A stretch of DNA of 64,000 bases from a virus. The stretch is from positions 1 through 64,000 of the IMG/VR virus record IMGVR_UViG_3300042398_001307; one strand, written 5' to 3'. The notes beneath the pieces were generated by a model, which was not told where the DNA came from, did not search any database, and worked only from the letters and a program-made list of their open reading frames with translations. Position numbers and translations under genes: made by a program. Below are positions 1-64,000 of this stretch, in pieces. Position 1 is the first letter of the stretch, and each line of letters opens with the position of its first letter.

Positions 1-706
1 AATTACTAGAGGTAATCCATTGAATAGGTCTAAGTGGTGTTACATCTGCAGTAAATAAATGGTTTCCATTCTTAAAATTTGTGTTGTCTGCGGTAAGATA
101 TTCTGGCCCAACTACATAAATCGCATATTGATGTGTAGTAACCAACACACCATCAGTAATAGATACTGTAAAATTAAAGTTAGATGATGCATTATCAGGA
201 TCAGATGATTTCAAAACCGATATTGTTCCATAAATAAGACCAGTTTTAGATAATGTTAATCCTGGTGGTAATGCACCAGACGATATAAAATAGGTTATCT
301 GTTTATTAAGTGCAATATTAATGTTTATAGATTGTAATTGGTAATTTATATATGTATTATCTATTGCAAAATATTGGTATGCTGGTCCTATATCTAAATT
401 TACTTCATCTATAACAAACGATGGTGGATTTGATCCAGTTATTATAATATCAAATGTTCTATCTGAAAGATATGTCCCATCAAATGCTCTAATACAGAAT
501 GAAAATGTAGTATCAGACGCAACAATATTTGGATTTCCTTTAATTGATCCATTTTCTATATAAAGACCTGGCGGTAATTCGCCAGCTATTATCGTAAAGC
601 TTATTCCAGTTACTATAGATACTGGAAGTGGTATATCAACCGCTATTTGGTCTGGATATTCTCCGAAGTTATATCCAGATTTTTTAGTCCATACATTTAA
701 TGACAT
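1..706 (-). CDS. Phage structural protein with Ig-like (He_PIG) repeats, partial
   Basis: Open frame from ATG at 706 (MSLNVWTKKSGYNF) running off the left edge, so the C-terminus is missing (235 codons seen). Two similar blocks, 'GELPPGLYIENGSIKGNP' and 'GALPPGLTLSKTGLIYGTI', are the signature of He_PIG/cadherin-like beta-sandwich repeats common in phage tail and surface-binding proteins. It lies downstream of the tail-fibre genes on the same strand. Role in the virion is inferred from context; the exact structure is unknown. Confidence 0.6.
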   Translation of the reverse strand, partial: MSLNVWTKKSGYNFGEYPDQIAVDIPLPVSIVTGISFTIIAGELPPGLYIENGSIKGNPNIVASDTTFSFCIRAFDGTYLSDRTFDIIITGSNPPSFVIDEVNLDIGPAYQYFAIDNTYINYQLQSININIALNKQITYFISSGALPPGLTLSKTGLIYGTISVLKSSDPDNASSNFNFTVSITDGVLVTTHQYAIYVVGPEYLTADNTNFKNGNHLFTADVTPLRPIQWITSSN

Positions 707-749
707 GTTTTGATCTCTTTAATATATTTATTTTGTTCAAATAATAGCA

Positions 750-2324
750 TTATGCTGATACCAGCGTTGTTGGTAACGGGTGTAACCCAGCCCCAATTTC
801 TGTACTAATTAAATTGTTGTAGCCAGTTATTTGATCAATTGCATATGGATTGTAAAATGCTAGTGAGTGATATAAAACTGATGAACCAGCTACCCCATAA
901 ATTGCTCTCGTATCAACGCTTCCTATAGTACTAATACCTATTAAAGAGTTTATTATTACCAATGTACTATTAGATGTTAGTAATGAAAACCCATGAGAAG
1001 TTGTAGTTAAACTTGGTGTATTTGTTATATCACAGTCATTAACTAGTAATGTACCACCATTTATATCAATGGTTGCGGTGATTACAGAATCACTCATTTT
1101 CATATAGGTAGAGCCACTTATTATGATAGCATGAGCAGATGAAGTCACAGTATGTATCTTTTTTAAATATATATGTCCAGCAATCCCATTAATACAATGT
1201 GTTGTACCATCATGAGAAAATAAAGTAGATTCTATTTGTAATATAGAATTACTTCCAGTATTGTCAGCTTTTACCCCATACCCTGAACCAGTTACATGAA
1301 TCATAACATCGCTTAGTTTTAATGACTGAGAGTTTATTCCAGTAAAGAATACCCCAATCCCGTTAGTTGGTGCAGTGATAGTTATGTTAGTAATGCTGAA
1401 TACGTTCGATGTAATGATAGTTGAAGAACTATCAACTGTGATAGTTCCATATAATGTTACCGATCCAACAGTACCAGCACCAATGCCTGTTAAAAAAATA
1501 CCACCCCTGGTTAATACAACATCTTCTGTTATATTACTTAATAACCATATAAATATTGGATTAGTAGAATCATTGTTTTTTAGTATTGCTGCATCCATTG
1601 CATCTGCAATCGTGTGGAATGGGTTACTCATAGATCCTGATGGATTCATTATGTTTGAGTTTGGATCAACGTAATATACATTACTTGGCGTATTATCAAT
1701 CGAGTAGTCCTTTAAATCACTAATTTGTGATTCAGTAATACTAATACCAGTTGACTTGTTCCATGCAGTAAATACCGGATCAGTTTCAGTTGTTAAATAT
1801 GTTTTTAAATCACTAATTTGTGATTCAGTAATACTAATACCAGTTGACTTGTTCCATGCAGTAAATACCGGATCAGTTTCAGTTGTTAAATATGTTTTTA
1901 AATCACTAATCTGTGATTCTGTGATGCTAACGCCGGTTGATTTATCCCATGCAGTAAATACTGGATCGGTTTCAGTTGTTAAATATGTTTTTAAATCACT
2001 AATCTGTGATTCAGTAATACTAATACCAGTTGACTTGTTCCATGCAGTAAATACCGGATCAGTTTCAGTTGTTAAATATGCGGTATCATTGTCAGAAATC
2101 CAACTTAAATTCCCCAATCCATCATTTGATAAAAACCCAACACTATTACTAGGGAATACAGATCCTATATCAGTTAAATATGGTAATGCTCTCCAATGTA
2201 ATATACCATTACCAACTTTAATTTTATTATTCGTTGAATCATAAGATGGTTCGCCGTCTGCTAATATTGGATTATAAGTGTACCAGTTTTGATAGGTATC
2301 TCTTCTAAGTTTAATTTGTGCCAT
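750..2324 (-). CDS. Tail fibre / adhesin-like protein with tandem repeats
   Basis: 524 aa. The N-terminus (residues 1-45; IKLRRDT...NWYTYNPILADGEPSYDSTNNKIKVGNG) matches the short phage-appendage module that starts many tail-fibre proteins. Residues about 81-205 are four 31-residue repeats around 'YLTTETDPVFTAW'. The C-terminal 300 residues are Ser/Thr/Ile-rich with a beta-helix-like pattern and may bind the host. It sits between two other appendage genes. Fibre assignment is by module and context; no enzyme motif seen. Confidence 0.7.
   Translation of the reverse strand: MAQIKLRRDTYQNWYTYNPILADGEPSYDSTNNKIKVGNGILHWRALPYLTDIGSVFPSNSVGFLSNDGLGNLSWISDNDTAYLTTETDPVFTAWNKSTGISITESQISDLKTYLTTETDPVFTAWDKSTGVSITESQISDLKTYLTTETDPVFTAWNKSTGISITESQISDLKTYLTTETDPVFTAWNKSTGISITESQISDLKDYSIDNTPSNVYYVDPNSNIMNPSGSMSNPFHTIADAMDAAILKNNDSTNPIFIWLLSNITEDVVLTRGGIFLTGIGAGTVGSVTLYGTITVDSSSTIITSNVFSITNITITAPTNGIGVFFTGINSQSLKLSDVMIHVTGSGYGVKADNTGSNSILQIESTLFSHDGTTHCINGIAGHIYLKKIHTVTSSAHAIIISGSTYMKMSDSVITATIDINGGTLLVNDCDITNTPSLTTTSHGFSLLTSNSTLVIINSLIGISTIGSVDTRAIYGVAGSSVLYHSLAFYNPYAIDQITGYNNLISTEIGAGLHPLPTTLVSA
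1711..2082 (-). repeat. Four 93-bp in-frame tandem repeats in the tail fibre gene
   Basis: The unit starting TTTAAATCACTAAT recurs at 1711, 1804, 1897 and 1990, exactly 93 bp apart (31 codons). The third unit has several silent or conservative changes; the others are nearly identical. Exact periodicity allows repeat-number change by recombination and so fibre-length variation. Confidence 0.9.
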
Positions 2325-2335
2325 TCCGTAGTCCT

Positions 2336-2788
2336 TTAATTTACATAATTAGTTGATGCATTACCACCATCTATTTCCAATGCAATATCTTTAAATGCGG
2401 TTGTTTGTTCTGATCCATCTGGAAACCGTAAACTACCAGCTTCAGTGAATGAAAATAGTTTGTTATTTCCAGGGTTTGAAACCAATAAATCAATATTTCC
2501 ACCAGTTTGTGTTAACAAAACACCATCTGGTCCTAATGTTAAATATGAATTCTCACCGGTTATAGTATTTTGATTAAAAGTAATATACCCAAGAGATGGC
2601 CCATCTGACCATGTTAACGAGGTGCCATTAGTTTTTAAATACTTTCCAGATTGATTAGTTTGTGATGGGATTATTATCGCACTGTATAATTCTGTAAAGT
2701 TTTGATTTACTTTCGTAAATGCAGTTCTTATTGGATCACCATGTTTATCATTAGCAGTTGTGCCTATATTAATTAGTTGCTGTGTCAT
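2336..2788 (-). CDS. Short tail appendage protein
   Basis: 150 aa. Starts MTQQLINIGTTANDKHGDPI and continues TKVNQNFTELYSA, the same N-terminal module as the next gene upstream, a common start for phage appendage proteins. The rest is Gly/Thr/Asn-rich with no known fold. Its ATG overlaps the stop of the upstream gene (TAATG at 2788), so the two are translationally coupled. Probably a paralogous short fibre. Confidence 0.6.
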   Translation of the reverse strand: MTQQLINIGTTANDKHGDPIRTAFTKVNQNFTELYSAIIIPSQTNQSGKYLKTNGTSLTWSDGPSLGYITFNQNTITGENSYLTLGPDGVLLTQTGGNIDLLVSNPGNNKLFSFTEAGSLRFPDGSEQTTAFKDIALEIDGGNASTNYVN

Positions 2789-4254
2789 TATCCTCTCCCA
2801 ACTGCAATTTCTATAATACCAACTTCACCGGTATCTTTATTTTCCAATGCTTTTCCTATGATAGCCCCTAGTTTTGGATCTAATGCTTTTATCGCATACC
2901 CTGGTGAGTTGGAGGTTGTTAGTAGATCACCTTTTTTTATTCTACCAATTACTTTGCATGGAATACGTCCAGCCAATGCTATACAAACCTTTTCACCGGT
3001 TTGTTCGGTATTCATAACATATGCTGGGTTAGTGGTTACCACACCAGCCACCCGGGTGTCATTAACCATTGATGACACCGTTACTTCTTTATCGCCACCA
3101 AAAATTAAAACAGTACCTGGCGCATAAACCGTATCACCCTCATAATATTCCGCTAAATCTGCATATGTAGCATTCAATGTAGAACCAGTGGTTAATGTCC
3201 ATGCTCCAGTAATTGTTCCACCCGTTGAAGTTGCACCGGTTGAAATACTAGTTGTTATTACATTCCCATTATGTACTGCATAAATTGTTTGGCAGTGAAT
3301 ATCACCAGATGCATCAGTTTTTACAATATGACTATCTGAGGAATTAGATGTACTAATAGGAATTACACTATATATATTATTTTTAGTATCAGTATTATCA
3401 TATGCTACTGACATAATTCCATTTGAAGTAAATGGGGTGTGTGGTACAAATAATTTATCAACATAATATTTTGTTACTGATTGTTTTTCTGAAACAGCAG
3501 ACGTACCAGCGCCAGCTAGTGGAGCTGGATGATCACTTAGGTACAACAGTCCAGTTAATGTATCACCACCTCTATACACCGCATCTTTACGTTGCATAGC
3601 TTCAGTAGATAGGTAATTACTTGTCAATGTTGAAATATAATCTGGATCAGTTGTTGGTGGGTATACTGGCTGAGGTCTTGTTTTTAATGCAGCGGTAACT
3701 GTATATTTACCAGCAATGTTATCAACGATATTACTAGCTACACCGGCTACATAATGATTTATTCCATAATTAACAGTTACTGGCAATTGATTAATAGTTG
3801 TAATAACACCTTCATCGATATGTGACCATATTTGATTAAATACATCAACTGTGACTGCACTAGGATCAGGTAGTCTACCGATTGGAAATAGATTTGCATT
3901 CATTGGCGTACTAAGTTCAGGTGAAGCATCACTCGCCAATCTTGCAATAATTGCTTGAGGGGATACTGAAATATCCAAATAACTATCATTAGCTTTTGCA
4001 AAAATTATACTGTTGTTACTAGATGTAAGAGTTCTTGCAGTTAATTTATGCAAAGTATGACTAGCCATTAATATTTGATCATTAGTATAGCTACTTGGTG
4101 CATCACTTAAATCAGTTATTCCGATTTTTCCAGCTATATTAAAAACTGCATATAATTCACTGAAGTTTGCATTAACTTTAGTGAACGATTCTCTAATACT
4201 ATCACCAGAACCATCATTTCCTTGAGTTCCAGTGTTAATTATTCTTTGTGACAT
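2788..4254 (-). CDS. Tail fibre-like protein with C-terminal autoproteolytic/chaperone-like domain
   Basis: 488 aa. The N-terminal module (GDSIRESFTKVNANFSELYA) is shared with the 150-aa gene downstream. The C-terminus (residues about 365-488, YADLAEYYEGDTVYAPGTVL...GRIPCKVIGRIKKGDLL) resembles the peptidase G2 / intramolecular-chaperone domain that ends many fibre and spike proteins. Upstream at 4268-4282 lies GATAAATACATT, a T4-late-type promoter box. Structural role probable; receptor unknown. Confidence 0.65.
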   Translation of the reverse strand: MSQRIINTGTQGNDGSGDSIRESFTKVNANFSELYAVFNIAGKIGITDLSDAPSSYTNDQILMASHTLHKLTARTLTSSNNSIIFAKANDSYLDISVSPQAIIARLASDASPELSTPMNANLFPIGRLPDPSAVTVDVFNQIWSHIDEGVITTINQLPVTVNYGINHYVAGVASNIVDNIAGKYTVTAALKTRPQPVYPPTTDPDYISTLTSNYLSTEAMQRKDAVYRGGDTLTGLLYLSDHPAPLAGAGTSAVSEKQSVTKYYVDKLFVPHTPFTSNGIMSVAYDNTDTKNNIYSVIPISTSNSSDSHIVKTDASGDIHCQTIYAVHNGNVITTSISTGATSTGGTITGAWTLTTGSTLNATYADLAEYYEGDTVYAPGTVLIFGGDKEVTVSSMVNDTRVAGVVTTNPAYVMNTEQTGEKVCIALAGRIPCKVIGRIKKGDLLTTSNSPGYAIKALDPKLGAIIGKALENKDTGEVGIIEIAVGRG

Positions 4255-4318
4255 ATAAAATACCTCATATTTAATGTATTTATCAAACGCATTTTATAAT
4301 CTTAATGTAAATAATATT

Positions 4319-4606
4319 ATGATTATAAAAACTGAATACATTACTACTGAACATACCAGAAAAAGTAAGTGTGGACATATACACGTTTATACTAGACGTA
4401 AAGAAGTCATTACATTATTATGCGATAATTGTGGTGAGATATTTAATCGGGATAGGGGATCAATGGATCCAAATAGATTAAACAATAATGTTTATCATGT
4501 GTGCAATAATTGTGATATGAAAAGGTTTGCACAATCAAAAGGTGTTGAAAATAAGAATTTTTGGAATTTACCAGCAAGTATTATAAAAACAATTGATCAA
4601 TTATAA
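4319..4606 (+). CDS. Small Cys-rich zinc-ribbon-like protein
   Basis: About 95 aa from the internal ATG at 4319 (MIIKTEYITTEH); the longer frame from 4274 runs into the divergent promoter region. Two CxxC pairs, 'LCDNCGE' and 'VCNNCDMKR', suggest a zinc ribbon like those in phage HNH or homing endonucleases, but no HNH core is visible. It is transcribed opposite to the tail genes. Function unknown; it may be the remnant of a mobile endonuclease. Confidence 0.45.
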   Translation: MIIKTEYITTEHTRKSKCGHIHVYTRRKEVITLLCDNCGEIFNRDRGSMDPNRLNNNVYHVCNNCDMKRFAQSKGVENKNFWNLPASIIKTIDQL

Positions 4607-4655
4607 AAAATATAAATTGTATATTATATTTTATAAATAAAATGAGGAGAAAATT

Positions 4656-4982
4656 ATGTTTGAATTTATTAAAAAATTATTTGGAATTAAGCAAGAAGAA
4701 ATTGCAGTTGTTGAAGAAACCGCAAAAAAGGTTGTTAAGCGTGTGAAAAAAGTAGCAGATGTTAACAATGATAATGTTGTTAATTTAGAAGATGTGAAAG
4801 AAGTTAAAAGACGTGTTACTAAAAAAGTAAAAGAAGTAGCAGATCTGAATAAAGATGGGAAGGTTGATTTAGCCGATGTATCAGCAGCAGTTAAAAAAGT
4901 TACTAAAAAAACAAAAGTAGTTGACCCAGTTGTAGAACCACCTCTACCTAAAAAACGTGGTAGAAAACCGAAAGCAAAATGA
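4656..4982 (+). CDS. Small protein with two EF-hand/dockerin-like Ca-binding repeats and basic AT-hook-like tail
   Basis: 108 aa with a strong AGGAG ribosome site at 4643 and ATAAATA 20 bp upstream. It contains two Asp/Asn-rich loops, 'DVNNDNVVNLEDV' and 'DLNKDGKVDLADV', of EF-hand/dockerin type, each flanked by Lys/Val helices, and ends KKRGRKPKAK, an AT-hook-like tail. A terminator follows. A calcium-binding, possibly DNA-associated protein; no close family recognised. Confidence 0.55.
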   Translation: MFEFIKKLFGIKQEEIAVVEETAKKVVKRVKKVADVNNDNVVNLEDVKEVKRRVTKKVKEVADLNKDGKVDLADVSAAVKKVTKKTKVVDPVVEPPLPKKRGRKPKAK

Positions 4983-4985
4983 CTC

Positions 4986-5010
4986 AAAGGGGCTTATAGC
5001 CCCTTTTTTA
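4986..5010 (+). terminator. Rho-independent terminator
   Basis: AAAGGGGC-TTATA-GCCCC followed by six T on the plus strand, directly after the stop of the 108-aa gene and between convergent genes. Confidence 0.85.
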
Positions 5011-5277
5011 TATCGTGCCTTTTATTTTACCAAAAATAAATTCTTGTTTTGTAATCCAACGTGTTCTAACTACCAGGCGTTTATTCATACCAAGATCTTC
5101 AAGAACGTAATCTGTACTCGTACCTTGATATGCATATGTAAGCCACATTATTTTTTTCGATAAATCACATCTAGTTGGAAACCAAACAAATTTAAGTTTC
5201 CATTTAGCATTGTTATAAAACATCCAATCATTTACATTCATTGCTATTACGTTCGCTATTTCTTCTTCTACATTCAT
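5008..5277 (-). CDS. Conserved-type phage hypothetical protein
   Basis: 89 aa, Trp/Tyr/Phe-rich, no recognised domain. Four bases separate it from the 183-aa gene upstream, so they are likely cotranscribed. Not recognised. Confidence 0.45.
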   Translation of the reverse strand: MNVEEEIANVIAMNVNDWMFYNNAKWKLKFVWFPTRCDLSKKIMWLTYAYQGTSTDYVLEDLGMNKRLVVRTRWITKQEFIFGKIKGTI

Positions 5278-5280
5278 ACA

Positions 5281-5832
5281 TCAATACCAGTCTGGGACTT
5301 CACGACCGCGAACTTTTCCTGACCAACTTGCAATATTTTGCTTTTTTAGTTTATAGTAATTACGATATGACGCAATAACATCACCTTTAATAATGCATTC
5401 ATCTGGCATTGCTGGTGTTGGTTCAGTAAATTGTTTGCTAGGGATATTCTTAGGCAAATTTTCAAATAGCATTTGGATCAATCCAGTATTCATGCACTTA
5501 TGAATTTTACCATATCGATATGTATATTCATCGGATAAGTCCCATAATAATGTTGCCAAGTAAAAGTAATTCTCGGATGATTGTCTTACCCACACTGATG
5601 AAGGGTGGTTAACATGTGTTGCTTTATATAACACTGAATCCAACGCAGGATTATCTAGTGACCATCTTTTTCGTTTGCGTCCGTTGACGAGTTCGATAGT
5701 CTGAGTACCATCTATTACCCTATGTGCAGTTGACAATAACTGAGCTGATTCTAATATCATTTTGATACAATGTTTATCATTATGATATTGTGCACAAATT
5801 TTAGTATCATGATGTAAATAAAAGATATTCAT
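5281..5832 (-). CDS. Phage protein of the 'MNIFYL...DKHxxKMILE' family, unknown function
   Basis: 183 aa. The N-terminus (MNIFYLHHDTKICAQYHNDK, then KMILESAQLLSTAHR) is a familiar opening of a protein family common in T4-like and other large phages, with conserved His, Trp and Tyr residues (HPSSVWVRQS, DEYTYRYGK). I know no established activity. Single gene length is usual for the family. Confidence 0.55.
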   Translation of the reverse strand: MNIFYLHHDTKICAQYHNDKHCIKMILESAQLLSTAHRVIDGTQTIELVNGRKRKRWSLDNPALDSVLYKATHVNHPSSVWVRQSSENYFYLATLLWDLSDEYTYRYGKIHKCMNTGLIQMLFENLPKNIPSKQFTEPTPAMPDECIIKGDVIASYRNYYKLKKQNIASWSGKVRGREVPDWY

Positions 5833-5867
5833 ATGTTGCCTCTAAGAAAACGCATATTTTATGTTAA

Positions 5868-6212
5868 TTATGATTCGTTGTCAAGTGTGAGTTGTTTAAT
5901 GTGATCTTTTAGCTCTTTAATTTCAGAAAGCATATCATGCATCATTATATATTCGGTATGCTGATGCTCTAACAAATGAGAAATGACTTTCATGGTCCAA
6001 TACCACCAATTCATACAGATTATAAGCATTAGTGATACAACAATCCACCATATTGAAATATTATGAAGCCCAGAAAGCCAATCCCATCCAAAAATTAATA
6101 ACACAACCCCAGTGAATACAACGGAACTTGCAACAAGCCACCAGCGCCGCTGTTGATTGATTTTATTCATATCATGAGTGTGTTGTTCAATTAAAATAGA
6201 AAATCGTATCAT
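5868..6212 (-). CDS. Small membrane protein with C-terminal coiled coil
   Basis: 114 aa (an internal ATG at 6170 is an alternative start). Two hydrophobic helices (about residues 25-43 and 53-72) are followed by a charged heptad-like tail (MLSEIKELKDHIKQL). A GGTAAATACT box lies just upstream. It could be an inner-membrane or lysis-timing factor; no specific family recognised. Confidence 0.45.
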   Translation of the reverse strand: MIRFSILIEQHTHDMNKINQQRRWWLVASSVVFTGVVLLIFGWDWLSGLHNISIWWIVVSLMLIICMNWWYWTMKVISHLLEHQHTEYIMMHDMLSEIKELKDHIKQLTLDNES

Positions 6213-6243
6213 AAAGTATTTACCATTTATGATACGAATAATT

Positions 6244-7434
6244 TTAACCGACTTTTAATAGAATGATATCTTCGTTGATTCTACCATTCAATTTTGTATC
6301 AGTTGCATTAATATCTTCCAAAAATTTTCTCAATGCAATCTTACCGGCAGATTTGAATTCTTTAAGTTTCTCTTCTGGTTTACGTACAGTTTTTTGAATA
6401 CTTTTATGTTCGTCAAACCCAATGAGCGAAGTTCCTTTAACGCCCAATGGCCCAGTCATGTCATCTGATATATATTTTCCAAGTTTGCGAGTTTTGGTAT
6501 TGTAAATCCACAACTCCTTCGCACCAAGTACATCGGTTGGGTTTATCGAGACCAATTTTAATGGTTCAAATGTTTTCAAAAATTTTAGTTTTTCTACAAT
6601 CTTATCCTTTGGGACTGCTTTTTTAGCACGTGGTTTTCTGGTGATTTTTGCTTCTTCCATTAGCATTGTACAGGCGGAATCAATTTCTTTATAGAATGAC
6701 AATAGGTTAGTTAACTGTTTTTTGTTTCGATGTTTATAACCTTCTTTAAGGTCTTCATCCTTACCATCTAGCACTGCAGTTAATTCAGATAATCCAGATG
6801 AATAGTAATCTTTGATCACACGAGCGTGTGCTGCTTTAACTTCCTTCCCTTTTAGTAGGTTAATGATTTTAAACTGTTTTGGGTCAAATTTATCAGGCGT
6901 TTCCATCCATACTTCAATAGCATCTTCAATTTCTTCAGTCATTTTGAAAGTAGCTTCACGAACTCGTTCTTGAATACTAATTATTGGAGCACTTGGTTTA
7001 GACTCGGTTTCTTCATCAGATTCACTATCATTTTTACTGTCTTGGAGGACATTATTAATGGCATTTATTAACCAGGTTTTTGTATTAACCCCGTTATTGA
7101 AATCATCCCGTTGTTCTGGCATTCCTCTTGATAAACAACTGGCAATTGCACCCATTGTTGTACTAACTCGCCAATCTTTAGATTTTTTAAACTCAGATAT
7201 TACATCTTTATCGTACCCATTTTCAGTCATCCAAGATATCACTGCTGGTTTAAGGTCTTTTCCACTAAATTGGATATTGTAATAATGCATGGCATTATGA
7301 TAATGTTTTAAAAATTCAGTTGCCGATAATGATTCAGTATCATCCCACTTTGGACTCCAATCCTTATTCCGGTTTTCACGAATTGTTACACTAGTTATTT
7401 TAGCTTTTTTTGTTTTTTTAGCTACCTTTGCCAT
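6244..7434 (-). CDS. Conserved phage protein, basic, unknown function
   Basis: 396 aa. Lys-rich N-terminus (MAKVAKKTKKAKI), an acidic linker (DSKNDSESDEETESKP, about residues 133-148) and a basic C-terminal half. Architecture suggests a nucleic-acid-binding or virion-associated protein of the kind found in large T4-like environmental phages. No catalytic motif seen. Confidence 0.45.
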   Translation of the reverse strand: MAKVAKKTKKAKITSVTIRENRNKDWSPKWDDTESLSATEFLKHYHNAMHYYNIQFSGKDLKPAVISWMTENGYDKDVISEFKKSKDWRVSTTMGAIASCLSRGMPEQRDDFNNGVNTKTWLINAINNVLQDSKNDSESDEETESKPSAPIISIQERVREATFKMTEEIEDAIEVWMETPDKFDPKQFKIINLLKGKEVKAAHARVIKDYYSSGLSELTAVLDGKDEDLKEGYKHRNKKQLTNLLSFYKEIDSACTMLMEEAKITRKPRAKKAVPKDKIVEKLKFLKTFEPLKLVSINPTDVLGAKELWIYNTKTRKLGKYISDDMTGPLGVKGTSLIGFDEHKSIQKTVRKPEEKLKEFKSAGKIALRKFLEDINATDTKLNGRINEDIILLKVG

Positions 7435-7444
7435 ATAATTCCAT

Positions 7445-7630
7445 TTATTCAGTTGTATTAGTTATTTGACTTGGTTTTTCAGGACGTGATGAACAGAACA
7501 CACATTCAGGATCAGAACATTTATCCTCCAACCATTTATTACAGAGCTCACAGTAGTAAACGTCATACTTATTACTGTATTGACGTTCACTCCCGCAAGT
7601 AGAACAAAAGTTTTTAGATACTATGTCCAC
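7445..7630 (-). CDS. Small double zinc-ribbon protein
   Basis: 61 aa with four Cys pairs (CSTCG, CELC, CSDPEC, CVFC) that can build two zinc sites. Its start overlaps the end of the 279-aa gene upstream by 10 bp. Likely a small nucleic-acid- or protein-binding adaptor; function unknown. Confidence 0.5.
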   Translation of the reverse strand: MDIVSKNFCSTCGSERQYSNKYDVYYCELCNKWLEDKCSDPECVFCSSRPEKPSQITNTTE

Positions 7631-8460
7631 AATGATCTTCTTATTTTAATCAATCTGATGAGCATCTCGTCTTCTTCTTGTTCGTATTGTGCTTCAATAT
7701 CTTGAAGTTTTTTATGTGATACATTCCGTTCAAGTTTCGAAGCAGGTGTTTCATTTTCAGTATCAAATATTGAAAGTATATCACCATCCTCACGATGTTT
7801 ATCACATAATTCAGACCAACCACTTACCTCATATGGATCTGGACGATTTGGATACACTTCTTTCCACCATGTATACAATTCTTTAATTTCCATAGCAGCT
7901 AGTGCTTGAGGTGTTGGTTGTCCATATTCTGGATCATTTTTATCACACCATTCTTCATTAGTTAATTTTGAAGCCCAGTCTAAATAATCTAAACCAGCTT
8001 CCGGACAGCGCCAAGTTCTCCATCTAAAGAAATTAGTTCTCCACCAAGGAACGCAATACATATCACGTTTTTCTTTATCCCATATAACATTATGCCATGC
8101 TTGTTCAACCTCGACAAAATTTACAAGTTCATTGAACAAACATGGTAAGAAACGATAACCGACATCTTGCCAGTTTCCTGGCTTAATGTCATTAGGATGA
8201 GCAGTTAATGCATGGCTTTTGACCACCCAACGATTATTGATGTAATAACGGAAAGAATGGAACATGTTATATGGCCAATATACAAAATCTTGTAACTTGT
8301 GTAAACCTACCTCTGCCAGCCAATATCGTATCGGATGAGTTGTTTTTGCCGTTTTATGCCACTTTCTCCATTCACCAGCAGTACCGTATTCTGGTTTTGG
8401 TGTTCCAGACAGCCATTTGGCGAATTTTGAACATGACCAGTAATTTGCATATTGTGCCAT
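7621..8460 (-). CDS. Trp-rich phage hypothetical protein
   Basis: 279 aa, very rich in Trp/Tyr, with a Glu-rich coiled-coil C-terminus (LQDIEAQYEQEEDEMLIRLIK). Not recognised. It is translationally linked to the zinc-ribbon gene downstream. Confidence 0.45.
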   Translation of the reverse strand: MAQYANYWSCSKFAKWLSGTPKPEYGTAGEWRKWHKTAKTTHPIRYWLAEVGLHKLQDFVYWPYNMFHSFRYYINNRWVVKSHALTAHPNDIKPGNWQDVGYRFLPCLFNELVNFVEVEQAWHNVIWDKEKRDMYCVPWWRTNFFRWRTWRCPEAGLDYLDWASKLTNEEWCDKNDPEYGQPTPQALAAMEIKELYTWWKEVYPNRPDPYEVSGWSELCDKHREDGDILSIFDTENETPASKLERNVSHKKLQDIEAQYEQEEDEMLIRLIKIRRSLWT

Positions 8461-8473
8461 ATATTCCTCTTTA

Positions 8474-8842
8474 TTATTTTACTAAAAATGGTTCTAAATT
8501 TGGTGGTGAAAAACTGGCTGGTTTTAAAACTTTTCCATCTTCACGTTTTTTAACCTTACCAGTCTCTGGATCGATTTTGCTCATATTAGACCGGATAACT
8601 TCATTCCATCCACCTTCTCCATCGAATCCAGCCGAATGAATTGCGCCAGCAATAACAACAATCATATCCAACAATGCATCTAACTGTTCGGTTTTATCAT
8701 TGTCATCGATTGCAACTTGTAATTCATTAAATTCTTCTCTAATGAGGTTCAAGTATAGATTGTACTGTGCTTCGTTGAAATTGTCAACTGTTTGGTCTGA
8801 TGCGACCATAAATGTTTCTTGATCTTTAAAAATATTTGTCAT
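8474..8842 (-). CDS. MazG-like / phosphoribosyl-ATP-type nucleotide pyrophosphohydrolase
   Basis: 122 aa from ATG 8842 (MTNIFKDQETFMVA); the longer frame to 8932 overlaps the upstream gene. Helical motifs 'REEFNELQVA' and 'QLDALLDMIVVIAGA' fit the EExxE...DxxxD metal-binding pattern of all-alpha NTP pyrophosphatases. Such phage enzymes clean the nucleotide pool or lower ppGpp-like signals; the substrate cannot be read from sequence. Confidence 0.65.
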   Translation of the reverse strand: MTNIFKDQETFMVASDQTVDNFNEAQYNLYLNLIREEFNELQVAIDDNDKTEQLDALLDMIVVIAGAIHSAGFDGEGGWNEVIRSNMSKIDPETGKVKKREDGKVLKPASFSPPNLEPFLVK

Positions 8843-8852
8843 TTTAATTTCC

Positions 8853-9209
8853 TTATTGTTGTTTCTCTTCATTAAACCACCGTAGTATAAACCATGTGGC
8901 ATCCTCTGGTATTTCAAACATCCATTGTTCACGATAGCCGTTAAAATTGCCTTTTAAATTTTCTGAACACCATGTTTTAATATTGGGTTCATGTAATGAC
9001 CTAGCTATCGGATATGGAAGTTTTACTTGTGTCCAATCTGGGAAAGCTGTTTTAAATAACTCCCAAAAGATTTCTCTATCCATTTCTTCTTGAATTTCTT
9101 TTGCAAGAGTTTCAGACATCCAATCTTGTACTGGATCAATAGTCCAAGAAGCTTTTAATTTTCTAGGTGTAGCATTTATTGTTTTTGTTGTTATTTGAAT
9201 TGTAGACAT
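8853..9209 (-). CDS. Conserved phage hypothetical protein
   Basis: 118 aa. Region 'PRKLKASWTIDPVQDW' plus 'EIQEEMDREIFWELF' is a familiar pattern in T4-like phage accessory proteins, but I know no function. It lies 10 bp upstream of the MazG-like gene on the same strand. Confidence 0.45.
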   Translation of the reverse strand: MSTIQITTKTINATPRKLKASWTIDPVQDWMSETLAKEIQEEMDREIFWELFKTAFPDWTQVKLPYPIARSLHEPNIKTWCSENLKGNFNGYREQWMFEIPEDATWFILRWFNEEKQQ

Positions 9210-9225
9210 CCTTGTCCTTAAATAC

Positions 9226-9612
9226 TTATTCTACTTTACCACCAAAGTCTCTTAACTTCCTAATAAAGTCCTTGCGCGTTCGATAATCGGATATAACAAT
9301 AGTGCTTGTAGAAAATTCTGACTGATCAACCGCAATTTTTGAGTCTCTGAGACTATATCCAGTATACTCTCGAACTAGTTTGATAGCTGAAATAACAGAA
9401 CCATTAGTTCGAATATTCCCTATACTAAATTTTACTTCAGATGCAGACGACCCTTCAATCATTCTAAAGAACACCCGACCTTTTACTTCTTCACCAAGTG
9501 CAACATTCATTGCTTCCCAAACTTCCATTGCTTTATCAGCCCCATAATGTCTGGTTAAACTTTTAACAAACATCACACCATCATTTACAACGTCTTCTAA
9601 TGTCTCGCTCAT
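9226..9612 (-). CDS. Protein with ribosomal L7/L12 C-terminal-like domain
   Basis: 128 aa. Residues about 75-128 (SAIKLVREYTGYSLRDSKIAVDQ ... FIRKLRDFGGKVE) resemble the bL12 C-terminal fold (VIKxVRxxTGLGLKEAKxLV...LKKxLExAGAxVE), the domain that recruits translation factors to the ribosome. The N-terminal half is helical and not L12-like. A phage L12-CTD mimic could steer initiation or elongation factors; this is inferred from pattern similarity. Confidence 0.5.
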   Translation of the reverse strand: MSETLEDVVNDGVMFVKSLTRHYGADKAMEVWEAMNVALGEEVKGRVFFRMIEGSSASEVKFSIGNIRTNGSVISAIKLVREYTGYSLRDSKIAVDQSEFSTSTIVISDYRTRKDFIRKLRDFGGKVE

Positions 9613-9619
9613 ATTTTTT

Positions 9620-9883
9620 TCACAGTGGATTACTTTTTAATACTATTAATGTAAATTCAACCGGGTCAACTTCTACTGTAAGACAATCTCCCCAGCGATG
9701 TTTTATAAACCGCACGTTATCACCATCTTGTCTCCAAATTCTTGTAGAGTTCAACATAAGTTTAAAGTATTGATCAATTACAACGGTATCATCAGATGAT
9801 ATTAAAACATTGTATCTAGCAAAATATTTCGAACCAAAACGATCAATTTCAGAATCTGCAATTTCATAATAAAGATTAGTCAT
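9620..9883 (-). CDS. Small hypothetical protein
   Basis: 87 aa from ATG 9883 (MTNLYYEIADSEIDR). This start makes an ATGA overlap with the gene upstream; the longer frame to 9928 would overlap that gene heavily. No domain recognised. Confidence 0.45.
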   Translation of the reverse strand: MTNLYYEIADSEIDRFGSKYFARYNVLISSDDTVVIDQYFKLMLNSTRIWRQDGDNVRFIKHRWGDCLTVEVDPVEFTLIVLKSNPL

Positions 9884-10035
9884 CGTTGATGTTGAATTAA
9901 TGGTCTTTGGTTTTCTTTTAAATGCCAATCAAATTCAGTTCTACAATCGGAACAGCATTTTTTATTCATTGATCTAAAATGAAGTAATGCCCCATTACAT
10001 TTAGGGCATCTTTCCAATGGTTCTGAATGGTTCAT
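9880..10035 (-). CDS. 51-aa zinc-ribbon protein
   Basis: MNHSEPLERCPKCNGALL...CCSDCRTEF: two CxxC knuckles spaced as a zinc ribbon. ATGA overlaps with genes on both sides show it is translated in a coupled operon. Function unknown. Confidence 0.55.
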   Translation of the reverse strand: MNHSEPLERCPKCNGALLHFRSMNKKCCSDCRTEFDWHLKENQRPLIQHQR

Positions 10036-10187
10036 TGTGGATCCACTTTATTAAGTTCAACTACGGTAGTTTCCGACACTGATGTGTCTTCCACCGGACC
10101 AATTTTTACATATGCAAAAACAATTACCAGCATAGTGATTGTTATCATCACAAATAGTGATACCAACACGTTTCTAATTAGCTCCAT
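10032..10187 (-). CDS. 51-aa single-pass membrane protein
   Basis: MELIRNVLVSLFVMITITML starts a single hydrophobic helix, followed by a short acidic tail ending KVDPQ. It overlaps the zinc-ribbon gene by ATGA. Not recognised. Confidence 0.5.
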   Translation of the reverse strand: MELIRNVLVSLFVMITITMLVIVFAYVKIGPVEDTSVSETTVVELNKVDPQ

Positions 10188-10190
10188 TGT

Positions 10191-10481
10191 TTAGTCCTCA
10201 TCGGTGTTATCGTGGGTTTCGTTTACTTCTTTAACTGTAGATTCTATCCACAGCATAGCTCGTAAAAAGCCTTCTGCCTCAACCGTGTTGATAGTTAAGC
10301 CGTCTGCTTTAATACTTTCGTAAAAGTCTTTAGCACGTCTAACTTCCCACTCAATTGTTTCAGTTAAGTGTTCGTACTTTTCTTGCGCGATTCTATTTGG
10401 CTTTGAACATTTATTTGCTTCGCGTACAATTAAGCATTTAATCGTGTCTACAATTGTTTGGTCAAGATCTTCGGTAGCCAT
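10191..10481 (-). CDS. Small hypothetical protein
   Basis: 96 aa, helical and charged (MATEDLDQTIVDTIKCLIV). First gene after a near-consensus sigma-70-type promoter at 10509-10537, so probably early. Not recognised. Confidence 0.45.
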   Translation of the reverse strand: MATEDLDQTIVDTIKCLIVREANKCSKPNRIAQEKYEHLTETIEWEVRRAKDFYESIKADGLTINTVEAEGFLRAMLWIESTVKEVNETHDNTDED

Positions 10482-10508
10482 ATGTTTCTCTTAGTGTGTT
10501 AAAATTGT

Positions 10509-10537
10509 ATTATATCAAGTTGTTTAATAGATGTCAA
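10509..10537 (-). promoter_or_regulatory. Sigma-70-type promoter
   Basis: Minus strand TTGACA, 17-bp spacer, TATAAT; directs leftward transcription of the 96-aa gene and its operon. Confidence 0.75.
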
Positions 10538-10728
10538 GCAGATAATACCGATAAAAATCTGCAATTGGTATTCATTTCTGATGGGAACCATGTTTTTCCA
10601 GAATCCAATGATCTGCATAGATTATTATCTATAAGTTTGAACCGTATATATGAAAATTCATCATTTCTACCTAATGTTTCCCCCGCTAATAATGCTTCGT
10701 ATACTTCTCTATCGTTAATAAATGACAT
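10534..10728 (-). CDS. Small hypothetical protein
   Basis: 64 aa (MSFINDREVYEALLAGETLG). It has its own consensus-like promoter at 10757-10784. The region 'RFKLIDNNLCRSLDSGKTWFP' is typical of small phage proteins of unknown role. Confidence 0.45.
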   Translation of the reverse strand: MSFINDREVYEALLAGETLGRNDEFSYIRFKLIDNNLCRSLDSGKTWFPSEMNTNCRFLSVLSA

Positions 10729-10756
10729 AGTGTTCCTGTGTGTTAAGTTTTAATAT

Positions 10757-10784
10757 ATTATAGCAAGTATTGTAGATTTGTCAA
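10757..10784 (-). promoter_or_regulatory. Sigma-70-type promoter
   Basis: Minus strand TTGACA, 16-bp spacer, TATAAT upstream of the 64-aa gene. Confidence 0.75.
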
Positions 10785-10990
10785 GAGTTGTTAAAGAATT
10801 GTTTGAAGACACCTTCTAATGCATCGTGTAATTCATCTTCTAGTTTTTTAACTTCATCTTCAGATAAATCTAATGTAAATGGTAGTGTAATTGTTGACAC
10901 AACTTTTTTACCATGTGTTTCAAATTTGTAATTTGCACCAGGAGTTTGGCATTTTGTTTTTGTTTCGATTAAATTAATTAAATCTCTCAT
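10781..10990 (-). CDS. Small hypothetical protein
   Basis: 69 aa (MRDLINLIETKTKCQTPG), with an acidic helix near the C-terminus. The promoter of the next gene overlaps its 3' end. Not recognised. Confidence 0.4.
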   Translation of the reverse strand: MRDLINLIETKTKCQTPGANYKFETHGKKVVSTITLPFTLDLSEDEVKKLEDELHDALEGVFKQFFNNS

Positions 10991-11008
10991 TGTAGTTCCT
11001 TATTAACT

Positions 11009-11039
11009 ACAATATTTATTGTTTACAACAGTTAAGCGT
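11009..11039 (+). promoter_or_regulatory. Sigma-70-like promoter region before homing endonuclease
   Basis: TTTACA, then a 17-bp spacer and TATAAT near 11022-11050 on the plus strand (exact ends approximate). A GATAAATA late-type box follows at 11059, so the endonuclease may have early and late transcripts. Confidence 0.5.
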
Positions 11040-11072
11040 TGTGATATAATCAATTAACGGATAAATAAAGAT

Positions 11073-11100
11073 GTAGTTCGCGGATGGCCGTCCCAACTAC
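11073..11100 (+). promoter_or_regulatory. Conserved leader hairpin of homing endonuclease genes
   Basis: GTAGTT...AACTAC outer stem with an inner GGA/TCC stem and TGGCCG loop, 25 nt before the start codon. The same design (6-bp outer stem, short inner stem, TTGCCG-like loop) precedes the endonucleases at 23854 and 56861, each just after an ATAAATA box. Probably controls translation of these genes. Confidence 0.65.
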
Positions 11101-11125
11101 TCTAACATTAACAAGGAATGTCAGC

Positions 11126-11884
11126 ATGAATATTTATACAATCTATACAGCCACTAATAAAATAAATGGAAAAAACTATATTGGGTTTGATTCAAAATGG
11201 CCTAAAAGAAAATACGAACATCATTATAATAGCACAGTTGGCTCATCAAATCAAGTATTCTATAATGCAATACGGAAATACGGATGGGATAATTTTGAAT
11301 GGAACATAATTTATCAATCACATGATGCAGAACATACGTTAACGGTAATGGAAAATCATTTCATAAATGAATATCGTAGCTATATTCATTTTGAAAATAG
11401 TAATGGATATAACATGACATTAGGTGGAGAAGGAACAGTTGGTCATATACATACCCTGGAAACCAGAAATAACATTAGTAATGCATTATTAGGAAAAACA
11501 AAAGGAAAACCAAAACCGCCTAGATCAGCTGAACATTGTGCAAATATAAGTAAATCTAAACGAAATATTATTCCATGGAATAAAGGAAAAACTGGTCTAT
11601 CTATCTGGAATAAAGGAAAAACTGGTATTTTTTCAGATGAACAACTACAAAATTTAAGAAACCATGCACTAGGGCGTGATAAAGGGAAAGTCTGGTATAA
11701 TGATGGTATTAATGAATATTTTATATTTCCTCATCAAACATTAGATGCCTATATAAAAGGAAGAATAAAAAAATCTAGAAATATGAAATCTGTGAATTGT
11801 CCTCATTGTGGTATATCCGGTAGTGGTGGGAATATGACTAGATACCATTTTGATAATTGTAAAGACAATAAAAAGGGGACATAA
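11126..11884 (+). CDS. GIY-YIG homing endonuclease
   Basis: 252 aa from ATG 11126 with an AAGGA ribosome site. N-terminal GIY-YIG domain (IYTIYTATNKINGKNYIGF ... residues 3-90), then NUMOD3-like repeats (LGKTKGKPKPP, WNKGKTG twice) and a C-terminal Cys/His finger (CPHCGISGSGG...H...C). A free-standing mobile nuclease between phage genes, just downstream of the pmoC terminus. Target not determinable. Confidence 0.9.
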   Translation: MNIYTIYTATNKINGKNYIGFDSKWPKRKYEHHYNSTVGSSNQVFYNAIRKYGWDNFEWNIIYQSHDAEHTLTVMENHFINEYRSYIHFENSNGYNMTLGGEGTVGHIHTLETRNNISNALLGKTKGKPKPPRSAEHCANISKSKRNIIPWNKGKTGLSIWNKGKTGIFSDEQLQNLRNHALGRDKGKVWYNDGINEYFIFPHQTLDAYIKGRIKKSRNMKSVNCPHCGISGSGGNMTRYHFDNCKDNKKGT

Positions 11885-11900
11885 AGTCCCCTTTCTGTTA
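11875..11900 (+). terminator. Terminator overlapping the endonuclease stop
   Basis: GGGGAC-ATAAA-GTCCCC followed by TTTCTGTTATT. It contains the stop codon of the endonuclease and lies between convergent genes, so may also end the pmoC transcript. Confidence 0.7.
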
Positions 11901-11913
11901 TTATTGATTTAGG

Positions 11914-12666
11914 TTATTCTAAATCTTTTTTCAACAATTTTGAAATTGCCATTACTTCGGTGTTCACAACACCCATTATAGCTAGAGCAGCCCAACCAAA
12001 GAATACGAAACCGTAATGTAATGGGGCTACAAATAATTCCTCCATAAACCAGAATGTGTGGCCCCATTCGTTCAGGCCAACATTTGGTAAGATCATGAAA
12101 GGACCGATAACCGCGATCAAATACATCAAATGTAAACCTTCTTGGTATGTAGGCAATCTTGTTTTTGCATACATGAAAGAAGCTGTACCAGTGATGATAT
12201 AGATTGGGTATGACAAGTAGAACTCGATGATGTGACTTGGAGTAAAGTCAGTATCACGAACGATAGTTTGGTGCCATGTACCGTCTTGCTCTGTGAAGTA
12301 AGAAGCACCCCAGTAGATAGCCCAGCCGTAGCAAACCAACCATGTCCAGTGAGTAAAATGTCTTCTCAACTCTTCACGTGGAGTGATTGACATAACTTTA
12401 CGGTCACGAGTTTTCCAAATGTAACCATTGATACCAGCGAACAATACAACTTCCGCTACGATTTCAATGTACAACATGTTCATCCAGTATGTTTCGAACT
12501 CTGGTGCAAACGAGTCAAGACCAGCTGACCAGCCATAAACACCTTCGTACCAACGAATGAATGAATAGAATACCAAATAGAGCATCATACCAGCCCATAG
12601 ATTTACTTTATTTAACAACGGTGCAGCAGATGCATCGCTTTTTACGTTTTCAGATATAGCAGCCAT
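11914..12666 (-). CDS. pmoC: Particulate methane monooxygenase subunit C (PmoC)
   Basis: 250 aa, full length. PmoC is an inner-membrane subunit of the copper enzyme that oxidises methane to methanol. All expected metal ligands are present with family spacing: Asp128, His132, His145 (DGTWH...TPSH) and Asn199, His203, His217 (NEWGH...PLHYG), equivalent to the CuC and CuD sites. Several hydrophobic helices are obvious. pmoA and pmoB are absent, so the phage subunit must join host subunits. It has a consensus promoter, a 9-bp leader hairpin and an AGGAGG ribosome site, and its GC content is higher than its neighbours, suggesting acquisition from a methanotroph. Amo/Pxm subunit C is a less likely alternative. 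Confidence 0.95.
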   Translation of the reverse strand: MAAISENVKSDASAAPLLNKVNLWAGMMLYLVFYSFIRWYEGVYGWSAGLDSFAPEFETYWMNMLYIEIVAEVVLFAGINGYIWKTRDRKVMSITPREELRRHFTHWTWLVCYGWAIYWGASYFTEQDGTWHQTIVRDTDFTPSHIIEFYLSYPIYIITGTASFMYAKTRLPTYQEGLHLMYLIAVIGPFMILPNVGLNEWGHTFWFMEELFVAPLHYGFVFFGWAALAIMGVVNTEVMAISKLLKKDLE

Positions 12667-12704
12667 TTTATACCTCCTAATAGGTGTTATTGACTTTTAA
12701 ATTC

Positions 12705-12724
12705 GGTTTAACGCCCGTTAAACC
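12705..12724 (-). promoter_or_regulatory. Perfect 9-bp hairpin in the pmoC leader
   Basis: Minus strand GGTTTAACG-GG-CGTTAAACC (allowing a 4-nt loop), about 40 nt downstream of the transcription start and 35 nt before the ribosome site. No T run, so more likely an mRNA-stability or control element than a terminator. Confidence 0.6.
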
Positions 12725-12773
12725 AGCTCGCGGGAGATAGAGCTACAACAACTGTTTAGTAGTTGATGTAAAT

Positions 12774-12802
12774 ATTATATATCAGTGTGTCATGTTTGTC
12801 AA
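12774..12802 (-). promoter_or_regulatory. Consensus sigma-70 promoter of pmoC
   Basis: Minus strand TTGACA, 17-bp spacer, TATAAT: a perfect match, indicating strong expression by host RNA polymerase from early infection, with a roughly 100-nt leader. Confidence 0.85.
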
Positions 12803-12829
12803 CATTATTTATAATTCCTGAGTAAAATA

Positions 12830-14143
12830 CTACAGTTTTTCTCCAGGAATGAATCCACGAAATCTTCTAAATCGTGGGAATCGTAGGCTATAAGTATCAT
12901 CACGGTTTTTAGTTATTGCATCGGCCCTGACTTCAACCAATTCATTAATAATTGTGTGACGGGACTCCCATATATCAGATCGAAGCTTATCACTGAAACC
13001 ACTACCCACATTAACCATGATTTCCTTTTCATCATCGATACCGTCACATACCAGCGCACCTGTGGTTCCTTCATACTTACCCGTTCCTTCTTCAACGCTT
13101 ACTATTCGTAAAGTTACTTCGATAAATGGTTTAAGTTTTAACCAAGCAACTGATCTATCACAGACATATGGTGCAGTGGGATCTTTGATCATTATCCCTT
13201 CATATCCACCATCAATCGCAGTTTGGTTGATTTCAAGGTATCTATTATAACCATCAGATGTATCTAAATCAACCAATTCCTGTTTTACTACTCTCACATT
13301 AAGCAGTTGTAGGAAAATCTTATCTTCAAACCAATATTTCAGATTAGTTGAACGTTGATGTTGTGAAACTTTGTATGAACCTTTTTCAAAATCTGCTAAT
13401 GGAATCATATCAAATAGGTAAAGGATTGCATCATTGGTTGATACATTTTCCTTACGATTTACCTGAGTCATCAGATCTTGGAATGATGAACTCATAATTT
13501 CACCATCAAATACGGTGGGTTCTGTAAGAGTATTAGCTACAAATGAAAATTGTTGTTTAACTTGTTCAAAGTTTAATAACTCTTTACCATTACGACTATA
13601 CTGGTCAACACGCCCGTTAGGATAGACAACGGTAAGAACACGAACCCCATCAAGTTTAACTTCGAGAAGTTTCTTTCCTGATACTTTAGACTCGTGATTA
13701 GCACTATCATGGGCAAGCTGGCAACTAAAAACAGGAATAGTGTAAGTAGCATGTTTCTTTACTACCTTATTAATAGTTTTTACACTGGTACCACATCGTA
13801 GGTCTTTGATCAAGATTCTACGATACCAATTATTCCACTGTTCTTTAGTGGATTTGGCCATTAACTCTTTTATGGTGTCTCTAGCAAGATTGCCAGTACA
13901 TGAACGATCAATAAAAGTAGAAACAGTGTTAAAAAAATCATCCCAAGCAAGTCCAGGTCCGTCTTCATCGGTTTTCTCCTCAATTTGTTTAAGACCAAAT
14001 GTAGTGGTAGCACTTAGTGCTAGCTTACACCCATGAAAGAAAATATCATTTGATGCTTCTGATTCACGTTTTATAACAGACTCTTTAAATAATCTACTAT
14101 TATCCGATTCCAATTCTTTAATTATTTCATGCGGTAAGTTCAT
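12830..14143 (-). CDS. ATP-dependent DNA ligase (T4 gp30-like)
   Basis: 437 aa. Nucleotidyltransferase motif I is EVKLDGVR with the adenylated Lys163; further motifs are FDGEIMS (III), EGIMIKD (IV) and AWLKLKP (V), followed by an OB-fold. It seals nicked DNA in replication and repair. Slightly shorter than T4 ligase (487 aa). Its stop overlaps the downstream small gene's neighbour by one base, so it is part of the 12.8-15.1 kb operon. Confidence 0.93.
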   Translation of the reverse strand: MNLPHEIIKELESDNSRLFKESVIKRESEASNDIFFHGCKLALSATTTFGLKQIEEKTDEDGPGLAWDDFFNTVSTFIDRSCTGNLARDTIKELMAKSTKEQWNNWYRRILIKDLRCGTSVKTINKVVKKHATYTIPVFSCQLAHDSANHESKVSGKKLLEVKLDGVRVLTVVYPNGRVDQYSRNGKELLNFEQVKQQFSFVANTLTEPTVFDGEIMSSSFQDLMTQVNRKENVSTNDAILYLFDMIPLADFEKGSYKVSQHQRSTNLKYWFEDKIFLQLLNVRVVKQELVDLDTSDGYNRYLEINQTAIDGGYEGIMIKDPTAPYVCDRSVAWLKLKPFIEVTLRIVSVEEGTGKYEGTTGALVCDGIDDEKEIMVNVGSGFSDKLRSDIWESRHTIINELVEVRADAITKNRDDTYSLRFPRFRRFRGFIPGEKL

Positions 14144-14517
14144 TATTCATCCTTTAGTATTTTTTCAAACCATTCCATTATTTCGTAATCTTTATAATTA
14201 CTTGATATTTTTATTAGGTGTGGTCTTAACAATTCATGTTGCAATGCGGTTATATCTTTATTATTGAAATTCCATGAAGATGTATTAAAAGCATTTGCAA
14301 AATATAATTGTTCAAACTTTTCTGATAAAGATAACCTAACCGATGGTGTTAATCGTACACCCCAATATACAACAGATGCAATTGCAAATGCCTGTTCTGC
14401 CGTCATATGGACACCATTCCAACATGCTAACCATGTTGCATGATGTTCATTATAATACAGTACTGGTTTTACATCTATGCGGCTCCAGGTTTCTGCTTGA
14501 AAGATATCAATACTCAT
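14143..14517 (-). CDS. Hypothetical protein in DNA ligase operon
   Basis: 124 aa from ATG 14517 (MSIDIFQAETWSRID), overlapping the nucleotidyltransferase gene by 11 bp and touching the ligase start. No domain recognised. Tight coupling suggests a role in nucleic-acid metabolism. Confidence 0.5.
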   Translation of the reverse strand: MSIDIFQAETWSRIDVKPVLYYNEHHATWLACWNGVHMTAEQAFAIASVVYWGVRLTPSVRLSLSEKFEQLYFANAFNTSSWNFNNKDITALQHELLRPHLIKISSNYKDYEIMEWFEKILKDE

Positions 14518-15142
14518 TAGTTGCTCTCCAATCAATTGCAGTTTTTTCACTAATCATTTGATTATATAGATCAACCGATGGTTTATATCCATAAATTACA
14601 TATTTAACTAATCGACTAGAGATATTTTTTCTTACAGTATCATCCGTAAGTCTTATAGTTTTTGTTCGTAAATCAGCAGCAGTCTGTTCACCCAACATAG
14701 TGGTATCACCATCAGTTACCAATTGACATATTGTAAAATCAAAATGGTTAAGTAGATCAGTAACATTATCAAATATAACATTACGAATTAACTGAACTGT
14801 ATGGATCTCTGTATTATATTCGATTTTAAATGTATCTGCATTAATAGTTGAAATAACATCTTCAGTTAATGCACTAAGTTGGTTGTATACAGTTGAATAC
14901 TGTGTTATAGATGATACCCATATATCCCAATCAGACAGTTTTATTGGCTCATTGGTATATATTTTCCTAACGATACCACCGGCTAACCAGGGCCCATTAT
15001 TAATATCGAGATCCAAATATGTTGCTAGCTTCTTACCAAATAAATCTTTGATAACCGGTTTTTTTGTAATTGGTGTTGGAATATTTTCCAATGTTTCAAC
15101 ACCAAGTTTTGTGTTTTTTGTAAATAGTTTTGTAAAATCCAT
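14507..15142 (-). CDS. Nucleotidyltransferase of the CCA-adding / poly(A) polymerase head type
   Basis: 211 aa. 'GPWLAGGIVRK' followed by 'LSDWDIWV' matches the GGxVR...DxD signature of Pol-beta superfamily tRNA nucleotidyltransferases, and 'NHFDFTICQ' resembles their second motif. Length covers only the head and neck domains. Next to a large tRNA array, most of whose tRNAs encode CCA, it may repair tRNA ends or add nucleotides elsewhere. Activity is inferred. Confidence 0.55.
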   Translation of the reverse strand: MDFTKLFTKNTKLGVETLENIPTPITKKPVIKDLFGKKLATYLDLDINNGPWLAGGIVRKIYTNEPIKLSDWDIWVSSITQYSTVYNQLSALTEDVISTINADTFKIEYNTEIHTVQLIRNVIFDNVTDLLNHFDFTICQLVTDGDTTMLGEQTAADLRTKTIRLTDDTVRKNISSRLVKYVIYGYKPSVDLYNQMISEKTAIDWRATNEY

Positions 15143-15157
15143 TTTATTATTACCAAA

Positions 15158-15760
15158 TTACCGTTTAGTTACAATCTCATCGCACAATCCATAAGCAAGG
15201 GCTTCTTGGGCACTCATAAATGTATCACGATCCATATCACGTTCAAAATCCTCATACGTTTTACCGGCAGTATTGTGTTCAACGTATAACTGGGTAAGGA
15301 TTTGTTTCATCTTTGTGATTTCTTTGTATTGAATTTCAATATCACTTTGCATTCCACGTGCACCACCGCTTGGTTGATGAATCATGTGACGGGCGTATGG
15401 CAGCATATATCGTTTACCTGGTGTTCCAGCTTGTGCTAAAAAACTACCCATTGAACAAGCTTGTCCCATAACAATAGTTGAAACATCTGGTTTAATAAAT
15501 TGCATGGTATCGTAGATTGCCATACCTGCAGTAATCACACCACCAGGGCTATTAATATAAAACTGGATATCTTCATTGCCTTGGCTTTCCAAGAATAAAA
15601 ACTGTGCTACCAAGATACTTGCCGAATGTTCATTCACATCGGTATCTAGCATTACTATACGGTCTTTGAGTAATCGACTGTAAATATCGTATGAACGTTC
15701 GCCACGTGCTTCTTGCTCTACGACCATAGGGATTAATGACGGCATTTGTTGTTTCCTCAT
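15158..15760 (-). CDS. clpP: ATP-dependent Clp protease proteolytic subunit ClpP
   Basis: 200 aa, family length. Catalytic Ser103 (GQACSMGSF), His128 (HMIHQPSGG) and an Asp near 177 are present. It forms the barrel that degrades substrates delivered by ClpA/ClpX. No Clp ATPase is in the window, so it would use host ATPases; a phage ClpS lies at 57.6 kb. Own promoter at 15778-15806. Confidence 0.95.
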
Positions 15761-15777
15761 GTGTTAAAATTGTGTGT

Positions 15778-15806
15778 ATTATAGGCTAAAAGCTTACGCT
15801 TGTCAA
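15778..15806 (-). promoter_or_regulatory. Sigma-70-type promoter of clpP
   Basis: Minus strand TTGACA, 17-bp spacer, TATAAT; start codon about 30 nt downstream with an AGGA ribosome site. Confidence 0.8.
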
Positions 15807-15809
15807 CTA

Positions 15810-15986
15810 TTATTTGTGATCATCTATTTCTTGATCGGATAAATCTTCGTATTCAGATAATTTTTTTCGAAGAATCCGAATGGTTTCTTCTAATGATTCA
15901 ATATGATCTGCAACATGGCCAAAAAATTCATTCGAATTCCATGAAGTCATTCTTATCATGCTACTAATACTTTTTGCGTCCTCCAT
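15810..15986 (-). CDS. Small coiled-coil protein
   Basis: 58 aa (MEDAKSISSMIRMTS ... IESLEETIRILRKKLSEYEDL), heptad pattern in the C-terminal half. Its ATG abuts the stop of the phosphoesterase gene, with an AGGAGG-like site inside that gene's end. Function unknown. Confidence 0.5.
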   Translation of the reverse strand: MEDAKSISSMIRMTSWNSNEFFGHVADHIESLEETIRILRKKLSEYEDLSDQEIDDHK

Positions 15987-16826
15987 TTAAACCTCCAATA
16001 AAATATTTGGGTTCCAACCAGTATTTTCATGGTATGAATCGCCCTCGTAACCTCTCGGGTTGCATACTATTCTGGTTTCACCAAGTTTATAATCAAGTAC
16101 CTCATGGGTATGTCCATGAACCCACAATGCTATATTTGGATTATCTAATATAAACTTAGATAGATCACTATGATATCCACCATTCATTTCATATTGGTCT
16201 GCATATTTGTCTACGATACTCAAATAACTAGGTGAGTGGTGAGTTGCTATTACAATCTTTTTATCTGATGGGGCATTTTCAACCATCATTTCGATATAAT
16301 CCATGCTTTTATGATGTCTATCGATGGTGTCAGTCATCTGCAACTTTCTATAGCCTTTATGATCATTCTTTATAAGAGCATAATCATTCATCATGAAAGG
16401 AAGTTGATACATTGTTAGTGGGTCACCTTTATGTGCATCGGTCCATAGTGTTGCTCCGATGAAGATGATATCATCTATAGTCACGGATGCATTTTCAAGG
16501 AAGTGTACATTCGGATATCTTGAGCACTCATCTTTTAAATATTCTAATCCAGCATGAAATTTACCTTGGTAAAATTCATGATTACCAGCAACATAGATAA
16601 CATGTTTAAATTCATCAGAGCATTCTTTAAGAAATTCTCTAAAACGCCATGCTTTTAGTTGTCTACTTGAATTATATATTTGTTCGGTAGAATCAGCTGG
16701 ATAGTCATGTAATATTTCTGACATAAGTATATCACCAGACAATATTAACACATCGGCTTCTTGCGAATTAGTCAGTGTAATTGGACTGAATTCCATATGT
16801 AAATCGCTAACAACTGTTATTTTCAT
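15987..16826 (-). CDS. Calcineurin-like metallophosphoesterase
   Basis: 279 aa with the full motif set: SDLHMEF (DxH), SGDI (GD), AGNHEFY (GNHE), ATHHSPS and HGHTHE. It hydrolyses phosphomono- or diesters using two metals. Its substrate may be nucleic-acid 2',3'-cyclic phosphate or cyclic nucleotides. One base from IF-1 upstream, in an operon. Confidence 0.85.
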   Translation of the reverse strand: MKITVVSDLHMEFSPITLTNSQEADVLILSGDILMSEILHDYPADSTEQIYNSSRQLKAWRFREFLKECSDEFKHVIYVAGNHEFYQGKFHAGLEYLKDECSRYPNVHFLENASVTIDDIIFIGATLWTDAHKGDPLTMYQLPFMMNDYALIKNDHKGYRKLQMTDTIDRHHKSMDYIEMMVENAPSDKKIVIATHHSPSYLSIVDKYADQYEMNGGYHSDLSKFILDNPNIALWVHGHTHEVLDYKLGETRIVCNPRGYEGDSYHENTGWNPNILLEV

Positions 16827-16827
16827 T

Positions 16828-17046
16828 TTAGAGCCTATAAATTACTCGTCCCTTATTCAAATCATAAGGACTTACTTCTATTTTTACTTTATCCCCTTGG
16901 ATAACTCTGATTTTGTGTTGTTTTAGTTTGCCTCCTAGATAACAAACTAAAACATGATCGGTATTTTCAACCTGTACTTTAAACATATTACCTGGTAATA
17001 CGTCATTGACCATCCCGGTCATTTCTATCATATCTTCTTTACTCAT
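16828..17046 (-). CDS. infA: Translation initiation factor IF-1
   Basis: 72 aa, the exact bacterial length. MSKEDMIEMTGMVNDVLPG...MFKVQVEN...IRVIQGDKVKIEVSPYDLNKGRVIYR follows the S1/OB-fold of IF-1 throughout. It binds the 30S A site during initiation. With two initiator-like tRNAs and an L12-like protein it suggests the phage adjusts translation start. It overlaps the AbrB-like gene by 8 bp. A phage-borne IF-1 is unusual. Confidence 0.9.
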   Translation of the reverse strand: MSKEDMIEMTGMVNDVLPGNMFKVQVENTDHVLVCYLGGKLKQHKIRVIQGDKVKIEVSPYDLNKGRVIYRL

Positions 17047-17206
17047 TTTTTCGGATTACTAATCCTTCATTCTCCACTTTAATTGTTAAGGTATCACCAG
17101 GTTTCCATCCCATTGATGTGCGAATTTCTTCTGGTATGTTCATAAGAACATTTTCGAGGTCATTTGGGATATCTTCAAATATTTCTTCTACATTATAAGT
17201 AACCAT
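17039..17206 (-). CDS. AbrB/SpoVT-like swapped-hairpin protein
   Basis: 55 aa. The C-terminal half (IPEEIRTSMGWKPGDTLTI ... GLVIRKNE) is the AbrB/MazE-type DNA-binding beta-hairpin dimer pattern. May be a small transcription regulator or antitoxin-like protein; no toxin partner seen. Its stop lies in the IF-1 start. Confidence 0.65.
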   Translation of the reverse strand: MVTYNVEEIFEDIPNDLENVLMNIPEEIRTSMGWKPGDTLTIKVENEGLVIRKNE

Positions 17207-17720
17207 CGTCTTTCCTCGGAATTGCTACCCAACCCATTTTTTTGAGGTCAGCTTTAATTTCTGCAGTAATGAATCCTTCGCCAACATAACCAGATTGGTC
17301 TGGGCCATCACCGCGTATACCAGAACAATACCAGTCAATATAATCACCAGTTTCTAAAATATCAGCAACAATGCCACCAGCATAACGCCAACTGCAAGAC
17401 CAATATTCTTCTTTTAGAATATCCCAGGTATTTTCTGGTTCGATAAACTCATTATTACACAATGCCGCATATAGGTTTTGTGAATATGTATCAGACTGCT
17501 TTGCCTTTTCTACAATCCAATCTGTAGATCGCAAATCATATTCTAAATTATGTTTTTGCCACTCTGGGTCATTTTCAAGTTCTATTTTTCGTTGATCCCT
17601 AGCCAGAAGATGACTAAAATAGTCATCGGTTTCTGGATCTGTATTAGTTTCTTCTAATGCTTTTAATCTGATGTTTTTGTGAAATGAGCCCCTTTCAGGA
17701 CTCTTGCTTAATTTACTCAT
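17193..17720 (-). CDS. Hypothetical protein
   Basis: 175 aa, acidic with 'EEYWSCSWRYAGGIVADI' and 'DWYCSGIRGD'. Overlaps the AbrB-like gene by 14 bp. Not recognised. Confidence 0.45.
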   Translation of the reverse strand: MSKLSKSPERGSFHKNIRLKALEETNTDPETDDYFSHLLARDQRKIELENDPEWQKHNLEYDLRSTDWIVEKAKQSDTYSQNLYAALCNNEFIEPENTWDILKEEYWSCSWRYAGGIVADILETGDYIDWYCSGIRGDGPDQSGYVGEGFITAEIKADLKKMGWVAIPRKDDGYL

Positions 17721-18037
17721 TCATGAAATCTTCCTTGGAAACAATGGCGCATTTCATGGCCGATTGTCCACATATTTACCTGTTTTGGAGTCAAAACTCG
17801 ACAAACATCTTCGCCTTTAGTATTTTTAAACCAAAACGAACATGCATCAATTTTATATCCATACCCACCATTACCATATTTACGACTAGCAGCTTCACAT
17901 GCTTCTTGTATATTATCAACTTGTTCCCAAACCATAATGGTTTTATTCGTGAAATTATCATATGTTGAAAAATTTTCATATGGAGTTTCTGCGAATGCTG
18001 CGGAAATAGATAACAATAAAAGTAGTAAAATTCTCAT
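17717..18037 (-). CDS. Secreted protein with HExxH-like motif
   Basis: 106 aa. N-terminal signal peptide (MRILLLLLLSISAAFAE, cleavage after AFA). The C-terminus has 'TIGHEMRHCFQGRFHE', an HExxH zinc-peptidase-like motif with further His, but the protein is too short for known peptidase families. Four Cys could form disulfides in the periplasm. A periplasmic host-modifying or lysis factor is possible. Confidence 0.5.
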   Translation of the reverse strand: MRILLLLLLSISAAFAETPYENFSTYDNFTNKTIMVWEQVDNIQEACEAASRKYGNGGYGYKIDACSFWFKNTKGEDVCRVLTPKQVNMWTIGHEMRHCFQGRFHE

Positions 18038-18063
18038 AATATGCCCTAATGTAATATGATCGG

Positions 18064-18161
18064 TATAGACGGGAGGATTTGAACCTCCAAAGGCACCACT
18101 ATGGGTTAGCCCATTCCTACCCTATATTGAGCAGAGGTATACCTGTTCCCATCACGTCTAT
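18064..18161 (-). tRNA. tRNA-Leu (CAA)
   Basis: Acceptor ATAGACG/CGTCTAT, T-arm GGAGG-TTCAAAT-CCTCC, anticodon loop CT-CAA-TA, and a large variable region with an ATGGG-CTAA-CCCAT hairpin, as in type II tRNAs. It stands apart from the main array. CCA not encoded. The D-arm is irregular. Confidence 0.7.
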
Positions 18162-18197
18162 GTTACATATTATATTACATTAGTTATACAAGTCAAG

Positions 18198-18309
18198 CAT
18201 TTTCTAAGAAATTTCTAACCCATTGCAATCTATCTTGTTCACACAATGCAGTAAATTCATCGATATTCGCCTGAATATGGTCAATAAGTGGATAGTATTC
18301 AAACATATT
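18198..18309 (-). pseudogene. Displaced 3' end of the RNA ligase gene
   Basis: Minus-strand translation FEYYPLIDHIQANIDEF ... EQDRLQWVRNFLENA-stop aligns with the C-terminus of the intact RNA ligase (EEYYPLLSAIRDNINEY ... EQERLAWVRKFLE). It is separated from that gene by the homing endonuclease at 18368-19078. This is the original gene end left behind when the endonuclease inserted and supplied a new, diverged end. Confidence 0.8.
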
Positions 18310-18367
18310 TATCAACAAATGAATAGTATTCTGATAAATATATTATCACAGAAAAGGAAAAATATTA

Positions 18368-19078
18368 ATGGAATACTGTACTTACCTAACCACATACTAT
18401 GGGGCGAAAATGCCGATGTTTTACATCGGACGGTCTACCGTAAAAAATATTCAAAACGGATATCACGGTTCTGTATCCAGCAAACTTTACAAGCAGATTT
18501 GGTTAGATGAACTTGAACAAAATCCTCACCTTTTCAAAACTAAAATAATAACAGTTCATGCTACTAAACAAGAATCAGCAGAACAAGAAGAATACTTTCA
18601 TAAAAAACAACAAGTTCATAAAAATCCATTATATATCAATCAAGCAACTGGTGCTGGAACTTTTCACACCGATATTTGCGGGAAGAAAAATCCATGGTAT
18701 GGAAAATCACGTAGCGGTGAACTTAATCCTATGTACGGTAAAACACATAAAGATAGTACAAAAAAGAAAATGAGTACCAGCGGCAAGGGCAAGCATTCTC
18801 ACCCTAAAACAAATGAATTCAAGCAAACTATGAGAGACCATTATTCTGGGAAATCTTATGAGGAAAGGTTTGGTGTTGAATATGCGGCAGAGATAAAGGC
18901 TAAACAGAGCAAGCCTAAATCACCAGATCACATAAAGAAAATTAAAGAAAACCCATATCACGCAAACCGCCCAAAGTTAAGATGTTCACACTGTTCTATA
19001 GAAGTGAGCGCGAGCAATCTTAAACGATGGCACGGCGATAACTGTAAGCTATTCAAGGAACTTGCGAACCCACGCTAA
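18368..19078 (+). CDS. GIY-YIG homing endonuclease inserted at the RNA ligase 3' end
   Basis: 236 aa, start MEYCTYLTTYYG with AAAGGA upstream and a GATAAATA box. GIY-YIG-like N-terminus (YLTTYYGAKMPMFYIGRS), NUMOD3-like repeats (NPWYGKSRSGELNPMYG) and a C-terminal CxxC...H...C finger (CSHCSIEVSASN...HGDNC). Its last 30 bp overlap, on the opposite strand, the last codons of RNA ligase, so the mobile unit carries a replacement end for its target. Confidence 0.85.
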   Translation: MEYCTYLTTYYGAKMPMFYIGRSTVKNIQNGYHGSVSSKLYKQIWLDELEQNPHLFKTKIITVHATKQESAEQEEYFHKKQQVHKNPLYINQATGAGTFHTDICGKKNPWYGKSRSGELNPMYGKTHKDSTKKKMSTSGKGKHSHPKTNEFKQTMRDHYSGKSYEERFGVEYAAEIKAKQSKPKSPDHIKKIKENPYHANRPKLRCSHCSIEVSASNLKRWHGDNCKLFKELANPR

Positions 19079-19939
19079 TCTTTCTTGTTCAGTTTTTGCC
19101 GTATACTCATTAATGTTATCACGAATAGCAGAAAGCAACGGATAATACTCTTCATCAATCTGTTGCTTAAAATCATCACGCATGATTTTGTCTATTTTTA
19201 GGTTTCTGGCTAACCACTTGCTTGTTAAGTAATATGGTGATTTTATTTTAGCACTAATTCCATTGTTAGTGTAAAACACAAACCCTTCATGTTTTACACA
19301 TTTTACGATTTTTAATAGTGTTCCAATAGTTAATTGATGAAATTTTACTTCATGGCATTGAAACTGTTTTGATAACAGATACAATTCGCCAGGTTCAACC
19401 ATTATTTTACTGTTCCAGTAATTTTCACGATAACCCAATAGGTGCATACCAACTTCTTCTGGTATGATATGTGGATCATTTGGATGTACACATTCAAACA
19501 TAAAGGTAAATCCTTTCCAGTTTTTACAAACTTCACGGTACACTTCACGATCTATCAATTCCAATGCCATTTTTACATAGTCAGAATCAGTTGACCCAGT
19601 AGTTGATACCAAGATATCATCATTGTACCAAGTTATAGCAACCATAAAGCCATTAACTTTACGAAATGCTGATACTATGACAGAATCATCTAAAATTGGA
19701 GCACGTTTTTCGATACCATAGTTATAAATCTTAGTAAATGGACGTGAAACAATGTTGTAATCGTCATCAACCAATGTTCCACGACATTCTTCTAAATATT
19801 CATTCCATAAGTTGTCATAAAACACTTTTTTCTTGTATTTTAATACATATACTCCTGGATATGAAGTTTCTTTACGTGAAACTAAGTTTGGATTATTTTC
19901 TACAAAGTGTTTTATGTCTTGGTTAACTAAAAAAGTCAT
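19049..19939 (-). CDS. RNA ligase, T4 Rnl1-like
   Basis: 296 aa from ATG 19939, coupled by TAATG to the upstream gene. Motif I is FRKVNGFM with Lys94 as the adenylated residue; later motifs are FMFECVHPND (IIIa-like), KHEGFVFY (IV) and SAKIKSPYY (V). Joins 3'-OH and 5'-phosphate RNA ends; in T4 it repairs tRNA cut by anticodon nucleases. The kinase at 22718 could supply 5' phosphates. The C-terminus has been replaced by a mobile element (see displaced fragment). Confidence 0.88.
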   Translation of the reverse strand: MTFLVNQDIKHFVENNPNLVSRKETSYPGVYVLKYKKKVFYDNLWNEYLEECRGTLVDDDYNIVSRPFTKIYNYGIEKRAPILDDSVIVSAFRKVNGFMVAITWYNDDILVSTTGSTDSDYVKMALELIDREVYREVCKNWKGFTFMFECVHPNDPHIIPEEVGMHLLGYRENYWNSKIMVEPGELYLLSKQFQCHEVKFHQLTIGTLLKIVKCVKHEGFVFYTNNGISAKIKSPYYLTSKWLARNLKIDKIMRDDFKQQIDEEYYPLLSAIRDNINEYTAKTEQERLAWVRKFLE

Positions 19940-20490
19940 TATTTCCACCCATGTAATCTAATCTCACCTGTTAAGGCATCTGTTACGATATCATCTAATA
20001 ATGATACCACGTTTCCAGTAGCATCGAACCCAACATCACGAACTCTACAATGAGTCAATCCGCTAGGATTACCATGTAAGTGGCCGTGCAACATCACTGA
20101 CCCTCTATGACATTGATTCCACTCTGAAATTGGATAATGCATCATACAAATTTTATGACCATTATGATTAATTTCAAGATATTTGTGAATAGCCTCAAAG
20201 CAATTACGAAATTCAGCATTTTCAACTAATTTATTATCATGGTTTCCTTCAATAAGGATCTTACGACCATTCAATCGTTGAACATACGCTGCTGCTTTTG
20301 ATGGTTTACAGAATGCAACATCACCAAGGATATAAATTAAGTCATCTGGTGATACATTTTCATTCCATATCCTAACCATTTCTTCATTCATATGATTTGC
20401 ATCATTGAATTTTCTGGTGTCAGGGTTAAATTTCAAAATATTAGCGTGATCAAAATGTAGTCAAAGGTCTGACGTTATAAAAACTTTCAT
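19939..20490 (-). CDS. Metallophosphoesterase with in-frame stop near the N-terminus
   Basis: The frame opens at ATG 20490 (MKVFITSDL), meets TGA at 20463-20461, and continues LHFDHANILKFNPDT to the end. It has GDVAF, GNHDNK, MHYPIS and GHLHGN motifs of the YfcE-like phosphoesterase family. The stop splits the DLHFDH metal-binding motif: six extra bases, TGACTA, sit between Leu and His. Either a pseudogene, a readthrough gene, or a product restarting at TTG 20436 without the first metal motif. Confidence 0.7.
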
Positions 20491-21374
20491 CAGACTACCT
20501 CCTTACTCATTACGAGTGATAAACAATGTTGATGTTCTACCCAAATACCATTAAATTGGGTAATCTTTTTATATAATGTGTGTATTATACTTTGTTTTTC
20601 TTCATCTGTCAACTTTCTATCATTAAATCCCTTCGATATATTTTCGGAATGTGAGATAAATTGTAAATTTACTGGATGGCGTAAAAGTTGGTATGGTATA
20701 TTGAATTCAAATCCAAGTTTTCTTGGTACGATATGATCTCGAACCCATCCCTTTGTGTTTTTATTACTAAATATACCAAACATTTTTAAATTTGATAATG
20801 CATTTTCGTCAAAAAAATCAATCATTGAGCAAATCCAATTCGAGTTAATATAATAAGTTTTATATGGATTTATATTGTCTAATGGTGTCCAGTGACCTAA
20901 CTCTTCCATTTTTTGTCTAAAATTTATCTTATACTCATCAGTCCATTTTTCTTTTGACTTAATACCAATCAATTTCTTAGAATGTTCAGTATGAGGGTGA
21001 CTATAACTGTCAGATGATCTATGTTGATGCATAGATTTAATTCGTTCTTCTGAAAATTTAATACCTCGGTTAGATTTTCCACATTTATATGCATAAGCTG
21101 GATTGGTTTTAAACTGGTTAGTCTTTGATTCGGATTGTATTTTTCGTTGTTCGTCAGACCATTTATTAGCAAAATTTGGATTATTTTGTCCACTCATCAT
21201 GGTTGAGTATGTTCTTCTACGTTCGTCAGTCCATTCTGATACATATGATGTTTTATCAGCTCTTTTGCATTCAACTGAACAATAATGTTTTTTTGTTGTT
21301 ATTTTTATTCGTTTTGTAAAAAGGATATTGCAATTTTCACACTGCACTTCACCAATATATGATTTAGTTTCCAT
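20490..21374 (-). CDS. HNH-type homing endonuclease with N-terminal zinc finger
   Basis: 294 aa. N-terminal Cys finger (VQCENCNILFTKR...YCSVECKR), repeats resembling NUMOD3 (WTDERRRTYSTMMSGQNNPN, WSDEQRK), and a C-terminal nuclease core 'WVRDHIVPRKLGFEF...HPVNLQFISHSENISKG', an HNH variant. GATAAATACATCGAGG precedes it. It ends in an ATGA overlap with the interrupted phosphoesterase, which may be its insertion target. Confidence 0.8.
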   Translation of the reverse strand: METKSYIGEVQCENCNILFTKRIKITTKKHYCSVECKRADKTSYVSEWTDERRRTYSTMMSGQNNPNFANKWSDEQRKIQSESKTNQFKTNPAYAYKCGKSNRGIKFSEERIKSMHQHRSSDSYSHPHTEHSKKLIGIKSKEKWTDEYKINFRQKMEELGHWTPLDNINPYKTYYINSNWICSMIDFFDENALSNLKMFGIFSNKNTKGWVRDHIVPRKLGFEFNIPYQLLRHPVNLQFISHSENISKGFNDRKLTDEEKQSIIHTLYKKITQFNGIWVEHQHCLSLVMSKEVV

Positions 21375-21447
21375 AATATTTCACCTCGATGTATTTATCA
21401 AAGTTAAATATTATATTATAAGTGTAGATCTGATGTTATCCATGTAT

Positions 21448-21675
21448 TCATTGTTTTAAGTCTCGTATTCGGTCCATAGCGAAGATATAAACATGTTTAA
21501 ATTCATCACCAGTAGGACAAGATGTTGTTAAATCTGCTAAATTATTACATATATCTGAACATTCGTCAATAGTTTTATTGCGTAGTTCAGTCATTAATCT
21601 GGCTAATTCTTGTTTATTGAAAACATAACCATGTTCCCGTTCAAAGAATGAATCTAAGTCATTCAATATGCTCAT
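21448..21675 (-). CDS. Small hypothetical protein
   Basis: 75 aa (MSILNDLDSFFEREHGYVF). Overlaps the next gene upstream by 17 bp. Not recognised. Confidence 0.45.
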   Translation of the reverse strand: MSILNDLDSFFEREHGYVFNKQELARLMTELRNKTIDECSDICNNLADLTTSCPTGDEFKHVYIFAMDRIRDLKQ

Positions 21676-21916
21676 AATTACTCCATTTTTCTACAAATTG
21701 ATTAAATTCATCTACTGTCATAAAATGTAACGTTTCAACACCAGATCTGTAGGCATAATATGGATTTAGCATTCCATTAAACCGCTGTAGTTCACTGTAT
21801 GTCATAGACACTGCCGTATTATATGCACCATGTGAAACTTTATCAATATATTTTTGAAATTTTATCCAGTAATCTGGCTGTGATTTATCTGTAAATTCTA
21901 TTTTGACACCGTACAT
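21659..21916 (-). CDS. Small hypothetical protein
   Basis: 85 aa, aromatic-rich (MYGVKIEFTDKSQPDYW). Ten bases from the epimerase gene. Not recognised. Confidence 0.45.
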   Translation of the reverse strand: MYGVKIEFTDKSQPDYWIKFQKYIDKVSHGAYNTAVSMTYSELQRFNGMLNPYYAYRSGVETLHFMTVDEFNQFVEKWSNYEHIE

Positions 21917-21925
21917 TTGATTTCC

Positions 21926-22717
21926 TTAAATTTTTAACATATCTTCATATGTATAGTTTCGTTCAGTATAACGAGACGGGATTTTTAAGAAAGTGTCTTT
22001 TAAATCACCATCTCGTCTTGGTAAAATTCTTACTTCAAAGTCAACATTATTGACTTTTTTGAAAATATTGATGATTTCCATAACCGATTTTGGATCACCA
22101 TATGCCAAATTTTCAATATTTGATGATGGGGTATCAATCGCCTTAATTAATCCCCTACATATATCGTTTACATGGATATATTCTCGGATACAGGTCCCAT
22201 CAATTGTATCATAATCATCACCATATAAATTCAAATACCCACGTTCAACCGCTTTTAGTAAATTGTAATGCAATCCATCAGGATTGGTTGGTTCAAATCC
22301 ATCAGAGCCAACTACATTGTAGAATCTAAAAATTGTATGTACTGGTGCCAGATCTCGAACAATATCCTCCGCAACTCTCTTTGATAGTGCATACGGGGAT
22401 AGTGGATATTCAGCTGCACCCGTAGATGCAAAAATAAAATTATCATACGTAGTTTTTTTCATCAAATTCATAGTACCAATAATGTTGGTATCATAATAAT
22501 TTGCTGGTTGTTGAACAGATTCACCAACTTTAACTAACGCTGCTAAGTGAATAATTGTATCATAATGATTTTTTATGTCAATCGATCTTATATCACTATG
22601 ATTATTATTACATTTTATATCCATTCCAATTATATCAATATCTGTTATATCGGCCATCATTTTTTTAAGATGTTGACCGATATATCCCTTACTGCCAGTT
22701 ATTAAAATCCGTTTCAT
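21926..22717 (-). CDS. NAD-dependent sugar epimerase/dehydratase (GalE-like SDR)
   Basis: 263 aa. N-terminal NAD motif 'ITGSKGYIGQHL' (GxxGxxG), 'DIRSIDI', and the catalytic YxxxK as 'YPLSPYALSKRVAED' (Tyr and Lys present), with 'FRFYNVVGSDG' as in UDP-glucose 4-epimerases. Somewhat shorter than GalE (about 330 aa), with a compressed C-terminal substrate lobe. May modify nucleotide sugars for host envelope or DNA glycosylation. Stop abuts the kinase start. Confidence 0.85.
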   Translation of the reverse strand: MKRILITGSKGYIGQHLKKMMADITDIDIIGMDIKCNNNHSDIRSIDIKNHYDTIIHLAALVKVGESVQQPANYYDTNIIGTMNLMKKTTYDNFIFASTGAAEYPLSPYALSKRVAEDIVRDLAPVHTIFRFYNVVGSDGFEPTNPDGLHYNLLKAVERGYLNLYGDDYDTIDGTCIREYIHVNDICRGLIKAIDTPSSNIENLAYGDPKSVMEIINIFKKVNNVDFEVRILPRRDGDLKDTFLKIPSRYTERNYTYEDMLKI

Positions 22718-23188
22718 TTAACTTTTCCATATTTCATCAAATCCTTCATCTAATGAAGGCGGTTCATACATACATTTCATCTTGTCAATGGTTCTTTTTG
22801 AAATATGTTTTCCTAGGCGCGATTTTAATCGTGAATACAATTCATCATCACCAAGTATTTTAAAAACAACCGCTATTTTGTAATGATTTTTAAACAAATT
22901 AAGTTTTTTCTTTCTACCTTTCGTAGTTACATTTGTTTGATCAATAATAACATCTTTATCTGATGTAATTGCATTTTTTATGTCACGTTTTACTAATTTT
23001 TCTGCTGTTTTGATGTAATCTCGGTAAACATCATTGTATGTTTTACCAATACTAGTAGCATATGCTTCAATATGATTATCACTACTGATAACAATCGCAT
23101 CTTTCAACCATGGTTGATTTTTTATCCAGGTGCTTTTACCGGACCCTGGTATTCCAACTAGAATATATATTTTTTTCATAATTCCCAT
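22718..23188 (-). CDS. P-loop polynucleotide-kinase-like protein (AAA_33 family)
   Basis: 156 aa (or 153 from ATG 23179). Walker A 'VGIPGSGKSTW', 'ISSDNH', and 'IIDQTNVTTKGRKK' match the 5'-kinase domain of T4 polynucleotide kinase and related zeta-toxin-like kinases. The C-terminal phosphatase domain of T4 Pnk is absent. With RNA ligase 3 kb away it could provide RNA end repair. Confidence 0.7.
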   Translation of the reverse strand: MGIMKKIYILVGIPGSGKSTWIKNQPWLKDAIVISSDNHIEAYATSIGKTYNDVYRDYIKTAEKLVKRDIKNAITSDKDVIIDQTNVTTKGRKKKLNLFKNHYKIAVVFKILGDDELYSRLKSRLGKHISKRTIDKMKCMYEPPSLDEGFDEIWKS

Positions 23189-23569
23189 CTACGATATTAT
23201 CGAGACTACTACACTATCGCGAACAACGAGTGCATACTCATCCCGATTTATTTTTCCGTTTTTCATAAACTTTATAGCGTTTTTAGTTTTTTCATCCATA
23301 ATCTCGTTAGAAATTTCGGCAATATCAAGACCTTTAACTCGCTCCAGATATCTAATAATAGCATGTTCTGAAAGAATCGGTTCTTTAACTGATTTTGGAT
23401 TAGTTAATTCTTCATATCGAGCTCGGAGGGTTTTATATTTCGAATTAATTTTAGCCAATTCAGATTGGTTATCCGTGATTTCTTTATTAATTACATCTCG
23501 CCGTGCCTCTAACTTTGCAAGTTGGGTGTTAAGACTTTTTATTTCTGCAGCAATAGTATGAGTAGACAT
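23189..23569 (-). CDS. Coiled-coil phage protein
   Basis: 126 aa: an N-terminal coiled coil (residues 5-60) and a C-terminal region 'SEHAIIRYLERVKGLDI ... DEYALVVRDSVVVSI' seen widely in phage proteins of unknown role. First gene behind a consensus promoter. Confidence 0.5.
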   Translation of the reverse strand: MSTHTIAAEIKSLNTQLAKLEARRDVINKEITDNQSELAKINSKYKTLRARYEELTNPKSVKEPILSEHAIIRYLERVKGLDIAEISNEIMDEKTKNAIKFMKNGKINRDEYALVVRDSVVVSIIS

Positions 23570-23597
23570 GTTAAACCTTAATTAATTTTAAATTTAA

Positions 23598-23626
23598 ATT
23601 ATACTACATAGAATTCAGATTGTCAA
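23598..23626 (-). promoter_or_regulatory. Sigma-70-type promoter
   Basis: Minus strand TTGACA, 17-bp spacer, TATAAT, driving the coiled-coil, kinase and epimerase genes. Confidence 0.8.
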
Positions 23627-23637
23627 TAAATAGTTTT

Positions 23638-23742
23638 ATGAATACACTAATAAAACCATTAGAACCTAAAGAAATTATCAAAAGATTGAAGCAATCTGCT
23701 AAAAAACGTGGGATTGAATTTAATTTGAATGAAGGTGAGTAG
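23638..23742 (+). pseudogene. Short ORF resembling the start of an HNH endonuclease
   Basis: 34 codons, MNTLIKPLEPKEIIKRLKQS ... KKRGIEFNLNEGE, ending TAG. 'AKKRGIEFNL' is the usual N-terminal block of small phage HNH nucleases whose catalytic part should follow; here none does. Likely a remnant, perhaps truncated by the neighbouring endonuclease insertion. Confidence 0.35.
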
Positions 23743-23791
23743 AGTGATGGTTTACAAGTTTAGTTGAGTTTGCATAAATACATCATACGGT

Positions 23792-23819
23792 GTTAGTCAC
23801 AGATTGCCGTCTCACTAAC
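23792..23819 (+). promoter_or_regulatory. Conserved leader hairpin of homing endonuclease gene
   Basis: GTTAGT...ACTAAC outer stem, AGA/TCT inner stem, TTGCCG loop; CATAAATA box about 20 nt before. Counterpart of the hairpins at 11073 and 56805. Confidence 0.65.
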
Positions 23820-23853
23820 TCTAATCATTCTTTCATTAATTACAGGAACTAAT

Positions 23854-24564
23854 ATGACCAGCAATACTATTTATACCCCATTTACTTATTGTATTACATT
23901 TACAATAACTGGACAGAAATATTACGGTGTTCGATATGCAAAAAACTGTCACCCCATGCAATTATGGACAACATACTTTACATCATCTGTTATCATTAAA
24001 AATTTAATTAATTTATATGGGAAAGATGCATTTTTGTACGAAATACGAAAAACATTTTCTTCTGCAAACGACTCTCGTAAGTATGAACATAAATTCTTAT
24101 CAAAAATAAATGCTGCAAGAAATCCAAACTGGTTAAATTCATCAAATGGCAGTGGTAAATTTCATTGTACTCCAGAAAGTTCAGCGAAAGCTGGCTTAAA
24201 ACATAGAGGAAAAACAATTTCGGTTGAAACAAGAGAAAAGATAAGCAAGTCATCCAAAGGAAGACCGAGTTCAAGAAAGGGGAAAAGTGGAGTAGTATCT
24301 GATGAAGCTAAATTAAAGATTTCGGCGGCGTTGAAAGGCATTTCAAAACCTTCAAAAATATTGTGTTGTCCATATTGTTTATCAGAGATTAAAGGTGCAT
24401 CAAACGCTAAAAGATGGCATTTTGAAAATTGCAAAAAACACCCTAACTATATAAAACCGGTAGCATTACAAAAACCAATAATTCATTGTCCATTTTGTAA
24501 TGCAGCCAGTTCTAATAGATTAAGTATGCAACGATGGCATTTTGAAAATTGCACAAATAAATAG
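23854..24564 (+). CDS. GIY-YIG-like homing endonuclease with two zinc fingers
   Basis: 236 aa. N-terminus 'CITFTITGQKYYGVRYA' is a GIY-YIG variant; middle NUMOD3-like block (LKHRGKTISVETREKISKSS); C-terminus has two CPxC...RWHFENC fingers. Same architecture as the endonucleases at 11126 and 18368. Confidence 0.85.
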   Translation: MTSNTIYTPFTYCITFTITGQKYYGVRYAKNCHPMQLWTTYFTSSVIIKNLINLYGKDAFLYEIRKTFSSANDSRKYEHKFLSKINAARNPNWLNSSNGSGKFHCTPESSAKAGLKHRGKTISVETREKISKSSKGRPSSRKGKSGVVSDEAKLKISAALKGISKPSKILCCPYCLSEIKGASNAKRWHFENCKKHPNYIKPVALQKPIIHCPFCNAASSNRLSMQRWHFENCTNK

Positions 24565-24573
24565 TTTGGATAA

Positions 24574-24846
24574 CTACTCACTGTTTTTAATTTTATCGAA
24601 CAGTTCTTGTTGTTCTTTTTTATATCTACGATACTGGTATTCTAAAGTTTTATATACAACAAAATATAAAAACATACCAATTGCATACATAACAACAAAT
24701 ATTGCCAATGGCAAAGCATACTCATTAGGTAAGAAAGCTAGTGACCATCCTATAACCAGTACGATTATAGATAAAACTGTAATCCAGTTGGTATCTTTAA
24801 ACAACCATTGTATAAAATACCATAGTTCTTTAATTTTGTGTTTCAT
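24574..24846 (-). CDS. Small two-helix membrane protein
   Basis: 90 aa from ATG 24846 (ATGA overlap with the YqeY-like gene). Hydrophobic segments at about residues 20-38 and 44-64, then a basic, Gln/Glu-rich tail. Function unknown. Confidence 0.5.
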   Translation of the reverse strand: MKHKIKELWYFIQWLFKDTNWITVLSIIVLVIGWSLAFLPNEYALPLAIFVVMYAIGMFLYFVVYKTLEYQYRRYKKEQQELFDKIKNSE

Positions 24847-25283
24847 TCTATTGCCCAAGATAAAATAAGGTTATCAACAACAGTAGCGGCTAATTTACCA
24901 TCGTATTGCCCTGCATATTGTGCTTTTAATGCCTTTATTGCAGCTGGCTTACCACCTTCTTGAACATGTGGAATAATAAATGCTTCAATTTCTGCAGCAG
25001 TTAATTGTTTTGGCATGTAAACTTCAAGAATGCCTTTTTCAGTTTGATATAATGAAATATCAATACCTTTAGCAGTACCAACCGTAATACATTTGTCTAA
25101 ATTCTTATCGAATTTCTTAATAACTGCAGAAACTTCGGCATCGGTTGATTCGCGTTTCCCATCATTCAACCCAACATTGGCAGCTTCGCTATATAAAGTA
25201 GTTAATAGAGAAATTGCAGTTTTTGCAGTACCTTCTTTTCGTAAGGCAAATAAATCAGTTTTAATTTTAGCTAGTAATGTCAT
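24843..25283 (-). CDS. GatB/YqeY-domain protein
   Basis: 146 aa, family length. 'LLAKIKTDLFALRKEGTAKT', 'EVSAVIKKFDKNLDKC', 'LEVYMPKQLTAAEIEAF' and 'YDGKLAATVVDNLI' follow the YqeY pattern. The domain occurs at the tRNA-binding end of the GatB amidotransferase subunit and free-standing as YqeY; its own role is not settled. Fits the tRNA-rich content. Confidence 0.75.
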   Translation of the reverse strand: MTLLAKIKTDLFALRKEGTAKTAISLLTTLYSEAANVGLNDGKRESTDAEVSAVIKKFDKNLDKCITVGTAKGIDISLYQTEKGILEVYMPKQLTAAEIEAFIIPHVQEGGKPAAIKALKAQYAGQYDGKLAATVVDNLILSWAIE

Positions 25284-25473
25284 TGTTTTTACCTTCTCTG
25301 TGTGTGTTGATCCAATTTACAGCTTCTTCAGCCAATGATGAATCTAGATTCGCGCCGACTATTACATCGGAAATAATATTACCAATTTCTATTAAATCAG
25401 GTTGGTATAACCCACAACCATTTTCTAATAAAACTTCGTTAATTTTGTCAAGTGTTTGTTCTATATATGCCAT
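25267..25473 (-). CDS. Small hypothetical protein
   Basis: 68 aa from ATG 25473 (MAYIEQTLDKINEV); the longer frame would cross the terminator after the Ro60 gene. Overlaps the YqeY-like gene by 17 bp. Not recognised. Confidence 0.45.
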   Translation of the reverse strand: MAYIEQTLDKINEVLLENGCGLYQPDLIEIGNIISDVIVGANLDSSLAEEAVNWINTHREGKNNDITS

Positions 25474-25488
25474 AATCTTTTTAAATGA

Positions 25489-25508
25489 AAAGGGGGCCGA
25501 AGCCCCCA
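25489..25508 (-). terminator. Terminator of the Ro60 gene
   Basis: Minus strand GGGGGC-TTCG-GCCCCC followed by TTTTCATTT, about 5 nt past the Ro60 stop. A UUCG-capped GC stem. Confidence 0.85.
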
Positions 25509-25513
25509 GTTGT

Positions 25514-26926
25514 TTAAACCGCGTATCGATCAACCATTACAGTTTTTAACATGATACCTTCTGGTGTGAAGTCACTCATGTCTGCCGCCAATAATGCTTT
25601 AACAATAGCTGGGCTGAAGCCAGAAACCATAGCTGCACCTGATTTGTCAGATTTAACTGGTACATTGTCAGATGAATTAATGTTCCAGAACACAATTTGT
25701 GGAACAGTGTAACCTGCTGCCGCATATTTGCGTTCAATCATTTGAATTGCACTATCATCGTAATGACTGCAGCAATTAAATTGCATGTCAGACATTATCA
25801 ACAACATTTCTGGCATTTCAGCTTGTGGAACATCAAACTTAGTTGCTACATCTAAAATTAAATCAAATGCAGCGTGTAAGTTGGTACTCATACCCCATGC
25901 AGATTTAACCATTTGAGTTGCTTTTTCTACAACGTTGCCGCGTAATGTCAACAATTCTGGTTTTTCATTAAACGTGATAAAAGTATCTTTAAATTTACCA
26001 GTGTTTTTATCAGCTAAGTATAAACCTAGTGATACTGCAACATCCATGCAAGTTACCTCTGATTTAGAAGTATGCCCACCTGCACGACAGGACATTGAGC
26101 CACTAACATCAACCAATGGTAAGATATTAGCATCACCAACAAAGTTTGGTAAAGCATCCCATTGTGCAACGATATGATCTTTTTCAGTTCTATCGAAGCC
26201 ATAGCTACCAACACCTTTAAGAACATCGTATGGGAATACTGCACCAGCATTTACTTTCACACCAGCTTCACCTTTTACCAAAGCTTGAACATATTCGGCA
26301 AACTTTGGAGTATGGCGGTTAAATGCTTTTTTATAGCGAGAACTTGCCAATGATGGCACATGGTTAAAGTTAATGTTATCCCAGTCATTCGCACACATTT
26401 GAGTTTCAACAACAGAAGTTAAAGAAACTAAAGTTTTACGGTATTGTTTTGGACTCCAACCTAAAAACTTACGAAATTCAACTGCTACATCCCCTTTACG
26501 AGGTGTCCATTTAGCAGCTAACCCGTTGCCATCAGTCAGTGCATTTTTCAACATTGTGAAAGCTTCAGTTTTCATTTCTTGAGTTTTGAACACAAAAATG
26601 TCATCCCAACGGCCCAATTCAGGCACTTTAGATAATAATACTTTTGCAGCATCGATATCAACAGTTTCTAAATGAGCTAAAATGTCTCTGAAAACTTTAC
26701 GTTCGCCAGAACCGCCGCGAGCATCACGTGCCCATAATGCAATACGCATTGCCAAGTCTTTATCTTCAACATATGCTGCTGTAAAAGCAGGAATAATGTC
26801 TTTACCACGGCTTGCACCGACATTGTAGAAAAAATCTACAGCTTTGTTAGTGGTTGATTTACGTGCTTTCATACCATTTGTGGTACGAGCTTCTTGATTT
26901 TCTACTGCTTCTACGAATGTAGTCAT
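25514..26926 (-). CDS. Ro60 / TROVE-domain RNA-binding protein (Rsr-like)
   Basis: 470 aa. N-terminal HEAT-repeat TROVE ring (residues about 15-260; 'RGKDIIPAFTAAYVED', 'DLAMRIALWARDARGGSGER', 'VPELGRWDD') and C-terminal von Willebrand A domain with an intact MIDAS motif 'LVDVSGSMS'. Family members bind misfolded RNAs in the ring hole and Y RNAs on the outside; in bacteria Y RNA can tether Ro60 to PNPase. Own promoter at 26993-27020 and own terminator. The first Y-RNA-like elements start 570 bp upstream. Confidence 0.93.
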   Translation of the reverse strand: MTTFVEAVENQEARTTNGMKARKSTTNKAVDFFYNVGASRGKDIIPAFTAAYVEDKDLAMRIALWARDARGGSGERKVFRDILAHLETVDIDAAKVLLSKVPELGRWDDIFVFKTQEMKTEAFTMLKNALTDGNGLAAKWTPRKGDVAVEFRKFLGWSPKQYRKTLVSLTSVVETQMCANDWDNINFNHVPSLASSRYKKAFNRHTPKFAEYVQALVKGEAGVKVNAGAVFPYDVLKGVGSYGFDRTEKDHIVAQWDALPNFVGDANILPLVDVSGSMSCRAGGHTSKSEVTCMDVAVSLGLYLADKNTGKFKDTFITFNEKPELLTLRGNVVEKATQMVKSAWGMSTNLHAAFDLILDVATKFDVPQAEMPEMLLIMSDMQFNCCSHYDDSAIQMIERKYAAAGYTVPQIVFWNINSSDNVPVKSDKSGAAMVSGFSPAIVKALLAADMSDFTPEGIMLKTVMVDRYAV

Positions 26927-26992
26927 TGTGTTATCTCCTATGTCAGGTTAGTGTGTTAATTTGGTTTGCTGTTTACTAAACTATAAGTGTGT

Positions 26993-27020
26993 ATTATAGC
27001 AGATTTAATTTGTTTGTCAA
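26993..27020 (-). promoter_or_regulatory. Sigma-70-type promoter of Ro60
   Basis: Minus strand TTGACA, 16-bp spacer, TATAAT, about 60 nt before the start codon. Confidence 0.8.
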
Positions 27021-27293
27021 GTTTTTTATTGAAGCTGCAACCATGTCTTTAATATAATCATCGTAATCATCTGGGTGAACATATTCATCCCGTCCATCAA
27101 CAGTCATCCAGTATCGATAATCATCCAACGGAAATACGCATGTTTCTTGAAGTTCATGGGCATAAATTGTTGTAGCATTGCTGAGGACTGCCCCTAATTC
27201 ATATTCATCATTCATATTCAATCTCAATATAAATATCATGTCATATGGTCTCTTAGGTCTTACTACTGCGAATTCAGTATATTTTGGGATCAT
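26994..27293 (-). CDS. Hypothetical protein
   Basis: 99 aa from ATG 27293, in ATGA overlap with the next gene upstream. Acidic central region 'DGRDEYVHPDDYDDY'. The Ro60 promoter lies within its last codons. Not recognised. Confidence 0.45.
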   Translation of the reverse strand: MIPKYTEFAVVRPKRPYDMIFILRLNMNDEYELGAVLSNATTIYAHELQETCVFPLDDYRYWMTVDGRDEYVHPDDYDDYIKDMVAASIKNLTNKLNLL

Positions 27294-27478
27294 AAATTTA
27301 ATAAAAACCAAGTTGCATGTGCGTCATCGTTAAAAGTTATTTGATACTTATCAATAATTTTAGATTTCTTACCTTTGTATACTTCTTTAACATAAGAATA
27401 TGAAGAATAATAACCACACTCAGTTGCTTTTTCAATCAACAAAAAATTTTGGTCAAGTGTAATAGTAATAGTTTTCAT
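27290..27478 (-). CDS. Small hypothetical protein
   Basis: 62 aa from ATG 27478 (MKTITITLDQNFLLIEKATE). The longer frame to 27544 enters a structured RNA element and is not credible. Not recognised. Confidence 0.45.
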   Translation of the reverse strand: MKTITITLDQNFLLIEKATECGYYSSYSYVKEVYKGKKSKIIDKYQITFNDDAHATWFLLNL

Positions 27479-27497
27479 AGTAATTATCAAGTTAAAC

Positions 27498-27712
27498 AGG
27501 ATGGCCGGAAGGATGTATTTTATTTTCTGGTTGTCATCTACCACTTGGGGACTTGATCCACAACCCTATCTGATTTAGTCTAATCAGCAAACATTCATTT
27601 TCTAATGACAATATCTATCTTTCGCGTTAGAAGCTATCTAGATTTCTTCTAGAAATATCCGATTGATGTAAACATCACCGGAGAATAGGTTGTAATATGC
27701 AGAAACCATCCT
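27498..27712 (-). ncRNA. Y-RNA-like element 1 (long form)
   Basis: Closing stem AGGATGG/CCATCCT, 215 nt, followed by GTT as in other members. The box after the stem is TTTCTGCA, a weaker match to the CAGCA consensus. Inside are several hairpins and a T-arm-like GTGG-ATCAAGT-CCCC. First of three tandem elements between Ro60 and groES; the longest and least typical. Confidence 0.5.
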
Positions 27713-27723
27713 AAAAAAGTAAC

Positions 27724-27829
27724 AGGCTAGTGTTTGTTGAAGGTTTATACTGGCTCTTCCTTCCAGTTCGACTAGCAGTATGTTCGCCAGTCCATCCATT
27801 ATAATAAATTGGATTGCTGTATCTAGCCT
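27724..27829 (-). ncRNA. Y-RNA-like element 2
   Basis: AGGCTAG + ATACAGCA ... CTAGCCT: matches the family signature. Inner stem ACTGGC/GCCAGT. An apparent 79-codon ORF across elements 1-3 is not credible as a gene because it follows the element structure. Confidence 0.6.
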
Positions 27830-27839
27830 AAATATTAGC

Positions 27840-27930
27840 GGAATAGGGGTTGCCATTTGTTTCGCTTCTAATAGCAAAGAAGTGTTTCTGGAGCGGGTAT
27901 TAGCCGCGAAATTGTTGCTGTATCTATTCC
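27840..27930 (-). ncRNA. Y-RNA-like element 3
   Basis: GGAATAG + ATACAGCA ... CTATTCC, 91 nt. Contains GCGG/CCGC and CTTCT/AGAAG hairpins, the latter with a TTGCTATT loop resembling a Ser(GCT) anticodon loop. Confidence 0.55.
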
Positions 27931-27938
27931 CAAATTTG

Positions 27939-28226
27939 TTATTCTAAGATACCAATGATATCGTGTTCATGCATTACAATATAATCAATACCGTCTACTT
28001 TAATTTCAATACCAGTGCCTTTTGCATATAACACGGTATCACCAACTTTGACGAGCATAGGTCTTGTTTGACCATTATCAAGTTGTTTTCCATCACCAAC
28101 TGCAAAAACTTTACCGGTTACTGATTTTTCAGTAACATCACTAGCAATTATTAATCCAGATGCAGTAGTTTTCTTGTCAGTGTTTTTTTCAACCATAACT
28201 CTATCATTTAACACTTGTAAAGTCAT
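27939..28226 (-). CDS. groES: Co-chaperonin GroES
   Basis: 95 aa, full length. 'LNDRVMVEK', mobile-loop region and 'VLYAKGTGIEIKVDGIDYIVMHEHDIIGIL' are standard Cpn10. It caps GroEL; the phage GroEL is far away at 58.5 kb, not in an operon. Overlaps the parvulin gene end by one base. Confidence 0.95.
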   Translation of the reverse strand: MTLQVLNDRVMVEKNTDKKTTASGLIIASDVTEKSVTGKVFAVGDGKQLDNGQTRPMLVKVGDTVLYAKGTGIEIKVDGIDYIVMHEHDIIGILE

Positions 28227-28498
28227 TATTCAGTCCTATTGATAATATGATACCCAAATTGTGTTTGTACTGGTTCACTTAGATCACCAATTGCTAATCC
28301 AAATGAAACATCTTCAAATGGTTGAACCATTTGGCCACGGCGAAATGATCCAAGATCACCACCATTTTTTCCACTAGGGCATTTACTATGCGATCTTGCT
28401 AGTAATTCAAAATCCTCGCCTTCATTGATTTGTTTAATCAAATTTTGTGCTTCATCTAGTGATCCTACTAAAATATGTCTTGCTCTTACTGTTGTCAT
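28226..28498 (-). CDS. Parvulin-type peptidyl-prolyl isomerase
   Basis: 90 aa, a single rotamase domain: 'RARHILVGSLDEAQNLIKQI', 'SKCPSGKNGGDLG', 'GQMVQPFEDVSF', 'VQTQFGYHII'. Cytoplasmic PpiC-like size with no signal peptide. Works with GroES downstream in folding. Confidence 0.93.
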   Translation of the reverse strand: MTTVRARHILVGSLDEAQNLIKQINEGEDFELLARSHSKCPSGKNGGDLGSFRRGQMVQPFEDVSFGLAIGDLSEPVQTQFGYHIINRTE

Positions 28499-28524
28499 AC
28501 ATTCCTTTATTGTTAAATCAAAAC

Positions 28525-28634
28525 AGGATACGTGTTTTTAGCCTGGCGCTCTCCCATCTGAGCTACATTTCTATTGAAATGGTAGGACTTGAACCTACGA
28601 CATCTAGGGTATATAAACTTGCTGAATGTATCCT
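28525..28634 (-). ncRNA. Y-RNA-like element 4 (permuted tRNA mimic)
   Basis: AGGATAC + ATTCAGCA ... GTATCCT. Inside, a tRNA 3' half (T-arm GTAGG-TTCAAGT-CCTAC, then CATTTC) precedes, across a 4-nt loop AATA, a 5' half (GAAATG, TA, D-arm GCTC...GAGC). The acceptor is therefore a closed hairpin and the tRNA order is circularly permuted; CCAGG/CCTAG can form the base of an anticodon-like stem. Confidence 0.8.
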
Positions 28635-28644
28635 AAAAATTAGC

Positions 28645-28742
28645 AGGGTCACTGTATTATACTGGCATACAACCATTATACTTCTAGACGGAATCGAACC
28701 GTTCCACCAGTTTGGCTTAATATAAAATGCTGAACTGACCCT
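28645..28742 (-). ncRNA. Y-RNA-like element 5 (permuted, Gly-like)
   Basis: AGGGTCA + GTTCAGCA ... TGACCCT. T-arm ACGG-TTCGATT-CCGT precedes D-arm GTATAATGGTTGTAT. CCAGT/ACTGG forms an anticodon-type stem opened in the loop, with GCCAA still next to ACTGG as in tRNA-Gly(GCC). The acceptor part is mostly lost. Confidence 0.75.
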
Positions 28743-28747
28743 AAATT

Positions 28748-28822
28748 TGGAAGCGGGAGTTGGATTTGAACCAACGACCTCTGGGTTATGAGCCCAGCCA
28801 TCTACCACTGATATACCCCGCG
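28748..28822 (-). tRNA. Initiator-like tRNA-fMet (CAT), copy 1
   Basis: CAT anticodon on a stem with three G:C pairs (GGGCTCATAACCC) and a mismatched first acceptor pair (C1 x T72), both hallmarks of bacterial initiator tRNA. T-arm GTTGG-TTCAAAT-CCAAC; CCA encoded. Confidence 0.9.
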
Positions 28823-28911
28823 ATAATTCTTGTTATAACTGATACTATAGTAGATGTATATTTGATCTATGATCGCTATTATTATATGTAATAGCATCAG
28901 TTATTTTTAGT

Positions 28912-28940
28912 AGTATACTTGATAATATTTTAGTTGTCAA
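28912..28940 (-). promoter_or_regulatory. Sigma-70-type promoter
   Basis: Minus strand TTGACA, 17-bp spacer, TATACT between element 6 and tRNA-fMet; drives the fMet and Y-like elements 4-5. Confidence 0.75.
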
Positions 28941-28951
28941 GTATTTAAAAC

Positions 28952-29003
28952 AGGCTCATTTTTTCTTGTTTGCAATAAGATTATGTTATGCTGAATTGAG
29001 CCT
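28952..29003 (-). ncRNA. Y-RNA-like element 6 (short, Cys-type anticodon hairpin)
   Basis: AGGCTCA + ATTCAGCA ... TGAGCCT, 52 nt. The only inner hairpin is TCTTA-TTGCAAA-CAAGA: a 7-nt loop with U33, GCA at 34-36 and A37, like a tRNA-Cys anticodon arm. Confidence 0.75.
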
Positions 29004-29009
29004 AAAATT

Positions 29010-29083
29010 TGGAGCGGACTACGAGATTCGAACTCGTTTAGCTAGCTTGGAAGGCTAGAGCACAACCCATATGCCAAGTCCGC
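29010..29083 (-). tRNA. tRNA-Gly (TCC)
   Basis: Acceptor GCGGACT/AGTCCGC, anticodon stem CTAGC/GCTAG with loop CT-TCC-AA, T-arm with TTCGAAT, CCA encoded. Confidence 0.95.
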
Positions 29084-29093
29084 AATGTTTAAC

Positions 29094-29146
29094 AGGATAC
29101 GTTTTATTTCACCAATTGAAAGTTTTGTATTTGCTGAATGTATCCT
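29094..29146 (-). ncRNA. Y-RNA-like element 7 (short)
   Basis: AGGATAC + ATTCAGCA ... GTATCCT, 53 nt. Inner hairpin TTTCA-ATTGG-TGAAA; unlike the other short members its loop does not fit a U33 anticodon loop cleanly. Confidence 0.7.
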
Positions 29147-29152
29147 AAAACT

Positions 29153-29228
<76 letters not shown>

Positions 29229-29236
29229 ATTATTCT

Positions 29237-29377
29237 TTAAACTTTGTGTTTAGTGCCACACACTGTACAAGTGGCGTTAACTTTTTTGAAATCAAGGTTC
29301 ATTACTCGCATACCTTTTCCGTATGTTTTGTCTTGAAATTCATGATTACAATTGCATTTCTTTACTTCTACAGCCAT
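29237..29377 (-). CDS. 46-aa zinc-ribbon protein
   Basis: MAVEVKKCNCNHEFQDKTYG ... CTVCGTKHKV: two Cys pairs, CxC and CxxC. TAATG overlap with the 59-aa gene upstream. Resembles small phage zinc proteins; function unknown. Confidence 0.6.
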   Translation of the reverse strand: MAVEVKKCNCNHEFQDKTYGKGMRVMNLDFKKVNATCTVCGTKHKV

Positions 29378-29556
29378 TAGGCACCTCTTTTAATAAGAAT
29401 GTTAATACGATTTTGATATTTACGTTTATCACGTGGTCTAACAGTTTTTTCAACTAGTTCTTGTAATTTAGCTAAACTAAAATTACCAATTCTAACTCTA
29501 CCATTTTTAGTTTGATTAGGGTTAGCTTTTCTGTTTCCTTTACTAATAGTTGCCAT
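29377..29556 (-). CDS. 59-aa basic protein
   Basis: MATISKGNRKANPNQTKNGR ... RDKRKYQNRINILIKRGA: strongly basic, likely RNA- or DNA-binding. First gene after a consensus promoter at 29568-29596 inside the tRNA array. Confidence 0.6.
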   Translation of the reverse strand: MATISKGNRKANPNQTKNGRVRIGNFSLAKLQELVEKTVRPRDKRKYQNRINILIKRGA

Positions 29557-29567
29557 TTGATGTCCTT

Positions 29568-29596
29568 ATTATACTATTACTTATTGTTGCTGTCAA
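29568..29596 (-). promoter_or_regulatory. Sigma-70-type promoter
   Basis: Minus strand TTGACA, 17-bp spacer, TATAAT; start codon of the basic 59-aa protein about 5-10 nt after the expected start site, so the leader is very short. Confidence 0.8.
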
Positions 29597-29858
29597 GTGT
29601 TTTTATATTTTCTTCGATAAATTTAATTGCTTCATCGACTGGTAATTCACCCACTTCTACATGAAATACATTTCTGTCTTGTGCATGAGCACCATGTGAA
29701 TTAAATGCTACCTTTGGCAATTCTTTATCGTTGGTTGTACCTAACACTTCTTCAACAACTTCCTTTTTCTTACCGAAAATTGCATCCCAGTTATCTGCAA
29801 ACTTCTGCCTGTTAACTGGTCTAGCTGCACTTCCTTTGCCGCCATGCCATCCTGCCAT
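29577..29858 (-). CDS. Small phage hypothetical protein
   Basis: 93 aa. 'MAGWHGGKGSAARPVNRQKFADNWDAIFGKKK' is a common opening of small phage proteins of unknown function. Ends over the promoter of the next gene. Confidence 0.55.
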   Translation of the reverse strand: MAGWHGGKGSAARPVNRQKFADNWDAIFGKKKEVVEEVLGTTNDKELPKVAFNSHGAHAQDRNVFHVEVGELPVDEAIKFIEENIKTLDSNNK

Positions 29859-29868
29859 TGTATCTCCG

Positions 29869-30048
29869 TTACATTTTTGTTGCCAATATAGTTTTGGCTA
29901 ATTCTTTTGTTGCGATTAAATCATTCTGACTAAATGAACTTTTAATCTTTTCTGAAAATTCAATTCTTTCTTCTATTGTCATTAATCTATAAATTATTTT
30001 TATCAATTCATAATCAAATTCAGTTGGTTCTTCTAAATTTTCAAACAT
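29869..30048 (-). CDS. 59-aa hypothetical protein
   Basis: MFENLEEPTEFDYELIKIIY ... ATKELAKTILATKM, helical. 10 bp upstream of the 93-aa gene. Not recognised. Confidence 0.45.
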   Translation of the reverse strand: MFENLEEPTEFDYELIKIIYRLMTIEERIEFSEKIKSSFSQNDLIATKELAKTILATKM

Positions 30049-30070
30049 AATAATTATCTAGTCAGTGTGT

Positions 30071-30403
30071 TTAAATTTCAGGTTGAGTTTTTATAAATCG
30101 ATCAATATTTTGAATCATCAATTGTTTCAACCTAACTTTATCATATTCAGGTTCTTTTAAACATTCTGGAAGTGTTAGCCTGAATAAAGTTTCTTTTTCT
30201 TCATCATATATGGATAATGCCCATATCTGTGTTCCACAGAATCCACTAGCAGCTAATAATATCATTTGCCACCCATCACCTTTAATAAAACTATGGGTGC
30301 GTTGCAATCGTGGTCCAACATTTGTTTTCAGAAAATCAAAAGTATTAGCTAATCTATTTTGATAATCTTCACCATAAGAATTGTTTCCGTGTATTACTAG
30401 CAT
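30071..30403 (-). CDS. Hypothetical protein
   Basis: 110 aa from ATG 30403 (MLVIHGNNSYGEDYQNRLAN). A longer frame would start inside tRNA-Ala and is rejected. Not recognised. Confidence 0.5.
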   Translation of the reverse strand: MLVIHGNNSYGEDYQNRLANTFDFLKTNVGPRLQRTHSFIKGDGWQMILLAASGFCGTQIWALSIYDEEKETLFRLTLPECLKEPEYDKVRLKQLMIQNIDRFIKTQPEI

Positions 30404-30423
30404 TTGTGCCTCTGTGTTAAAAT

Positions 30424-30497
30424 TGGTGGAGACTAGGAGAGTTGAACTCCTGATAACGCCGTGCAAGGGCGTGGTTATACCATTTAACTAAATCCCC
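30424..30497 (-). tRNA. tRNA-Ala (TGC)
   Basis: Acceptor GGGGATT/AGTCTCC has the G3.U70 pair that identifies tRNA-Ala; anticodon arm ACGCC-CTTGCAC-GGCGT; CCA encoded. Confidence 0.95.
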
Positions 30498-30500
30498 GGT

Positions 30501-31154
30501 TTATTTTAATTTTCGTCCCTTAACCCATCCTTCTGGTATTGGACTATTCTTTTGTATCTTTATATTTTTGTTAAGTTCTGCATTATGAATCCACATAGTT
30601 CCGTATTGAGAATTCTTTTCACCTGATTGTGAAATTGAACTTAACATACCTATTTTTCTCTTTGCTTCATCTGAATGAGTTTTACCAAAAAAAGTGCCTG
30701 GTTTATTGCTATACTCTTTCTTTTTTATATCACTAATGGTTTTAGAGTATTGTTGTTTGAATTCGTTATCTTCACGCAACTTTTTATGAAATGCATCAGA
30801 AGCTTTTTTCAGTGATGATAAAACTCTTGGATTATTTTTCCTACAATATCTATTGAAGCCAGATGAATTTACATAATCGAACCCACCATGACCACCTTCT
30901 TTAATATTATACGTATCATTCCTACGGATAAAATCTTCTGTAACTAATTCTCTCTCCAATTCATACATTTGGTCTGAATTGTCAAATACTTGTAAAATGT
31001 CTTTTGTAAAATTATCAATACCATACTTACCAATAGCATGTTTAATGTATTTTCCAGAACCCATATAACCATCATTTATATCTTTGGTTTTGTGAACACC
31101 AATATAAATTTTACCATTTGTATTGTTTGTTATTTTATAAACTATATATTTCAT
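30501..31154 (-). CDS. GIY-YIG homing endonuclease
   Basis: 217 aa from ATG 31154 (MKYIVYKITNNTNGKIYIGV; ATG 31169 also possible). GIY-YIG domain at the N-terminus with 'YMGSGKYIKHAIGKYGIDNF', NUMOD-like region (TFFGKTHSDEAKRKIGML). Close paralogue of the endonuclease at 32885. The upstream leader has an 8-bp hairpin AAGTTCGA/TCGAACTT around GGTAAG that may hide its ribosome site. Confidence 0.9.
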   Translation of the reverse strand: MKYIVYKITNNTNGKIYIGVHKTKDINDGYMGSGKYIKHAIGKYGIDNFTKDILQVFDNSDQMYELERELVTEDFIRRNDTYNIKEGGHGGFDYVNSSGFNRYCRKNNPRVLSSLKKASDAFHKKLREDNEFKQQYSKTISDIKKKEYSNKPGTFFGKTHSDEAKRKIGMLSSISQSGEKNSQYGTMWIHNAELNKNIKIQKNSPIPEGWVKGRKLK

Positions 31155-31206
31155 AGTATTATTTAGCAAAGTTCGAGACTTACCTTCGAACTTAAAATAC
31201 TATTTG

Positions 31207-31292
31207 CTCCACCCGCGCGACTCGAACACGCATACGGTTTCCCGATTACAACTGATTAACAGTCAGTCCTCTTACCATTAGAGTAGGGTGGA
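31207..31292 (-). tRNA. tRNA-Asn (GTT), atypical, with extended outer stem
   Basis: Anticodon arm ACTGA-CTGTTAA-TCAGT; D-stem CTC/GAG; long variable arm with CGG-GAAA-CCG; T-arm GCGTG-TTCGAGT-CGCGC. The acceptor continues outward into a perfect 17-bp stem (31198-31214 with 31286-31302). No CCA encoded. The long variable arm is not normal for Asn, so identity is uncertain. Confidence 0.6.
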
Positions 31293-31302
31293 GCAAATAG
31301 TA

Positions 31303-31425
31303 CTTATAATAGTTTAGTATCAAGAGTGAGTTGTACCAAGATACCGGTCATTCAAAATATTGTTATACAATATCTAAATCTCGCACCGCATGTTATTGTA
31401 AACTATCTTTTATTTATATTTTATC
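31303..31425 (-). other. Structured spacer, possible decayed tRNA
   Basis: ATAGTTTA/TAAACTAT outer stem and ATATTGT/ACAATAT inner hairpin on the minus strand, without a recognisable T-arm. No gene seen. Confidence 0.3.
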
Positions 31426-31487
31426 AGGATGCGTTTTAACATTTTCAATTTTTGAGATTGCTGTTTAAAGTTTGCTGAATGCATCCT
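31426..31487 (-). ncRNA. Y-RNA-like element 8 (short, Leu-type anticodon hairpin)
   Basis: AGGATGC + ATTCAGCA ... GCATCCT, 62 nt. Inner hairpin CAAT-CTCAAAA-ATTG: 7-nt loop with U33, CAA anticodon and A37, as in tRNA-Leu(CAA). Confidence 0.75.
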
Positions 31488-31497
31488 AAAACTTTAC

Positions 31498-31584
31498 AGG
31501 ATCTTTTATTTAGTGGACTTGAACCACTTAACTTACGAATATTAATCGTTTGTATTTTCCAAAGGAATATGCTGTAAAGATCCT
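31498..31584 (-). ncRNA. Y-RNA-like element 9 (anticodon-like hairpin + T-arm)
   Basis: AGGATCT + TTACAGCA ... AGATCCT, 87 nt. Contains ACGA-TTAATAT-TCGT and a full T-arm AGTGG-TTCAAGT-CCACT, with no D-arm or acceptor stem: a partial tRNA mimic. Confidence 0.75.
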
Positions 31585-31590
31585 AAATTT

Positions 31591-31679
31591 TGGCGGAAGA
31601 TGTGAGATTCGAACTCACGCAACCCTTTCGAGGTTGACGGTTTAGCAAACCGCTCCATTAACCACTCTGGCAACCTTCC
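31591..31679 (-). tRNA. tRNA-Ser (GCT)
   Basis: Acceptor GGAAGGT/ATCTTCC, anticodon arm CGGTT-TGCTAA-ACCG, long variable arm, T-arm GTGAG-TTCGAAT-CTCAC, CCA encoded. Confidence 0.95.
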
Positions 31680-31694
31680 TATTATTTTAAATTA

Positions 31695-31778
31695 TGGTAC
31701 GTCTGGGCAGATTCGAACTGCCAACTCCGAAGAGTATGGGTTTTAAGCCCACTATGTATTCCGTTCCATCACAGACGC
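31695..31778 (-). tRNA. tRNA-Leu (TAA)
   Basis: Acceptor GCGTCTG/CAGACGT, anticodon loop CT-TAA-AA on GTGGG/CCCAT, variable arm CTC-TTCG-GAG, CCA encoded. Confidence 0.93.
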
Positions 31779-31796
31779 ATTATATACTTTATTATC

Positions 31797-31874
31797 AGGT
31801 TAGTTGCTTACCTAAAGCTAATCGCATATAGCGACCGGAATCGAACCGACTGTTTATTTTGCTGTAGCTAACCT
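31797..31874 (-). ncRNA. Y-RNA-like element 10 (permuted, truncated acceptor, no anticodon arm)
   Basis: AGGTTAG + CTACAGCA ... CTAACCT, 78 nt. T-arm (GTCGG-TTCGATT-CCGGT), then a short acceptor hairpin TCGC-TATAT-GCGA, then D-arm TA-GCTT...AAGC, then only two bases to the closing stem. Cannot make a normal tRNA, so this is a mimic rather than a tRNA precursor. Confidence 0.82.
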
Positions 31875-31884
31875 AACATTTATC

Positions 31885-32017
31885 AGAATGCATTTTATTT
31901 TTCACCATCGCGTTTACCAGTTTCGCCACTTAAAACCAGGTTTTAAGGTAGGACTTGAACCTACAAATCAAAGATAACGGTTTCCTATTAATAAAATATA
32001 GTTGCTGTAAGCATTCT
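31885..32017 (-). ncRNA. Y-RNA-like element 11 (permuted, Leu-like)
   Basis: AGAATGC + TTACAGCA ... GCATTCT, 133 nt. T-arm GTAGG-TTCAAGT-CCTAC, acceptor CTTAAAAC-CTG-GTTTTAAG (8 bp, closed), then TGGCG...CGC D-arm of the Leu type. Longer leader consistent with a type II variable arm. Confidence 0.8.
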
Positions 32018-32023
32018 AAAACT

Positions 32024-32098
32024 TGGAGGCAGCGGGATGATTCGAACATCCGTCCTTTGGGTTATGAGCCCAACAATCTACCACTGATATACGCTGCG
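32024..32098 (-). tRNA. Initiator-like tRNA-fMet (CAT), copy 2
   Basis: GGGCTCATAACCC anticodon arm with three G:C pairs and a C1 x C72 mismatch, so it also has initiator features. Acceptor otherwise GCAGCG/CGCTGC; CCA encoded. Differs from copy 1 in acceptor and T-arm. Confidence 0.88.
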
Positions 32099-32114
32099 TT
32101 AATTCTTTGTGTAT

Positions 32115-32142
32115 ATTATACACGATTTTTTAATCTTGTCAA
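32115..32142 (-). promoter_or_regulatory. Sigma-70-type promoter
   Basis: Minus strand TTGACA, 16-bp spacer, TATAAT, 17 nt before tRNA-fMet copy 2. Confidence 0.82.
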
Positions 32143-32155
32143 GATTAATTTTAAC

Positions 32156-32277
32156 AGGATCCTTTTTTTACGTTGCTCTACCAAACTGAGCTAATCCCCG
32201 GTAGTTTTTCGGGGATGTTGGATTTGAACCAACGACCAACGGCTCCCAATGCAATTATTGTATGCTGAACGGATCCT
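32156..32277 (-). ncRNA. Y-RNA-like element 12 (permuted tRNA-Pro mimic)
   Basis: AGGATCC + GTTCAGCA ... GGATCCT, 122 nt. Order: anticodon part GC-ATTGGGA-GCCGT (TGG), T-arm GTTGG-TTCAAAT-CCAAC, acceptor ATCCCCG, loop AAAAACTAC, acceptor CGGGGAT, D-arm GCTC...GAGC, A, ACG. Joining ACG to GC would rebuild a perfect 5-bp anticodon stem. A normal tRNA-Pro(TGG) also exists at 39939. Confidence 0.88.
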
Positions 32278-32322
32278 AAAACTTTTAAAATTGTTAAAGA
32301 GCTTATTAACTAATATGTGTAC

Positions 32323-32350
32323 ATTATACACTAATTAAATTATATGTCAA
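32323..32350 (-). promoter_or_regulatory. Sigma-70-type promoter
   Basis: Minus strand TTGACA, 16-bp spacer, TATAAT, 46 nt before Y-like element 12. Confidence 0.82.
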
Positions 32351-32790
32351 GTATAATTTGCTTCCCATCCATCTTTTTCAGTAAAAAATCTTACTGCCTT
32401 GATATTTGGATATTCACCAGCATCAAACCAATGTTTTACATTAGCTGGGACACTGATTAAATCATTTGGTCCTACATCAAGTTCATAAAAAGTATCAGAT
32501 ACATTAAAAAAGAACTTTGCAGTACCATGAGTAAATAAACGCATTTCATAATCAGTGTGAAAATGCTCTTTTTTAAACTGCTCTCTTAATGATTGATAGT
32601 TGTTAGTTGAACTATCCAATACAATAGTATCATTGTAAGGAACATCATAATCATATTTTATTTGTTCTATAATGTTCTCATCGGGTGGAACATGGACATA
32701 TAATACATGAATATTATCTAATTGTCTAGCAATTTCTTCATATTCCACGTAAGTAGTAAAATCTTCTGTGTTATCATAAATTTTTAACAT
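32347..32790 (-). CDS. mtnD: Acireductone dioxygenase (methionine salvage)
   Basis: 147 aa cupin from ATG 32790. Metal ligands His76, His78, Glu82 and His120 (EHFHTDYEMR ... KHWFD) have exactly the 2-4-38 spacing of the family. 'AVRFFTEKDGWEANYT' is the conserved end. It oxidises acireductone, with Fe giving the methionine precursor or with Ni giving formate and CO. No other salvage gene is in the window, so it would join a host pathway or serve another role. Confidence 0.9.
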   Translation of the reverse strand: MLKIYDNTEDFTTYVEYEEIARQLDNIHVLYVHVPPDENIIEQIKYDYDVPYNDTIVLDSSTNNYQSLREQFKKEHFHTDYEMRLFTHGTAKFFFNVSDTFYELDVGPNDLISVPANVKHWFDAGEYPNIKAVRFFTEKDGWEANYT

Positions 32791-32830
32791 AATACTACTT
32801 ATCTTTTGCACTATAATAGTGCTAAAATTT

Positions 32831-32875
32831 GGCAGCGCGGGAGGGATTTGAATTGACCATCACTGCTTCTATATT
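32831..32875 (-). pseudogene. Truncated tRNA 3' fragment
   Basis: TTCAAAT followed by CCCTCC-CGCGCTG-CCA looks like a tRNA 3' end, but no matching T-stem or 5' half (CAGCGCG) is found; the homing endonuclease gene begins right upstream. Probably a tRNA broken during endonuclease insertion. Confidence 0.4.
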
Positions 32876-32884
32876 TCTGAGTTA

Positions 32885-33496
32885 TTATTTCTTGTGTGGC
32901 ATCCCGCCTTTTTTCCACCCTATAGTTTCATAATAAGTTAGTTCTTGTTTATCTATTCGCTTGGCAACAAACCCATTATTAATGAGAATTTTACCTATAT
33001 TTGCTTCAGCAATTTTTTTACTATGGTCTAATGTCCTTGGATATGATGATATTTTTTTCATATGCTCACGGTGAGCAGACGGGTTATGTTTAGACCAATG
33101 GTTTTTTGAAATATTGTTTCGTTTTCTATCAGTTGTAATTTGCTGTAATGCAGCATTTCTTATTTTTTCTTTAGTTTCTGTTGAATGCCTTCTTCCACTA
33201 AATGCACCTATAATGCCAGGGTTCCCTCCAGAACCTCCCGGTTTTATATTATATGTATTGGAAGTAGTTATAAATTCTTCGGTAACTATCTCCGCTTCTT
33301 TATCAAACATTTCTTGTTTAGAATTGAAAATAAACAAAATATCTTTTTTAAAATTTTCAATTCCGTATTTTTTTATGGCTCGTTTTAAATATTTTCCTGA
33401 ACCCATGTATCCATCATTAATATCATCGGTGGAATGAGCTCCAATGTATATTTTTGAATCTATCAAATTAGTTGTTTTGTATATTATATAATACAT
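32885..33496 (-). CDS. GIY-YIG homing endonuclease
   Basis: 203 aa: 'MYYIIYKTTNLIDSKIYIGA', 'YMGSGKYLKRAIKKYGIENF', 'FSGRRHSTETKEKIRNAA'. Paralogue of the endonuclease at 30501. TATAAATAC at 33513 (minus) is an exact T4-type late promoter box, with AGGAG ribosome site. Confidence 0.9.
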   Translation of the reverse strand: MYYIIYKTTNLIDSKIYIGAHSTDDINDGYMGSGKYLKRAIKKYGIENFKKDILFIFNSKQEMFDKEAEIVTEEFITTSNTYNIKPGGSGGNPGIIGAFSGRRHSTETKEKIRNAALQQITTDRKRNNISKNHWSKHNPSAHREHMKKISSYPRTLDHSKKIAEANIGKILINNGFVAKRIDKQELTYYETIGWKKGGMPHKK

Positions 33497-33529
33497 TTAA
33501 ATTCTCCTATATGTATTTATACAAAACCA

Positions 33530-33690
33530 TCATGATACCATTTCATCACCGGGCTAAAAAAATAAATTCCAGGATAGTTTAATCTCTATGAAGCCTCTAT
33601 CTTCCTATTGAAAGTTATCTGGAACGGGCTAACTCACTCTTGTTTATTTTAATAGGTTAAGAGCTTAACCGCCACAAAGGGCTCCTATTG
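33530..33690 (-). other. Structured non-coding spacer
   Basis: Minus strand can pair TTCCAG with CTGGAA around smaller hairpins, and AATAGG...CCTATT around GTTAAG/CTTAAC. Two AGCCCG copies flank it. No ORF or tRNA arm seen; possibly an uncharacterised RNA. Confidence 0.35.
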
Positions 33691-33692
33691 TT

Positions 33693-33782
33693 TGGCGGAA
33701 GCGGTGAGATTCGAACTCACGGAACCTTGCGGTTCGCCAGTTTTCAAGACTGGTGCAATAGGCCATGCTCTGCCACACTTCC
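33693..33782 (-). tRNA. tRNA-Ser (TGA)
   Basis: Acceptor GGAAGTG/CGCTTCC, anticodon arm CCAGT-CTTGAAA-ACTGG, long variable arm, T-arm GTGAG-TTCGAAT-CTCAC, CCA encoded. Followed downstream by a GGCCGGTC/GACCTGCC spacer hairpin. Confidence 0.95.
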
Positions 33783-33819
33783 ATAATTTGAAGGCCGGTC
33801 TATGACCTGCCTTAATAAT

Positions 33820-33895
33820 TGGTACCCTGGGGGAGACTTGAACTCCCAAAACCTGGTTTCTAAGACCAGTACGTATGCCATTCCGTCACCAGGGC
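33820..33895 (-). tRNA. tRNA-Leu (TAG)
   Basis: Acceptor GCCCTGG/CCAGGGT, anticodon arm CTGGT-CTTAGAA-ACCAG, T-arm GGGAG-TTCAAGT-CTCCC, CCA encoded. The variable region is only about 4-5 nt, unusual for a Leu tRNA. Confidence 0.88.
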
Positions 33896-33901
33896 AATAT
33901 T

Positions 33902-34153
33902 CTATTTATCTGTTAAATTTACTGCTAATAATAAAAAAGTCATCATCTTTTCATCTTTCAATCCAATCCAGTATGGGCCAGTAGATTGGCTTGCTCTATA
34001 ATGATTCCAAATACTGAAATCCATACCATATTTTTCTTTTAATGTATTTCTACATTCTTGTGCGCCTTTTGACCATGTGCTATTGAATCGTAATGCTACA
34101 ACAAATCCTTTATGGTATAGATGATGTGTTTTATTCAGTTTAACAACTTTCAT
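33902..34153 (-). CDS. Hypothetical protein
   Basis: 83 aa from ATG 34153 (MKVVKLNKTHHLYHKGFVVA); longer frames start inside tRNA-Thr. Not recognised. Confidence 0.5.
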   Translation of the reverse strand: MKVVKLNKTHHLYHKGFVVALRFNSTWSKGAQECRNTLKEKYGMDFSIWNHYRASQSTGPYWIGLKDEKMMTFLLLAVNLTDK

Positions 34154-34168
34154 ATTATTAAAATAATT

Positions 34169-34244
34169 TGGAGCTAATAATCGGGATCGAACCGATGACC
34201 TCCACTTTACCAAAGTGGTGCTCTACCTACTGAGCTATATCAGC
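34169..34244 (-). tRNA. tRNA-Thr (GGT)
   Basis: Acceptor GCTGATA/TATTAGC, anticodon arm CCACT-TTGGTAA-AGTGG, T-arm ATCGG-TTCGATC-CCGAT, CCA encoded. Confidence 0.95.
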
Positions 34245-34253
34245 TTTTTAAAT

Positions 34254-34328
34254 TGGCACCCTTGGAGGGAATCGAACCCCCATCATCTAGTTCGTAGCCA
34301 GGTATTCTATCCATTAAACTACAAGGGC
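34254..34328 (-). tRNA. tRNA-Arg (ACG)
   Basis: Acceptor GCCCTTG/CAAGGGT, anticodon loop CT-ACG-AA on an imperfect CCTGG/CTAGA stem, T-arm GGGGG-TTCGATT-CCCTC, CCA encoded. Confidence 0.88.
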
Positions 34329-34339
34329 TTTATTTTATC

Positions 34340-34451
34340 AGGATCTGCTTTTTACGGTTTCCTACCACTAGAAGAACTCTTATAATTAAGAGTGTAGGAT
34401 TCGAACCTACGTTCCCGGCCTGGAATGCTAATTGTATGCTGTATAGATCCT
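34340..34451 (-). ncRNA. Y-RNA-like element 13 (permuted, Gly(TCC)-like)
   Basis: AGGATCT + ATACAGCA ... AGATCCT, 112 nt. Order: GC-ATTCCAG-GCCGG (loop with TCC), T-arm GTAGG-TTCGAAT-CCTAC, acceptor ACTCTTA-ATTA-TAAGAGT, D-arm TTC...GAA, CCG. Joining CCG to GC gives a perfect anticodon stem, the same join point as element 12. Confidence 0.85.
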
Positions 34452-34460
34452 AAAATTGTT

Positions 34461-34733
34461 TTACTTCAGCTGTGATTTTTTAAACAAACGATCCAACTTA
34501 GTGTTGATATCTTTGCAGTATTGTTCAGCCAATAATGCAGCTTTCACTGCAGCATCAGTTTTAACATTTAATACAGTCACTGCTTTGTTGGTGTCAGCCA
34601 ACTCAGAAACTAATGTTTTCTGGTTTGATTCGATCACATCGATTTCACTTTGTAATTTAGCAATATCAGAATTAGTAGCACATCCAGATAAACCAATCAA
34701 TGCGACTACTGATAACATAACTAATTTTCTCAT
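34461..34733 (-). CDS. Outer-membrane-type small lipoprotein (Lpp/OprI-like)
   Basis: 90 aa. Signal peptide with lipobox LSGC (Cys18), then an Ala-rich heptad helix (KLQSEIDVIESNQKTLVSEL ...) and a basic C-terminus ending KKSQLK, as in Braun-type lipoproteins whose terminal Lys can bind peptidoglycan. May alter the host envelope or block superinfection; inferred. Confidence 0.7.
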   Translation of the reverse strand: MRKLVMLSVVALIGLSGCATNSDIAKLQSEIDVIESNQKTLVSELADTNKAVTVLNVKTDAAVKAALLAEQYCKDINTKLDRLFKKSQLK

Positions 34734-34763
34734 TTTACACCTTTGTTAAGTTAAAAAAAATAC

Positions 34764-34853
34764 AGGATGATATATTTTGGCGGAGCCGAGGGATTCGAAC
34801 CCCCTATAGATACCTACTTATCGGCTTCGGGATTACAGTGCTGTAATCATCCT
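34764..34853 (-). ncRNA. Y-RNA-like element 14 (acceptor/T-arm minihelix with CCA)
   Basis: AGGATGA + TTACAGCA ... TCATCCT, 90 nt. Contains CGAAGCCG ... GGGGG-TTCGAAT-CCCTC-GGCTCCG-CCA in normal, not permuted order; D- and anticodon arms are missing. A distinct subtype. Confidence 0.7.
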
Positions 34854-34864
34854 ATGTTAAACAA

Positions 34865-35278
34865 TTAAGATAATCGTTCTTTTTCTGATTCCATAAAGCG
34901 TGTTCGTTTTACAAGTGATAAAACGAATTCTGACTCAGCGATTGATTTGGAATCAAGATCAATTCGCAAGTTCAAGAAATACGAAACATCGTTGTGAGTT
35001 AGTTTGATTGAGTTGAAATCAGTAACTTCACCAGTAAATGATGATGGTACTTTGATAACAATGTCTAACAGTCTTTCAAAATGTTTATCCGCATCAATGA
35101 AATACTGTTCAACGAATGATTTCAAATGATGTGGTGTATTTCTCATGGTATCGGTTTTATAATTTCTGTAAGAACCAACCGAAACTTTTACCGCTTCAAT
35201 AAGGTCAGTACCAGTGTATCTAGGATACTCAGGGATTAAGTTGTAAGGGGTTTTTACTTCTTGTTCAATTACTAGCAT
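34865..35278 (-). CDS. Hypothetical protein
   Basis: 137 aa from ATG 35278 (MLVIEQEVKTPYNLIPEYPR); longer frame overlaps tRNA-Gln. Not recognised. Confidence 0.5.
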   Translation of the reverse strand: MLVIEQEVKTPYNLIPEYPRYTGTDLIEAVKVSVGSYRNYKTDTMRNTPHHLKSFVEQYFIDADKHFERLLDIVIKVPSSFTGEVTDFNSIKLTHNDVSYFLNLRIDLDSKSIAESEFVLSLVKRTRFMESEKERLS

Positions 35279-35306
35279 TATATCATTCCGATAATAGTTA
35301 AAAAAT

Positions 35307-35380
35307 TGGCAGGGATACAAGAACTCGAATCTTGAATGCCAGAATCAAAATCTGGTGTGTTACCATTACACTATATCCCA
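35307..35380 (-). tRNA. tRNA-Gln (TTG)
   Basis: Acceptor TGGGATA/TATCCCT, anticodon arm CCAGA-TTTTGAT-TCTGG, T-arm CAAGA-TTCGAGT-TCTTG, CCA encoded. Confidence 0.95.
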
Positions 35381-35391
35381 ATTGTTATTAC

Positions 35392-35509
35392 AGGTTAGCA
35401 TTTTAAGTTTTCCCAATTAAACTACATTAAGTGACCAACCCTAACGCTGGGATTCGAACCCAGAACTTTCTTTTACAATAAGATTTAATAAAATTGCTGA
35501 AACTAACCT
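35392..35509 (-). ncRNA. Y-RNA-like element 15 (permuted, Thr-type anticodon hairpin)
   Basis: AGGTTAG + TTTCAGCA ... CTAACCT, 118 nt. Hairpin TCTT-ATTGTAA-AAGA (U33, TGT), T-arm CTGGG-TTCGAAT-CCCAG, acceptor CGTTAGG / CTTAATG across an 8-nt loop, D-arm GTTT...AAAC. Here the anticodon-like arm is a complete hairpin on the leader side. Confidence 0.82.
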
Positions 35510-35547
35510 ATTGGTCTTATTCGCTGGTGACTAACCTCGAATGTTCT

Positions 35548-35805
35548 TTAAATTATTTCTATAAAGTCTTCTATCATACTTTTTGCTTTCTTGTATGATT
35601 TTTCATTCCACAATATGTCAGAATTATTTGGCATATGTCCAGGATTTCCACCTAAATGACTATTACGTATCAAGTACTCTTCTGCTTCTCGGAAGTAATT
35701 TAAAAATGCTTGTCCATACCTATATGTTGGGTATTTTACCAACATCCAAGTATAATGAGCGTTAAATTCTTCATACTGCTGTGTTGTTATTGAGAATTCA
35801 GTCAT
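35548..35805 (-). CDS. Hypothetical protein
   Basis: 85 aa (MTEFSITTQQYEEFNAHYTW), aromatic-rich. Not recognised. Confidence 0.45.
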   Translation of the reverse strand: MTEFSITTQQYEEFNAHYTWMLVKYPTYRYGQAFLNYFREAEEYLIRNSHLGGNPGHMPNNSDILWNEKSYKKAKSMIEDFIEII

Positions 35806-35827
35806 ATTATAGTTAAGTTAAGATTAC

Positions 35828-35890
35828 AGGATACACATTTTTACGGGTTTGATTAGCAGTCAAATGTATTATTGTTGCTGTAGGTATCCT
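35828..35890 (-). ncRNA. Y-RNA-like element 16 (short, Ser(GCT)-type anticodon hairpin)
   Basis: AGGATAC + CTACAGCA ... GTATCCT, 63 nt. Inner hairpin TTTGA-CTGCTAA-TCAAA: C32, U33, GCT, A37, A38, a textbook Ser(GCT) anticodon loop. Confidence 0.8.
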
Positions 35891-35909
35891 AAAACCGTTT
35901 ATGCTATGT

Positions 35910-35937
35910 ATTATACAGCATTTTAAAACATTGTCAA
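35910..35937 (-). promoter_or_regulatory. Sigma-70-type promoter
   Basis: Minus strand TTGACA, 16-bp spacer, TATAAT upstream of element 16. Confidence 0.8.
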
Positions 35938-35946
35938 TATTTATTT

Positions 35947-36021
35947 TGGAGCGGGTAATGAGATTCGAACTCACGACATTCAGGTTGGCAACTTGAAGCT
36001 CTACCACTGAGCTATACCCGC
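35947..36021 (-). tRNA. tRNA-Gly (GCC)
   Basis: Acceptor GCGGGTA/TACCCGC, anticodon loop TT-GCC-AA, T-arm GTGAG-TTCGAAT-CTCAT, CCA encoded. Confidence 0.94.
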
Positions 36022-36028
36022 TTAAAAT

Positions 36029-36103
36029 TGGCGGACTGTACGGAATTCGAATCCGTGATACCACCGTGACAGGGTGGCGTGATAACCGCTTCACTAACAG
36101 TCC
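36029..36103 (-). tRNA. tRNA-Asp (GTC)
   Basis: Acceptor GGACTGT/ACAGTCC, anticodon arm CCACC-CTGTCAC-GGTGG, T-arm ACGGA-TTCGAAT-TCCGT, CCA encoded. Confidence 0.95.
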
Positions 36104-36225
36104 AAAATTGTTGAGTATCTAACATCATACAATACTCGGGAGACCTCTACCAGCCTCGTTTTTATTACTGCGCCTATCCGAAGATAGTGTTTCAAATGAT
36201 ATTAAGGTTGCCCAGCTCTAGAGTT
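36104..36225 (-). other. Structured non-coding spacer between tRNA-Cys and tRNA-Asp
   Basis: Minus strand has CTATC-TTCG-GATAG and GAGTAT...ATACTC hairpins and GC-rich patches but no tRNA arms or ORF. Possibly an uncharacterised RNA released by tRNA processing. Confidence 0.35.
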
Positions 36226-36304
36226 TGGAGCTCCGAGACGGATTCGAACCGCCGATTTTTACTGATTTGCAGTCAGTCCCATTAAGCCACTTTGGTATCG
36301 GAGC
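36226..36304 (-). tRNA. tRNA-Cys (GCA)
   Basis: Acceptor GCTCCGA/TCGGAGC, anticodon arm CTGA-CTGCAAA-TCAG, T-arm GGCGG-TTCGAAT-CCGTC, CCA encoded; slightly long variable region. Confidence 0.92.
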
Positions 36305-36311
36305 AAAAACT

Positions 36312-36758
36312 TTATAATAATTTTAAATGACCACTTATTGGGTCAATATTTTCTGGATAATCTGGACCGAGTGCTAAACAAGTTTTTGTTGGCACTCCAT
36401 TAAATTCAGTCAATCCAGCATCAGTTATTAATTTAACATTTACGTTATTATCTAATGCTTTTTGATAAATGTCAAGCAATTCTTCTTCACTGTCAACTGA
36501 AACACAAACTTTGGTAAATCTACCTTCTAACCATTCTTTAAGAGGCTGTTTATTTAATTGGATTACAGCACAATTTCCTACCTGAGATTCATAATTGTGA
36601 TAACCATCGTTATAATCGATAGATGCATCCAAATATATCTCGCTGTAGTTAAGAATAGCGCCTAATGATGCGTGACTTGCTTGAGCGGCAATTTTGCCTT
36701 TTCTCATGTTAAGGTCTTTTCTAACTACAATTACTTGTTTTGGTTCATTATTAGCCAT
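36312..36758 (-). CDS. Peptidyl-tRNA hydrolase, archaeal/eukaryotic type (Pth2)
   Basis: 148 aa from ATG 36758 with AGGA ribosome site. 'QVIVVRKDLNMRKGKIAAQA' then 'SHASLGAIL', and near the end 'LITDAGLTEFNGVPTKTCLA' are Pth2 hallmarks. Releases peptidyl-tRNA that drops off the ribosome, freeing tRNA. Bacteria normally use the unrelated Pth1, so a Pth2 inside a phage tRNA array is notable. Cys-Ile side by tRNAs. Confidence 0.9.
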   Translation of the reverse strand: MANNEPKQVIVVRKDLNMRKGKIAAQASHASLGAILNYSEIYLDASIDYNDGYHNYESQVGNCAVIQLNKQPLKEWLEGRFTKVCVSVDSEEELLDIYQKALDNNVNVKLITDAGLTEFNGVPTKTCLALGPDYPENIDPISGHLKLL

Positions 36759-36773
36759 ATTTTTCCTAAATGT

Positions 36774-36847
36774 TGGTACCCAGTAGTGGTATCGATCCAC
36801 TGTTTTGGTCTTATCAGGACCACGTTCTACCTTTGAACTAACCGGGT
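36774..36847 (-). tRNA. tRNA-Ile (GAT)
   Basis: Acceptor ACCCGGT/ACTGGGT, anticodon arm GGTC-CTGATAA-GACC. The T-loop reads ATCGATA instead of the usual TTCGANT. CCA encoded. Confidence 0.88.
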
Positions 36848-36853
36848 ATAATT

Positions 36854-37018
36854 CTATTTAAACGGAGTTTTTTCACAAGCTAGTGCATGTAGATATGCAT
36901 ATCTTCTAGCTTCATAAGTCAATGTTGCTTCGTTTAATTGTTGTTGTAATTTTAGCATATCTTTCTCTGCACTGTCAAGATATCTTTTAGCAATATCTGA
37001 TGTTCTTTTACCTGCCAT
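36854..37018 (-). CDS. 54-aa helical protein
   Basis: MAGKRTSDIAKRYLDSAEKD ... EARRYAYLHALACEKTPFK, ends TAG. Three bases downstream of the 124-aa gene. Not recognised. Confidence 0.5.
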   Translation of the reverse strand: MAGKRTSDIAKRYLDSAEKDMLKLQQQLNEATLTYEARRYAYLHALACEKTPFK

Positions 37019-37020
37019 AC

Positions 37021-37395
37021 TTACCTCGCAAATCTTTTAGATTTTAACAATGACGATAATTCTTTTTCAAATGAAAAAGGTTTATTATCTTCTGGTCTAT
37101 CGTAAATATAATCTGGAACAATAATTCCAATACAAGTTAGAGCATTGTCTAAACTAGGTTCATTAAAAGTTGCCCAAGGCAAGTTATTCGAAGAATGTTT
37201 AAATAACCACAATAAACCATGCATTTGTTCACTAGTACCGCCATTCAACACATACATTGTTTTATGGGTCTCTGCCCAGTCTGTCAGTATTTCATTACCA
37301 GGGAAATTATTGTTGATTTCCTGTAAGCAATGTGCAGCTTGAATTCCATGTTGTATGGAACTTAGGTACATATTTGTTAAAAAGTATCCTCTCAT
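37021..37395 (-). CDS. Hypothetical protein, possibly Pth2-related
   Basis: 124 aa from ATG 37395 (MRGYFLTNMYLSSIQHGIQA) with AGAGGA site; the longer frame overlaps tRNA-Met. 'SSIQHGIQAAHCLQEI' and 'HKTMYVLNGG' weakly recall the PTRHD/Pth2 fold, but catalytic features are not clear. Confidence 0.45.
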   Translation of the reverse strand: MRGYFLTNMYLSSIQHGIQAAHCLQEINNNFPGNEILTDWAETHKTMYVLNGGTSEQMHGLLWLFKHSSNNLPWATFNEPSLDNALTCIGIIVPDYIYDRPEDNKPFSFEKELSSLLKSKRFAR

Positions 37396-37412
37396 ATATT
37401 CCTCTGTGTGTT

Positions 37413-37487
37413 TGGAGGTAACGGGTAGATTTGAACTACCGACCAACTCCGTATGAAGGAGCTGCACTACCACTGTGCTACGTTACC
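37413..37487 (-). tRNA. tRNA-Met (CAT), elongator-like
   Basis: Fully paired acceptor GGTAACG/CGTTACC and anticodon arm GCTCC-TTCATAC-GGAGT without the initiator GGG/CCC. Could be tRNA-Ile2 if C34 is lysidine-modified. CCA encoded. Confidence 0.88.
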
Positions 37488-37506
37488 ATTATATAAACTA
37501 ATTAGG

Positions 37507-37580
37507 GGTGACCGATGGGACTTGAACCCATAAAAACCTGAATCACAATCAGGATCGTCTACCAATTCCGACACGGCCAC
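37507..37580 (-). tRNA. tRNA-His (GTG) with extended outer stem
   Basis: Acceptor GTGGCCG/CGGTCAC, C73, anticodon arm CCTGA-TTGTGAT-TCAGG, T-arm ATGGG-TTCAAGT-CCCAT. Flanks ACTAATTAGG/CCTAATTAGT add a 10-bp perfect stem past the acceptor. The base before G1 is T rather than the G-1 typical of bacterial tRNA-His; CCA not encoded. Confidence 0.85.
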
Positions 37581-37595
37581 ACCTAATTAGTCTAA

Positions 37596-37722
37596 TTTTA
37601 TATTAAAATGCATTAAACGAGGGAACACGAATGCTATACATTCTCCTGTCTCCGGCCCTCAAGCTTAACATCCTTCTGGCCAGTGATGTCAAGGTGACTG
37701 ATTAATGCACTTTAATATAAAA
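37596..37722 (-). ncRNA. Long-stem structured RNA element A
   Basis: A 21-pair AU-rich outer stem (37596-37616 with 37702-37722, one G.U) encloses branched hairpins: TTGACATC/GATGTTAA, GAGGG/CCCTC and GAATG-TATAG-CATTC. No ORF and no normal tRNA. Unassigned RNA. Confidence 0.5.
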
Positions 37723-37833
37723 TCATATAATAAAGCATACTACACGGAATTGAACCGTCTTCATTCAAGCCAGGAGCTCAAACTGTGATCCACACAACGC
37801 TGATCAGACGCTAATATGCTTTATTATATGATT
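37721..37833 (-). ncRNA. Long-stem tRNA-like RNA element B
   Basis: A perfect 19-bp outer stem (37721-37739 with 37815-37833) encloses a partial tRNA-like core: T-arm ACGG-TTCAATT-CCGT near the 3' side and a TGTG-TGGAT-CACA hairpin with no usable anticodon. Abuts tRNA-Lys. Confidence 0.55.
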
Positions 37834-37909
37834 TGGTAGGACCGCCGAGACTCGAACTCGAATTCCCGGATTAAAAGTCCGGTGTTCTAACCAATTGAAC
37901 TACGATCCC
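37834..37909 (-). tRNA. tRNA-Lys (TTT)
   Basis: Acceptor GGGATCG/CGGTCCT, anticodon arm CCGGA-CTTTTAA-TCCGG, T-arm TCGAG-TTCGAGT-CTCGG, CCA encoded. Confidence 0.95.
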
Positions 37910-37976
37910 AAATTTTCTTGCCTTCTTTTTCTGTTTTTGTCTTTCGTTTCATAATTATTTCCTATGTTGTTATAGC

Positions 37977-38037
37977 AGGATACGTTTTTACTAGTTGAAT
38001 TAAAAGTTCAGTGTAAATTGTTTGCTGAATGTATCCT
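37977..38037 (-). ncRNA. Y-RNA-like element 17 (short, Lys(TTT)-type anticodon hairpin)
   Basis: AGGATAC + ATTCAGCA ... GTATCCT, 61 nt. Inner hairpin TGAA-CTTTTAA-TTCA: C32, U33, TTT, A37, A38, identical to the loop of the neighbouring tRNA-Lys. Confidence 0.82.
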
Positions 38038-38056
38038 AAAACTGTTTATGCTGTTA

Positions 38057-38084
38057 ATTATACAGCATTTTTATACGTTGTCAA
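38057..38084 (-). promoter_or_regulatory. Sigma-70-type promoter
   Basis: Minus strand TTGACA, 16-bp spacer, TATAAT upstream of element 17; the sequence around it (AAATGCTG-TATAAT) repeats that at 35910. Confidence 0.8.
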
Positions 38085-38397
38085 TTATTTTATCTGGATA
38101 TTGTGCATCACGGCGTTCAATTTCAGCATATGGACTGTATCCAGGCTGTAATTCCGTGATATTAGTAAATCCATTGGTTTCTGTAATCAAACTATCATTA
38201 GAATCGATAGAACCACGATATTTACTACCATAACTACCTTCTAATTTACCAGTACTCGGATTAAGATCACCCCATTTAGTGTGATTACCACCGATAACTT
38301 CAATATAGTAAGTTTTACCAGTTCTGTATGAATAAACAACATGTCTACCGGTATCTTCAGTTTTTGTAAAAAATTTCTTTCGGGTTTCTTCGTCCAT
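38071..38397 (-). CDS. Hypothetical protein
   Basis: 108 aa (MDEETRKKFFTKTEDTGRHV), charged and Gly/Ser-rich in the middle. Its 3' end overlaps the promoter of element 17. Not recognised. Confidence 0.45.
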   Translation of the reverse strand: MDEETRKKFFTKTEDTGRHVVYSYRTGKTYYIEVIGGNHTKWGDLNPSTGKLEGSYGSKYRGSIDSNDSLITETNGFTNITELQPGYSPYAEIERRDAQYPDKIIDNV

Positions 38398-38415
38398 AAT
38401 AGTTTCCTTTGTGTT

Positions 38416-38489
38416 TGGTGCCTCCTGATAGAATCGAACTACCGCAACCAGTGTGTAAGACTAGTGTTCTCCCATTAAACTAAGGAGGC
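38416..38489 (-). tRNA. tRNA-Val (TAC)
   Basis: Acceptor GCCTCCT/AGGAGGC, anticodon loop CT-TAC-AC on CTAGT/ACTGG, T-arm GGTAG-TTCGATT-CTATC, CCA encoded. Confidence 0.93.
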
Positions 38490-38668
38490 TAAAATTGGTG
38501 CTTTCTTATTCCCGGCTATCACAGAGGTTGCCACTTGTACTTCATGGTTCTCAACTTGCAGGTTCTGGCGGAACAGAATTCTCGTATTGCCAACGTGCTT
38601 TTGGTTCAAAGCATACCACCCGTGTGTATCACCACACTTCTTATCCTCTGGGTCAGAGTATCCGTTGA
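38490..38668 (-). other. GC-richer non-coding stretch
   Basis: About 180 nt, clearly richer in GC than its surroundings, with no ORF of note on either strand. On the minus strand it ends AAAGCACCA just before tRNA-Val and can form several hairpins. Looks like an RNA rather than spacer; not identified. Confidence 0.35.
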
Positions 38669-38947
38669 TTAGACAGATCGTTCTTCAAGTACTTGTTGTT
38701 CCCATTTGCTTTTTAAATAGATTTTTTTACCATGCAACCAATATTCTTCTTCTGTGAAATTAGTAATAACAGCAGGGCCGTGTTCATTATGATATTTCCC
38801 ATTTTGACAATAACAAGTTCTGCGGCCATCATATCTAATAATTGCTGGGCCATCTGTATTATGCGATACCCCATTCTTCATAAAAACTACTGTTGTATCA
38901 GATACGCTAATAGTGAGTTCAGGATTTTCTGGGTTAATATATTTCAT
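38669..38947 (-). CDS. Small MORN-like repeat protein
   Basis: 92 aa from ATG 38947. Two 'NGxxHNxxGPAxI' units (KNGVSHNTDGPAII, QNGKYHNEHGPAVI) of the type found in small phage and bacterial proteins. Function unknown. Confidence 0.55.
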   Translation of the reverse strand: MKYINPENPELTISVSDTTVVFMKNGVSHNTDGPAIIRYDGRRTCYCQNGKYHNEHGPAVITNFTEEEYWLHGKKIYLKSKWEQQVLEERSV

Positions 38948-38972
38948 AATTACCAAATTGTAAAGTTAAAAT

Positions 38973-39048
38973 TGGTGCTACCGACTGGGATCGAACCAGT
39001 ATAGCTGGATTTTCAGTCCAATGCATGAACCATCACTGCCACAGTAGC
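38973..39048 (-). tRNA. tRNA-Phe (GAA)
   Basis: Acceptor GCTACTG/CGGTAGC, anticodon arm TTGGA-CTGAAAA-TCCAG, T-arm ACTGG-TTCGATC-CCAGT, CCA encoded. Confidence 0.94.
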
Positions 39049-39057
39049 AAAATTATC

Positions 39058-39111
39058 AGGATACGCTTTTTCATTTTTCAAGAATGTTTTTTTAATTGCT
39101 GCATGTATCCT
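39058..39111 (-). ncRNA. Y-RNA-like element 18 (short, Ser(TGA)-type anticodon hairpin)
   Basis: AGGATAC + ATGCAGCA ... GTATCCT, 54 nt. Inner hairpin CATT-CTTGAAA-AATG: C32, U33, TGA, A37, A38. Last member of the family; preceded by a TTGCAA-17-TATAAT promoter near 39126-39154. Confidence 0.8.
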
Positions 39112-39134
39112 AAAACTGTGTAAATTATAACGTA

Positions 39135-39665
39135 TTATTTGAACATTTGCAAGATATTTTTCATAGCATCTGTATTACTATCCCATGTTTGTCCGCCAAA
39201 TCGTCCGTATTCTATACGGTTATCAACAGACCATTTATTATAATAATCGGACAATTCACCATTGCATTCCAATAGTTCATCACCGTAATTAATTATCATT
39301 ACATTAGGATTCATGCAATCACGAATTGAATAAACCTTCTCAAACGCTTCTTTAATACACATGCCATGTTGTATTAGTACTAGAATAGCAGTTGCTGTAC
39401 TTCTACTAACACCAGCATGACAATGAATTAAAACTTTATCAGTATCAGTAAATGTTTTACTGAATTCTAAAATATTTTCAATATTTTGTAAAGTAGGATG
39501 TTGATATCCTTCTAATGGTACTTCAATATCATAAAATCTTTCTATATGATGTGGAACATCACATTCAAATACAGGTGTAGTTGGATCAACAATGCTAATG
39601 ACTTTAGTATGGGTTGGTGCCCATAAACTTGCTTCGTACAATCCTGATATAGTTATATCTAACAT
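39135..39665 (-). CDS. Dual-specificity protein phosphatase-like
   Basis: 176 aa. P-loop 'HCHAGVSRS' with Cys82 and Arg88 in the C-x5-R signature, and an upstream Asp-containing region 'FYDIEV'. May dephosphorylate protein, RNA 5' ends or host signals; substrate not evident. Confidence 0.85.
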   Translation of the reverse strand: MLDITISGLYEASLWAPTHTKVISIVDPTTPVFECDVPHHIERFYDIEVPLEGYQHPTLQNIENILEFSKTFTDTDKVLIHCHAGVSRSTATAILVLIQHGMCIKEAFEKVYSIRDCMNPNVMIINYGDELLECNGELSDYYNKWSVDNRIEYGRFGGQTWDSNTDAMKNILQMFK

Positions 39666-39681
39666 TTTTTACCTCAAAAAT

Positions 39682-39733
39682 TGGCGGGGCATAAATTGCT
39701 GTTAAAATCCTTGACAGGATTTATTTTGGCCCC
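39682..39733 (-). ncRNA. Miniature tRNA-like RNA with CCA end
   Basis: 52 nt: GGGGC ... AAATCC-TGTCAA-GGATTT ... GCCCC-GCCA. Acceptor-like stem, an anticodon-type hairpin resembling Asp(GTC) and an encoded CCA, without D- or T-arm. Placed like a tRNA in the array. Confidence 0.55.
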
Positions 39734-39741
39734 ATTATATT

Positions 39742-39816
39742 TGGCATTCCCTACGGGATTCGAACCCGTGACGACACCGTGAAAGGGTGTTGAGATAACC
39801 GCTTCTCCAAGGGAAT
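39742..39816 (-). tRNA. tRNA-Glu (TTC)
   Basis: Acceptor ATTCCCT/AGGGAAT, anticodon arm ACACC-CTTTCAC-GGTGT, T-arm ACGGG-TTCGAAT-CCCGT, CCA encoded. Confidence 0.95.
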
Positions 39817-39822
39817 AAAACT

Positions 39823-39937
39823 TTTATATAGAAACACACTCGTTTCTGAGCTTTCGGTATGTATGCCTACACTTTCGGATAGCCCCTGCGTCCAGTTGCT
39901 CAGTATCCCATTAACCGTGAATGTGTTTTTATATAAA
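39823..39937 (-). ncRNA. Long-stem structured RNA element C
   Basis: A 15-of-16-bp AU-rich outer stem encloses CTGAGC/GCTCAG and other hairpins (GGATA/TATCC). Same design as element A. Unassigned RNA between tRNA-Pro and tRNA-Glu. Confidence 0.5.
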
Positions 39938-39938
39938 T

Positions 39939-40017
39939 TGGTCTCCGTGGTAGGATTTGAACCTACGAATCCTCTCGATCCCAAATCGAGCGCTCTACCA
40001 AACTGAGCTACACGGAG
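39939..40017 (-). tRNA. tRNA-Pro (TGG)
   Basis: Acceptor CTCCGTG/CACGGAG, anticodon arm CTCGA-TTTGGGA-TCGAG, T-arm GTAGG-TTCAAAT-CCTAC, CCA encoded. Confidence 0.94.
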
Positions 40018-40030
40018 ATAATTAAAAAAT

Positions 40031-40113
40031 TGGTGGAGAAGGTAGGAATCGAACCTACTTGTCAGAGACGGGCGGGTTACAGCCGCTTGCCCTACCATTA
40101 GAGCATCTTCTCC
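40031..40113 (-). tRNA. tRNA-Tyr (GTA)
   Basis: Acceptor GGAGAAG/CTTCTCC, anticodon loop with GTA on GCGG/CCGC, extended variable arm as expected for Tyr, T-arm GTAGG-TTCGATT-CCTAC, CCA encoded. Confidence 0.93.
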
Positions 40114-40227
40114 ATAATTTATAACACTCTCCCACTATGTGTTTTAGACGGTTCGTATCCGAATAAAGAGTGTATATTAAAACATACTCACTTTAACTTG
40201 TCAAGAACCGTAATTCTTAATGCTGAT

Positions 40228-40338
40228 CTAATATGTTTTAATATTTGCTAAGACATCCTTAGCTTGTCTATTGAAATTATCTCCAGAACCCCCTGCTTTC
40301 CGAAACTTTTTAAGTGTTTTCAGTGCCAGGTGCACCAT
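40228..40338 (-). CDS. Small basic peptide gene
   Basis: 36 aa: MVHLALKTLKKFRKAGGSGD ... RQAKDVLANIKTY, ending TAG. Begins about 7 nt after the predicted start site of the promoter at 40352, with only a weak ribosome site. Amphipathic, basic. May be real, but short. Confidence 0.4.
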   Translation of the reverse strand: MVHLALKTLKKFRKAGGSGDNFNRQAKDVLANIKTY

Positions 40339-40351
40339 TCACTGTGTAGAT

Positions 40352-40380
40352 ATTATAATCTGTGTTACTGTGTCTGTCAA
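40352..40380 (-). promoter_or_regulatory. Sigma-70-type promoter at the head of the tRNA-Tyr/Pro block
   Basis: Minus strand TTGACA, 17-bp spacer, TATAAT. Confidence 0.82.
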
Positions 40381-40404
40381 CTACTTTTTTAAGGAGTCTA
40401 AAAC

Positions 40405-40440
40405 TAAAAAACCCTGAGAGTTTTCACTTTCAGGGTTCTT
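40405..40440 (-). terminator. Rho-independent terminator
   Basis: Minus strand AACCCTGA/TCAGGGTT stem followed by TTTTTAG, ending the transcript of the 46-aa gene just before the next promoter. Confidence 0.85.
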
Positions 40441-40465
40441 TGAAAAATTAACTTATAATATTAAA

Positions 40466-40606
40466 TTATGTCTTCAAAGAACCCTCTCGATACTCCGGTG
40501 TGCGATCATTATTAATTAAACTAAATACACACCATACAGACGCAATCGAGCCGCCTTTTAAGGTTGATTGTAGTTTAAATTGTTGATGTAATGATTGCAT
40601 ATCCAT
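40466..40606 (-). CDS. 46-aa hypothetical protein
   Basis: MDMQSLHQQFKLQSTLKGGS ... RTPEYREGSLKT. Sits between a consensus promoter and a terminator as a single-gene unit, which supports it. Not recognised. Confidence 0.5.
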   Translation of the reverse strand: MDMQSLHQQFKLQSTLKGGSIASVWCVFSLINNDRTPEYREGSLKT

Positions 40607-40657
40607 TTGTATCAATTTTCCTTTTATTCAATCAGTTGACCCCAACTGATGTGATAT

Positions 40658-40686
40658 ATTATACTCTTACTTATCGTTATTGTCAA
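40658..40686 (-). promoter_or_regulatory. Sigma-70-type promoter
   Basis: Minus strand TTGACA, 17-bp spacer, TATAAT upstream of the 46-aa gene. A TTCCGGTTAA/TTAACCGGAA hairpin lies just upstream at 40698-40739. Confidence 0.82.
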
Positions 40687-40761
40687 GAACTTTTTAAAAT
40701 TCTTTTCCGGTTAAGTGAAAGTATTTATCATTTAACCGGAATTACTATCTAATATGTGTAT

Positions 40762-40789
40762 ATTTTAACATATTTTGTTTGTTTGTCAA
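40762..40789 (-). promoter_or_regulatory. Sigma-70-type promoter
   Basis: Minus strand TTGACA, 16-bp spacer, TAAAAT, followed within 70 nt by a stem-loop. Confidence 0.65.
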
Positions 40790-40808
40790 GAACTACTTTT
40801 ATTTATGT

Positions 40809-41096
40809 TTATTGTTTGACTGCCATAATTTTTTGTACTCTAAAGTATGGTTTTAAAACATTCATAAAAGTTTTAAAGCTGTATATCCCTTCACCAGGGC
40901 CTTCACCTTGAAAAACATTAGCATACCATGAATCTGGGTATTCTGCAACAAAAAGATTACCATTTTTAGATTTTTTTACATGGGTTTTTACAAACTTCTG
41001 TAATTCAATTGGGATTTTAGTTCCAGTAAACCCACCAAGGTGGATGTTAACTGCTGATGGTTTGTATCTATTTTCTATAATTTGATGTATTTTCAT
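40809..41096 (-). CDS. Hypothetical protein
   Basis: 95 aa (MKIHQIIENRYKPSAVNIHL). Its start shares a base with the stop of the kinase-like gene. 'MKIxEI' openings are common in T4-like environmental phage proteins. Not recognised. Confidence 0.5.
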   Translation of the reverse strand: MKIHQIIENRYKPSAVNIHLGGFTGTKIPIELQKFVKTHVKKSKNGNLFVAEYPDSWYANVFQGEGPGEGIYSFKTFMNVLKPYFRVQKIMAVKQ

Positions 41097-41707
41097 TATG
41101 CTACCAATGGATCTATTATTACTGGGACATTACCACGCATCATTACATTTCCACTATGTAAATCTGGATATGCATTACTACTGAATACATTGCTGTAAAA
41201 TAATGCATTTGCAATTTCATACATACCTGGATATTGTTGCATCATTCTTTTCACATCACTAGTCATTTCATAGTCAGGATCATAGTTTAAACTTATAAAG
41301 TATTCTTGAAATGTTTCTAATATCTTATCAACAATATTCCATTCTCCTGGAGAAATAGGTCTTAATTTTTCCAATTTAACTGCATATGAATCTGGTCCTA
41401 TTTTAATAATAGGACCTAATCTTTTTGGAAGATTAGGATTGTTTTGATGTTTTTTAAAGTATTTATAAAACTGTAAGTATGCATCATCATGTTTAAAGAC
41501 CTTATATATCCATGGATATGAAGGATGTTCATATGCAGAACCATATGAACCAGTACCTAGATGTTTAAAGCCATACGTATCCATTATTGCTTCCCATTCT
41601 TCCAGTGTTGCATATAGAGGTTTATCCCTTATATCACCACCTAATATTTCTTTTGCTTTCTTATAAATATCAAATTTCTTATAACCAGTCAATTCATTTA
41701 TTTTCAT
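41096..41707 (-). CDS. Protein-kinase-fold phage protein
   Basis: 203 aa. Gly-rich loop 'LGTGSYGSAYEHP', Lys in 'YKVFKHD', and a C-terminal 'DLHSGNVMMRGNVPVIIDP' equivalent to the catalytic HxD/N and metal-binding D motifs of aminoglycoside-kinase-like enzymes. Compact; could phosphorylate a host protein or small molecule. Confidence 0.65.
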   Translation of the reverse strand: MKINELTGYKKFDIYKKAKEILGGDIRDKPLYATLEEWEAIMDTYGFKHLGTGSYGSAYEHPSYPWIYKVFKHDDAYLQFYKYFKKHQNNPNLPKRLGPIIKIGPDSYAVKLEKLRPISPGEWNIVDKILETFQEYFISLNYDPDYEMTSDVKRMMQQYPGMYEIANALFYSNVFSSNAYPDLHSGNVMMRGNVPVIIDPLVA

Positions 41708-42318
41708 ATGTAATTATCCATATATTATTCATTATTTATCATATCATGTAGAGGTGAACGGAGTTCACCTGGTCTTCGCTATCGCTCATCCCATATTCGC
41801 TAACGCTCTTAATTCAATAATGATAATAATCATAACATAATAATCAATTATATACTATTCATCTAGATTACGAGCACACTTTGCCTTAAGCAGGCAAAGT
41901 TAAAAAAATCTACTTCATCTGAGTTGACTTCGACTAGCATTACAACATTACCGAGGCGGTCAGCCTGTACCTCTAGTTGCGTCTTTATCTGACGGCGGGT
42001 ATATATACAAATGCCAGTTTCTTGCATATATCCGTGTGGAATTTATCCACTCTTTTAGCCTTAAATTTTCTCTCTTCAAATAGCAAAACCGGTTGTATGA
42101 AGGCATATCCGATCATCGTCCTGTTAAGGATAGTTGCTAAGTACTCCATTACAGCGTGGAGATTAATGTCCAAGTGGCTTTTCTGCCCTATTTTCATTAC
42201 ACACGAAATAAACCTGTGCTAGTCATAACTGTACTATTGTGCCTGAAAAATGTGCCTAAGAATTGCCTAATGAGATGTATTATACTACAGACCTTTGAGA
42301 TTGTCTAGCTTTATTTTA
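41708..42318 (-). other. Unassigned 600-bp region
   Basis: Contains an AGGTGAAC/GTTCACCT hairpin, TTTGCCT/AGGCAAA hairpin and a TAGACA-TATAAT promoter-like site near 42267-42295. A 70-codon minus ORF at 41985-42197 has no ribosome site or phage-like features and is not called. The GC-richer 41930-42200 part may be a structured RNA. Confidence 0.3.
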
Positions 42319-42855
42319 CTAATCGTAATCATCGTCATACGCAGATGGATCATCATAATATTTGTAATATCCTTCATTTTCTTTTAATACTCTAATTTTG
42401 TCACCCATTTGTATTTGCAACATTGTTAAATGTGATTCTTTTAAAATGTCAGTGATGAACCATAACGTACCACAGCCGCCGCCGTATGTTTTGATTGGCC
42501 CGTGCTTGATACTGGTTTGCTGTAAACTTTCCCTAAGCAATGAACCATATTCGGTTATGATTCTAGTAATACCTTTTTCACGATTCTTCAATCTAATTTT
42601 ATCGTGTTCTGTAAGTTGTGTAATAATAGCAGTATTGCTATCATCGATCAGTAGCAAGCAATCTTTTATTTTAATCGATCCTTTGGTATGACTAGAATCG
42701 GGTCTTTCACGAGTTGACCATTTTACATTACACTCTACGTGATCTACGTAATAAGAAGTACCCTTTGTTGTTATTATCCACATCGGTATACTACTATCTT
42801 CTAAATGTTTCTTATTAAAATGAAATAATAAATCATCACACTCTAATTCTATCAT
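42319..42855 (-). CDS. Hypothetical protein
   Basis: 178 aa from ATG 42855 (MIELECDDLLFHFNKKHLED) with an AAGGA site; upstream frame lies in a terminator. Not recognised; acidic C-terminus. Confidence 0.5.
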   Translation of the reverse strand: MIELECDDLLFHFNKKHLEDSSIPMWIITTKGTSYYVDHVECNVKWSTRERPDSSHTKGSIKIKDCLLLIDDSNTAIITQLTEHDKIRLKNREKGITRIITEYGSLLRESLQQTSIKHGPIKTYGGGCGTLWFITDILKESHLTMLQIQMGDKIRVLKENEGYYKYYDDPSAYDDDYD

Positions 42856-42881
42856 AATTTTTCCTTGAATAATTTTTGGCA

Positions 42882-42925
42882 TAAAAAAACCCAAGCCATC
42901 TTGATTGCTCAAGACAGTACTTGGG
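42882..42925 (-). terminator. Rho-independent terminator
   Basis: Minus strand ACCCAAG ... CTTGGGT followed by TTTTTTT, with an inner CTTGA/TCAAG hairpin; ends the gene at 42979. Confidence 0.85.
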
Positions 42926-42978
42926 TAAAAAAGGAGTTTTTTAAATTTTTAAAAAATCTTGTAATCTACAACATGATA

Positions 42979-43341
42979 TTAGATCAAAGATTTATATAAT
43001 GAACCAGACAATTGGAAGTTTGATTTCCAGCCCCATTCATCTAACACTAACTGGTTAAAAGTTGTGTCATCTAACTCAATAATATCTTCGATACTCAATT
43101 CGAGCATTCTGATAGCACGGGTGTAGCTTTGTTCATACGAATTGGGAACTGCTGGCAAGTTTTTAACTTTTGCAATGCTATCTAATTCACCGGTATTAAC
43201 CAGTTTCAAGTTATTTTTAGTGATAACTACAACTGCTTTTTTAAAATCTTCGACAGATTCGATATATTCAGCAATGTGTTTTTCTTTGTTTTCACGAACT
43301 ACTGCTAGTAATTCTTCTCTTTTGATTTTTACTGTTTTCAT
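42979..43341 (-). CDS. Hypothetical protein
   Basis: 120 aa from ATG 43341 (MKTVKIKREELLAVVRENKE); ATG 43365 also possible. Helical, charged, resembling small T4-like proteins of unknown role. Confidence 0.5.
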   Translation of the reverse strand: MKTVKIKREELLAVVRENKEKHIAEYIESVEDFKKAVVVITKNNLKLVNTGELDSIAKVKNLPAVPNSYEQSYTRAIRMLELSIEDIIELDDTTFNQLVLDEWGWKSNFQLSGSLYKSLI

Positions 43342-43380
43342 AACATTATTTTCAATGTTTCTCATAATAAAATGGAATAG

Positions 43381-43455
43381 TGGTGCGCTTGATGGGATTC
43401 GAACCCATTATCGTAAGTTTTAGAGGCTTTTGCTATACCAAGCAGCTTCAAGCGC
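43381..43455 (-). tRNA. tRNA with CTA anticodon (possible amber suppressor)
   Basis: Acceptor GCGCTTG/CAAGCGC, D-arm GCT...AGC, T-arm ATGGG-TTCGAAT-CCCAT, CCA encoded. With U33 the loop reads C-U-CTA-A-A, giving a CTA anticodon that would read UAG. The anticodon stem is weak (three pairs), so a degenerate elongator tRNA is possible. Confidence 0.6.
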
Positions 43456-43461
43456 GAAATT

Positions 43462-43490
43462 ATAAAAATAGTAGGGATTTCTCCCTACTA
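43462..43490 (-). terminator. Terminator after the tmRNA gene
   Basis: Minus strand TAGTAGGGA/TCCCTACTA hairpin followed by TTTTTATAAT. Confidence 0.75.
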
Positions 43491-43847
43491 GGTATTTTTG
43501 GTTATAAGGTATTTCCTACCCCAGAACTCGCTGGATATTAAGCAGCGATAGCATCAAAGATGCCATCTACAGTGTAGAATTCAAATTTTGTATTTGCTTT
43601 TGCATTTACTTTAAATGCTTGATTTACGGTCATCGCCTACCGATTCTCCAATGTTCTTTTATCCAGCAATCGAATCTAAGTCAGGCCCATTATAAAACAT
43701 ATTAGCACTTCCCTTTTAAGGGGCAGGAAGTTTATGGCTATGGCCCCACTCTGATACCTCTAATATGTTTTATGGTGGACCTGGCGATGTTCTGCCCATC
43801 GCGTCTTACCAAACTATTACAACATCTTCAACGAATTCTTTAAATTA
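43491..43847 (-). ncRNA. ssrA: Split (circularly permuted) tmRNA
   Basis: Order on the minus strand: acceptor piece ending GCGATG...CATCGC-CAGGTCC-ACCA (3' end 43773); an 84-nt intervening hairpin with a perfect 14-bp stem (ATAAAACATATTAG and complement); coding piece starting GGGCCTG at 43688, then ACTTAGATTCGAT, close to the usual tmRNA start. GGGCCTG pairs with CAGGTCC. A tag frame ends ...FYTVDGIFDAIAA-stop at 43538, with the typical hydrophobic AA end. Own promoter and terminator. The T-loop is divergent (GGCAGAA). Rescues stalled ribosomes and tags peptides for ClpP-type proteases. Confidence 0.75.
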
Positions 43848-43853
43848 CATGTA

Positions 43854-43881
43854 TTATACTACATAAAAAACTTTTGTCAAG
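43854..43881 (-). promoter_or_regulatory. Sigma-70-type promoter of the tmRNA gene
   Basis: Minus strand TTGACA, 16-bp spacer, TATAAT, just before the acceptor piece. Confidence 0.82.
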
Positions 43882-43883
43882 AA

Positions 43884-43952
43884 CTATTTTCTTTTTACAC
43901 GTGGTTTAATTCTTGGTTTACCGGTTAATGAGTTGTTTCTGCTTCTAGCCAT
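43884..43952 (-). CDS. 22-aa highly basic peptide
   Basis: MARSRNNSLTGKPRIKPRVK then RK, ending TAG, with a GAGG ribosome site and its own promoter at 43984-44011. Ten Arg/Lys in 22 residues suggest RNA binding. Too short to assign. Confidence 0.45.
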   Translation of the reverse strand: MARSRNNSLTGKPRIKPRVKRK

Positions 43953-43983
43953 TGTAAATACCTCTGTTGTTTAAGATGGGTTT

Positions 43984-44011
43984 ATTATACATCAGCCAAA
44001 CGTGATGTCAA
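43984..44011 (-). promoter_or_regulatory. Sigma-70-type promoter
   Basis: Minus strand TTGACA, 16-bp spacer, TATAAT; head of the leftward tmRNA/tRNA region. The rightward gene cluster starts directly beyond it. Confidence 0.82.
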
Positions 44012-44037
44012 GCATTTTTTAATAAATACTACTATTA

Positions 44038-44487
44038 ATGGAGAAGGTTGTGGATATAGGAATACCAAATTTTGATTTTTTTAGTCTTGTGCAACAATGT
44101 GGGTTTCCTATTGCATTAGCTGTGGTATGTGGATGGTTTGTTATGCAAGCAATCCAGTTAGTACTTGGGTCTGTTGTAAAATCCATTAAGAAGATGACAT
44201 TTTTAATTAAATCAATGGATGGACGTGTGAAACAGATGAATGTTGATATTATTGAGATTGATAAATTGATTTCACAAGCATTGAATGTTCAATCATTGCC
44301 AGAAAAAATACATCATGAAGTAGCTGCAGTTATGAATAGTCATGATGTGAAACAACCGATACCAACTAAACCAGTGCCTGATAATCCTAAAAAATCAATC
44401 CGTGAGAAATTTAAAAATGCGGTTGATAATGTGATTGATAAAAATGTTGATTCAATCGTAGAAAAAGTAGAAGGAATTACAAAATGA
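44038..44487 (+). CDS. Membrane protein 1 of a tandem trio
   Basis: 149 aa (GTG 44050 after GGAGAAGG is an alternative start). One hydrophobic helix ('CGFPIALAVVCGWFVMQAIQ'), then a charged, helical cytoplasmic-type tail. AATAAATACT late-type box upstream. The GFPI-helix plus 'xxEIDxxI' layout recurs in the next two genes, suggesting a tandem-duplicated complex; holin or envelope roles possible. Confidence 0.55.
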   Translation: MEKVVDIGIPNFDFFSLVQQCGFPIALAVVCGWFVMQAIQLVLGSVVKSIKKMTFLIKSMDGRVKQMNVDIIEIDKLISQALNVQSLPEKIHHEVAAVMNSHDVKQPIPTKPVPDNPKKSIREKFKNAVDNVIDKNVDSIVEKVEGITK

Positions 44488-44765
44488 GCCCAGAATATAT
44501 AAAATTTTTTTCTGATACAATAACCCCGATTCTTGGTAGTTGTGTGTTAGGTGCGTTTATATTCACTGCATTAAAATTTGTACTTGGTGATGTAATTACA
44601 TCTGTTAGGACATTTGCTAGTATAGTTACTGCATTGGAGAACAGAGTAAGAATAACATCTAATGAATTGATTAAAATTGATGTTACAGTTTCTGCAAAAC
44701 TGGGATTACGCCCTGATTTGGACAGAATTGCGAGATCAGTTAGAGATGATTGTAGGAGAGATTAA
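44484..44765 (+). CDS. Membrane protein 2 of a tandem trio
   Basis: 93 aa, ATGA overlap with protein 1. N-terminal helix 'TPILGSCVLGAFIFTALKFV', then 'LENRVRITSNELIKIDVTVS', similar in position to the tail of protein 1. Unknown function. Confidence 0.55.
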   Translation: MSPEYIKFFSDTITPILGSCVLGAFIFTALKFVLGDVITSVRTFASIVTALENRVRITSNELIKIDVTVSAKLGLRPDLDRIARSVRDDCRRD

Positions 44766-45056
44766 ATGGATATAACACAAATAGCAGATATTATAAATCG
44801 TTATGGATTTCCAATAATTGCCGCAGGATATATGTTGAAAATGGTGAAATATGTTTGGGATTTTACAATAAATGAGATTAATCCGGTACTGGTAGATGCA
44901 AATAAAGAATTAATTTCACTAATTGATAAAATTCGTCTAGTTGATGCGGATTGCCTTCGAATTACTGCAAAATTGAATACAGTTCTTCAAATGCGAGAGA
45001 ATGCACAAAAACAACCGGTGGAGAATGAATCAAGGGGTAGTAATGAGAGTAAGTGA
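44766..45056 (+). CDS. Membrane protein 3 of a tandem trio
   Basis: 96 aa directly after protein 2. 'NRYGFPIIAAGYMLKMVKYV' echoes the GFPI helix of protein 1; 'VDADCLRITAKLN' echoes the tail. Overlaps the next gene by 14 bp. Confidence 0.55.
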   Translation: MDITQIADIINRYGFPIIAAGYMLKMVKYVWDFTINEINPVLVDANKELISLIDKIRLVDADCLRITAKLNTVLQMRENAQKQPVENESRGSNESK

Positions 45057-45432
45057 AGTAATTTCTGATAAAACCTCAGATATGGCTATAAATGAATTAG
45101 TAAGATATGTTAATGAAAAGTGGAATAAAGTTGGCTTACAGGTTGATTTTGGCACACATTTTGGTCAAAGAATAAATGACGAGCGTAATAATCCACCGAT
45201 TGATGTTAATGAAGTTGCTAAATTATTTGATAAGTTATTTATTAACGCTGGTAAAGCAATTTCAAGATTGCCGATTGGATTTAAATCGGTAATGAATGAT
45301 CCAGATACCAACATAAATGTAATGTTTGTAATAGTAGAGGCTGGAGGGCATAAAGAAGTTATGTTAACCTCGATTATTAGAAAAACAAAATTTAGATCGA
45401 ATACAAAAGTGTTTAGAGAATATAAGGGATAA
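45043..45432 (+). CDS. Phage hypothetical protein
   Basis: 129 aa from ATG 45043 with AAGGGG site. 'FGTHFGQRINDERNNPPIDV' is a recurring block in large-phage proteins annotated only as hypothetical. Coupled to the membrane trio and the metallopeptidase-like gene. Confidence 0.5.
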   Translation: MRVSEVISDKTSDMAINELVRYVNEKWNKVGLQVDFGTHFGQRINDERNNPPIDVNEVAKLFDKLFINAGKAISRLPIGFKSVMNDPDTNINVMFVIVEAGGHKEVMLTSIIRKTKFRSNTKVFREYKG

Positions 45433-45434
45433 CA

Positions 45435-46358
45435 GTGAAATTAAGAGAAATGCTTATTGAACGAATATCATTGGCGAGCCATACACCAACTATTTCATCT
45501 GGTGTATTTGATCATGTTCGTGGTGTTATAACTAATGTATATAAATTAAATAAACAATTGATGAAAACAACAGAATCGCGTAGGCAGATAACCCAACTAT
45601 TCCAAGATGCATTGGTGTCATCCATTCCAGAGTTATTGACTGGATATGCAAAAACATATGCTGGTAGTTCGCCACTTATAGTAATAGACGCATTTGAAGC
45701 TGTTGGGGTCAATGGTGCATATATTCATGACACTAATACGTTACAAATTAGCAAGAAATTTATCATTGATTTAGCAAATTTCTATGTTGCAAGAATTAAC
45801 AGAGAATTAAATGGTGAAGATTTTAGAACATATACACCGTTAATACGATCTAAAACTAATGGGATTGCTGTGGTGTTTGTGCATGAACTTACACATTATA
45901 TTCAGTTTTCAAAATCAGGTAAAGAACGCCCTAGAAGTTATATTTATGATAAAGGCCAAGTAAATGATTTCTTAGCAAAAAACAAGTTGGTATCTAAGAA
46001 AGATCGGGATAATAACCCCGACTGGGATGAAGATACGAGTTTGCAAAAAATTAATGTTTATATAGCAAAAGATGCACTTGATATTAAGAAGAATGTAGCA
46101 ATATACTTGGGACAGCCGGAAGAAATTGCCGCACATGCACAGGAATTCGTTGCTGGGATACTTAATCAGATTTCAAAGCTTCCTAAAGATAACCAATTAA
46201 CCCAAATAGATAAGGTATTAAGATCAGTACATGAAATATCGAATTATTCAATGATGAAAGATCAAGATAACCCTTCATATAAAAAAGTTTTAAACAGATA
46301 TTTGAAATCTGTATACCAGGAATTTGATTCGTATAGAGATTCTTTAGAATTGCCGTAG
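45435..46358 (+). CDS. Putative zinc metallopeptidase (HELTH)
   Basis: 307 aa, GTG start. 'AVVFVHELTHYIQFSKSG' carries the HExxH zinc site, with 'LGQPEEIAAHAQEF' downstream as a candidate third-ligand region. No signal peptide. Perhaps a virion or lysis peptidase; family not identified. Confidence 0.6.
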   Translation: MKLREMLIERISLASHTPTISSGVFDHVRGVITNVYKLNKQLMKTTESRRQITQLFQDALVSSIPELLTGYAKTYAGSSPLIVIDAFEAVGVNGAYIHDTNTLQISKKFIIDLANFYVARINRELNGEDFRTYTPLIRSKTNGIAVVFVHELTHYIQFSKSGKERPRSYIYDKGQVNDFLAKNKLVSKKDRDNNPDWDEDTSLQKINVYIAKDALDIKKNVAIYLGQPEEIAAHAQEFVAGILNQISKLPKDNQLTQIDKVLRSVHEISNYSMMKDQDNPSYKKVLNRYLKSVYQEFDSYRDSLELP

Positions 46359-46402
46359 GACCGTGACTTTGTTACGAAGGCGATAGGTAGCTACTACCTT
46401 TG

Positions 46403-46428
46403 GAACGCTGATTCGCTACCAGCGTTCC
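46403..46428. terminator. Hairpin between convergent genes
   Basis: GGAACGCTG/CAGCGTTCC, 9 bp, between the rightward and leftward clusters; poor T runs, so a possible bidirectional terminator. Confidence 0.5.
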
Positions 46429-46440
46429 ATAAAAAGTAGT

Positions 46441-46599
46441 TTATATTTTAGATTGTATCTTACATTTAGATATAATTACATCCCAACTGTAGACTATAAA
46501 TATTTCTATAAAACTTATAATCGATACACCCAAAATTAGTAATAAAAGGAACAATGAAAATAGTATTGATAGTGGTGTTAAGCTTTTTCTGTTTCTCAT
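46441..46599 (-). CDS. 52-aa membrane peptide
   Basis: MRNRKSLTPLSILFSLFLLL ... SWDVIISKCKIQSKI: one or two hydrophobic helices. Eight bases downstream of the cyclase gene and likely coexpressed. Unknown function. Confidence 0.5.
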   Translation of the reverse strand: MRNRKSLTPLSILFSLFLLLLILGVSIISFIEIFIVYSWDVIISKCKIQSKI

Positions 46600-46606
46600 A
46601 AGTGTC

Positions 46607-48661
46607 CTACTTGGTTGTTGCTATGTAAATACCATCCCAGTCAGGTGGTAATTTAGTTTTTTTCATTTGTTCACACCGTTCAATCCATAACTCGTAACTA
46701 TGAGCCATTTGTCCATCAAACTCGCTCATTAACTCGTTGGACATTTTGATAGCTTGATCAAAATGTTGGGAACGATATGCTAATAACATGAAATTATGTT
46801 TTATTCTAGCCTCTTCATATGCTGGATAATCAACATTTTCTGTTAATAATGGTGTATAAATTTGTAATCCAATTGTTTTACCTTTAACTGCTATATTATC
46901 AAGTTCCAATGTAAAAATTTCATCTTTAACTAATTCATTTGTATTAGGACCAATGATTAATAACACACCATATGACTTAGTTTGGCCTTCTAGTCTGGCA
47001 GCAGTGCTTACTGAGTCACCTAATACATCATACCCAAATTTATCTTTAGATCCAATGTTCCCAATCAATGTTTCACCAGTATTAACACCAGCGCCCATTC
47101 CAACTGGTGGTCTACCATTTGCAGTAAGTTCAATATTGAAGTCTTCAATGGCTTTAATCATTTGTTGGGCAGTTTTCACAGCAGTAATTGCATGGTTTGG
47201 GTCATCTAATGGTGCACCATGCACGTGTAAACTAGCATCTCCTATGAATTTAATCAATGTGCCGTCATTTTTTAATACTGGTACACTTAATGCAGTCATA
47301 TAATCATTCATAATTTGGGTAAGACCTTCAACATCATCACCGAACGATTCACCTAGAGTGGTAAATCCACGTAAATCTGTCATTACAATTGAAAGTTCTT
47401 TACGTTCTCCACCTAGTTTAATAAGTTCTGGGTTCTTTTGAAGTTTTTCTACAATAGTAGGGTTAACATAAGAGCCAAATTGTTTCTTAATCTGCATTTT
47501 TTGCAAGAATTCACTTACAAATTTCACTCCATATGCGTGTAAAGATACTAAAATTACACCACTAACTGGTAATGTTATATCAAACAGGAACAAGTATTCA
47601 CTAAATGCGTATTTACTGCCAATGATTATTATGGTTATGAGCCCAATAACTGATGATAATCCAACATACATCCACCGTGATAGTAATAATACCACAATTC
47701 CAGCGAAAATTAATGTTAAAATCTCTAATCCATCGGCATAATCGGGGCGTTGTATTACTACATTATTCATGATAGTGCCAATTACCGCTGCTTGTACCTC
47801 ATGTGGAAATACTGCACCTTTGGATGTTGGTATTGGGTTACCGATACCGGCTGCGGTTGGCCCTACGATAACAACTGATCCTTCTAAATCATGTGGAATG
47901 TTGGACAAACTGATACTTTTTGATGTTTGACTCCAATCAATCCAAATTCGACCTAAAGTATCGGTTGCAATAGGTCCAAATTTTGGAATTCTCATCTTTT
48001 CAACACCATATTCATTTAATTTTACTTGAAATGTTGTATCTCCGGTGGTTGCTAACGCCACTGTTTCTAAACTTAGAGCTGGGAATAGCTTATCAGATAC
48101 CGAAACGATCAGTGGAATTCTTCTATTTACACCATCTATTTCAGGTAGTGTGTTTACAGTACCAGTTCCAGTTGCTGCTTCTTCAATAATTGGGATATTT
48201 GCAATTATTCCAGGATACTGAATAATACGATCTAGGTATTCTGGTCCAAGAACGGCTGAACCTGAAATTTTTGGAGTATTTTTTGAAATATCCGATGGTA
48301 TGTTTGGTAAAATAGTTGGGTAAGTTTTGATAGCATCAGCAAATACGTCATCCCCTCCTTGTCTATCCTGTTCCGGCATTAATACATTGAATACAACTAA
48401 ACCAGCACTATGTTCATATAGGTTTTGGATTATATTTGCGTACACATCTCGCTTAAATGGCCATTGCCCGTACTTATCTAATGATGCTTCATCAATATTA
48501 ATTGTATATATTGGGTTTTCAGTAGCTGGTTTTGCTGTTATTAATGTATCAAAGTAGCGTAAACGAACGCTTTCTACAAATGATGGATCTGCTACTCTAA
48601 CACTAACAATGAATATTAGTGTCAGTAGTGCTGTCCATGGACTTAATAGTATTTTTTTCAT
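46607..48661 (-). CDS. CHASE2-domain class III nucleotide cyclase
   Basis: 684 aa: N-terminal membrane helix (8-22), extracytoplasmic CHASE2 sensor (about 30-300), three helices (about 312-380) and a cytoplasmic cyclase domain (about 420-600). Metal Asp429 (MTDLRGFT) and Asp475 (FIGDAS), purine-selecting Lys541 and transition-state Arg556 are present, but the usual Asn before TAARLE is Ser552. CHASE2 cyclases often neighbour FecR proteins, as here. Would make cAMP in response to an outside signal; activity may be altered by the Asn change. Confidence 0.9.
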   Translation of the reverse strand: MKKILLSPWTALLTLIFIVSVRVADPSFVESVRLRYFDTLITAKPATENPIYTINIDEASLDKYGQWPFKRDVYANIIQNLYEHSAGLVVFNVLMPEQDRQGGDDVFADAIKTYPTILPNIPSDISKNTPKISGSAVLGPEYLDRIIQYPGIIANIPIIEEAATGTGTVNTLPEIDGVNRRIPLIVSVSDKLFPALSLETVALATTGDTTFQVKLNEYGVEKMRIPKFGPIATDTLGRIWIDWSQTSKSISLSNIPHDLEGSVVIVGPTAAGIGNPIPTSKGAVFPHEVQAAVIGTIMNNVVIQRPDYADGLEILTLIFAGIVVLLLSRWMYVGLSSVIGLITIIIIGSKYAFSEYLFLFDITLPVSGVILVSLHAYGVKFVSEFLQKMQIKKQFGSYVNPTIVEKLQKNPELIKLGGERKELSIVMTDLRGFTTLGESFGDDVEGLTQIMNDYMTALSVPVLKNDGTLIKFIGDASLHVHGAPLDDPNHAITAVKTAQQMIKAIEDFNIELTANGRPPVGMGAGVNTGETLIGNIGSKDKFGYDVLGDSVSTAARLEGQTKSYGVLLIIGPNTNELVKDEIFTLELDNIAVKGKTIGLQIYTPLLTENVDYPAYEEARIKHNFMLLAYRSQHFDQAIKMSNELMSEFDGQMAHSYELWIERCEQMKKTKLPPDWDGIYIATTK

Positions 48662-48861
48662 TCTTTTAAGTTATTGAATTCTTTTGTAATATTTTGTATG
48701 TGATGAACCATTCGGTTATCTTCATCAAATACCTTAATACTACAACAATCTTCTGCTGTACTAGCAAAATTGGTTGCTTCATCTAAAGTTTCAAATTTAT
48801 GATCAGTAAATTTTAAAACCCCTTCAACCCATTTGTGTAATCTAACTCTACAATCAGCCAT
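48658..48861 (-). CDS. Small hypothetical protein
   Basis: 67 aa (MADCRVRLHKWVEGVLKFTD), ATGA overlap with the cyclase start. Pattern 'FETLDEATNFASTAED' resembles small phage proteins with an alpha-beta fold. Not recognised. Confidence 0.5.
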   Translation of the reverse strand: MADCRVRLHKWVEGVLKFTDHKFETLDEATNFASTAEDCCSIKVFDEDNRMVHHIQNITKEFNNLKE

Positions 48862-48873
48862 TATAATTCTCCA

Positions 48874-50202
48874 TTAGTGGAATAAAAGAAAAACACCATC
48901 CACATCGTGTCTATTAGCACCAGAATCACCATCACCCGGTCTAACGATTACATTCCATTTTGGGATATCCCCTTTTGGAATAGTTACCAATTGATCATAT
49001 GTCACAACTGAATCTTTCGGAACTCCATAATTTAACACTAAATCACGAATAAATGATTGTAAGGTTGCATCAGAATGCCATGATAATTGTTTAACCGTTT
49101 TTTTCGGATTTTTAGGGTCTGGAAACGTATGATAACTTGTATATTTATCGAACATTGTGACTGGAACAACAATCGAACGTTTCAATTTACCAAACATTTT
49201 TTCAAATTCTTTAATTTTTTTGTTTTCTTCGGGTTTTGCACCTTCTGACCAGTTCGTGATGAAATTTTTAGGTTTAGATGATAACATTACTCCGGCTATT
49301 TTTGTATAGCAATAGAAATTCACGTTTGGAAATTTATTAGCAATATCAAATGCAAGGTTAAGGTATTGGTCACTGAAGAAATCACCAGCATCATGCCAAC
49401 GCACACTAACTTGATAATCTTTTTTACCCCATTTATCCAATTCTTTTTGAATTTCTGCACTTAATTTGGCAACAAACCCGCCTGGATCATTAATTAAGAA
49501 ATTTAATGTTTTGCTTGATTTCTCCCAATTGGGATTATACATTACATAATTGCCCTTTTTAGCATAACATATCGCTTGGCATCCACCAGCTCCTGGGCAA
49601 GTATCAACAAAAATAAATTGATCATTCTGTTCATTTACTGCAACGCCTTTAAGTGCTGGTAACCCAACATTGAAATATATTTCACCACCCTCGCCAGCAG
49701 TGTGTTCCATTTTTTCATTCTGTTTTAGTAAATTTTTTGGACGAGTTTTGATAATATTCTTTACACTATTTACATCAATTTCAGTTGACCCTTGCATAAA
49801 TTTTATACTACTACCATGAACAAATGGTTGAGTATAATAATCCTTTTTTCGCTCCTTTTTATTACGTGGAGCTGGAATATCAGTCCATTGTTGTTTAATG
49901 TTCTGATAATCTTGTTGTTTTTTATCTGATTTATCTTTAGATCTTCTGTGAACTTGATCCGCTTTAACTCTAGTTAAATATTGTTTAAAATCATCATCTG
50001 AAACATTTTTAAATGCTGGATCATTAACAAATGGTTCATAATTTGGGTTGTTTTCTTGTTCTTCATCCAACTCGGATTCAGGATTAGCTAGATCTTCACC
50101 TGTTTCACTAGCCAGCCATGATGAAAGAGGCATATAGGTCATGTTGTTTTTAACTAGATAACCAGATCCTGCATTTTCATATAAAAATTCTTGTAATCTC
50201 AT
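48874..50202 (-). CDS. Gp88-like phage protein
   Basis: 442 aa. The core 'CPGAGGCQAICYAKKGNYVM' with closely spaced Cys, followed by 'RWHDAGDFFSDQYLNLAFDI' and 'FYCYTKIAG', matches the Gp88 family (first seen in mycobacteriophages; function unknown). The three Cys recall a metal or Fe-S cluster site. The N-terminal 130 residues are an acidic and basic extension. CATAAATAC box upstream. Confidence 0.7.
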   Translation of the reverse strand: MRLQEFLYENAGSGYLVKNNMTYMPLSSWLASETGEDLANPESELDEEQENNPNYEPFVNDPAFKNVSDDDFKQYLTRVKADQVHRRSKDKSDKKQQDYQNIKQQWTDIPAPRNKKERKKDYYTQPFVHGSSIKFMQGSTEIDVNSVKNIIKTRPKNLLKQNEKMEHTAGEGGEIYFNVGLPALKGVAVNEQNDQFIFVDTCPGAGGCQAICYAKKGNYVMYNPNWEKSSKTLNFLINDPGGFVAKLSAEIQKELDKWGKKDYQVSVRWHDAGDFFSDQYLNLAFDIANKFPNVNFYCYTKIAGVMLSSKPKNFITNWSEGAKPEENKKIKEFEKMFGKLKRSIVVPVTMFDKYTSYHTFPDPKNPKKTVKQLSWHSDATLQSFIRDLVLNYGVPKDSVVTYDQLVTIPKGDIPKWNVIVRPGDGDSGANRHDVDGVFLLFH

Positions 50203-50235
50203 TATTATTCCTTGAAATGTGGTTTGATATTGTAT

Positions 50236-51108
50236 TTATGATAATTTACTTTCGATAAATGATACAATAGCACCGGCTACATCTGTATTGCAGTATTTTT
50301 CGAACCCACTAAACCCTGGGTTGGAGTTTGCTTCACATACATGAAACCCCTTGCTATCAAACAACAAATCAATACCGGCGATATCTAATTTTAATACATT
50401 TGCGGCATTTAATGCTATTTCAGCAATCTCTGGTGTTACCGGATACGCTTCACCAGTCCCACCATTTGTTATATTTGCTCGAAAATCACCTGATGGTGCA
50501 GTTCTTTTCATTGCACCTAACACTTTACCGCCTACTATTAACACTCGCAGGTCTTCGCCTGGTCTATCACCTAAATATTGTTGTACTATTAATGTTTTTT
50601 CATTATGAAGTGCATCCGTAAATTCAATAATATTGTTGTATTCTTTTGCTGATTGACATAAGTATACACCAACCCCAAAACTACCAACTACGACCTTGAT
50701 AATGCATGGAAATCCAATATTTTCAGCCACTAATTTATTTTTTGCTGGATATTTTGCTATCATGGTGGTTGGTACTGCAATGCCAGCTCTACTTAGAATT
50801 TCAGATGATTGAAATTTATCCTGTACTATATCTATACTTTTACTAGAATTGTAACATGGGACCCCGGCGAGTTCAAAATATCGTACAATTGCCAATTCAT
50901 CACGTTTGATACCTGCACCTAATCTGACTAATACTACTTTTGGTAATTCAATTCGTTTACCATCATAATAAATCCCATTATTAATTACTACATCAAAGTT
51001 TTTAAAGTAACAAACTCTGATAGTTATATTTCTTTCTGCGAAAACACTTATTAATTTTTTTGTTTCGAAATCATTTATTTTTTGTTTAGTTAAAATTATA
51101 ACTGACAT
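50236..51108 (-). CDS. RimK-like ATP-grasp ligase
   Basis: 290 aa. ATP-grasp features 'KFQSSEILSRAGIAVPTT', 'IGFPCIIKVVVGSFGVGVY', 'EDLRVLIVGGKVLGAMKR', 'GIDLLFDSKGFHVCEANSNPG' (metal-binding E..N) match the RimK alpha-L-glutamate ligase family, which adds Glu or other amino acids to a peptide C-terminus such as ribosomal protein S6. Possible phage modification of a host protein or of the Gp88 neighbour. Confidence 0.8.
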   Translation of the reverse strand: MSVIILTKQKINDFETKKLISVFAERNITIRVCYFKNFDVVINNGIYYDGKRIELPKVVLVRLGAGIKRDELAIVRYFELAGVPCYNSSKSIDIVQDKFQSSEILSRAGIAVPTTMIAKYPAKNKLVAENIGFPCIIKVVVGSFGVGVYLCQSAKEYNNIIEFTDALHNEKTLIVQQYLGDRPGEDLRVLIVGGKVLGAMKRTAPSGDFRANITNGGTGEAYPVTPEIAEIALNAANVLKLDIAGIDLLFDSKGFHVCEANSNPGFSGFEKYCNTDVAGAIVSFIESKLS

Positions 51109-51135
51109 AAATTCCCTTTTATGGTATTTATCGAT

Positions 51136-52254
51136 TTATTGTTGCTGGACGCTTATTTTTGGGCATCCACCAGCGGTGGTGCAGTTAAAGTTGATAGAAT
51201 AAAATTGTTGAGTAGAGCCAGATTGAGTGAGACTTAAATCTACTGGATTTCCGGATAATCCGATATTAGCCATGTGATTACCAGACCCTTGTTGTGTAAT
51301 ATCAACATGTTTATCACCGTCTGATAGCGATGTTTCTACATAATGATTACCAGAACCTGATTGATTTATCAATAGAGAGCTACTATTGCCAATGATATTA
51401 GCTGAAATTAAGTTGTTACCACCAGTACTGTTTTGTTTAAAATCAACAGAATTGTTATTTCCAATAATATTTAATGATGTGTAATTTGTAGTAGTATTTA
51501 TAGATGATGATTGATCGATATTGATAGTATTTCCAGATCCATTTCCTGTATAATTTGCATAATTATTCAGTGTGCCTGATTGATTTACGGTAATAGTATT
51601 CGCAGTACCAATTTGGTTAATATAAACTTGACTATCTGCCGTGGATCTGTTAATAAATTCCTGTAAATTCGCTAAATTAACTGGATTTGCTGAAAAACTA
51701 CTGGAAGAACCGCCACAACACAATACCGGTGCAAAAAAACTTACAGATGTTGCAAAATTTGATACTGGAACTACTGTTATACCACTTCCAATATTCCAAT
51801 CAAGCTGAATTACTGCCCCTCCTCCATTTTCGTACCACCAAACATCTATATTGTATACTTGACCTGCTGTTAATGTAATAGAACCAGAACTATTAAAATT
51901 AGCGGGTCCTTGTTCAACCCAATTATTGATTACTATAGTGTCATTGATTGTCATATAAAATCCATCATCACTTCTATCATAGAAAGTGACTGATTTTGAT
52001 CCAGAACCAGCAGTGCCCGGCCATAAGATACTACCGGTAAAGTGTATTATCACCCCATCAACATTCCCACTACTCATAATAACACCACCGCCCCAGTCAT
52101 AATTTAATGTATCAGTTCTCCCAGAGGTCAACATTGTTCTATTTGTTGATCTTGAAGGTGTAGCACCACCGGCTGAATATACGACATAATCTAAACCTGC
52201 AAAACCAGCTGAATATACATTAAATGACAGGAGAAAAAGCATGATATATTTCAT
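51136..52254 (-). CDS. Secreted PA14-like + curlin-repeat protein
   Basis: 372 aa. Signal peptide (MKYIMLFLLSFNVYSA), a PA14-like lectin/adhesion beta-domain (about 25-170; 'SVTFYDRSDDGFYMTINDTI', 'YNIDVWWYENGGGAVIQLDW'), then curlin-type repeats (residues about 200-350) with repeated I-x-Q-x-G-x-x-N units such as 'VYINQIGTANTITVNQSG'. Looks like a curli subunit fused to an adhesin. Overlaps the FecR gene by 4 bp. Confidence 0.75.
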   Translation of the reverse strand: MKYIMLFLLSFNVYSAGFAGLDYVVYSAGGATPSRSTNRTMLTSGRTDTLNYDWGGGVIMSSGNVDGVIIHFTGSILWPGTAGSGSKSVTFYDRSDDGFYMTINDTIVINNWVEQGPANFNSSGSITLTAGQVYNIDVWWYENGGGAVIQLDWNIGSGITVVPVSNFATSVSFFAPVLCCGGSSSSFSANPVNLANLQEFINRSTADSQVYINQIGTANTITVNQSGTLNNYANYTGNGSGNTINIDQSSSINTTTNYTSLNIIGNNNSVDFKQNSTGGNNLISANIIGNSSSLLINQSGSGNHYVETSLSDGDKHVDITQQGSGNHMANIGLSGNPVDLSLTQSGSTQQFYSINFNCTTAGGCPKISVQQQ

Positions 52255-53336
52255 TTTTTAAACACTCCTGGGTTTTGTTTGATAGTAACTATGTTACCAC
52301 CTGGGCTGCCATCGCCAAGAATTGTGGTAGCTGGCTCGAAATTTTGGATAATGGTTACTGTTGTATTTGAGCTATAACCCAATGTTTTAACTTCTGCATA
52401 ATCCTCTGTTCCTAAGACACGAAACGCTATACCTTTGCCTTTACTTTGAAGAATAGATGACTCTGGATGCTCCCAAATGACACAAATATTAGTAGTTGGA
52501 TTACAGCCATTTGCATTTGCATTTTTAATCATGTCCAAAATTCTAGCTTCAGCTTCTTCTGTACTTTTGGTTGCTTGATTAACGATTCTTCGAGTCATTT
52601 CTTCTTCCATTGCTTGTTGCTCTTTATCTTTTGGTGATTTTCCAGCTTCTTTGATGGCTTTTTGTACTTCAATTGGTTTTACTAGAATTAAATTGTTATT
52701 AATTTTTGACTCGATTGTGCTAACAGCAGTGGGGAGTGTTGGACTGGTAGTAGAACTTTGTACATAGGTTGCTTCGAATGCTTTGTCTAAAGATACTGTG
52801 CCAGCCAATGTTGAAACTTCAATTTTTCCTACTTTACATGTATTTTCTTGTAACTCATACTGTTTAACATCTTTTTCATCTTTGCAGCTCGGTACCAACA
52901 TAATTAAAGATTGACCAGCTTCATCAACAGTCATTGCAAAATCCGTTCCTCTAACTGCAATCGTGGCAGTTGGTGTTTGAATACCTACTTGCTGTGGATT
53001 ATTTTTAGCAATTTGACCAGATGCATACCGAACAGTACCCATTCCAATCTTCAATGCCAATTTACCAGCGTCTGATTGTTTTGGATCAAATACAAAATCA
53101 TCAATAAGTAATCTACTATTTTCATTCACTTTAACTTTTGTGTCATCTTTGAATGTTATATTTGCAACACAACCACCGGTGGTATAAGTATCCATACTTT
53201 CAACACTCACACCTTTATCACCCGGAAGTTTTTGTTTATTTCGTTCTATTTGGCAATTAGTTCCCTTTGTATCCGCGACTGCCCCAATATCAGCAAATAC
53301 GTTACCGGACATTAGAAGTAGAGCTGCCCACCACAT
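52251..53336 (-). CDS. Secreted FecR-domain protein
   Basis: 361 aa. Signal peptide (MWWAALLLMSGNVFA), then FecR domain with 'VSVESMDTYTTGGCVANITF', 'TKVKVNENSRLLID', and 'GIQTPTATIAVRGTDFAMTV', the family signature. Not an anti-sigma factor (no cytoplasmic helix). Such periplasmic FecR proteins often pair with CHASE2 cyclases. Between the two curlin-repeat genes. Confidence 0.85.
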   Translation of the reverse strand: MWWAALLLMSGNVFADIGAVADTKGTNCQIERNKQKLPGDKGVSVESMDTYTTGGCVANITFKDDTKVKVNENSRLLIDDFVFDPKQSDAGKLALKIGMGTVRYASGQIAKNNPQQVGIQTPTATIAVRGTDFAMTVDEAGQSLIMLVPSCKDEKDVKQYELQENTCKVGKIEVSTLAGTVSLDKAFEATYVQSSTTSPTLPTAVSTIESKINNNLILVKPIEVQKAIKEAGKSPKDKEQQAMEEEMTRRIVNQATKSTEEAEARILDMIKNANANGCNPTTNICVIWEHPESSILQSKGKGIAFRVLGTEDYAEVKTLGYSSNTTVTIIQNFEPATTILGDGSPGGNIVTIKQNPGVFKK

Positions 53337-53337
53337 G

Positions 53338-54135
53338 TTATCTAGCTATTGCAGATTGTGGGCTTACTAATGAACTTGAACTTGTTCTAACCGTGATTGT
53401 ATTAAACCCCCCTTGTGTATCAATATTGATACTAGTATTGTTTGCACCTTGTTGTTGTGTAGTAATTGCATTACTATTGCCGGTAATAGTTTCGATTAAT
53501 GAATGTATACCAACATCAGTTTGTTCAGCATTGATAATATTACTACCTCCTGAAATATTGAAATTAGTTGTATCATGTGATCCAGCTGATGATCCTGTAC
53601 CAGAATTTCCTGTTAAATTCTGTGTAATTTGGTTACTATTACCAGATATAGTCAGGGTGCTTGTGATATATTTACCGATTATATTTTGAATAGATAAATT
53701 ATTATCACCTGTTATTGATTCGTTAATTATATTGTATTGATTACTAGTATTATTTTGGTCACCGATAACTAACTGAGTTTGATTAGATGACCCAATTATG
53801 GTACTGGTATACGTGTTATCATTACCACGTATGTTATACTGTGCCCAATCATTACTTCCATGTTGAGAAATGTTAAAAATATTATTACTACCATTAATTA
53901 CCGCATAATTTGAAGAACTTGCTATATCTGGTGTGATTGTAGTAATACCACCACTATCAACTGAAGTTATACCTGCAGGACCACTAATATTGTTAGTTCC
54001 ACCAACTTGTTCAATAGTAATAGTATTAGATGTACCTAATTGTTGTATATATACATTATTTGGACCAGTTGAAAGGTCTGTTGCTAACGATATGTGTGAA
54101 AATAATAATGATGAAATTATTAATGCTCTTTTCAT
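53338..54135 (-). CDS. Curlin-like amyloid subunit
   Basis: 265 aa. Signal peptide (MKRALIISSLLFSHISLA), then at least eight Ser/Gln/Asn-rich repeats of the type 'VYIQQLGTSNTITIEQ', 'IFNISQHGSNDWAQYNI', 'INAEQTDVG'. This is the strand-loop-strand pattern of CsgA/CsgB. Longer than E. coli CsgA (151 aa). Ends one base before the FecR start. A secreted amyloid fibre subunit or nucleator. Confidence 0.8.
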   Translation of the reverse strand: MKRALIISSLLFSHISLATDLSTGPNNVYIQQLGTSNTITIEQVGGTNNISGPAGITSVDSGGITTITPDIASSSNYAVINGSNNIFNISQHGSNDWAQYNIRGNDNTYTSTIIGSSNQTQLVIGDQNNTSNQYNIINESITGDNNLSIQNIIGKYITSTLTISGNSNQITQNLTGNSGTGSSAGSHDTTNFNISGGSNIINAEQTDVGIHSLIETITGNSNAITTQQQGANNTSINIDTQGGFNTITVRTSSSSLVSPQSAIAR

Positions 54136-54171
54136 AGTTATAAATGATTAAATTTCTCTAATCATGCTCCT

Positions 54172-54978
54172 TTATTCTTTATAAGACCATAAACCCTTAC
54201 GGACTCCTTCTTTTATTGTTTCAATTACTGCTGCTTGGATAGCTTTATTGGTTGCTCTGTTAATGCTTTCATTAATACTACCACCGATTTCGGCTTCAAC
54301 GGCCATTGTGCCAGCATCTAAAAATTTTAATAGCCCAACTCTATCTAAATAGCTTAATACAGTTTTGGTAATAGTTACACTAGTAAGCACTTCACCAGAA
54401 CTTACTGATACTGTACGCAAACTAATTGTTACGGTATCACTTTGGTATTGTGTATCTGCTCCTATACCAAAGAATCTTACCCCAGCCCCGCCTGTGACTG
54501 TGTTGGAATCATAACCAACAATCGACCCTTCTACTATAATACCTGCAAATGTCATCGCTGGTAAAGGCTGTGCATCTTTACCTTGAAATTGCTCTCTCAT
54601 TTGACGAATCATTTGTCTTTCTTTAACAAGATTCTCCAATCCAACTCTTTCTACCACCTTAAACCATTGTGCATCACCTGCATCTTGTAATGCTTTTATT
54701 AAATAACCCTCGCCGCCTTGTGTAACAGCTGAACTCAAACTAGCGATACCGGTGACTGATTTACGTTGTCCAGTTTTATCTTGGAATCCGTATACTGCCA
54801 CATGAACTGGTCCATTCGCCGGTGGTTTTAATTTGTTTTCTGGTTTTATCAAAAACGTACTAATACTTTCATTGACTGGATCATCAAATTGTTCACCAGT
54901 GATTAGTTTATTCAATGCACTACTAGTGGCACACCCTTGTAAAATTAAAAATAATGGTATTAAAAGTAACTTTTTCAT
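54172..54978 (-). CDS. csgG: Curli secretion channel CsgG
   Basis: 268 aa, family length. Lipoprotein signal 'LILQGCATS' (Cys16), then 'VHVAVYGFQDKTGQRKSV', 'WFKVVERVGLENLVKERQMI', 'FAGIIVEGSIVGYDSN' and 'GVRFFGIGADTQYQSDTVTI', the CsgG pattern including the constriction and beta-barrel strands. Forms the nonameric outer-membrane pore for curli subunits. Confidence 0.93.
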   Translation of the reverse strand: MKKLLLIPLFLILQGCATSSALNKLITGEQFDDPVNESISTFLIKPENKLKPPANGPVHVAVYGFQDKTGQRKSVTGIASLSSAVTQGGEGYLIKALQDAGDAQWFKVVERVGLENLVKERQMIRQMREQFQGKDAQPLPAMTFAGIIVEGSIVGYDSNTVTGGAGVRFFGIGADTQYQSDTVTISLRTVSVSSGEVLTSVTITKTVLSYLDRVGLLKFLDAGTMAVEAEIGGSINESINRATNKAIQAAVIETIKEGVRKGLWSYKE

Positions 54979-55457
54979 TAGAAATAAAACGTCCCTGCTG
55001 GTACTTGCATAGTGGTGGACTGGCCTGAAGCAGTATTTTGAATATTAATTTGAATCATACTTGCATTATTTGGGCCACTGATCATTTGCCAACTTATTGA
55101 ATTACCACCTAAATCTGGGATAGATCCACATATCCCACTACCCACTGTACAATTAGCACCATCACTGAACATGCTGTTTGTTAGTTGTTGTGCCAATTGG
55201 GAATATATTCTGGATTGTAAATTAGCTAAAAACTGCGCTTGTGGCGTATTTGCAGCAGCTGATATCGCTTGTTGTTTAATTGCTTCAGCAGCTGCCTGAT
55301 TTTGTGTGGTAGCTTGTGTCTCTAATTGCTGTAATGTTAAGACATGTGAACTATACCCAGTGCCACTAAATGCTGGACTATTGAATTGAAATTGAATTTC
55401 TGCAGCAAATATATTACTTGCTATGAACAATAATAAAATACCTACTATATTAGTCAT
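54978..55457 (-). CDS. csgF: Curli assembly factor CsgF
   Basis: 159 aa. Signal peptide (about 1-18), then mature N-terminus 'EIQFQFNSPAFSGTGYSS', the segment that inserts into the CsgG pore, and a C-terminal region 'SMIQINIQNTASGQSTTMQV'. Start shares a base with the CsgG stop side of the operon, so csgF-csgG are coupled. CsgE is not in the window. Confidence 0.88.
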   Translation of the reverse strand: MTNIVGILLLFIASNIFAAEIQFQFNSPAFSGTGYSSHVLTLQQLETQATTQNQAAAEAIKQQAISAAANTPQAQFLANLQSRIYSQLAQQLTNSMFSDGANCTVGSGICGSIPDLGGNSISWQMISGPNNASMIQINIQNTASGQSTTMQVPAGTFYF

Positions 55458-55528
55458 AATTTAATCCTATATGATATATTTACAGGTATAAAACTTAATA
55501 TAATACTAGCAGTTAATTTAATCTAAAA

Positions 55529-56203
55529 TTAATGTTCTTTAAACAAGCAGTCAGTAATGTAGGATAGTGCTTGATATTCCGTTAATCCTAATGACATTAG
55601 GACACGCGGGTTATGCGGATTTTGTTTTTGTTGTTGACAGTAAAACACATGACTTTCGTTTGATTCATCTTGGGTGTAATTGAAAGAATCCAACGATGAG
55701 AGATAATATTTCAATGTGTATTCAATAACGGTATAAATTTGATCAATTTCCGAGTCTTCTTGGATATTACCGGCTGCGATGATTGCATCTGAGAAAATTG
55801 GTTTAGCCCATGCTGGTAAATCTCGTTTTTTATTCCAATCTAACGTAGCAGAATAATGTTCAAACCAATTCAGCATTGGGTGTAGTCTATCCACAGGGCT
55901 GAAATCATGAAAACATCCGGTAATTTTATTTTTACCAGCAAAGATATCGAATCCAAATATTGGAGAATTATTGTGGTTGTGTGGAAATATGCAGCAATGC
56001 ATCATCCAGATCCCTTTGGTGTCTCTAGCATCGATAACGTTGATGCCTGCTTTTTTATATAATGGTGACACCCAGGTTGTATTAGACCAACCTGGATATG
56101 AAAAAGGTAATGAAACTGGGTCAATGACTTGTTCACCAGTTTCATTAAGATGTGATTCAAAAAGGTTTTGAACTTTGTTAAGAGTGTTAGCTAATTTGCT
56201 CAT
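55529..56203 (-). CDS. Ferredoxin-dependent bilin reductase (PcyA/PebS/PcyX family)
   Basis: 224 aa from ATG 56203 (ATG 56212 also possible). 'IFGFDIFAGKNKITGCFHDFSP' is the family core, followed by 'PAWAKPIFSDAIIAAG'. Reduces biliverdin to a phytobilin using ferredoxin. Overlaps the heme oxygenase gene that would make its substrate. Which bilin is made cannot be told. Confidence 0.85.
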   Translation of the reverse strand: MSKLANTLNKVQNLFESHLNETGEQVIDPVSLPFSYPGWSNTTWVSPLYKKAGINVIDARDTKGIWMMHCCIFPHNHNNSPIFGFDIFAGKNKITGCFHDFSPVDRLHPMLNWFEHYSATLDWNKKRDLPAWAKPIFSDAIIAAGNIQEDSEIDQIYTVIEYTLKYYLSSLDSFNYTQDESNESHVFYCQQQKQNPHNPRVLMSLGLTEYQALSYITDCLFKEH

Positions 56204-56732
56204 TAAGGTCATTCATGATTGCAATGGCCCATTTAAACGCCACTCTTGCTTCGTCACCTAAATCATCAGTTGCGATACTACGAATTGATGTTTTTAGTAT
56301 CTCGATATCTTTAAATTTATACATTCTACCGGTACCAGGTACCATTTTTGCTATGAATTGTCCACCAAACAAATCACCCATATGGCGAACATAAAAATGT
56401 GCCTTAATTAAGTGTCTACGTTCTTTATCGCCAACTAAATCGATTAAATAACGGTTGTAGTCAATTGCTGATTGTACCCATTTATTAGTGTAATCTTTTC
56501 CAGCCAATTCAACGAAATCTTGGTAAATGAGATTAGTTCGTTCTATTCCTGGTAATGTATCTAGGACTCCCAATAGTCTAGCACCTAGTTCAATTGGATT
56601 ATACACCAACATCATTTGATATAAATAATTGGCATATTGATCGTTTGTGATCTTCCCAGACAACAAAAGTTTTGAGAATTCGGTTTTCTCAACTTCTGTA
56701 TGAAGATCTTTTGTAATTTCACGTAATGACAT
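56187..56732 (-). CDS. Heme oxygenase
   Basis: 181 aa from ATG 56732 with AAGGA site. 'LREITKDLHTEVEKTEFSK' contains the proximal His; 'HFYVRHMGDLFGGQFIAK' is the distal-helix Gly-rich motif. Converts heme to biliverdin, Fe and CO. Consensus promoter at 56756. With the bilin reductase it forms a two-gene phytobilin operon, previously known from cyanophages and some marine phage contigs. Confidence 0.93.
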   Translation of the reverse strand: MSLREITKDLHTEVEKTEFSKLLLSGKITNDQYANYLYQMMLVYNPIELGARLLGVLDTLPGIERTNLIYQDFVELAGKDYTNKWVQSAIDYNRYLIDLVGDKERRHLIKAHFYVRHMGDLFGGQFIAKMVPGTGRMYKFKDIEILKTSIRSIATDDLGDEARVAFKWAIAIMNDLNEQIS

Positions 56733-56755
56733 ATTTTTCCTTATAATAATCATAT

Positions 56756-56784
56756 ATTATATCACTGTGCTGGAATAGTGTCAA
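56756..56784 (-). promoter_or_regulatory. Sigma-70-type promoter of the bilin operon
   Basis: Minus strand TTGACA, 17-bp spacer, TATAAT. Confidence 0.82.
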
Positions 56785-56804
56785 GAAAAAATATAAATAA
56801 AGAT

Positions 56805-56834
56805 GTAGTTCACGGAATTGGCGTTCCTAACTAC
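56805..56834 (+). promoter_or_regulatory. Conserved leader hairpin of homing endonuclease gene
   Basis: GTAGTT...AACTAC outer stem, GGAA/TTCC inner stem, TTGGCG loop, immediately after an exact TATAAATA box (56792). Counterpart of hairpins at 11073 and 23792. Confidence 0.68.
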
Positions 56835-56860
56835 TTTAATACTGTAAAGGAGTATCAACA

Positions 56861-57652
56861 ATGATATTTATAGAAAATAAGTATACCATATGGTATAATA
56901 AAATTATTAATTCCTCAAAAACTCGTAAATTATCAAATAATGTATATACAGAAAGACATCACATTATACCAAGAAGTGTTGGAGGGTCTAATGATGACAG
57001 TAATATAGCAATTCTTACTGCCCGTGAGCATTTTTTATGCCATTTATTATTAGTTAAAATGACTTCTAATAAAGAACGGGTTAAGATGATATATGCTTCT
57101 TGGAGAATGGTTTGCACATCTAACAGATATCAAGTAAGACATAAAACAACATCACGGATTTATCAAAAAATTAGAGAAGATTATATCAATGTTGTTAAAA
57201 ATAGAAAAATGACTGATGAAACAAAACAAAAATTAAGAGAAGCTAACCTAGGTAAAAAGCATAGTGATGAAAGTAAAGCAAAAATGTCCAAATCTAGAGC
57301 TGGTATACTATTAAATGAAATACACGGGATAGAAGAAGCAAATAAGATTAGGGAAAAACGTTCTGCTTCATTAAAAGGTAAAAATGCTGGAAAAACTCCT
57401 AGATTAGGTGCAAAATTAACAGAAGAATCCAAGCAGAAAATATCCGATAAAGCAAAACTCCGTAAAAAAGAATGCGAATATTGTAAAAATCAGTATTCTC
57501 TTTTAACTTACAATCGTTATCATGGTAAAAATTGTAAATTATCTGGGAATACTGATATTAGATTAATGAAAACTTGTGTATATTGTGATAAAACTATGGA
57601 CCCAGCAAATTATGCAAGATATCATGGTGATAAGTGTAAATTAAAACATTAA
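56861..57652 (+). CDS. HNH homing endonuclease with C-terminal zinc fingers
   Basis: 263 aa. HNH core 'ERHHIIPRSVGGSNDDSNIA ... REHFLCHLLLVKM', then NUMOD3-like repeats (ANLGKKHSDESKAKMSKS, NAGKTPRLGAKLTEESKQK) and two CxxC...YHGxxC fingers. Its stop overlaps the convergent clpS stop. Confidence 0.9.
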   Translation: MIFIENKYTIWYNKIINSSKTRKLSNNVYTERHHIIPRSVGGSNDDSNIAILTAREHFLCHLLLVKMTSNKERVKMIYASWRMVCTSNRYQVRHKTTSRIYQKIREDYINVVKNRKMTDETKQKLREANLGKKHSDESKAKMSKSRAGILLNEIHGIEEANKIREKRSASLKGKNAGKTPRLGAKLTEESKQKISDKAKLRKKECEYCKNQYSLLTYNRYHGKNCKLSGNTDIRLMKTCVYCDKTMDPANYARYHGDKCKLKH

Positions 57653-57951
57653 TCTTCACATTCAATTTTTATCTGGAGTGGAAAGCCATTATCTCTGGCC
57701 ATACGTGTTGCTTCAACCGCCTTGATTTCAGCAATTTCAAAGTCATATAACCCAGCAATACCAGAACCGGTTTCATGCACTTGCATAGTAACTGTGGATG
57801 CTGAATCGAAATTGTGTTTGAAAATATCAACAAGCATTTCAATTACGAAATCGACTGGTGTGAAATCATCGTTAAGGATAATGACCTTCCATCTTTTAGG
57901 TTCTGAAACACGAACTTTAATTTTTTCTTCAATTTTAACGTCTACTGCCAT
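57649..57951 (-). CDS. clpS: ClpS adaptor
   Basis: 100 aa. 'RWKVIILNDDFTPVDFVIEML' and 'FKHNFDSASTVTMQVHETGSG' match ClpS, including the N-degron pocket segment (NDDFTP) and H...G. Brings N-end-rule substrates to ClpA with ClpP. The phage also has ClpP. Confidence 0.93.
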   Translation of the reverse strand: MAVDVKIEEKIKVRVSEPKRWKVIILNDDFTPVDFVIEMLVDIFKHNFDSASTVTMQVHETGSGIAGLYDFEIAEIKAVEATRMARDNGFPLQIKIECED

Positions 57952-57971
57952 GATATATTTCCAAATAAGAT

Positions 57972-57989
57972 GGGGGAGTTTTCTCCCCC
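57972..57989 (-). terminator. Hairpin after hsp20
   Basis: Minus strand GGGGGAG-AAAA-CTCCCCC followed by ATCTTATTT; weak terminator between hsp20 and clpS. Confidence 0.55.
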
Positions 57990-57999
57990 GGGGTTTATA

Positions 58000-58431
58000 T
58001 TATTTAATTTCAATTTTTCGAGGTTTTACAGCTTCTGGAACCAATAATTCTAGTTCAATACTTAGAATACCATCTTTAACTGTTGCACCACGGACTTCTA
58101 AATACTCTGCCAAAAAGATTGATTTCTCAAAACTTCTTAATGCTAATCCACGATATTGATAATCGCGATCAGTGGTTTCAGTTTTATATCCCTTAACAAT
58201 AATTTCGTTTTGATTCACTTCAACTGAAACTTCATCCTTACTAAACCCTGCAATGGCCATTTCAATTTCATAAGCGTTGTCATCAACTTTTACCACATTA
58301 TATGGTGGATAATTATTAGTTGATGATTGTAAATATCGGTTTTCGTATTGACTATACAATCTGTCAAACCCGATTAATGCTCTACTTAAATTAGCTAATG
58401 CTGTTGTGTCTAATGTTCTTAATGTTGTCAT
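58000..58431 (-). CDS. Small heat-shock protein Hsp20
   Basis: 143 aa from ATG 58431 with AAGGAG. Alpha-crystallin domain with 'EIEMAIAGFSKDEVSVEVNQ', 'YQYRGLALRSFEKSIFLAE' and 'ATVKDGILSIEL'. Prevents aggregation. Its leader has a GAGGTAG/GCTACCTC hairpin 30-60 nt upstream that could act in temperature or expression control. Confidence 0.92.
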   Translation of the reverse strand: MTTLRTLDTTALANLSRALIGFDRLYSQYENRYLQSSTNNYPPYNVVKVDDNAYEIEMAIAGFSKDEVSVEVNQNEIIVKGYKTETTDRDYQYRGLALRSFEKSIFLAEYLEVRGATVKDGILSIELELLVPEAVKPRKIEIK

Positions 58432-58495
58432 CTTTGATTTCTCCTTATATAAGCAAGAGTTGAGGTAGCCTCGCCTGAGCACTACCTCTCCATGT

Positions 58496-62043
<3,548 letters not shown>

Positions 62044-62103
62044 AATATGTTCTCCTATAATGTTAAGCAAGAAATACAGTATACCCAACTGGCGTATACT
62101 TGT

Positions 62104-62862
62104 TTATTTATCATTTATTTTATTACTTTCGATAAATTCTGTCAATACTTTTTTCCAAGTATCTCTATTATAATTTGTTTTTCCATGACATTGTTTGCAT
62201 AATGGTATAAGATTATCAAATACATTATTTTTCTTGTTATAATCAATGTGATGTATATCTAGTTTTTTTGTTTCAATTTTGCAGATCTGACATGTGAACT
62301 TATAACTTTCTTTTATCAGCTGTTTTAATTCTGTGCTAAATTCTAGCCCATATTCTCCATTTGAAACACCACCTAACCACAGTGGATGATTTTCTTTTTT
62401 AGGTGTATTTTTTAATTGTTTTTCACGTTGTCCATCATTGTATGATAATTTTCCCGTTTTTGTCTCTTTCCAGCGCTGTTTTGTTTCTATAGAATGTTTA
62501 CATCCATGAAACGGGTTATTTTCACCTAATCTTTTTTCCGGGTGTTCTTTGATATACTTTTTTAAACTAATGCTAATCTTTTCTGCAGTTTCTGGACATT
62601 TACTTGGGTTATTATTTGATACCATTGTACTGCGCTGAACCTTTAACTGATTCGCTTTTGTAACACCGTGAACATCTTCCCATGTGCGTGTTTTTTGCCA
62701 ATCTTTCTGGCAATATACAGAACATGTTTTTTTCTTACGATGTGCTACTATCGGTAATCCAAAATCAGGATGATCTGCATCATTTATTATTTTTATTTCT
62801 ATAATATTATTGCAAGATGGATTGGAACATTCTTTATATGTTTTAATACTGTATGATGTCAT
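62104..62862 (-). CDS. HNH homing endonuclease
   Basis: 252 aa from ATG 62862. N-terminal Cys finger (CSNPSCNNIIEIK...CSVYCQKDW), NUMOD3-like repeat (LGENNPFHGCKHSIETKQRW), HNH core 'CQICKIETKKLDIHHIDYNK ... NLIPLCKQCHGKTN'. GATAAATACT box upstream. Inserted between dnaK and a MazG-like gene. Confidence 0.92.
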   Translation of the reverse strand: MTSYSIKTYKECSNPSCNNIIEIKIINDADHPDFGLPIVAHRKKKTCSVYCQKDWQKTRTWEDVHGVTKANQLKVQRSTMVSNNNPSKCPETAEKISISLKKYIKEHPEKRLGENNPFHGCKHSIETKQRWKETKTGKLSYNDGQREKQLKNTPKKENHPLWLGGVSNGEYGLEFSTELKQLIKESYKFTCQICKIETKKLDIHHIDYNKKNNVFDNLIPLCKQCHGKTNYNRDTWKKVLTEFIESNKINDK

Positions 62863-62910
62863 AATTAACTCCATTTATAGTATTTATCAATCCTAGATCA
62901 ATACCCAGTA

Positions 62911-63189
62911 TTATTTATCATTTTCAAAAGAAATACTTGACCAATTTAGAAGTTTTATCTTCTTTTTGATAGCAGCATTTTCTACTTTATCTACATCAAC
63001 TATTTTATTTTCAATCAATAGATGAATCATTGCTTGGAGATCACCAATTTCTTCTTCAAGGTGTTCTCTGTTTGTTTCTCCTTTCCATTCGGTATCTAAC
63101 CCAAAACGAAAAATTTTTGATATTGCTTGAATTACTTCAGCACATTCTTCTTGAGTAATACTAAGTATTTCTCTATGTTGCTTATCCAT
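62911..63189 (-). CDS. MazG-like nucleotide pyrophosphohydrolase
   Basis: 92 aa from ATG 63189 (MDKQHREILSITQEECAEVI). 'EECAEVIQAISKI' and 'LEEEIGDLQAMIHLL' carry the ExxE...ExxD metal sites. Different from the MazG-like protein at 8.5 kb. Promoter at 63214. Confidence 0.75.
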   Translation of the reverse strand: MDKQHREILSITQEECAEVIQAISKIFRFGLDTEWKGETNREHLEEEIGDLQAMIHLLIENKIVDVDKVENAAIKKKIKLLNWSSISFENDK

Positions 63190-63213
63190 AAGCACTCCCA
63201 TGATTAAAAATTA

Positions 63214-63242
63214 ATTATAACATGGGAGATAACTGATGTCAA
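63214..63242 (-). promoter_or_regulatory. Sigma-70-type promoter
   Basis: Minus strand TTGACA, 17-bp spacer, TATAAT before the MazG-like gene. Confidence 0.8.
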
Positions 63243-63245
63243 GTA

Positions 63246-64000
63246 CTATTTATAATCTCTTACTGATGACTCAATAAAACTTATTTCTGTTTCTGATAGA
63301 TTATATAGATTATACAACTCTGCATCATTCCATGATTTTGATAAATCAATAACTGGTACAAATGCAAATCTATCAGGTGGGTTATGTTGTGAAATTTTAC
63401 GTAATAACACCATAAATCTAAAAAACTTAGTTTGCATGTATGTAGCTAGGTTTAACGCTAATGTTTCATTATCAAAGTGATCAATCACTACGTAGGTTTC
63501 TGTACAAATTTCACCTGGTCCTATTACAAATGGTCTGTTAATTACTTGCAATTTATCGTTATCACCAGTACCAAACGCTGCACTGACTACTGTTTTATAT
63601 CTATGAATAATATCAATATTTTTTTTGATGTTACCAATGTCTGTATACTTTGCAAACTTCCTTCCATGAACTAATACGGTATTATCATGTTGATCCACAA
63701 AATCACTGAAGGTAGTTCTCAATCCAAACGGTGTTGTAGAAAGTACAATTGGACCATAAAATGAATCTGATTTATCTAAAACCTTATCAAGAATTGATAT
63801 CGCTTCATTGAATCGAACAATAACATCATATTTATTAAGTGGTCTTAATAATGAATTCACTACTTTATTATTATCAATACTAATAAATTCACAATCACCA
63901 TTATATGATTTGTCCATCAAGAAATATGAAACACTTCCTTCAACTAATGTATTATGGAAACAGTCTTTAGATGTTTTATAAATTCCAAGCTTTTTGATGT
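63246..64000 (-). CDS. C-terminal part of an Eco57I-type DNA N6-methylase-like protein (partial)
   Basis: Frame open to the right edge (251 codons seen), so the N-terminus lies outside. The visible part ('INRPFVIGPGEICTETYVVI', 'ATYMQTKFFRFMVLLRKISQ', 'FAFVPVIDLSKSWNDAELYN', 'LSETEISFIESSVRDYK') matches the target-recognition end of phage adenine methylases. The SAM and DPPY motifs would be upstream. Confidence 0.7.
   Translation of the reverse strand, partial: IKKLGIYKTSKDCFHNTLVEGSVSYFLMDKSYNGDCEFISIDNNKVVNSLLRPLNKYDVIVRFNEAISILDKVLDKSDSFYGPIVLSTTPFGLRTTFSDFVDQHDNTVLVHGRKFAKYTDIGNIKKNIDIIHRYKTVVSAAFGTGDNDKLQVINRPFVIGPGEICTETYVVIDHFDNETLALNLATYMQTKFFRFMVLLRKISQHNPPDRFAFVPVIDLSKSWNDAELYNLYNLSETEISFIESSVRDYK

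What the first reader, a model, noticed from the sequence alone, without database searches (positions are those of the whole stretch)
18198..19939. Homing endonuclease that carries a new 3' end for RNA ligase
Seen: the intact RNA ligase ends at 19049, overlapping the convergent endonuclease by 30 bp; on the far side of the endonuclease (18198-18309) lies a second, diverged copy of the ligase's last ~37 codons. So the insertion did not break the gene: the mobile unit replaced the C-terminal codons and left the old end behind. Replacement with different codons would also destroy the cleavage site and give self-immunity.
Basis: seen in the sequence. Interest (0 to 1): 0.78.

Follow-up and report, generated by a model that had tools for sequence, protein, structure and literature searches.

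The report
Phage homing gene carrying spare gene-ending
A selfish DNA-cutting gene in a bacteriophage sits inside the end of an RNA-repair gene without breaking it, because it brings a replacement ending with it and leaves the old ending behind as a relic; relatives of this cutter have done the same to at least three other kinds of phage gene.

Summary
The window's RNA ligase (19049-19948, -) is convergent with, and overlaps by 30 bp, an intact GIY-YIG-type endonuclease gene (18368-19078, +). Beyond it lies a displaced ligase 3' end (18193-18300, -). In the closest (L004, 696/720 nt identical over codons 1-240) that single end matches the displaced copy (33/35 aa), not the functional one (~50% aa). 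The displaced copy starts exactly at codon 267, so the unit (new codons 267-299, stop, endonuclease, late-promoter-like end) was inserted between codons 266 and 267; codons 241-266 were also replaced. A distant phage (L082) carries the same unit with its own displaced tail. Five further contigs have related endonucleases at the same ligase end. Among 35 convergent endonuclease relatives, significant displaced tails also occur for peptide deformylase, a P-loop ATPase (twice) and UvsY; UvsY has clean empty alleles. The logic is that of yeast WHO elements and fungal mitochondrial mobile ORFs, with an unrelated nuclease, opposite orientation and a phage host. I found no phage report of it. Cleavage, homing and self-immunity are inferred, not shown.

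The parts
19049..19948 (-). RNA ligase (T4 Rnl1-like), intact 299-aa hybrid gene: native codons 1-240, foreign codons 241-299
   Evidence: PF09511 E=1.2e-12, phrog_562 E=3.5e-54; nt identity to L004 696/720 over codons 1-240, falling to about 50-73% per 30-nt window after
19052..19150 (-). Unit-borne new 3' end: ligase codons 267-299
   Evidence: 66/99 nt to L004's native tail; aa ~50% over codons 240-299 although the bodies are 98% identical
19151..19228 (-). Codons 241-266, also foreign: probable co-conversion of the upstream flank
   Evidence: breakpoint just after the conserved AKIKSPYYL motif
18368..19078 (+). Homing endonuclease gene: GIY-YIG-like N domain, NUMOD3, C-terminal zinc-finger-like end (CSHC...HGDNC); convergent with the ligase, 30-bp overlap
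   Evidence: phrog_10820 E=8e-23, phrog_314; NUMOD3; Foldseek top hits are the I-TevI catalytic domain, prob 0.95-0.97 but E>0.05; dN 0.064, dS 0.80 vs L082
19049..19078 (.). Convergent overlap: last codons of the endonuclease are antisense to the last codons of the ligase
   Evidence: same 30-bp overlap in L082 and L183, 18 bp in L212, 9 bp in L201 and L238
18333..18340 (+). GATAAATA, T4-late-promoter-like, at the outer end of the unit, 35 bp before the endonuclease ATG
   Evidence: TATAAATA at -31 to -37 in L082, L212, L282 and at -97/-101 in L201/L183. TATAAATA is not enriched in the window as a whole, so promoter function is unproven
18301..18331 (-). Short target-like piece GAATACTATTCATTTGTTGATAAATATGTTT (codons 267 on, EYYSFVDKYV), similar to GAATACTATCCTTTTGTTGATAAA in L082; probably carried from an earlier host
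18193..18300 (-). Displaced native ligase 3' end (codons 267-301 plus stop)
   Evidence: 33/35 aa and 90/99 nt to L004's single native tail
18128..18192 (-). Native sequence downstream of the ligase, continuous with the displaced tail
   Evidence: the 68 bases examined (stop codon included) are identical to those after the ligase in endonuclease-free L004

Best explanation
This is a free-standing homing element that inserts inside a protein gene and keeps it intact by carrying a replacement for the gene's 3' end. The unit is: new ligase codons 267-299 with stop, then the endonuclease gene on the opposite strand, ending in a late-promoter-like sequence. It sits exactly between codons 266 and 267 of the old gene. 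Inferred mechanism: during co-infection the endonuclease cuts an empty ligase allele near codon 267; the break is repaired from the carrier genome, using the ligase body as one homology arm and the carrier's displaced tail as the other. The recipient gains the unit, its upstream codons are co-converted to varying extent (here back to codon 241), and its own old 3' end becomes the new displaced tail. Because the unit regenerates the codons across the site, the new end must be recoded to escape cutting. Shown by comparison: insertion point, foreign new end, native displaced end, presence in distant phages, recurrence at other genes. Inferred: cleavage, homing, self-immunity, late expression.
For: Endonuclease-free L002-L007 have a single ligase 3' end matching the displaced copy. 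L004 is 96.7% identical over 4951 nt through the ligase, and its native tail plus downstream DNA align without a break to window 18300-18128. Body and tail ancestry conflict: the closest bodies (98-99%) have tails only 50% identical, while the closest tails (70-74%) sit on bodies of 51-59%. L082, with a ligase 55% identical, has an endonuclease 86% identical, the same 30-bp overlap, and a second tail whose sequence matches native tails of endonuclease-free phages at 97-100%. In window, L082 and L212 the target-like sequence starts at the same base after the promoter-like end. Independent recurrence: displaced tails for deformylase L269 (E=1e-14), ATPase L282 (5e-12) and L237 (5e-9), UvsY L299 (1e-6); best reversed-tail control 0.024. 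UvsY empties L345/L348: displaced tail 19/20 aa to their native end, new end only 12/20 but 19/20 to another lineage, L346-L353. The endonuclease is under purifying selection.
Against: No cleavage or homing experiment; the cut site is inferred from the insertion point. The endonuclease's similarity to GIY-YIG is weak by fold search (E>0.05; model pLDDT 72) and the catalytic residues were not verified. The L183 and RHph_I1_18 loci have a convergent overlapping endonuclease without a detectable displaced tail, and most convergent relatives lack one, so loss, decay or a different insertion route must be allowed. In L082 and L201 a small ORF lies between endonuclease and displaced tail, so the history there has extra steps. 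L269 and L282 lack close empty relatives.
Confidence: 0.83

Rival explanations
1. The ligase 3' end was duplicated or replaced by ordinary phage recombination, and the endonuclease gene later landed in the space between the two copies.
For: Phage genomes are mosaic; several HE-free ligases carry tails related to the new one (L057, L052, L010).
Against: No HE-free ligase among the loci tested has a strong sense second tail. The same tail-endonuclease overlap and the same outer junction occur in distant phages. Four target gene families show the same layout.
Confidence: 0.08
2. An ordinary intergenic free-standing endonuclease (Seg/Mob type) next to the ligase; the displaced tail is an unrelated relic and the new tail is normal co-conversion of a neighbouring target.
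For: T4 endonucleases sit beside their target genes and co-convert flanking sequence (PMC2988022); 35 of 99 relatives examined have a co-directional neighbour instead.
Against: The displaced tail begins at one exact codon and continues into native downstream DNA, so the insertion was inside the gene. Allelic co-conversion alone does not leave the recipient's old end beyond the endonuclease.
Confidence: 0.06
3. The displaced tail is kept because it has a function of its own, such as the ribosome-binding site and coupling for the next gene, or a small peptide.
For: In L212 and L238 only the last 10-12 codons remain and contain GGAGG just before the next gene's start.
Against: In the window the tail is followed by non-coding DNA, not a close start codon. 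This would explain retention, not origin, so it is compatible with the main explanation.
Confidence: 0.2

Closest known systems
Yeast WHO elements at FBA1 (Coughlan et al. 2020, PMC7282813)
   Same: Endonuclease gene plus a replacement 3' end of the target gene form the mobile unit; the old 3' end is pushed downstream and serves as homology arm; the hybrid gene is proposed to be resistant; 5' and 3' parts of the target conflict in ancestry
   Different: WHO is an intein-derived nuclease with a zinc finger, in yeast nuclei, targeting FBA1. Here the nuclease is GIY-YIG-like, convergent with the target, in phages, at several target genes; no cleavage data
Fungal mitochondrial mobile ORFs with duplicated C-termini (Allomyces atp6; Glomus atp6/atp9/cox2/nad3; PMC3630166)
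   Same: Foreign C-terminal carried by an endonuclease ORF, native C-terminal left beyond it, native copy matching the close relative
   Different: Mitochondrial; the endonuclease is reported in the same transcript or in phase with the host gene in several cases; mostly LAGLIDADG (one GIY-YIG, atp9)
T4 Seg/Mob free-standing homing endonucleases (PMC2988022)
   Same: Phage endonucleases, GIY-YIG in Seg, near conserved genes, with flank co-conversion
   Different: Described as intergenic with distant cut sites, or splitting the gene into pieces (mobE in nrdA, mobA in gene 60); no carried replacement 3' end was found in the passages read

Membership tests
WHO-type (3'-end-replacing) homing element, as a mechanism | Unit contains endonuclease plus a foreign 3' end of the target gene | tested here: met
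WHO-type (3'-end-replacing) homing element, as a mechanism | Old 3' end displaced beyond the endonuclease and native to the recipient lineage | tested here: met
   ligase; UvsY:
WHO-type (3'-end-replacing) homing element, as a mechanism | Empty alleles exist in close relatives | tested here: met
   L002-L007; L345/L348 for UvsY
WHO-type (3'-end-replacing) homing element, as a mechanism | Allele-specific cleavage of the empty allele, resistance of the hybrid | not testable with these tools
   only a sequence hint
WHO family proper | Intein-derived endonuclease fused to an Ash1/HO-like zinc finger | tested here: not met
   Pfam NUMOD3 only; best fold match is the I-TevI catalytic domain
GIY-YIG homing endonuclease | GIY-YIG catalytic fold | tested here: inconclusive
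   best Foldseek hits 1mk0/1ln0 with prob 0.95-0.97 but E>0.05; no GIY-YIG Pfam domain hit
GIY-YIG homing endonuclease | NUMOD3 DNA-binding motif, common in such enzymes | tested here: met
Group I intron-borne endonuclease | Self-splicing intron around the endonuclease | tested here: not met
   no Rfam match at E<=0.1 in 17000-21500; ligase ORF is continuous
Intein | Endonuclease in frame inside the host protein | tested here: not met
   endonuclease is on the opposite strand

The most novel reading that the evidence does not exclude
Phages carry a widespread class of end-replacing homing elements: convergent endonuclease genes that enter the 3' part of core genes (RNA ligase, UvsY, P-loop ATPase, deformylase, and perhaps DNA polymerase, SbcC/gp46, ThyX and others), replace the C-terminus at each transfer, and so cause recurrent C-terminal patchworks in phage core proteins. 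This would be convergent with yeast WHO elements.
Probability: 0.6. Interest if true: 0.75.

Novelty: new variant of a known kind. Interest (0 to 1): 0.62.

Why it matters
Free-standing homing genes were thought to avoid damage by sitting between genes, in introns or inteins, or by splitting a gene tolerably. Here phage elements enter a gene and keep it whole by carrying its ending, as WHO elements do in yeast, with an unrelated nuclease. This gives a simple reason for abrupt C-terminal swaps in phage core proteins, predicts cut sites from sequence (the first codon of each displaced tail), and makes the self-immunity problem testable with two cloned alleles.

Tried and rejected
Near-identity DNA search of sequenced phages gave nothing, so the comparison rests on IMG/VR contigs. 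Group I intron or other RNA element: none. I first read TTTGTTGATAAA at the unit's outer end as a conserved signal; it is better read as part of a short target-like piece (EYYPFVDK / EYYSFVDK), although in L201/L183 it no longer reads as such. Seventeen loci from sequenced phages with related endonucleases were tested for flanking duplications; none qualified. Rhizobium phage RHph_I1_18 has a convergent endonuclease overlapping the end of a ribonucleotide reductase, but no displaced tail. L258 looked like a 5'-end version in a tail gene, but tail paralogues stand next to it, so I do not claim it. Hits in L270, L105, L267 and L263 are distant paralogues, not flanking duplications. The window's other endonuclease-like ORFs show no adjacent duplication.

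Full report
WHAT IS THERE. The window lies in an 88,249-base virus record. The RNA ligase ORF is 19049-19948 (-) and the endonuclease ORF 18368-19078 (+); they converge and overlap by 30 bp. Ligase: RNA_lig_T4_1, E = 1.2e-12, and phrog_562, E = 3.5e-54. Endonuclease: NUMOD3 in Pfam, homing-endonuclease families in PHROGs. A five-sequence AlphaFold model (pLDDT 72) matches the catalytic domain of I-TevI best (probability 0.95-0.97, TM-score 0.53 by target length, but E > 0.05), so GIY-YIG is likely, not proven. A tblastn of the ligase on its own genome finds one further place, 18202-18300 (-), 64% identical over residues 267-299, E = 4.5e-8.

WHICH END IS OLD. Endonuclease-free relatives answer this. 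In L002, L003, L004 and L005 (ligase 82-89% identical overall) and L006/L007 (70%), the only ligase 3' end matches the displaced copy (91-94% aa in L002-L005, 82% in L006/L007), while the window's functional end is 58% identical to theirs in the four closest. L004 is the best empty allele: 96.7% identical over 4951 nt through the ligase, and its native tail and downstream DNA align without interruption to window 18300-18128. The 68 bases after the last shared codon are identical. Along the ligase, identity to L004 is 696/720 nt over codons 1-240, then falls to about 50-73% per 30-nt window, the break coming just after the conserved AKIKSPYYL stretch. Ranking 100 ligases by body and by tail gives contradictory neighbours: L002/L004 bodies are 98-99% identical to the window's but their tails 50%; the most similar tails (70-74%) belong to phages with bodies of 51-59%.

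THE INSERTION POINT AND THE UNIT. The displaced tail begins at codon 267 (GAATACTATCC, Glu-Tyr-Tyr-Pro). In L082 and L212 the sequence beyond the endonuclease likewise resumes with GAATACTATCC or GAATATTACCC directly after TATTTATAT. The unit is therefore: new codons 267-299 and stop, the endonuclease on the other strand, and an outer end carrying GATAAATA or TATAAATA 31-37 bp before the endonuclease start (window, L082, L212, L282; -97/-101 in L201/L183). This resembles a T4-type late promoter, but the motif is not enriched in the window generally. In the window a 31-bp piece (18301-18331) resembling the start of the target lies between promoter and displaced tail; L082 has a similar piece. 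I read it as a trace of an earlier host.

MOBILITY ACROSS PHAGES. L082 (a 142-kb contig, ligase 55% identical) has an endonuclease 86% identical, the same overlap, and its own displaced tail, which matches native tails of endonuclease-free phages (L043, L225, L229) at 97-100%. A 70-aa ORF lies between endonuclease and displaced tail. L201 has a different endonuclease of the same family (40% to the window's), a 9-bp overlap and a displaced tail nearly identical to L082's. L183 and L212 have convergent endonucleases with 30- and 18-bp overlaps; L212 and L238 keep only 10-12 displaced codons, judged by eye for L212 (L238 E = 0.003); L183 keeps none. L091/L184 shows the endonuclease's end overlapping a ligase at a contig edge. 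Endonuclease dN is 0.064 and dS 0.80 between window and L082, so it is selected for function.

OTHER TARGET GENES. A flank-against-flank test on 102 distinct endonuclease relatives, then a test of the last 70 codons of each convergent neighbour against the far flank (35 loci), gave significant displaced tails at L269 (peptide deformylase, PF01327; E = 1e-14), L282 (P-loop ATPase, phrog_1250; 5e-12), L237 (same ATPase family; 5e-9) and L299 (UvsY, phrog_231; 1e-6), besides the ligase loci. The best reversed-tail control was 0.024. For UvsY the evidence is as clean as for the ligase: endonuclease-free L345 shares 120/124 body residues with L299, its native end matches the displaced tail 19/20, and the new end (12/20) instead matches lineage L346-L353 (19/20). 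For the L237 ATPase, empty relatives at about 80% body identity have ends closer to the displaced copy (21-23 of 34) than to the new one (16). L269 and L282 lack close empty relatives. Many other endonucleases converge on ends of DNA polymerase, SbcC/gp46, exonuclease, ThyX or endolysin genes without a detectable displaced tail; these may be old insertions or a different arrangement.

SELF-IMMUNITY. If the recognition site spans codons 266/267, the displaced copy is broken by the insertion, but the functional copy is regenerated and must be recoded. None of 7 endonuclease-bearing ligase alleles has the common [DE]E[EQ]YYPL[VI]D against 43 of 65 endonuclease-free ones (P = 0.001). The pattern was chosen post hoc, sequences are related, and clustering gives 0/5 vs 8/21, P = 0.28. 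Suggestive only.

COMPARISON. The yeast WHO element has the same design: a nuclease gene plus a resistance-giving 3' end of FBA1, with the old end pushed aside and used as homology arm (PMC7282813). Fungal mitochondrial mobile ORFs do likewise (PMC3630166). The T4 review and a 2023 survey of phage nuclease genes, searched for the relevant terms, describe co-conversion and split genes but no carried 3' end in the passages read. Further literature searches found no phage case; the library holds only open-licence papers, so this is not proof of novelty. It works like a WHO element; it is not a member of that family, because the nuclease is of another type.

VERDICT. Observation confirmed; main interpretation supported; self-immunity open. 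A new variant of a known kind, apparently new in phages and recurrent there.

Noticed in passing
window 18064-18157 (-): tRNA-like element with a T-arm-like GGAGGTTCAAATCCTCC just downstream of the displaced ligase tail; not called by ARAGORN or Rfam at E<=0.1.
   Followed up: partly
window 43381-43455 (-): ARAGORN calls a tRNA with anticodon CTA (reads the amber codon), beyond a cluster of 25 other tRNAs at 28748-40113.
   Followed up: no
window 23881-24435, 11600-11893, 57161-57640 (+): Three further stretches related to the endonuclease; no flanking duplication found.
   Followed up: partly
L082 2094-4052 (-): Two ORFs resembling tripartite tricarboxylate transporter subunits (TctA/TctB-like, judged by eye) next to the ligase locus in this viral contig; possible metabolic cargo or host flank.
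   Followed up: no
L258 4732-5759 (+): An endonuclease of the family between a truncated and a full copy of a tail-gene 5' end; possibly a 5'-end version, but tail paralogues are adjacent.
   Followed up: partly
L324 (Rhizobium phage RHph_I1_18) 3501-4253 / 4230-6485: Isolated phage with an endonuclease overlapping the 3' end of a ribonucleotide reductase by 24 bp, convergent; no displaced tail. A possible laboratory test case.
   Followed up: partly
L082 4727-4939 and L201 6792-7022: A small ORF family (FAELIV/I..C motif) sits between the endonuclease and the displaced ligase tail in both phages; origin unexplained.
   Followed up: no
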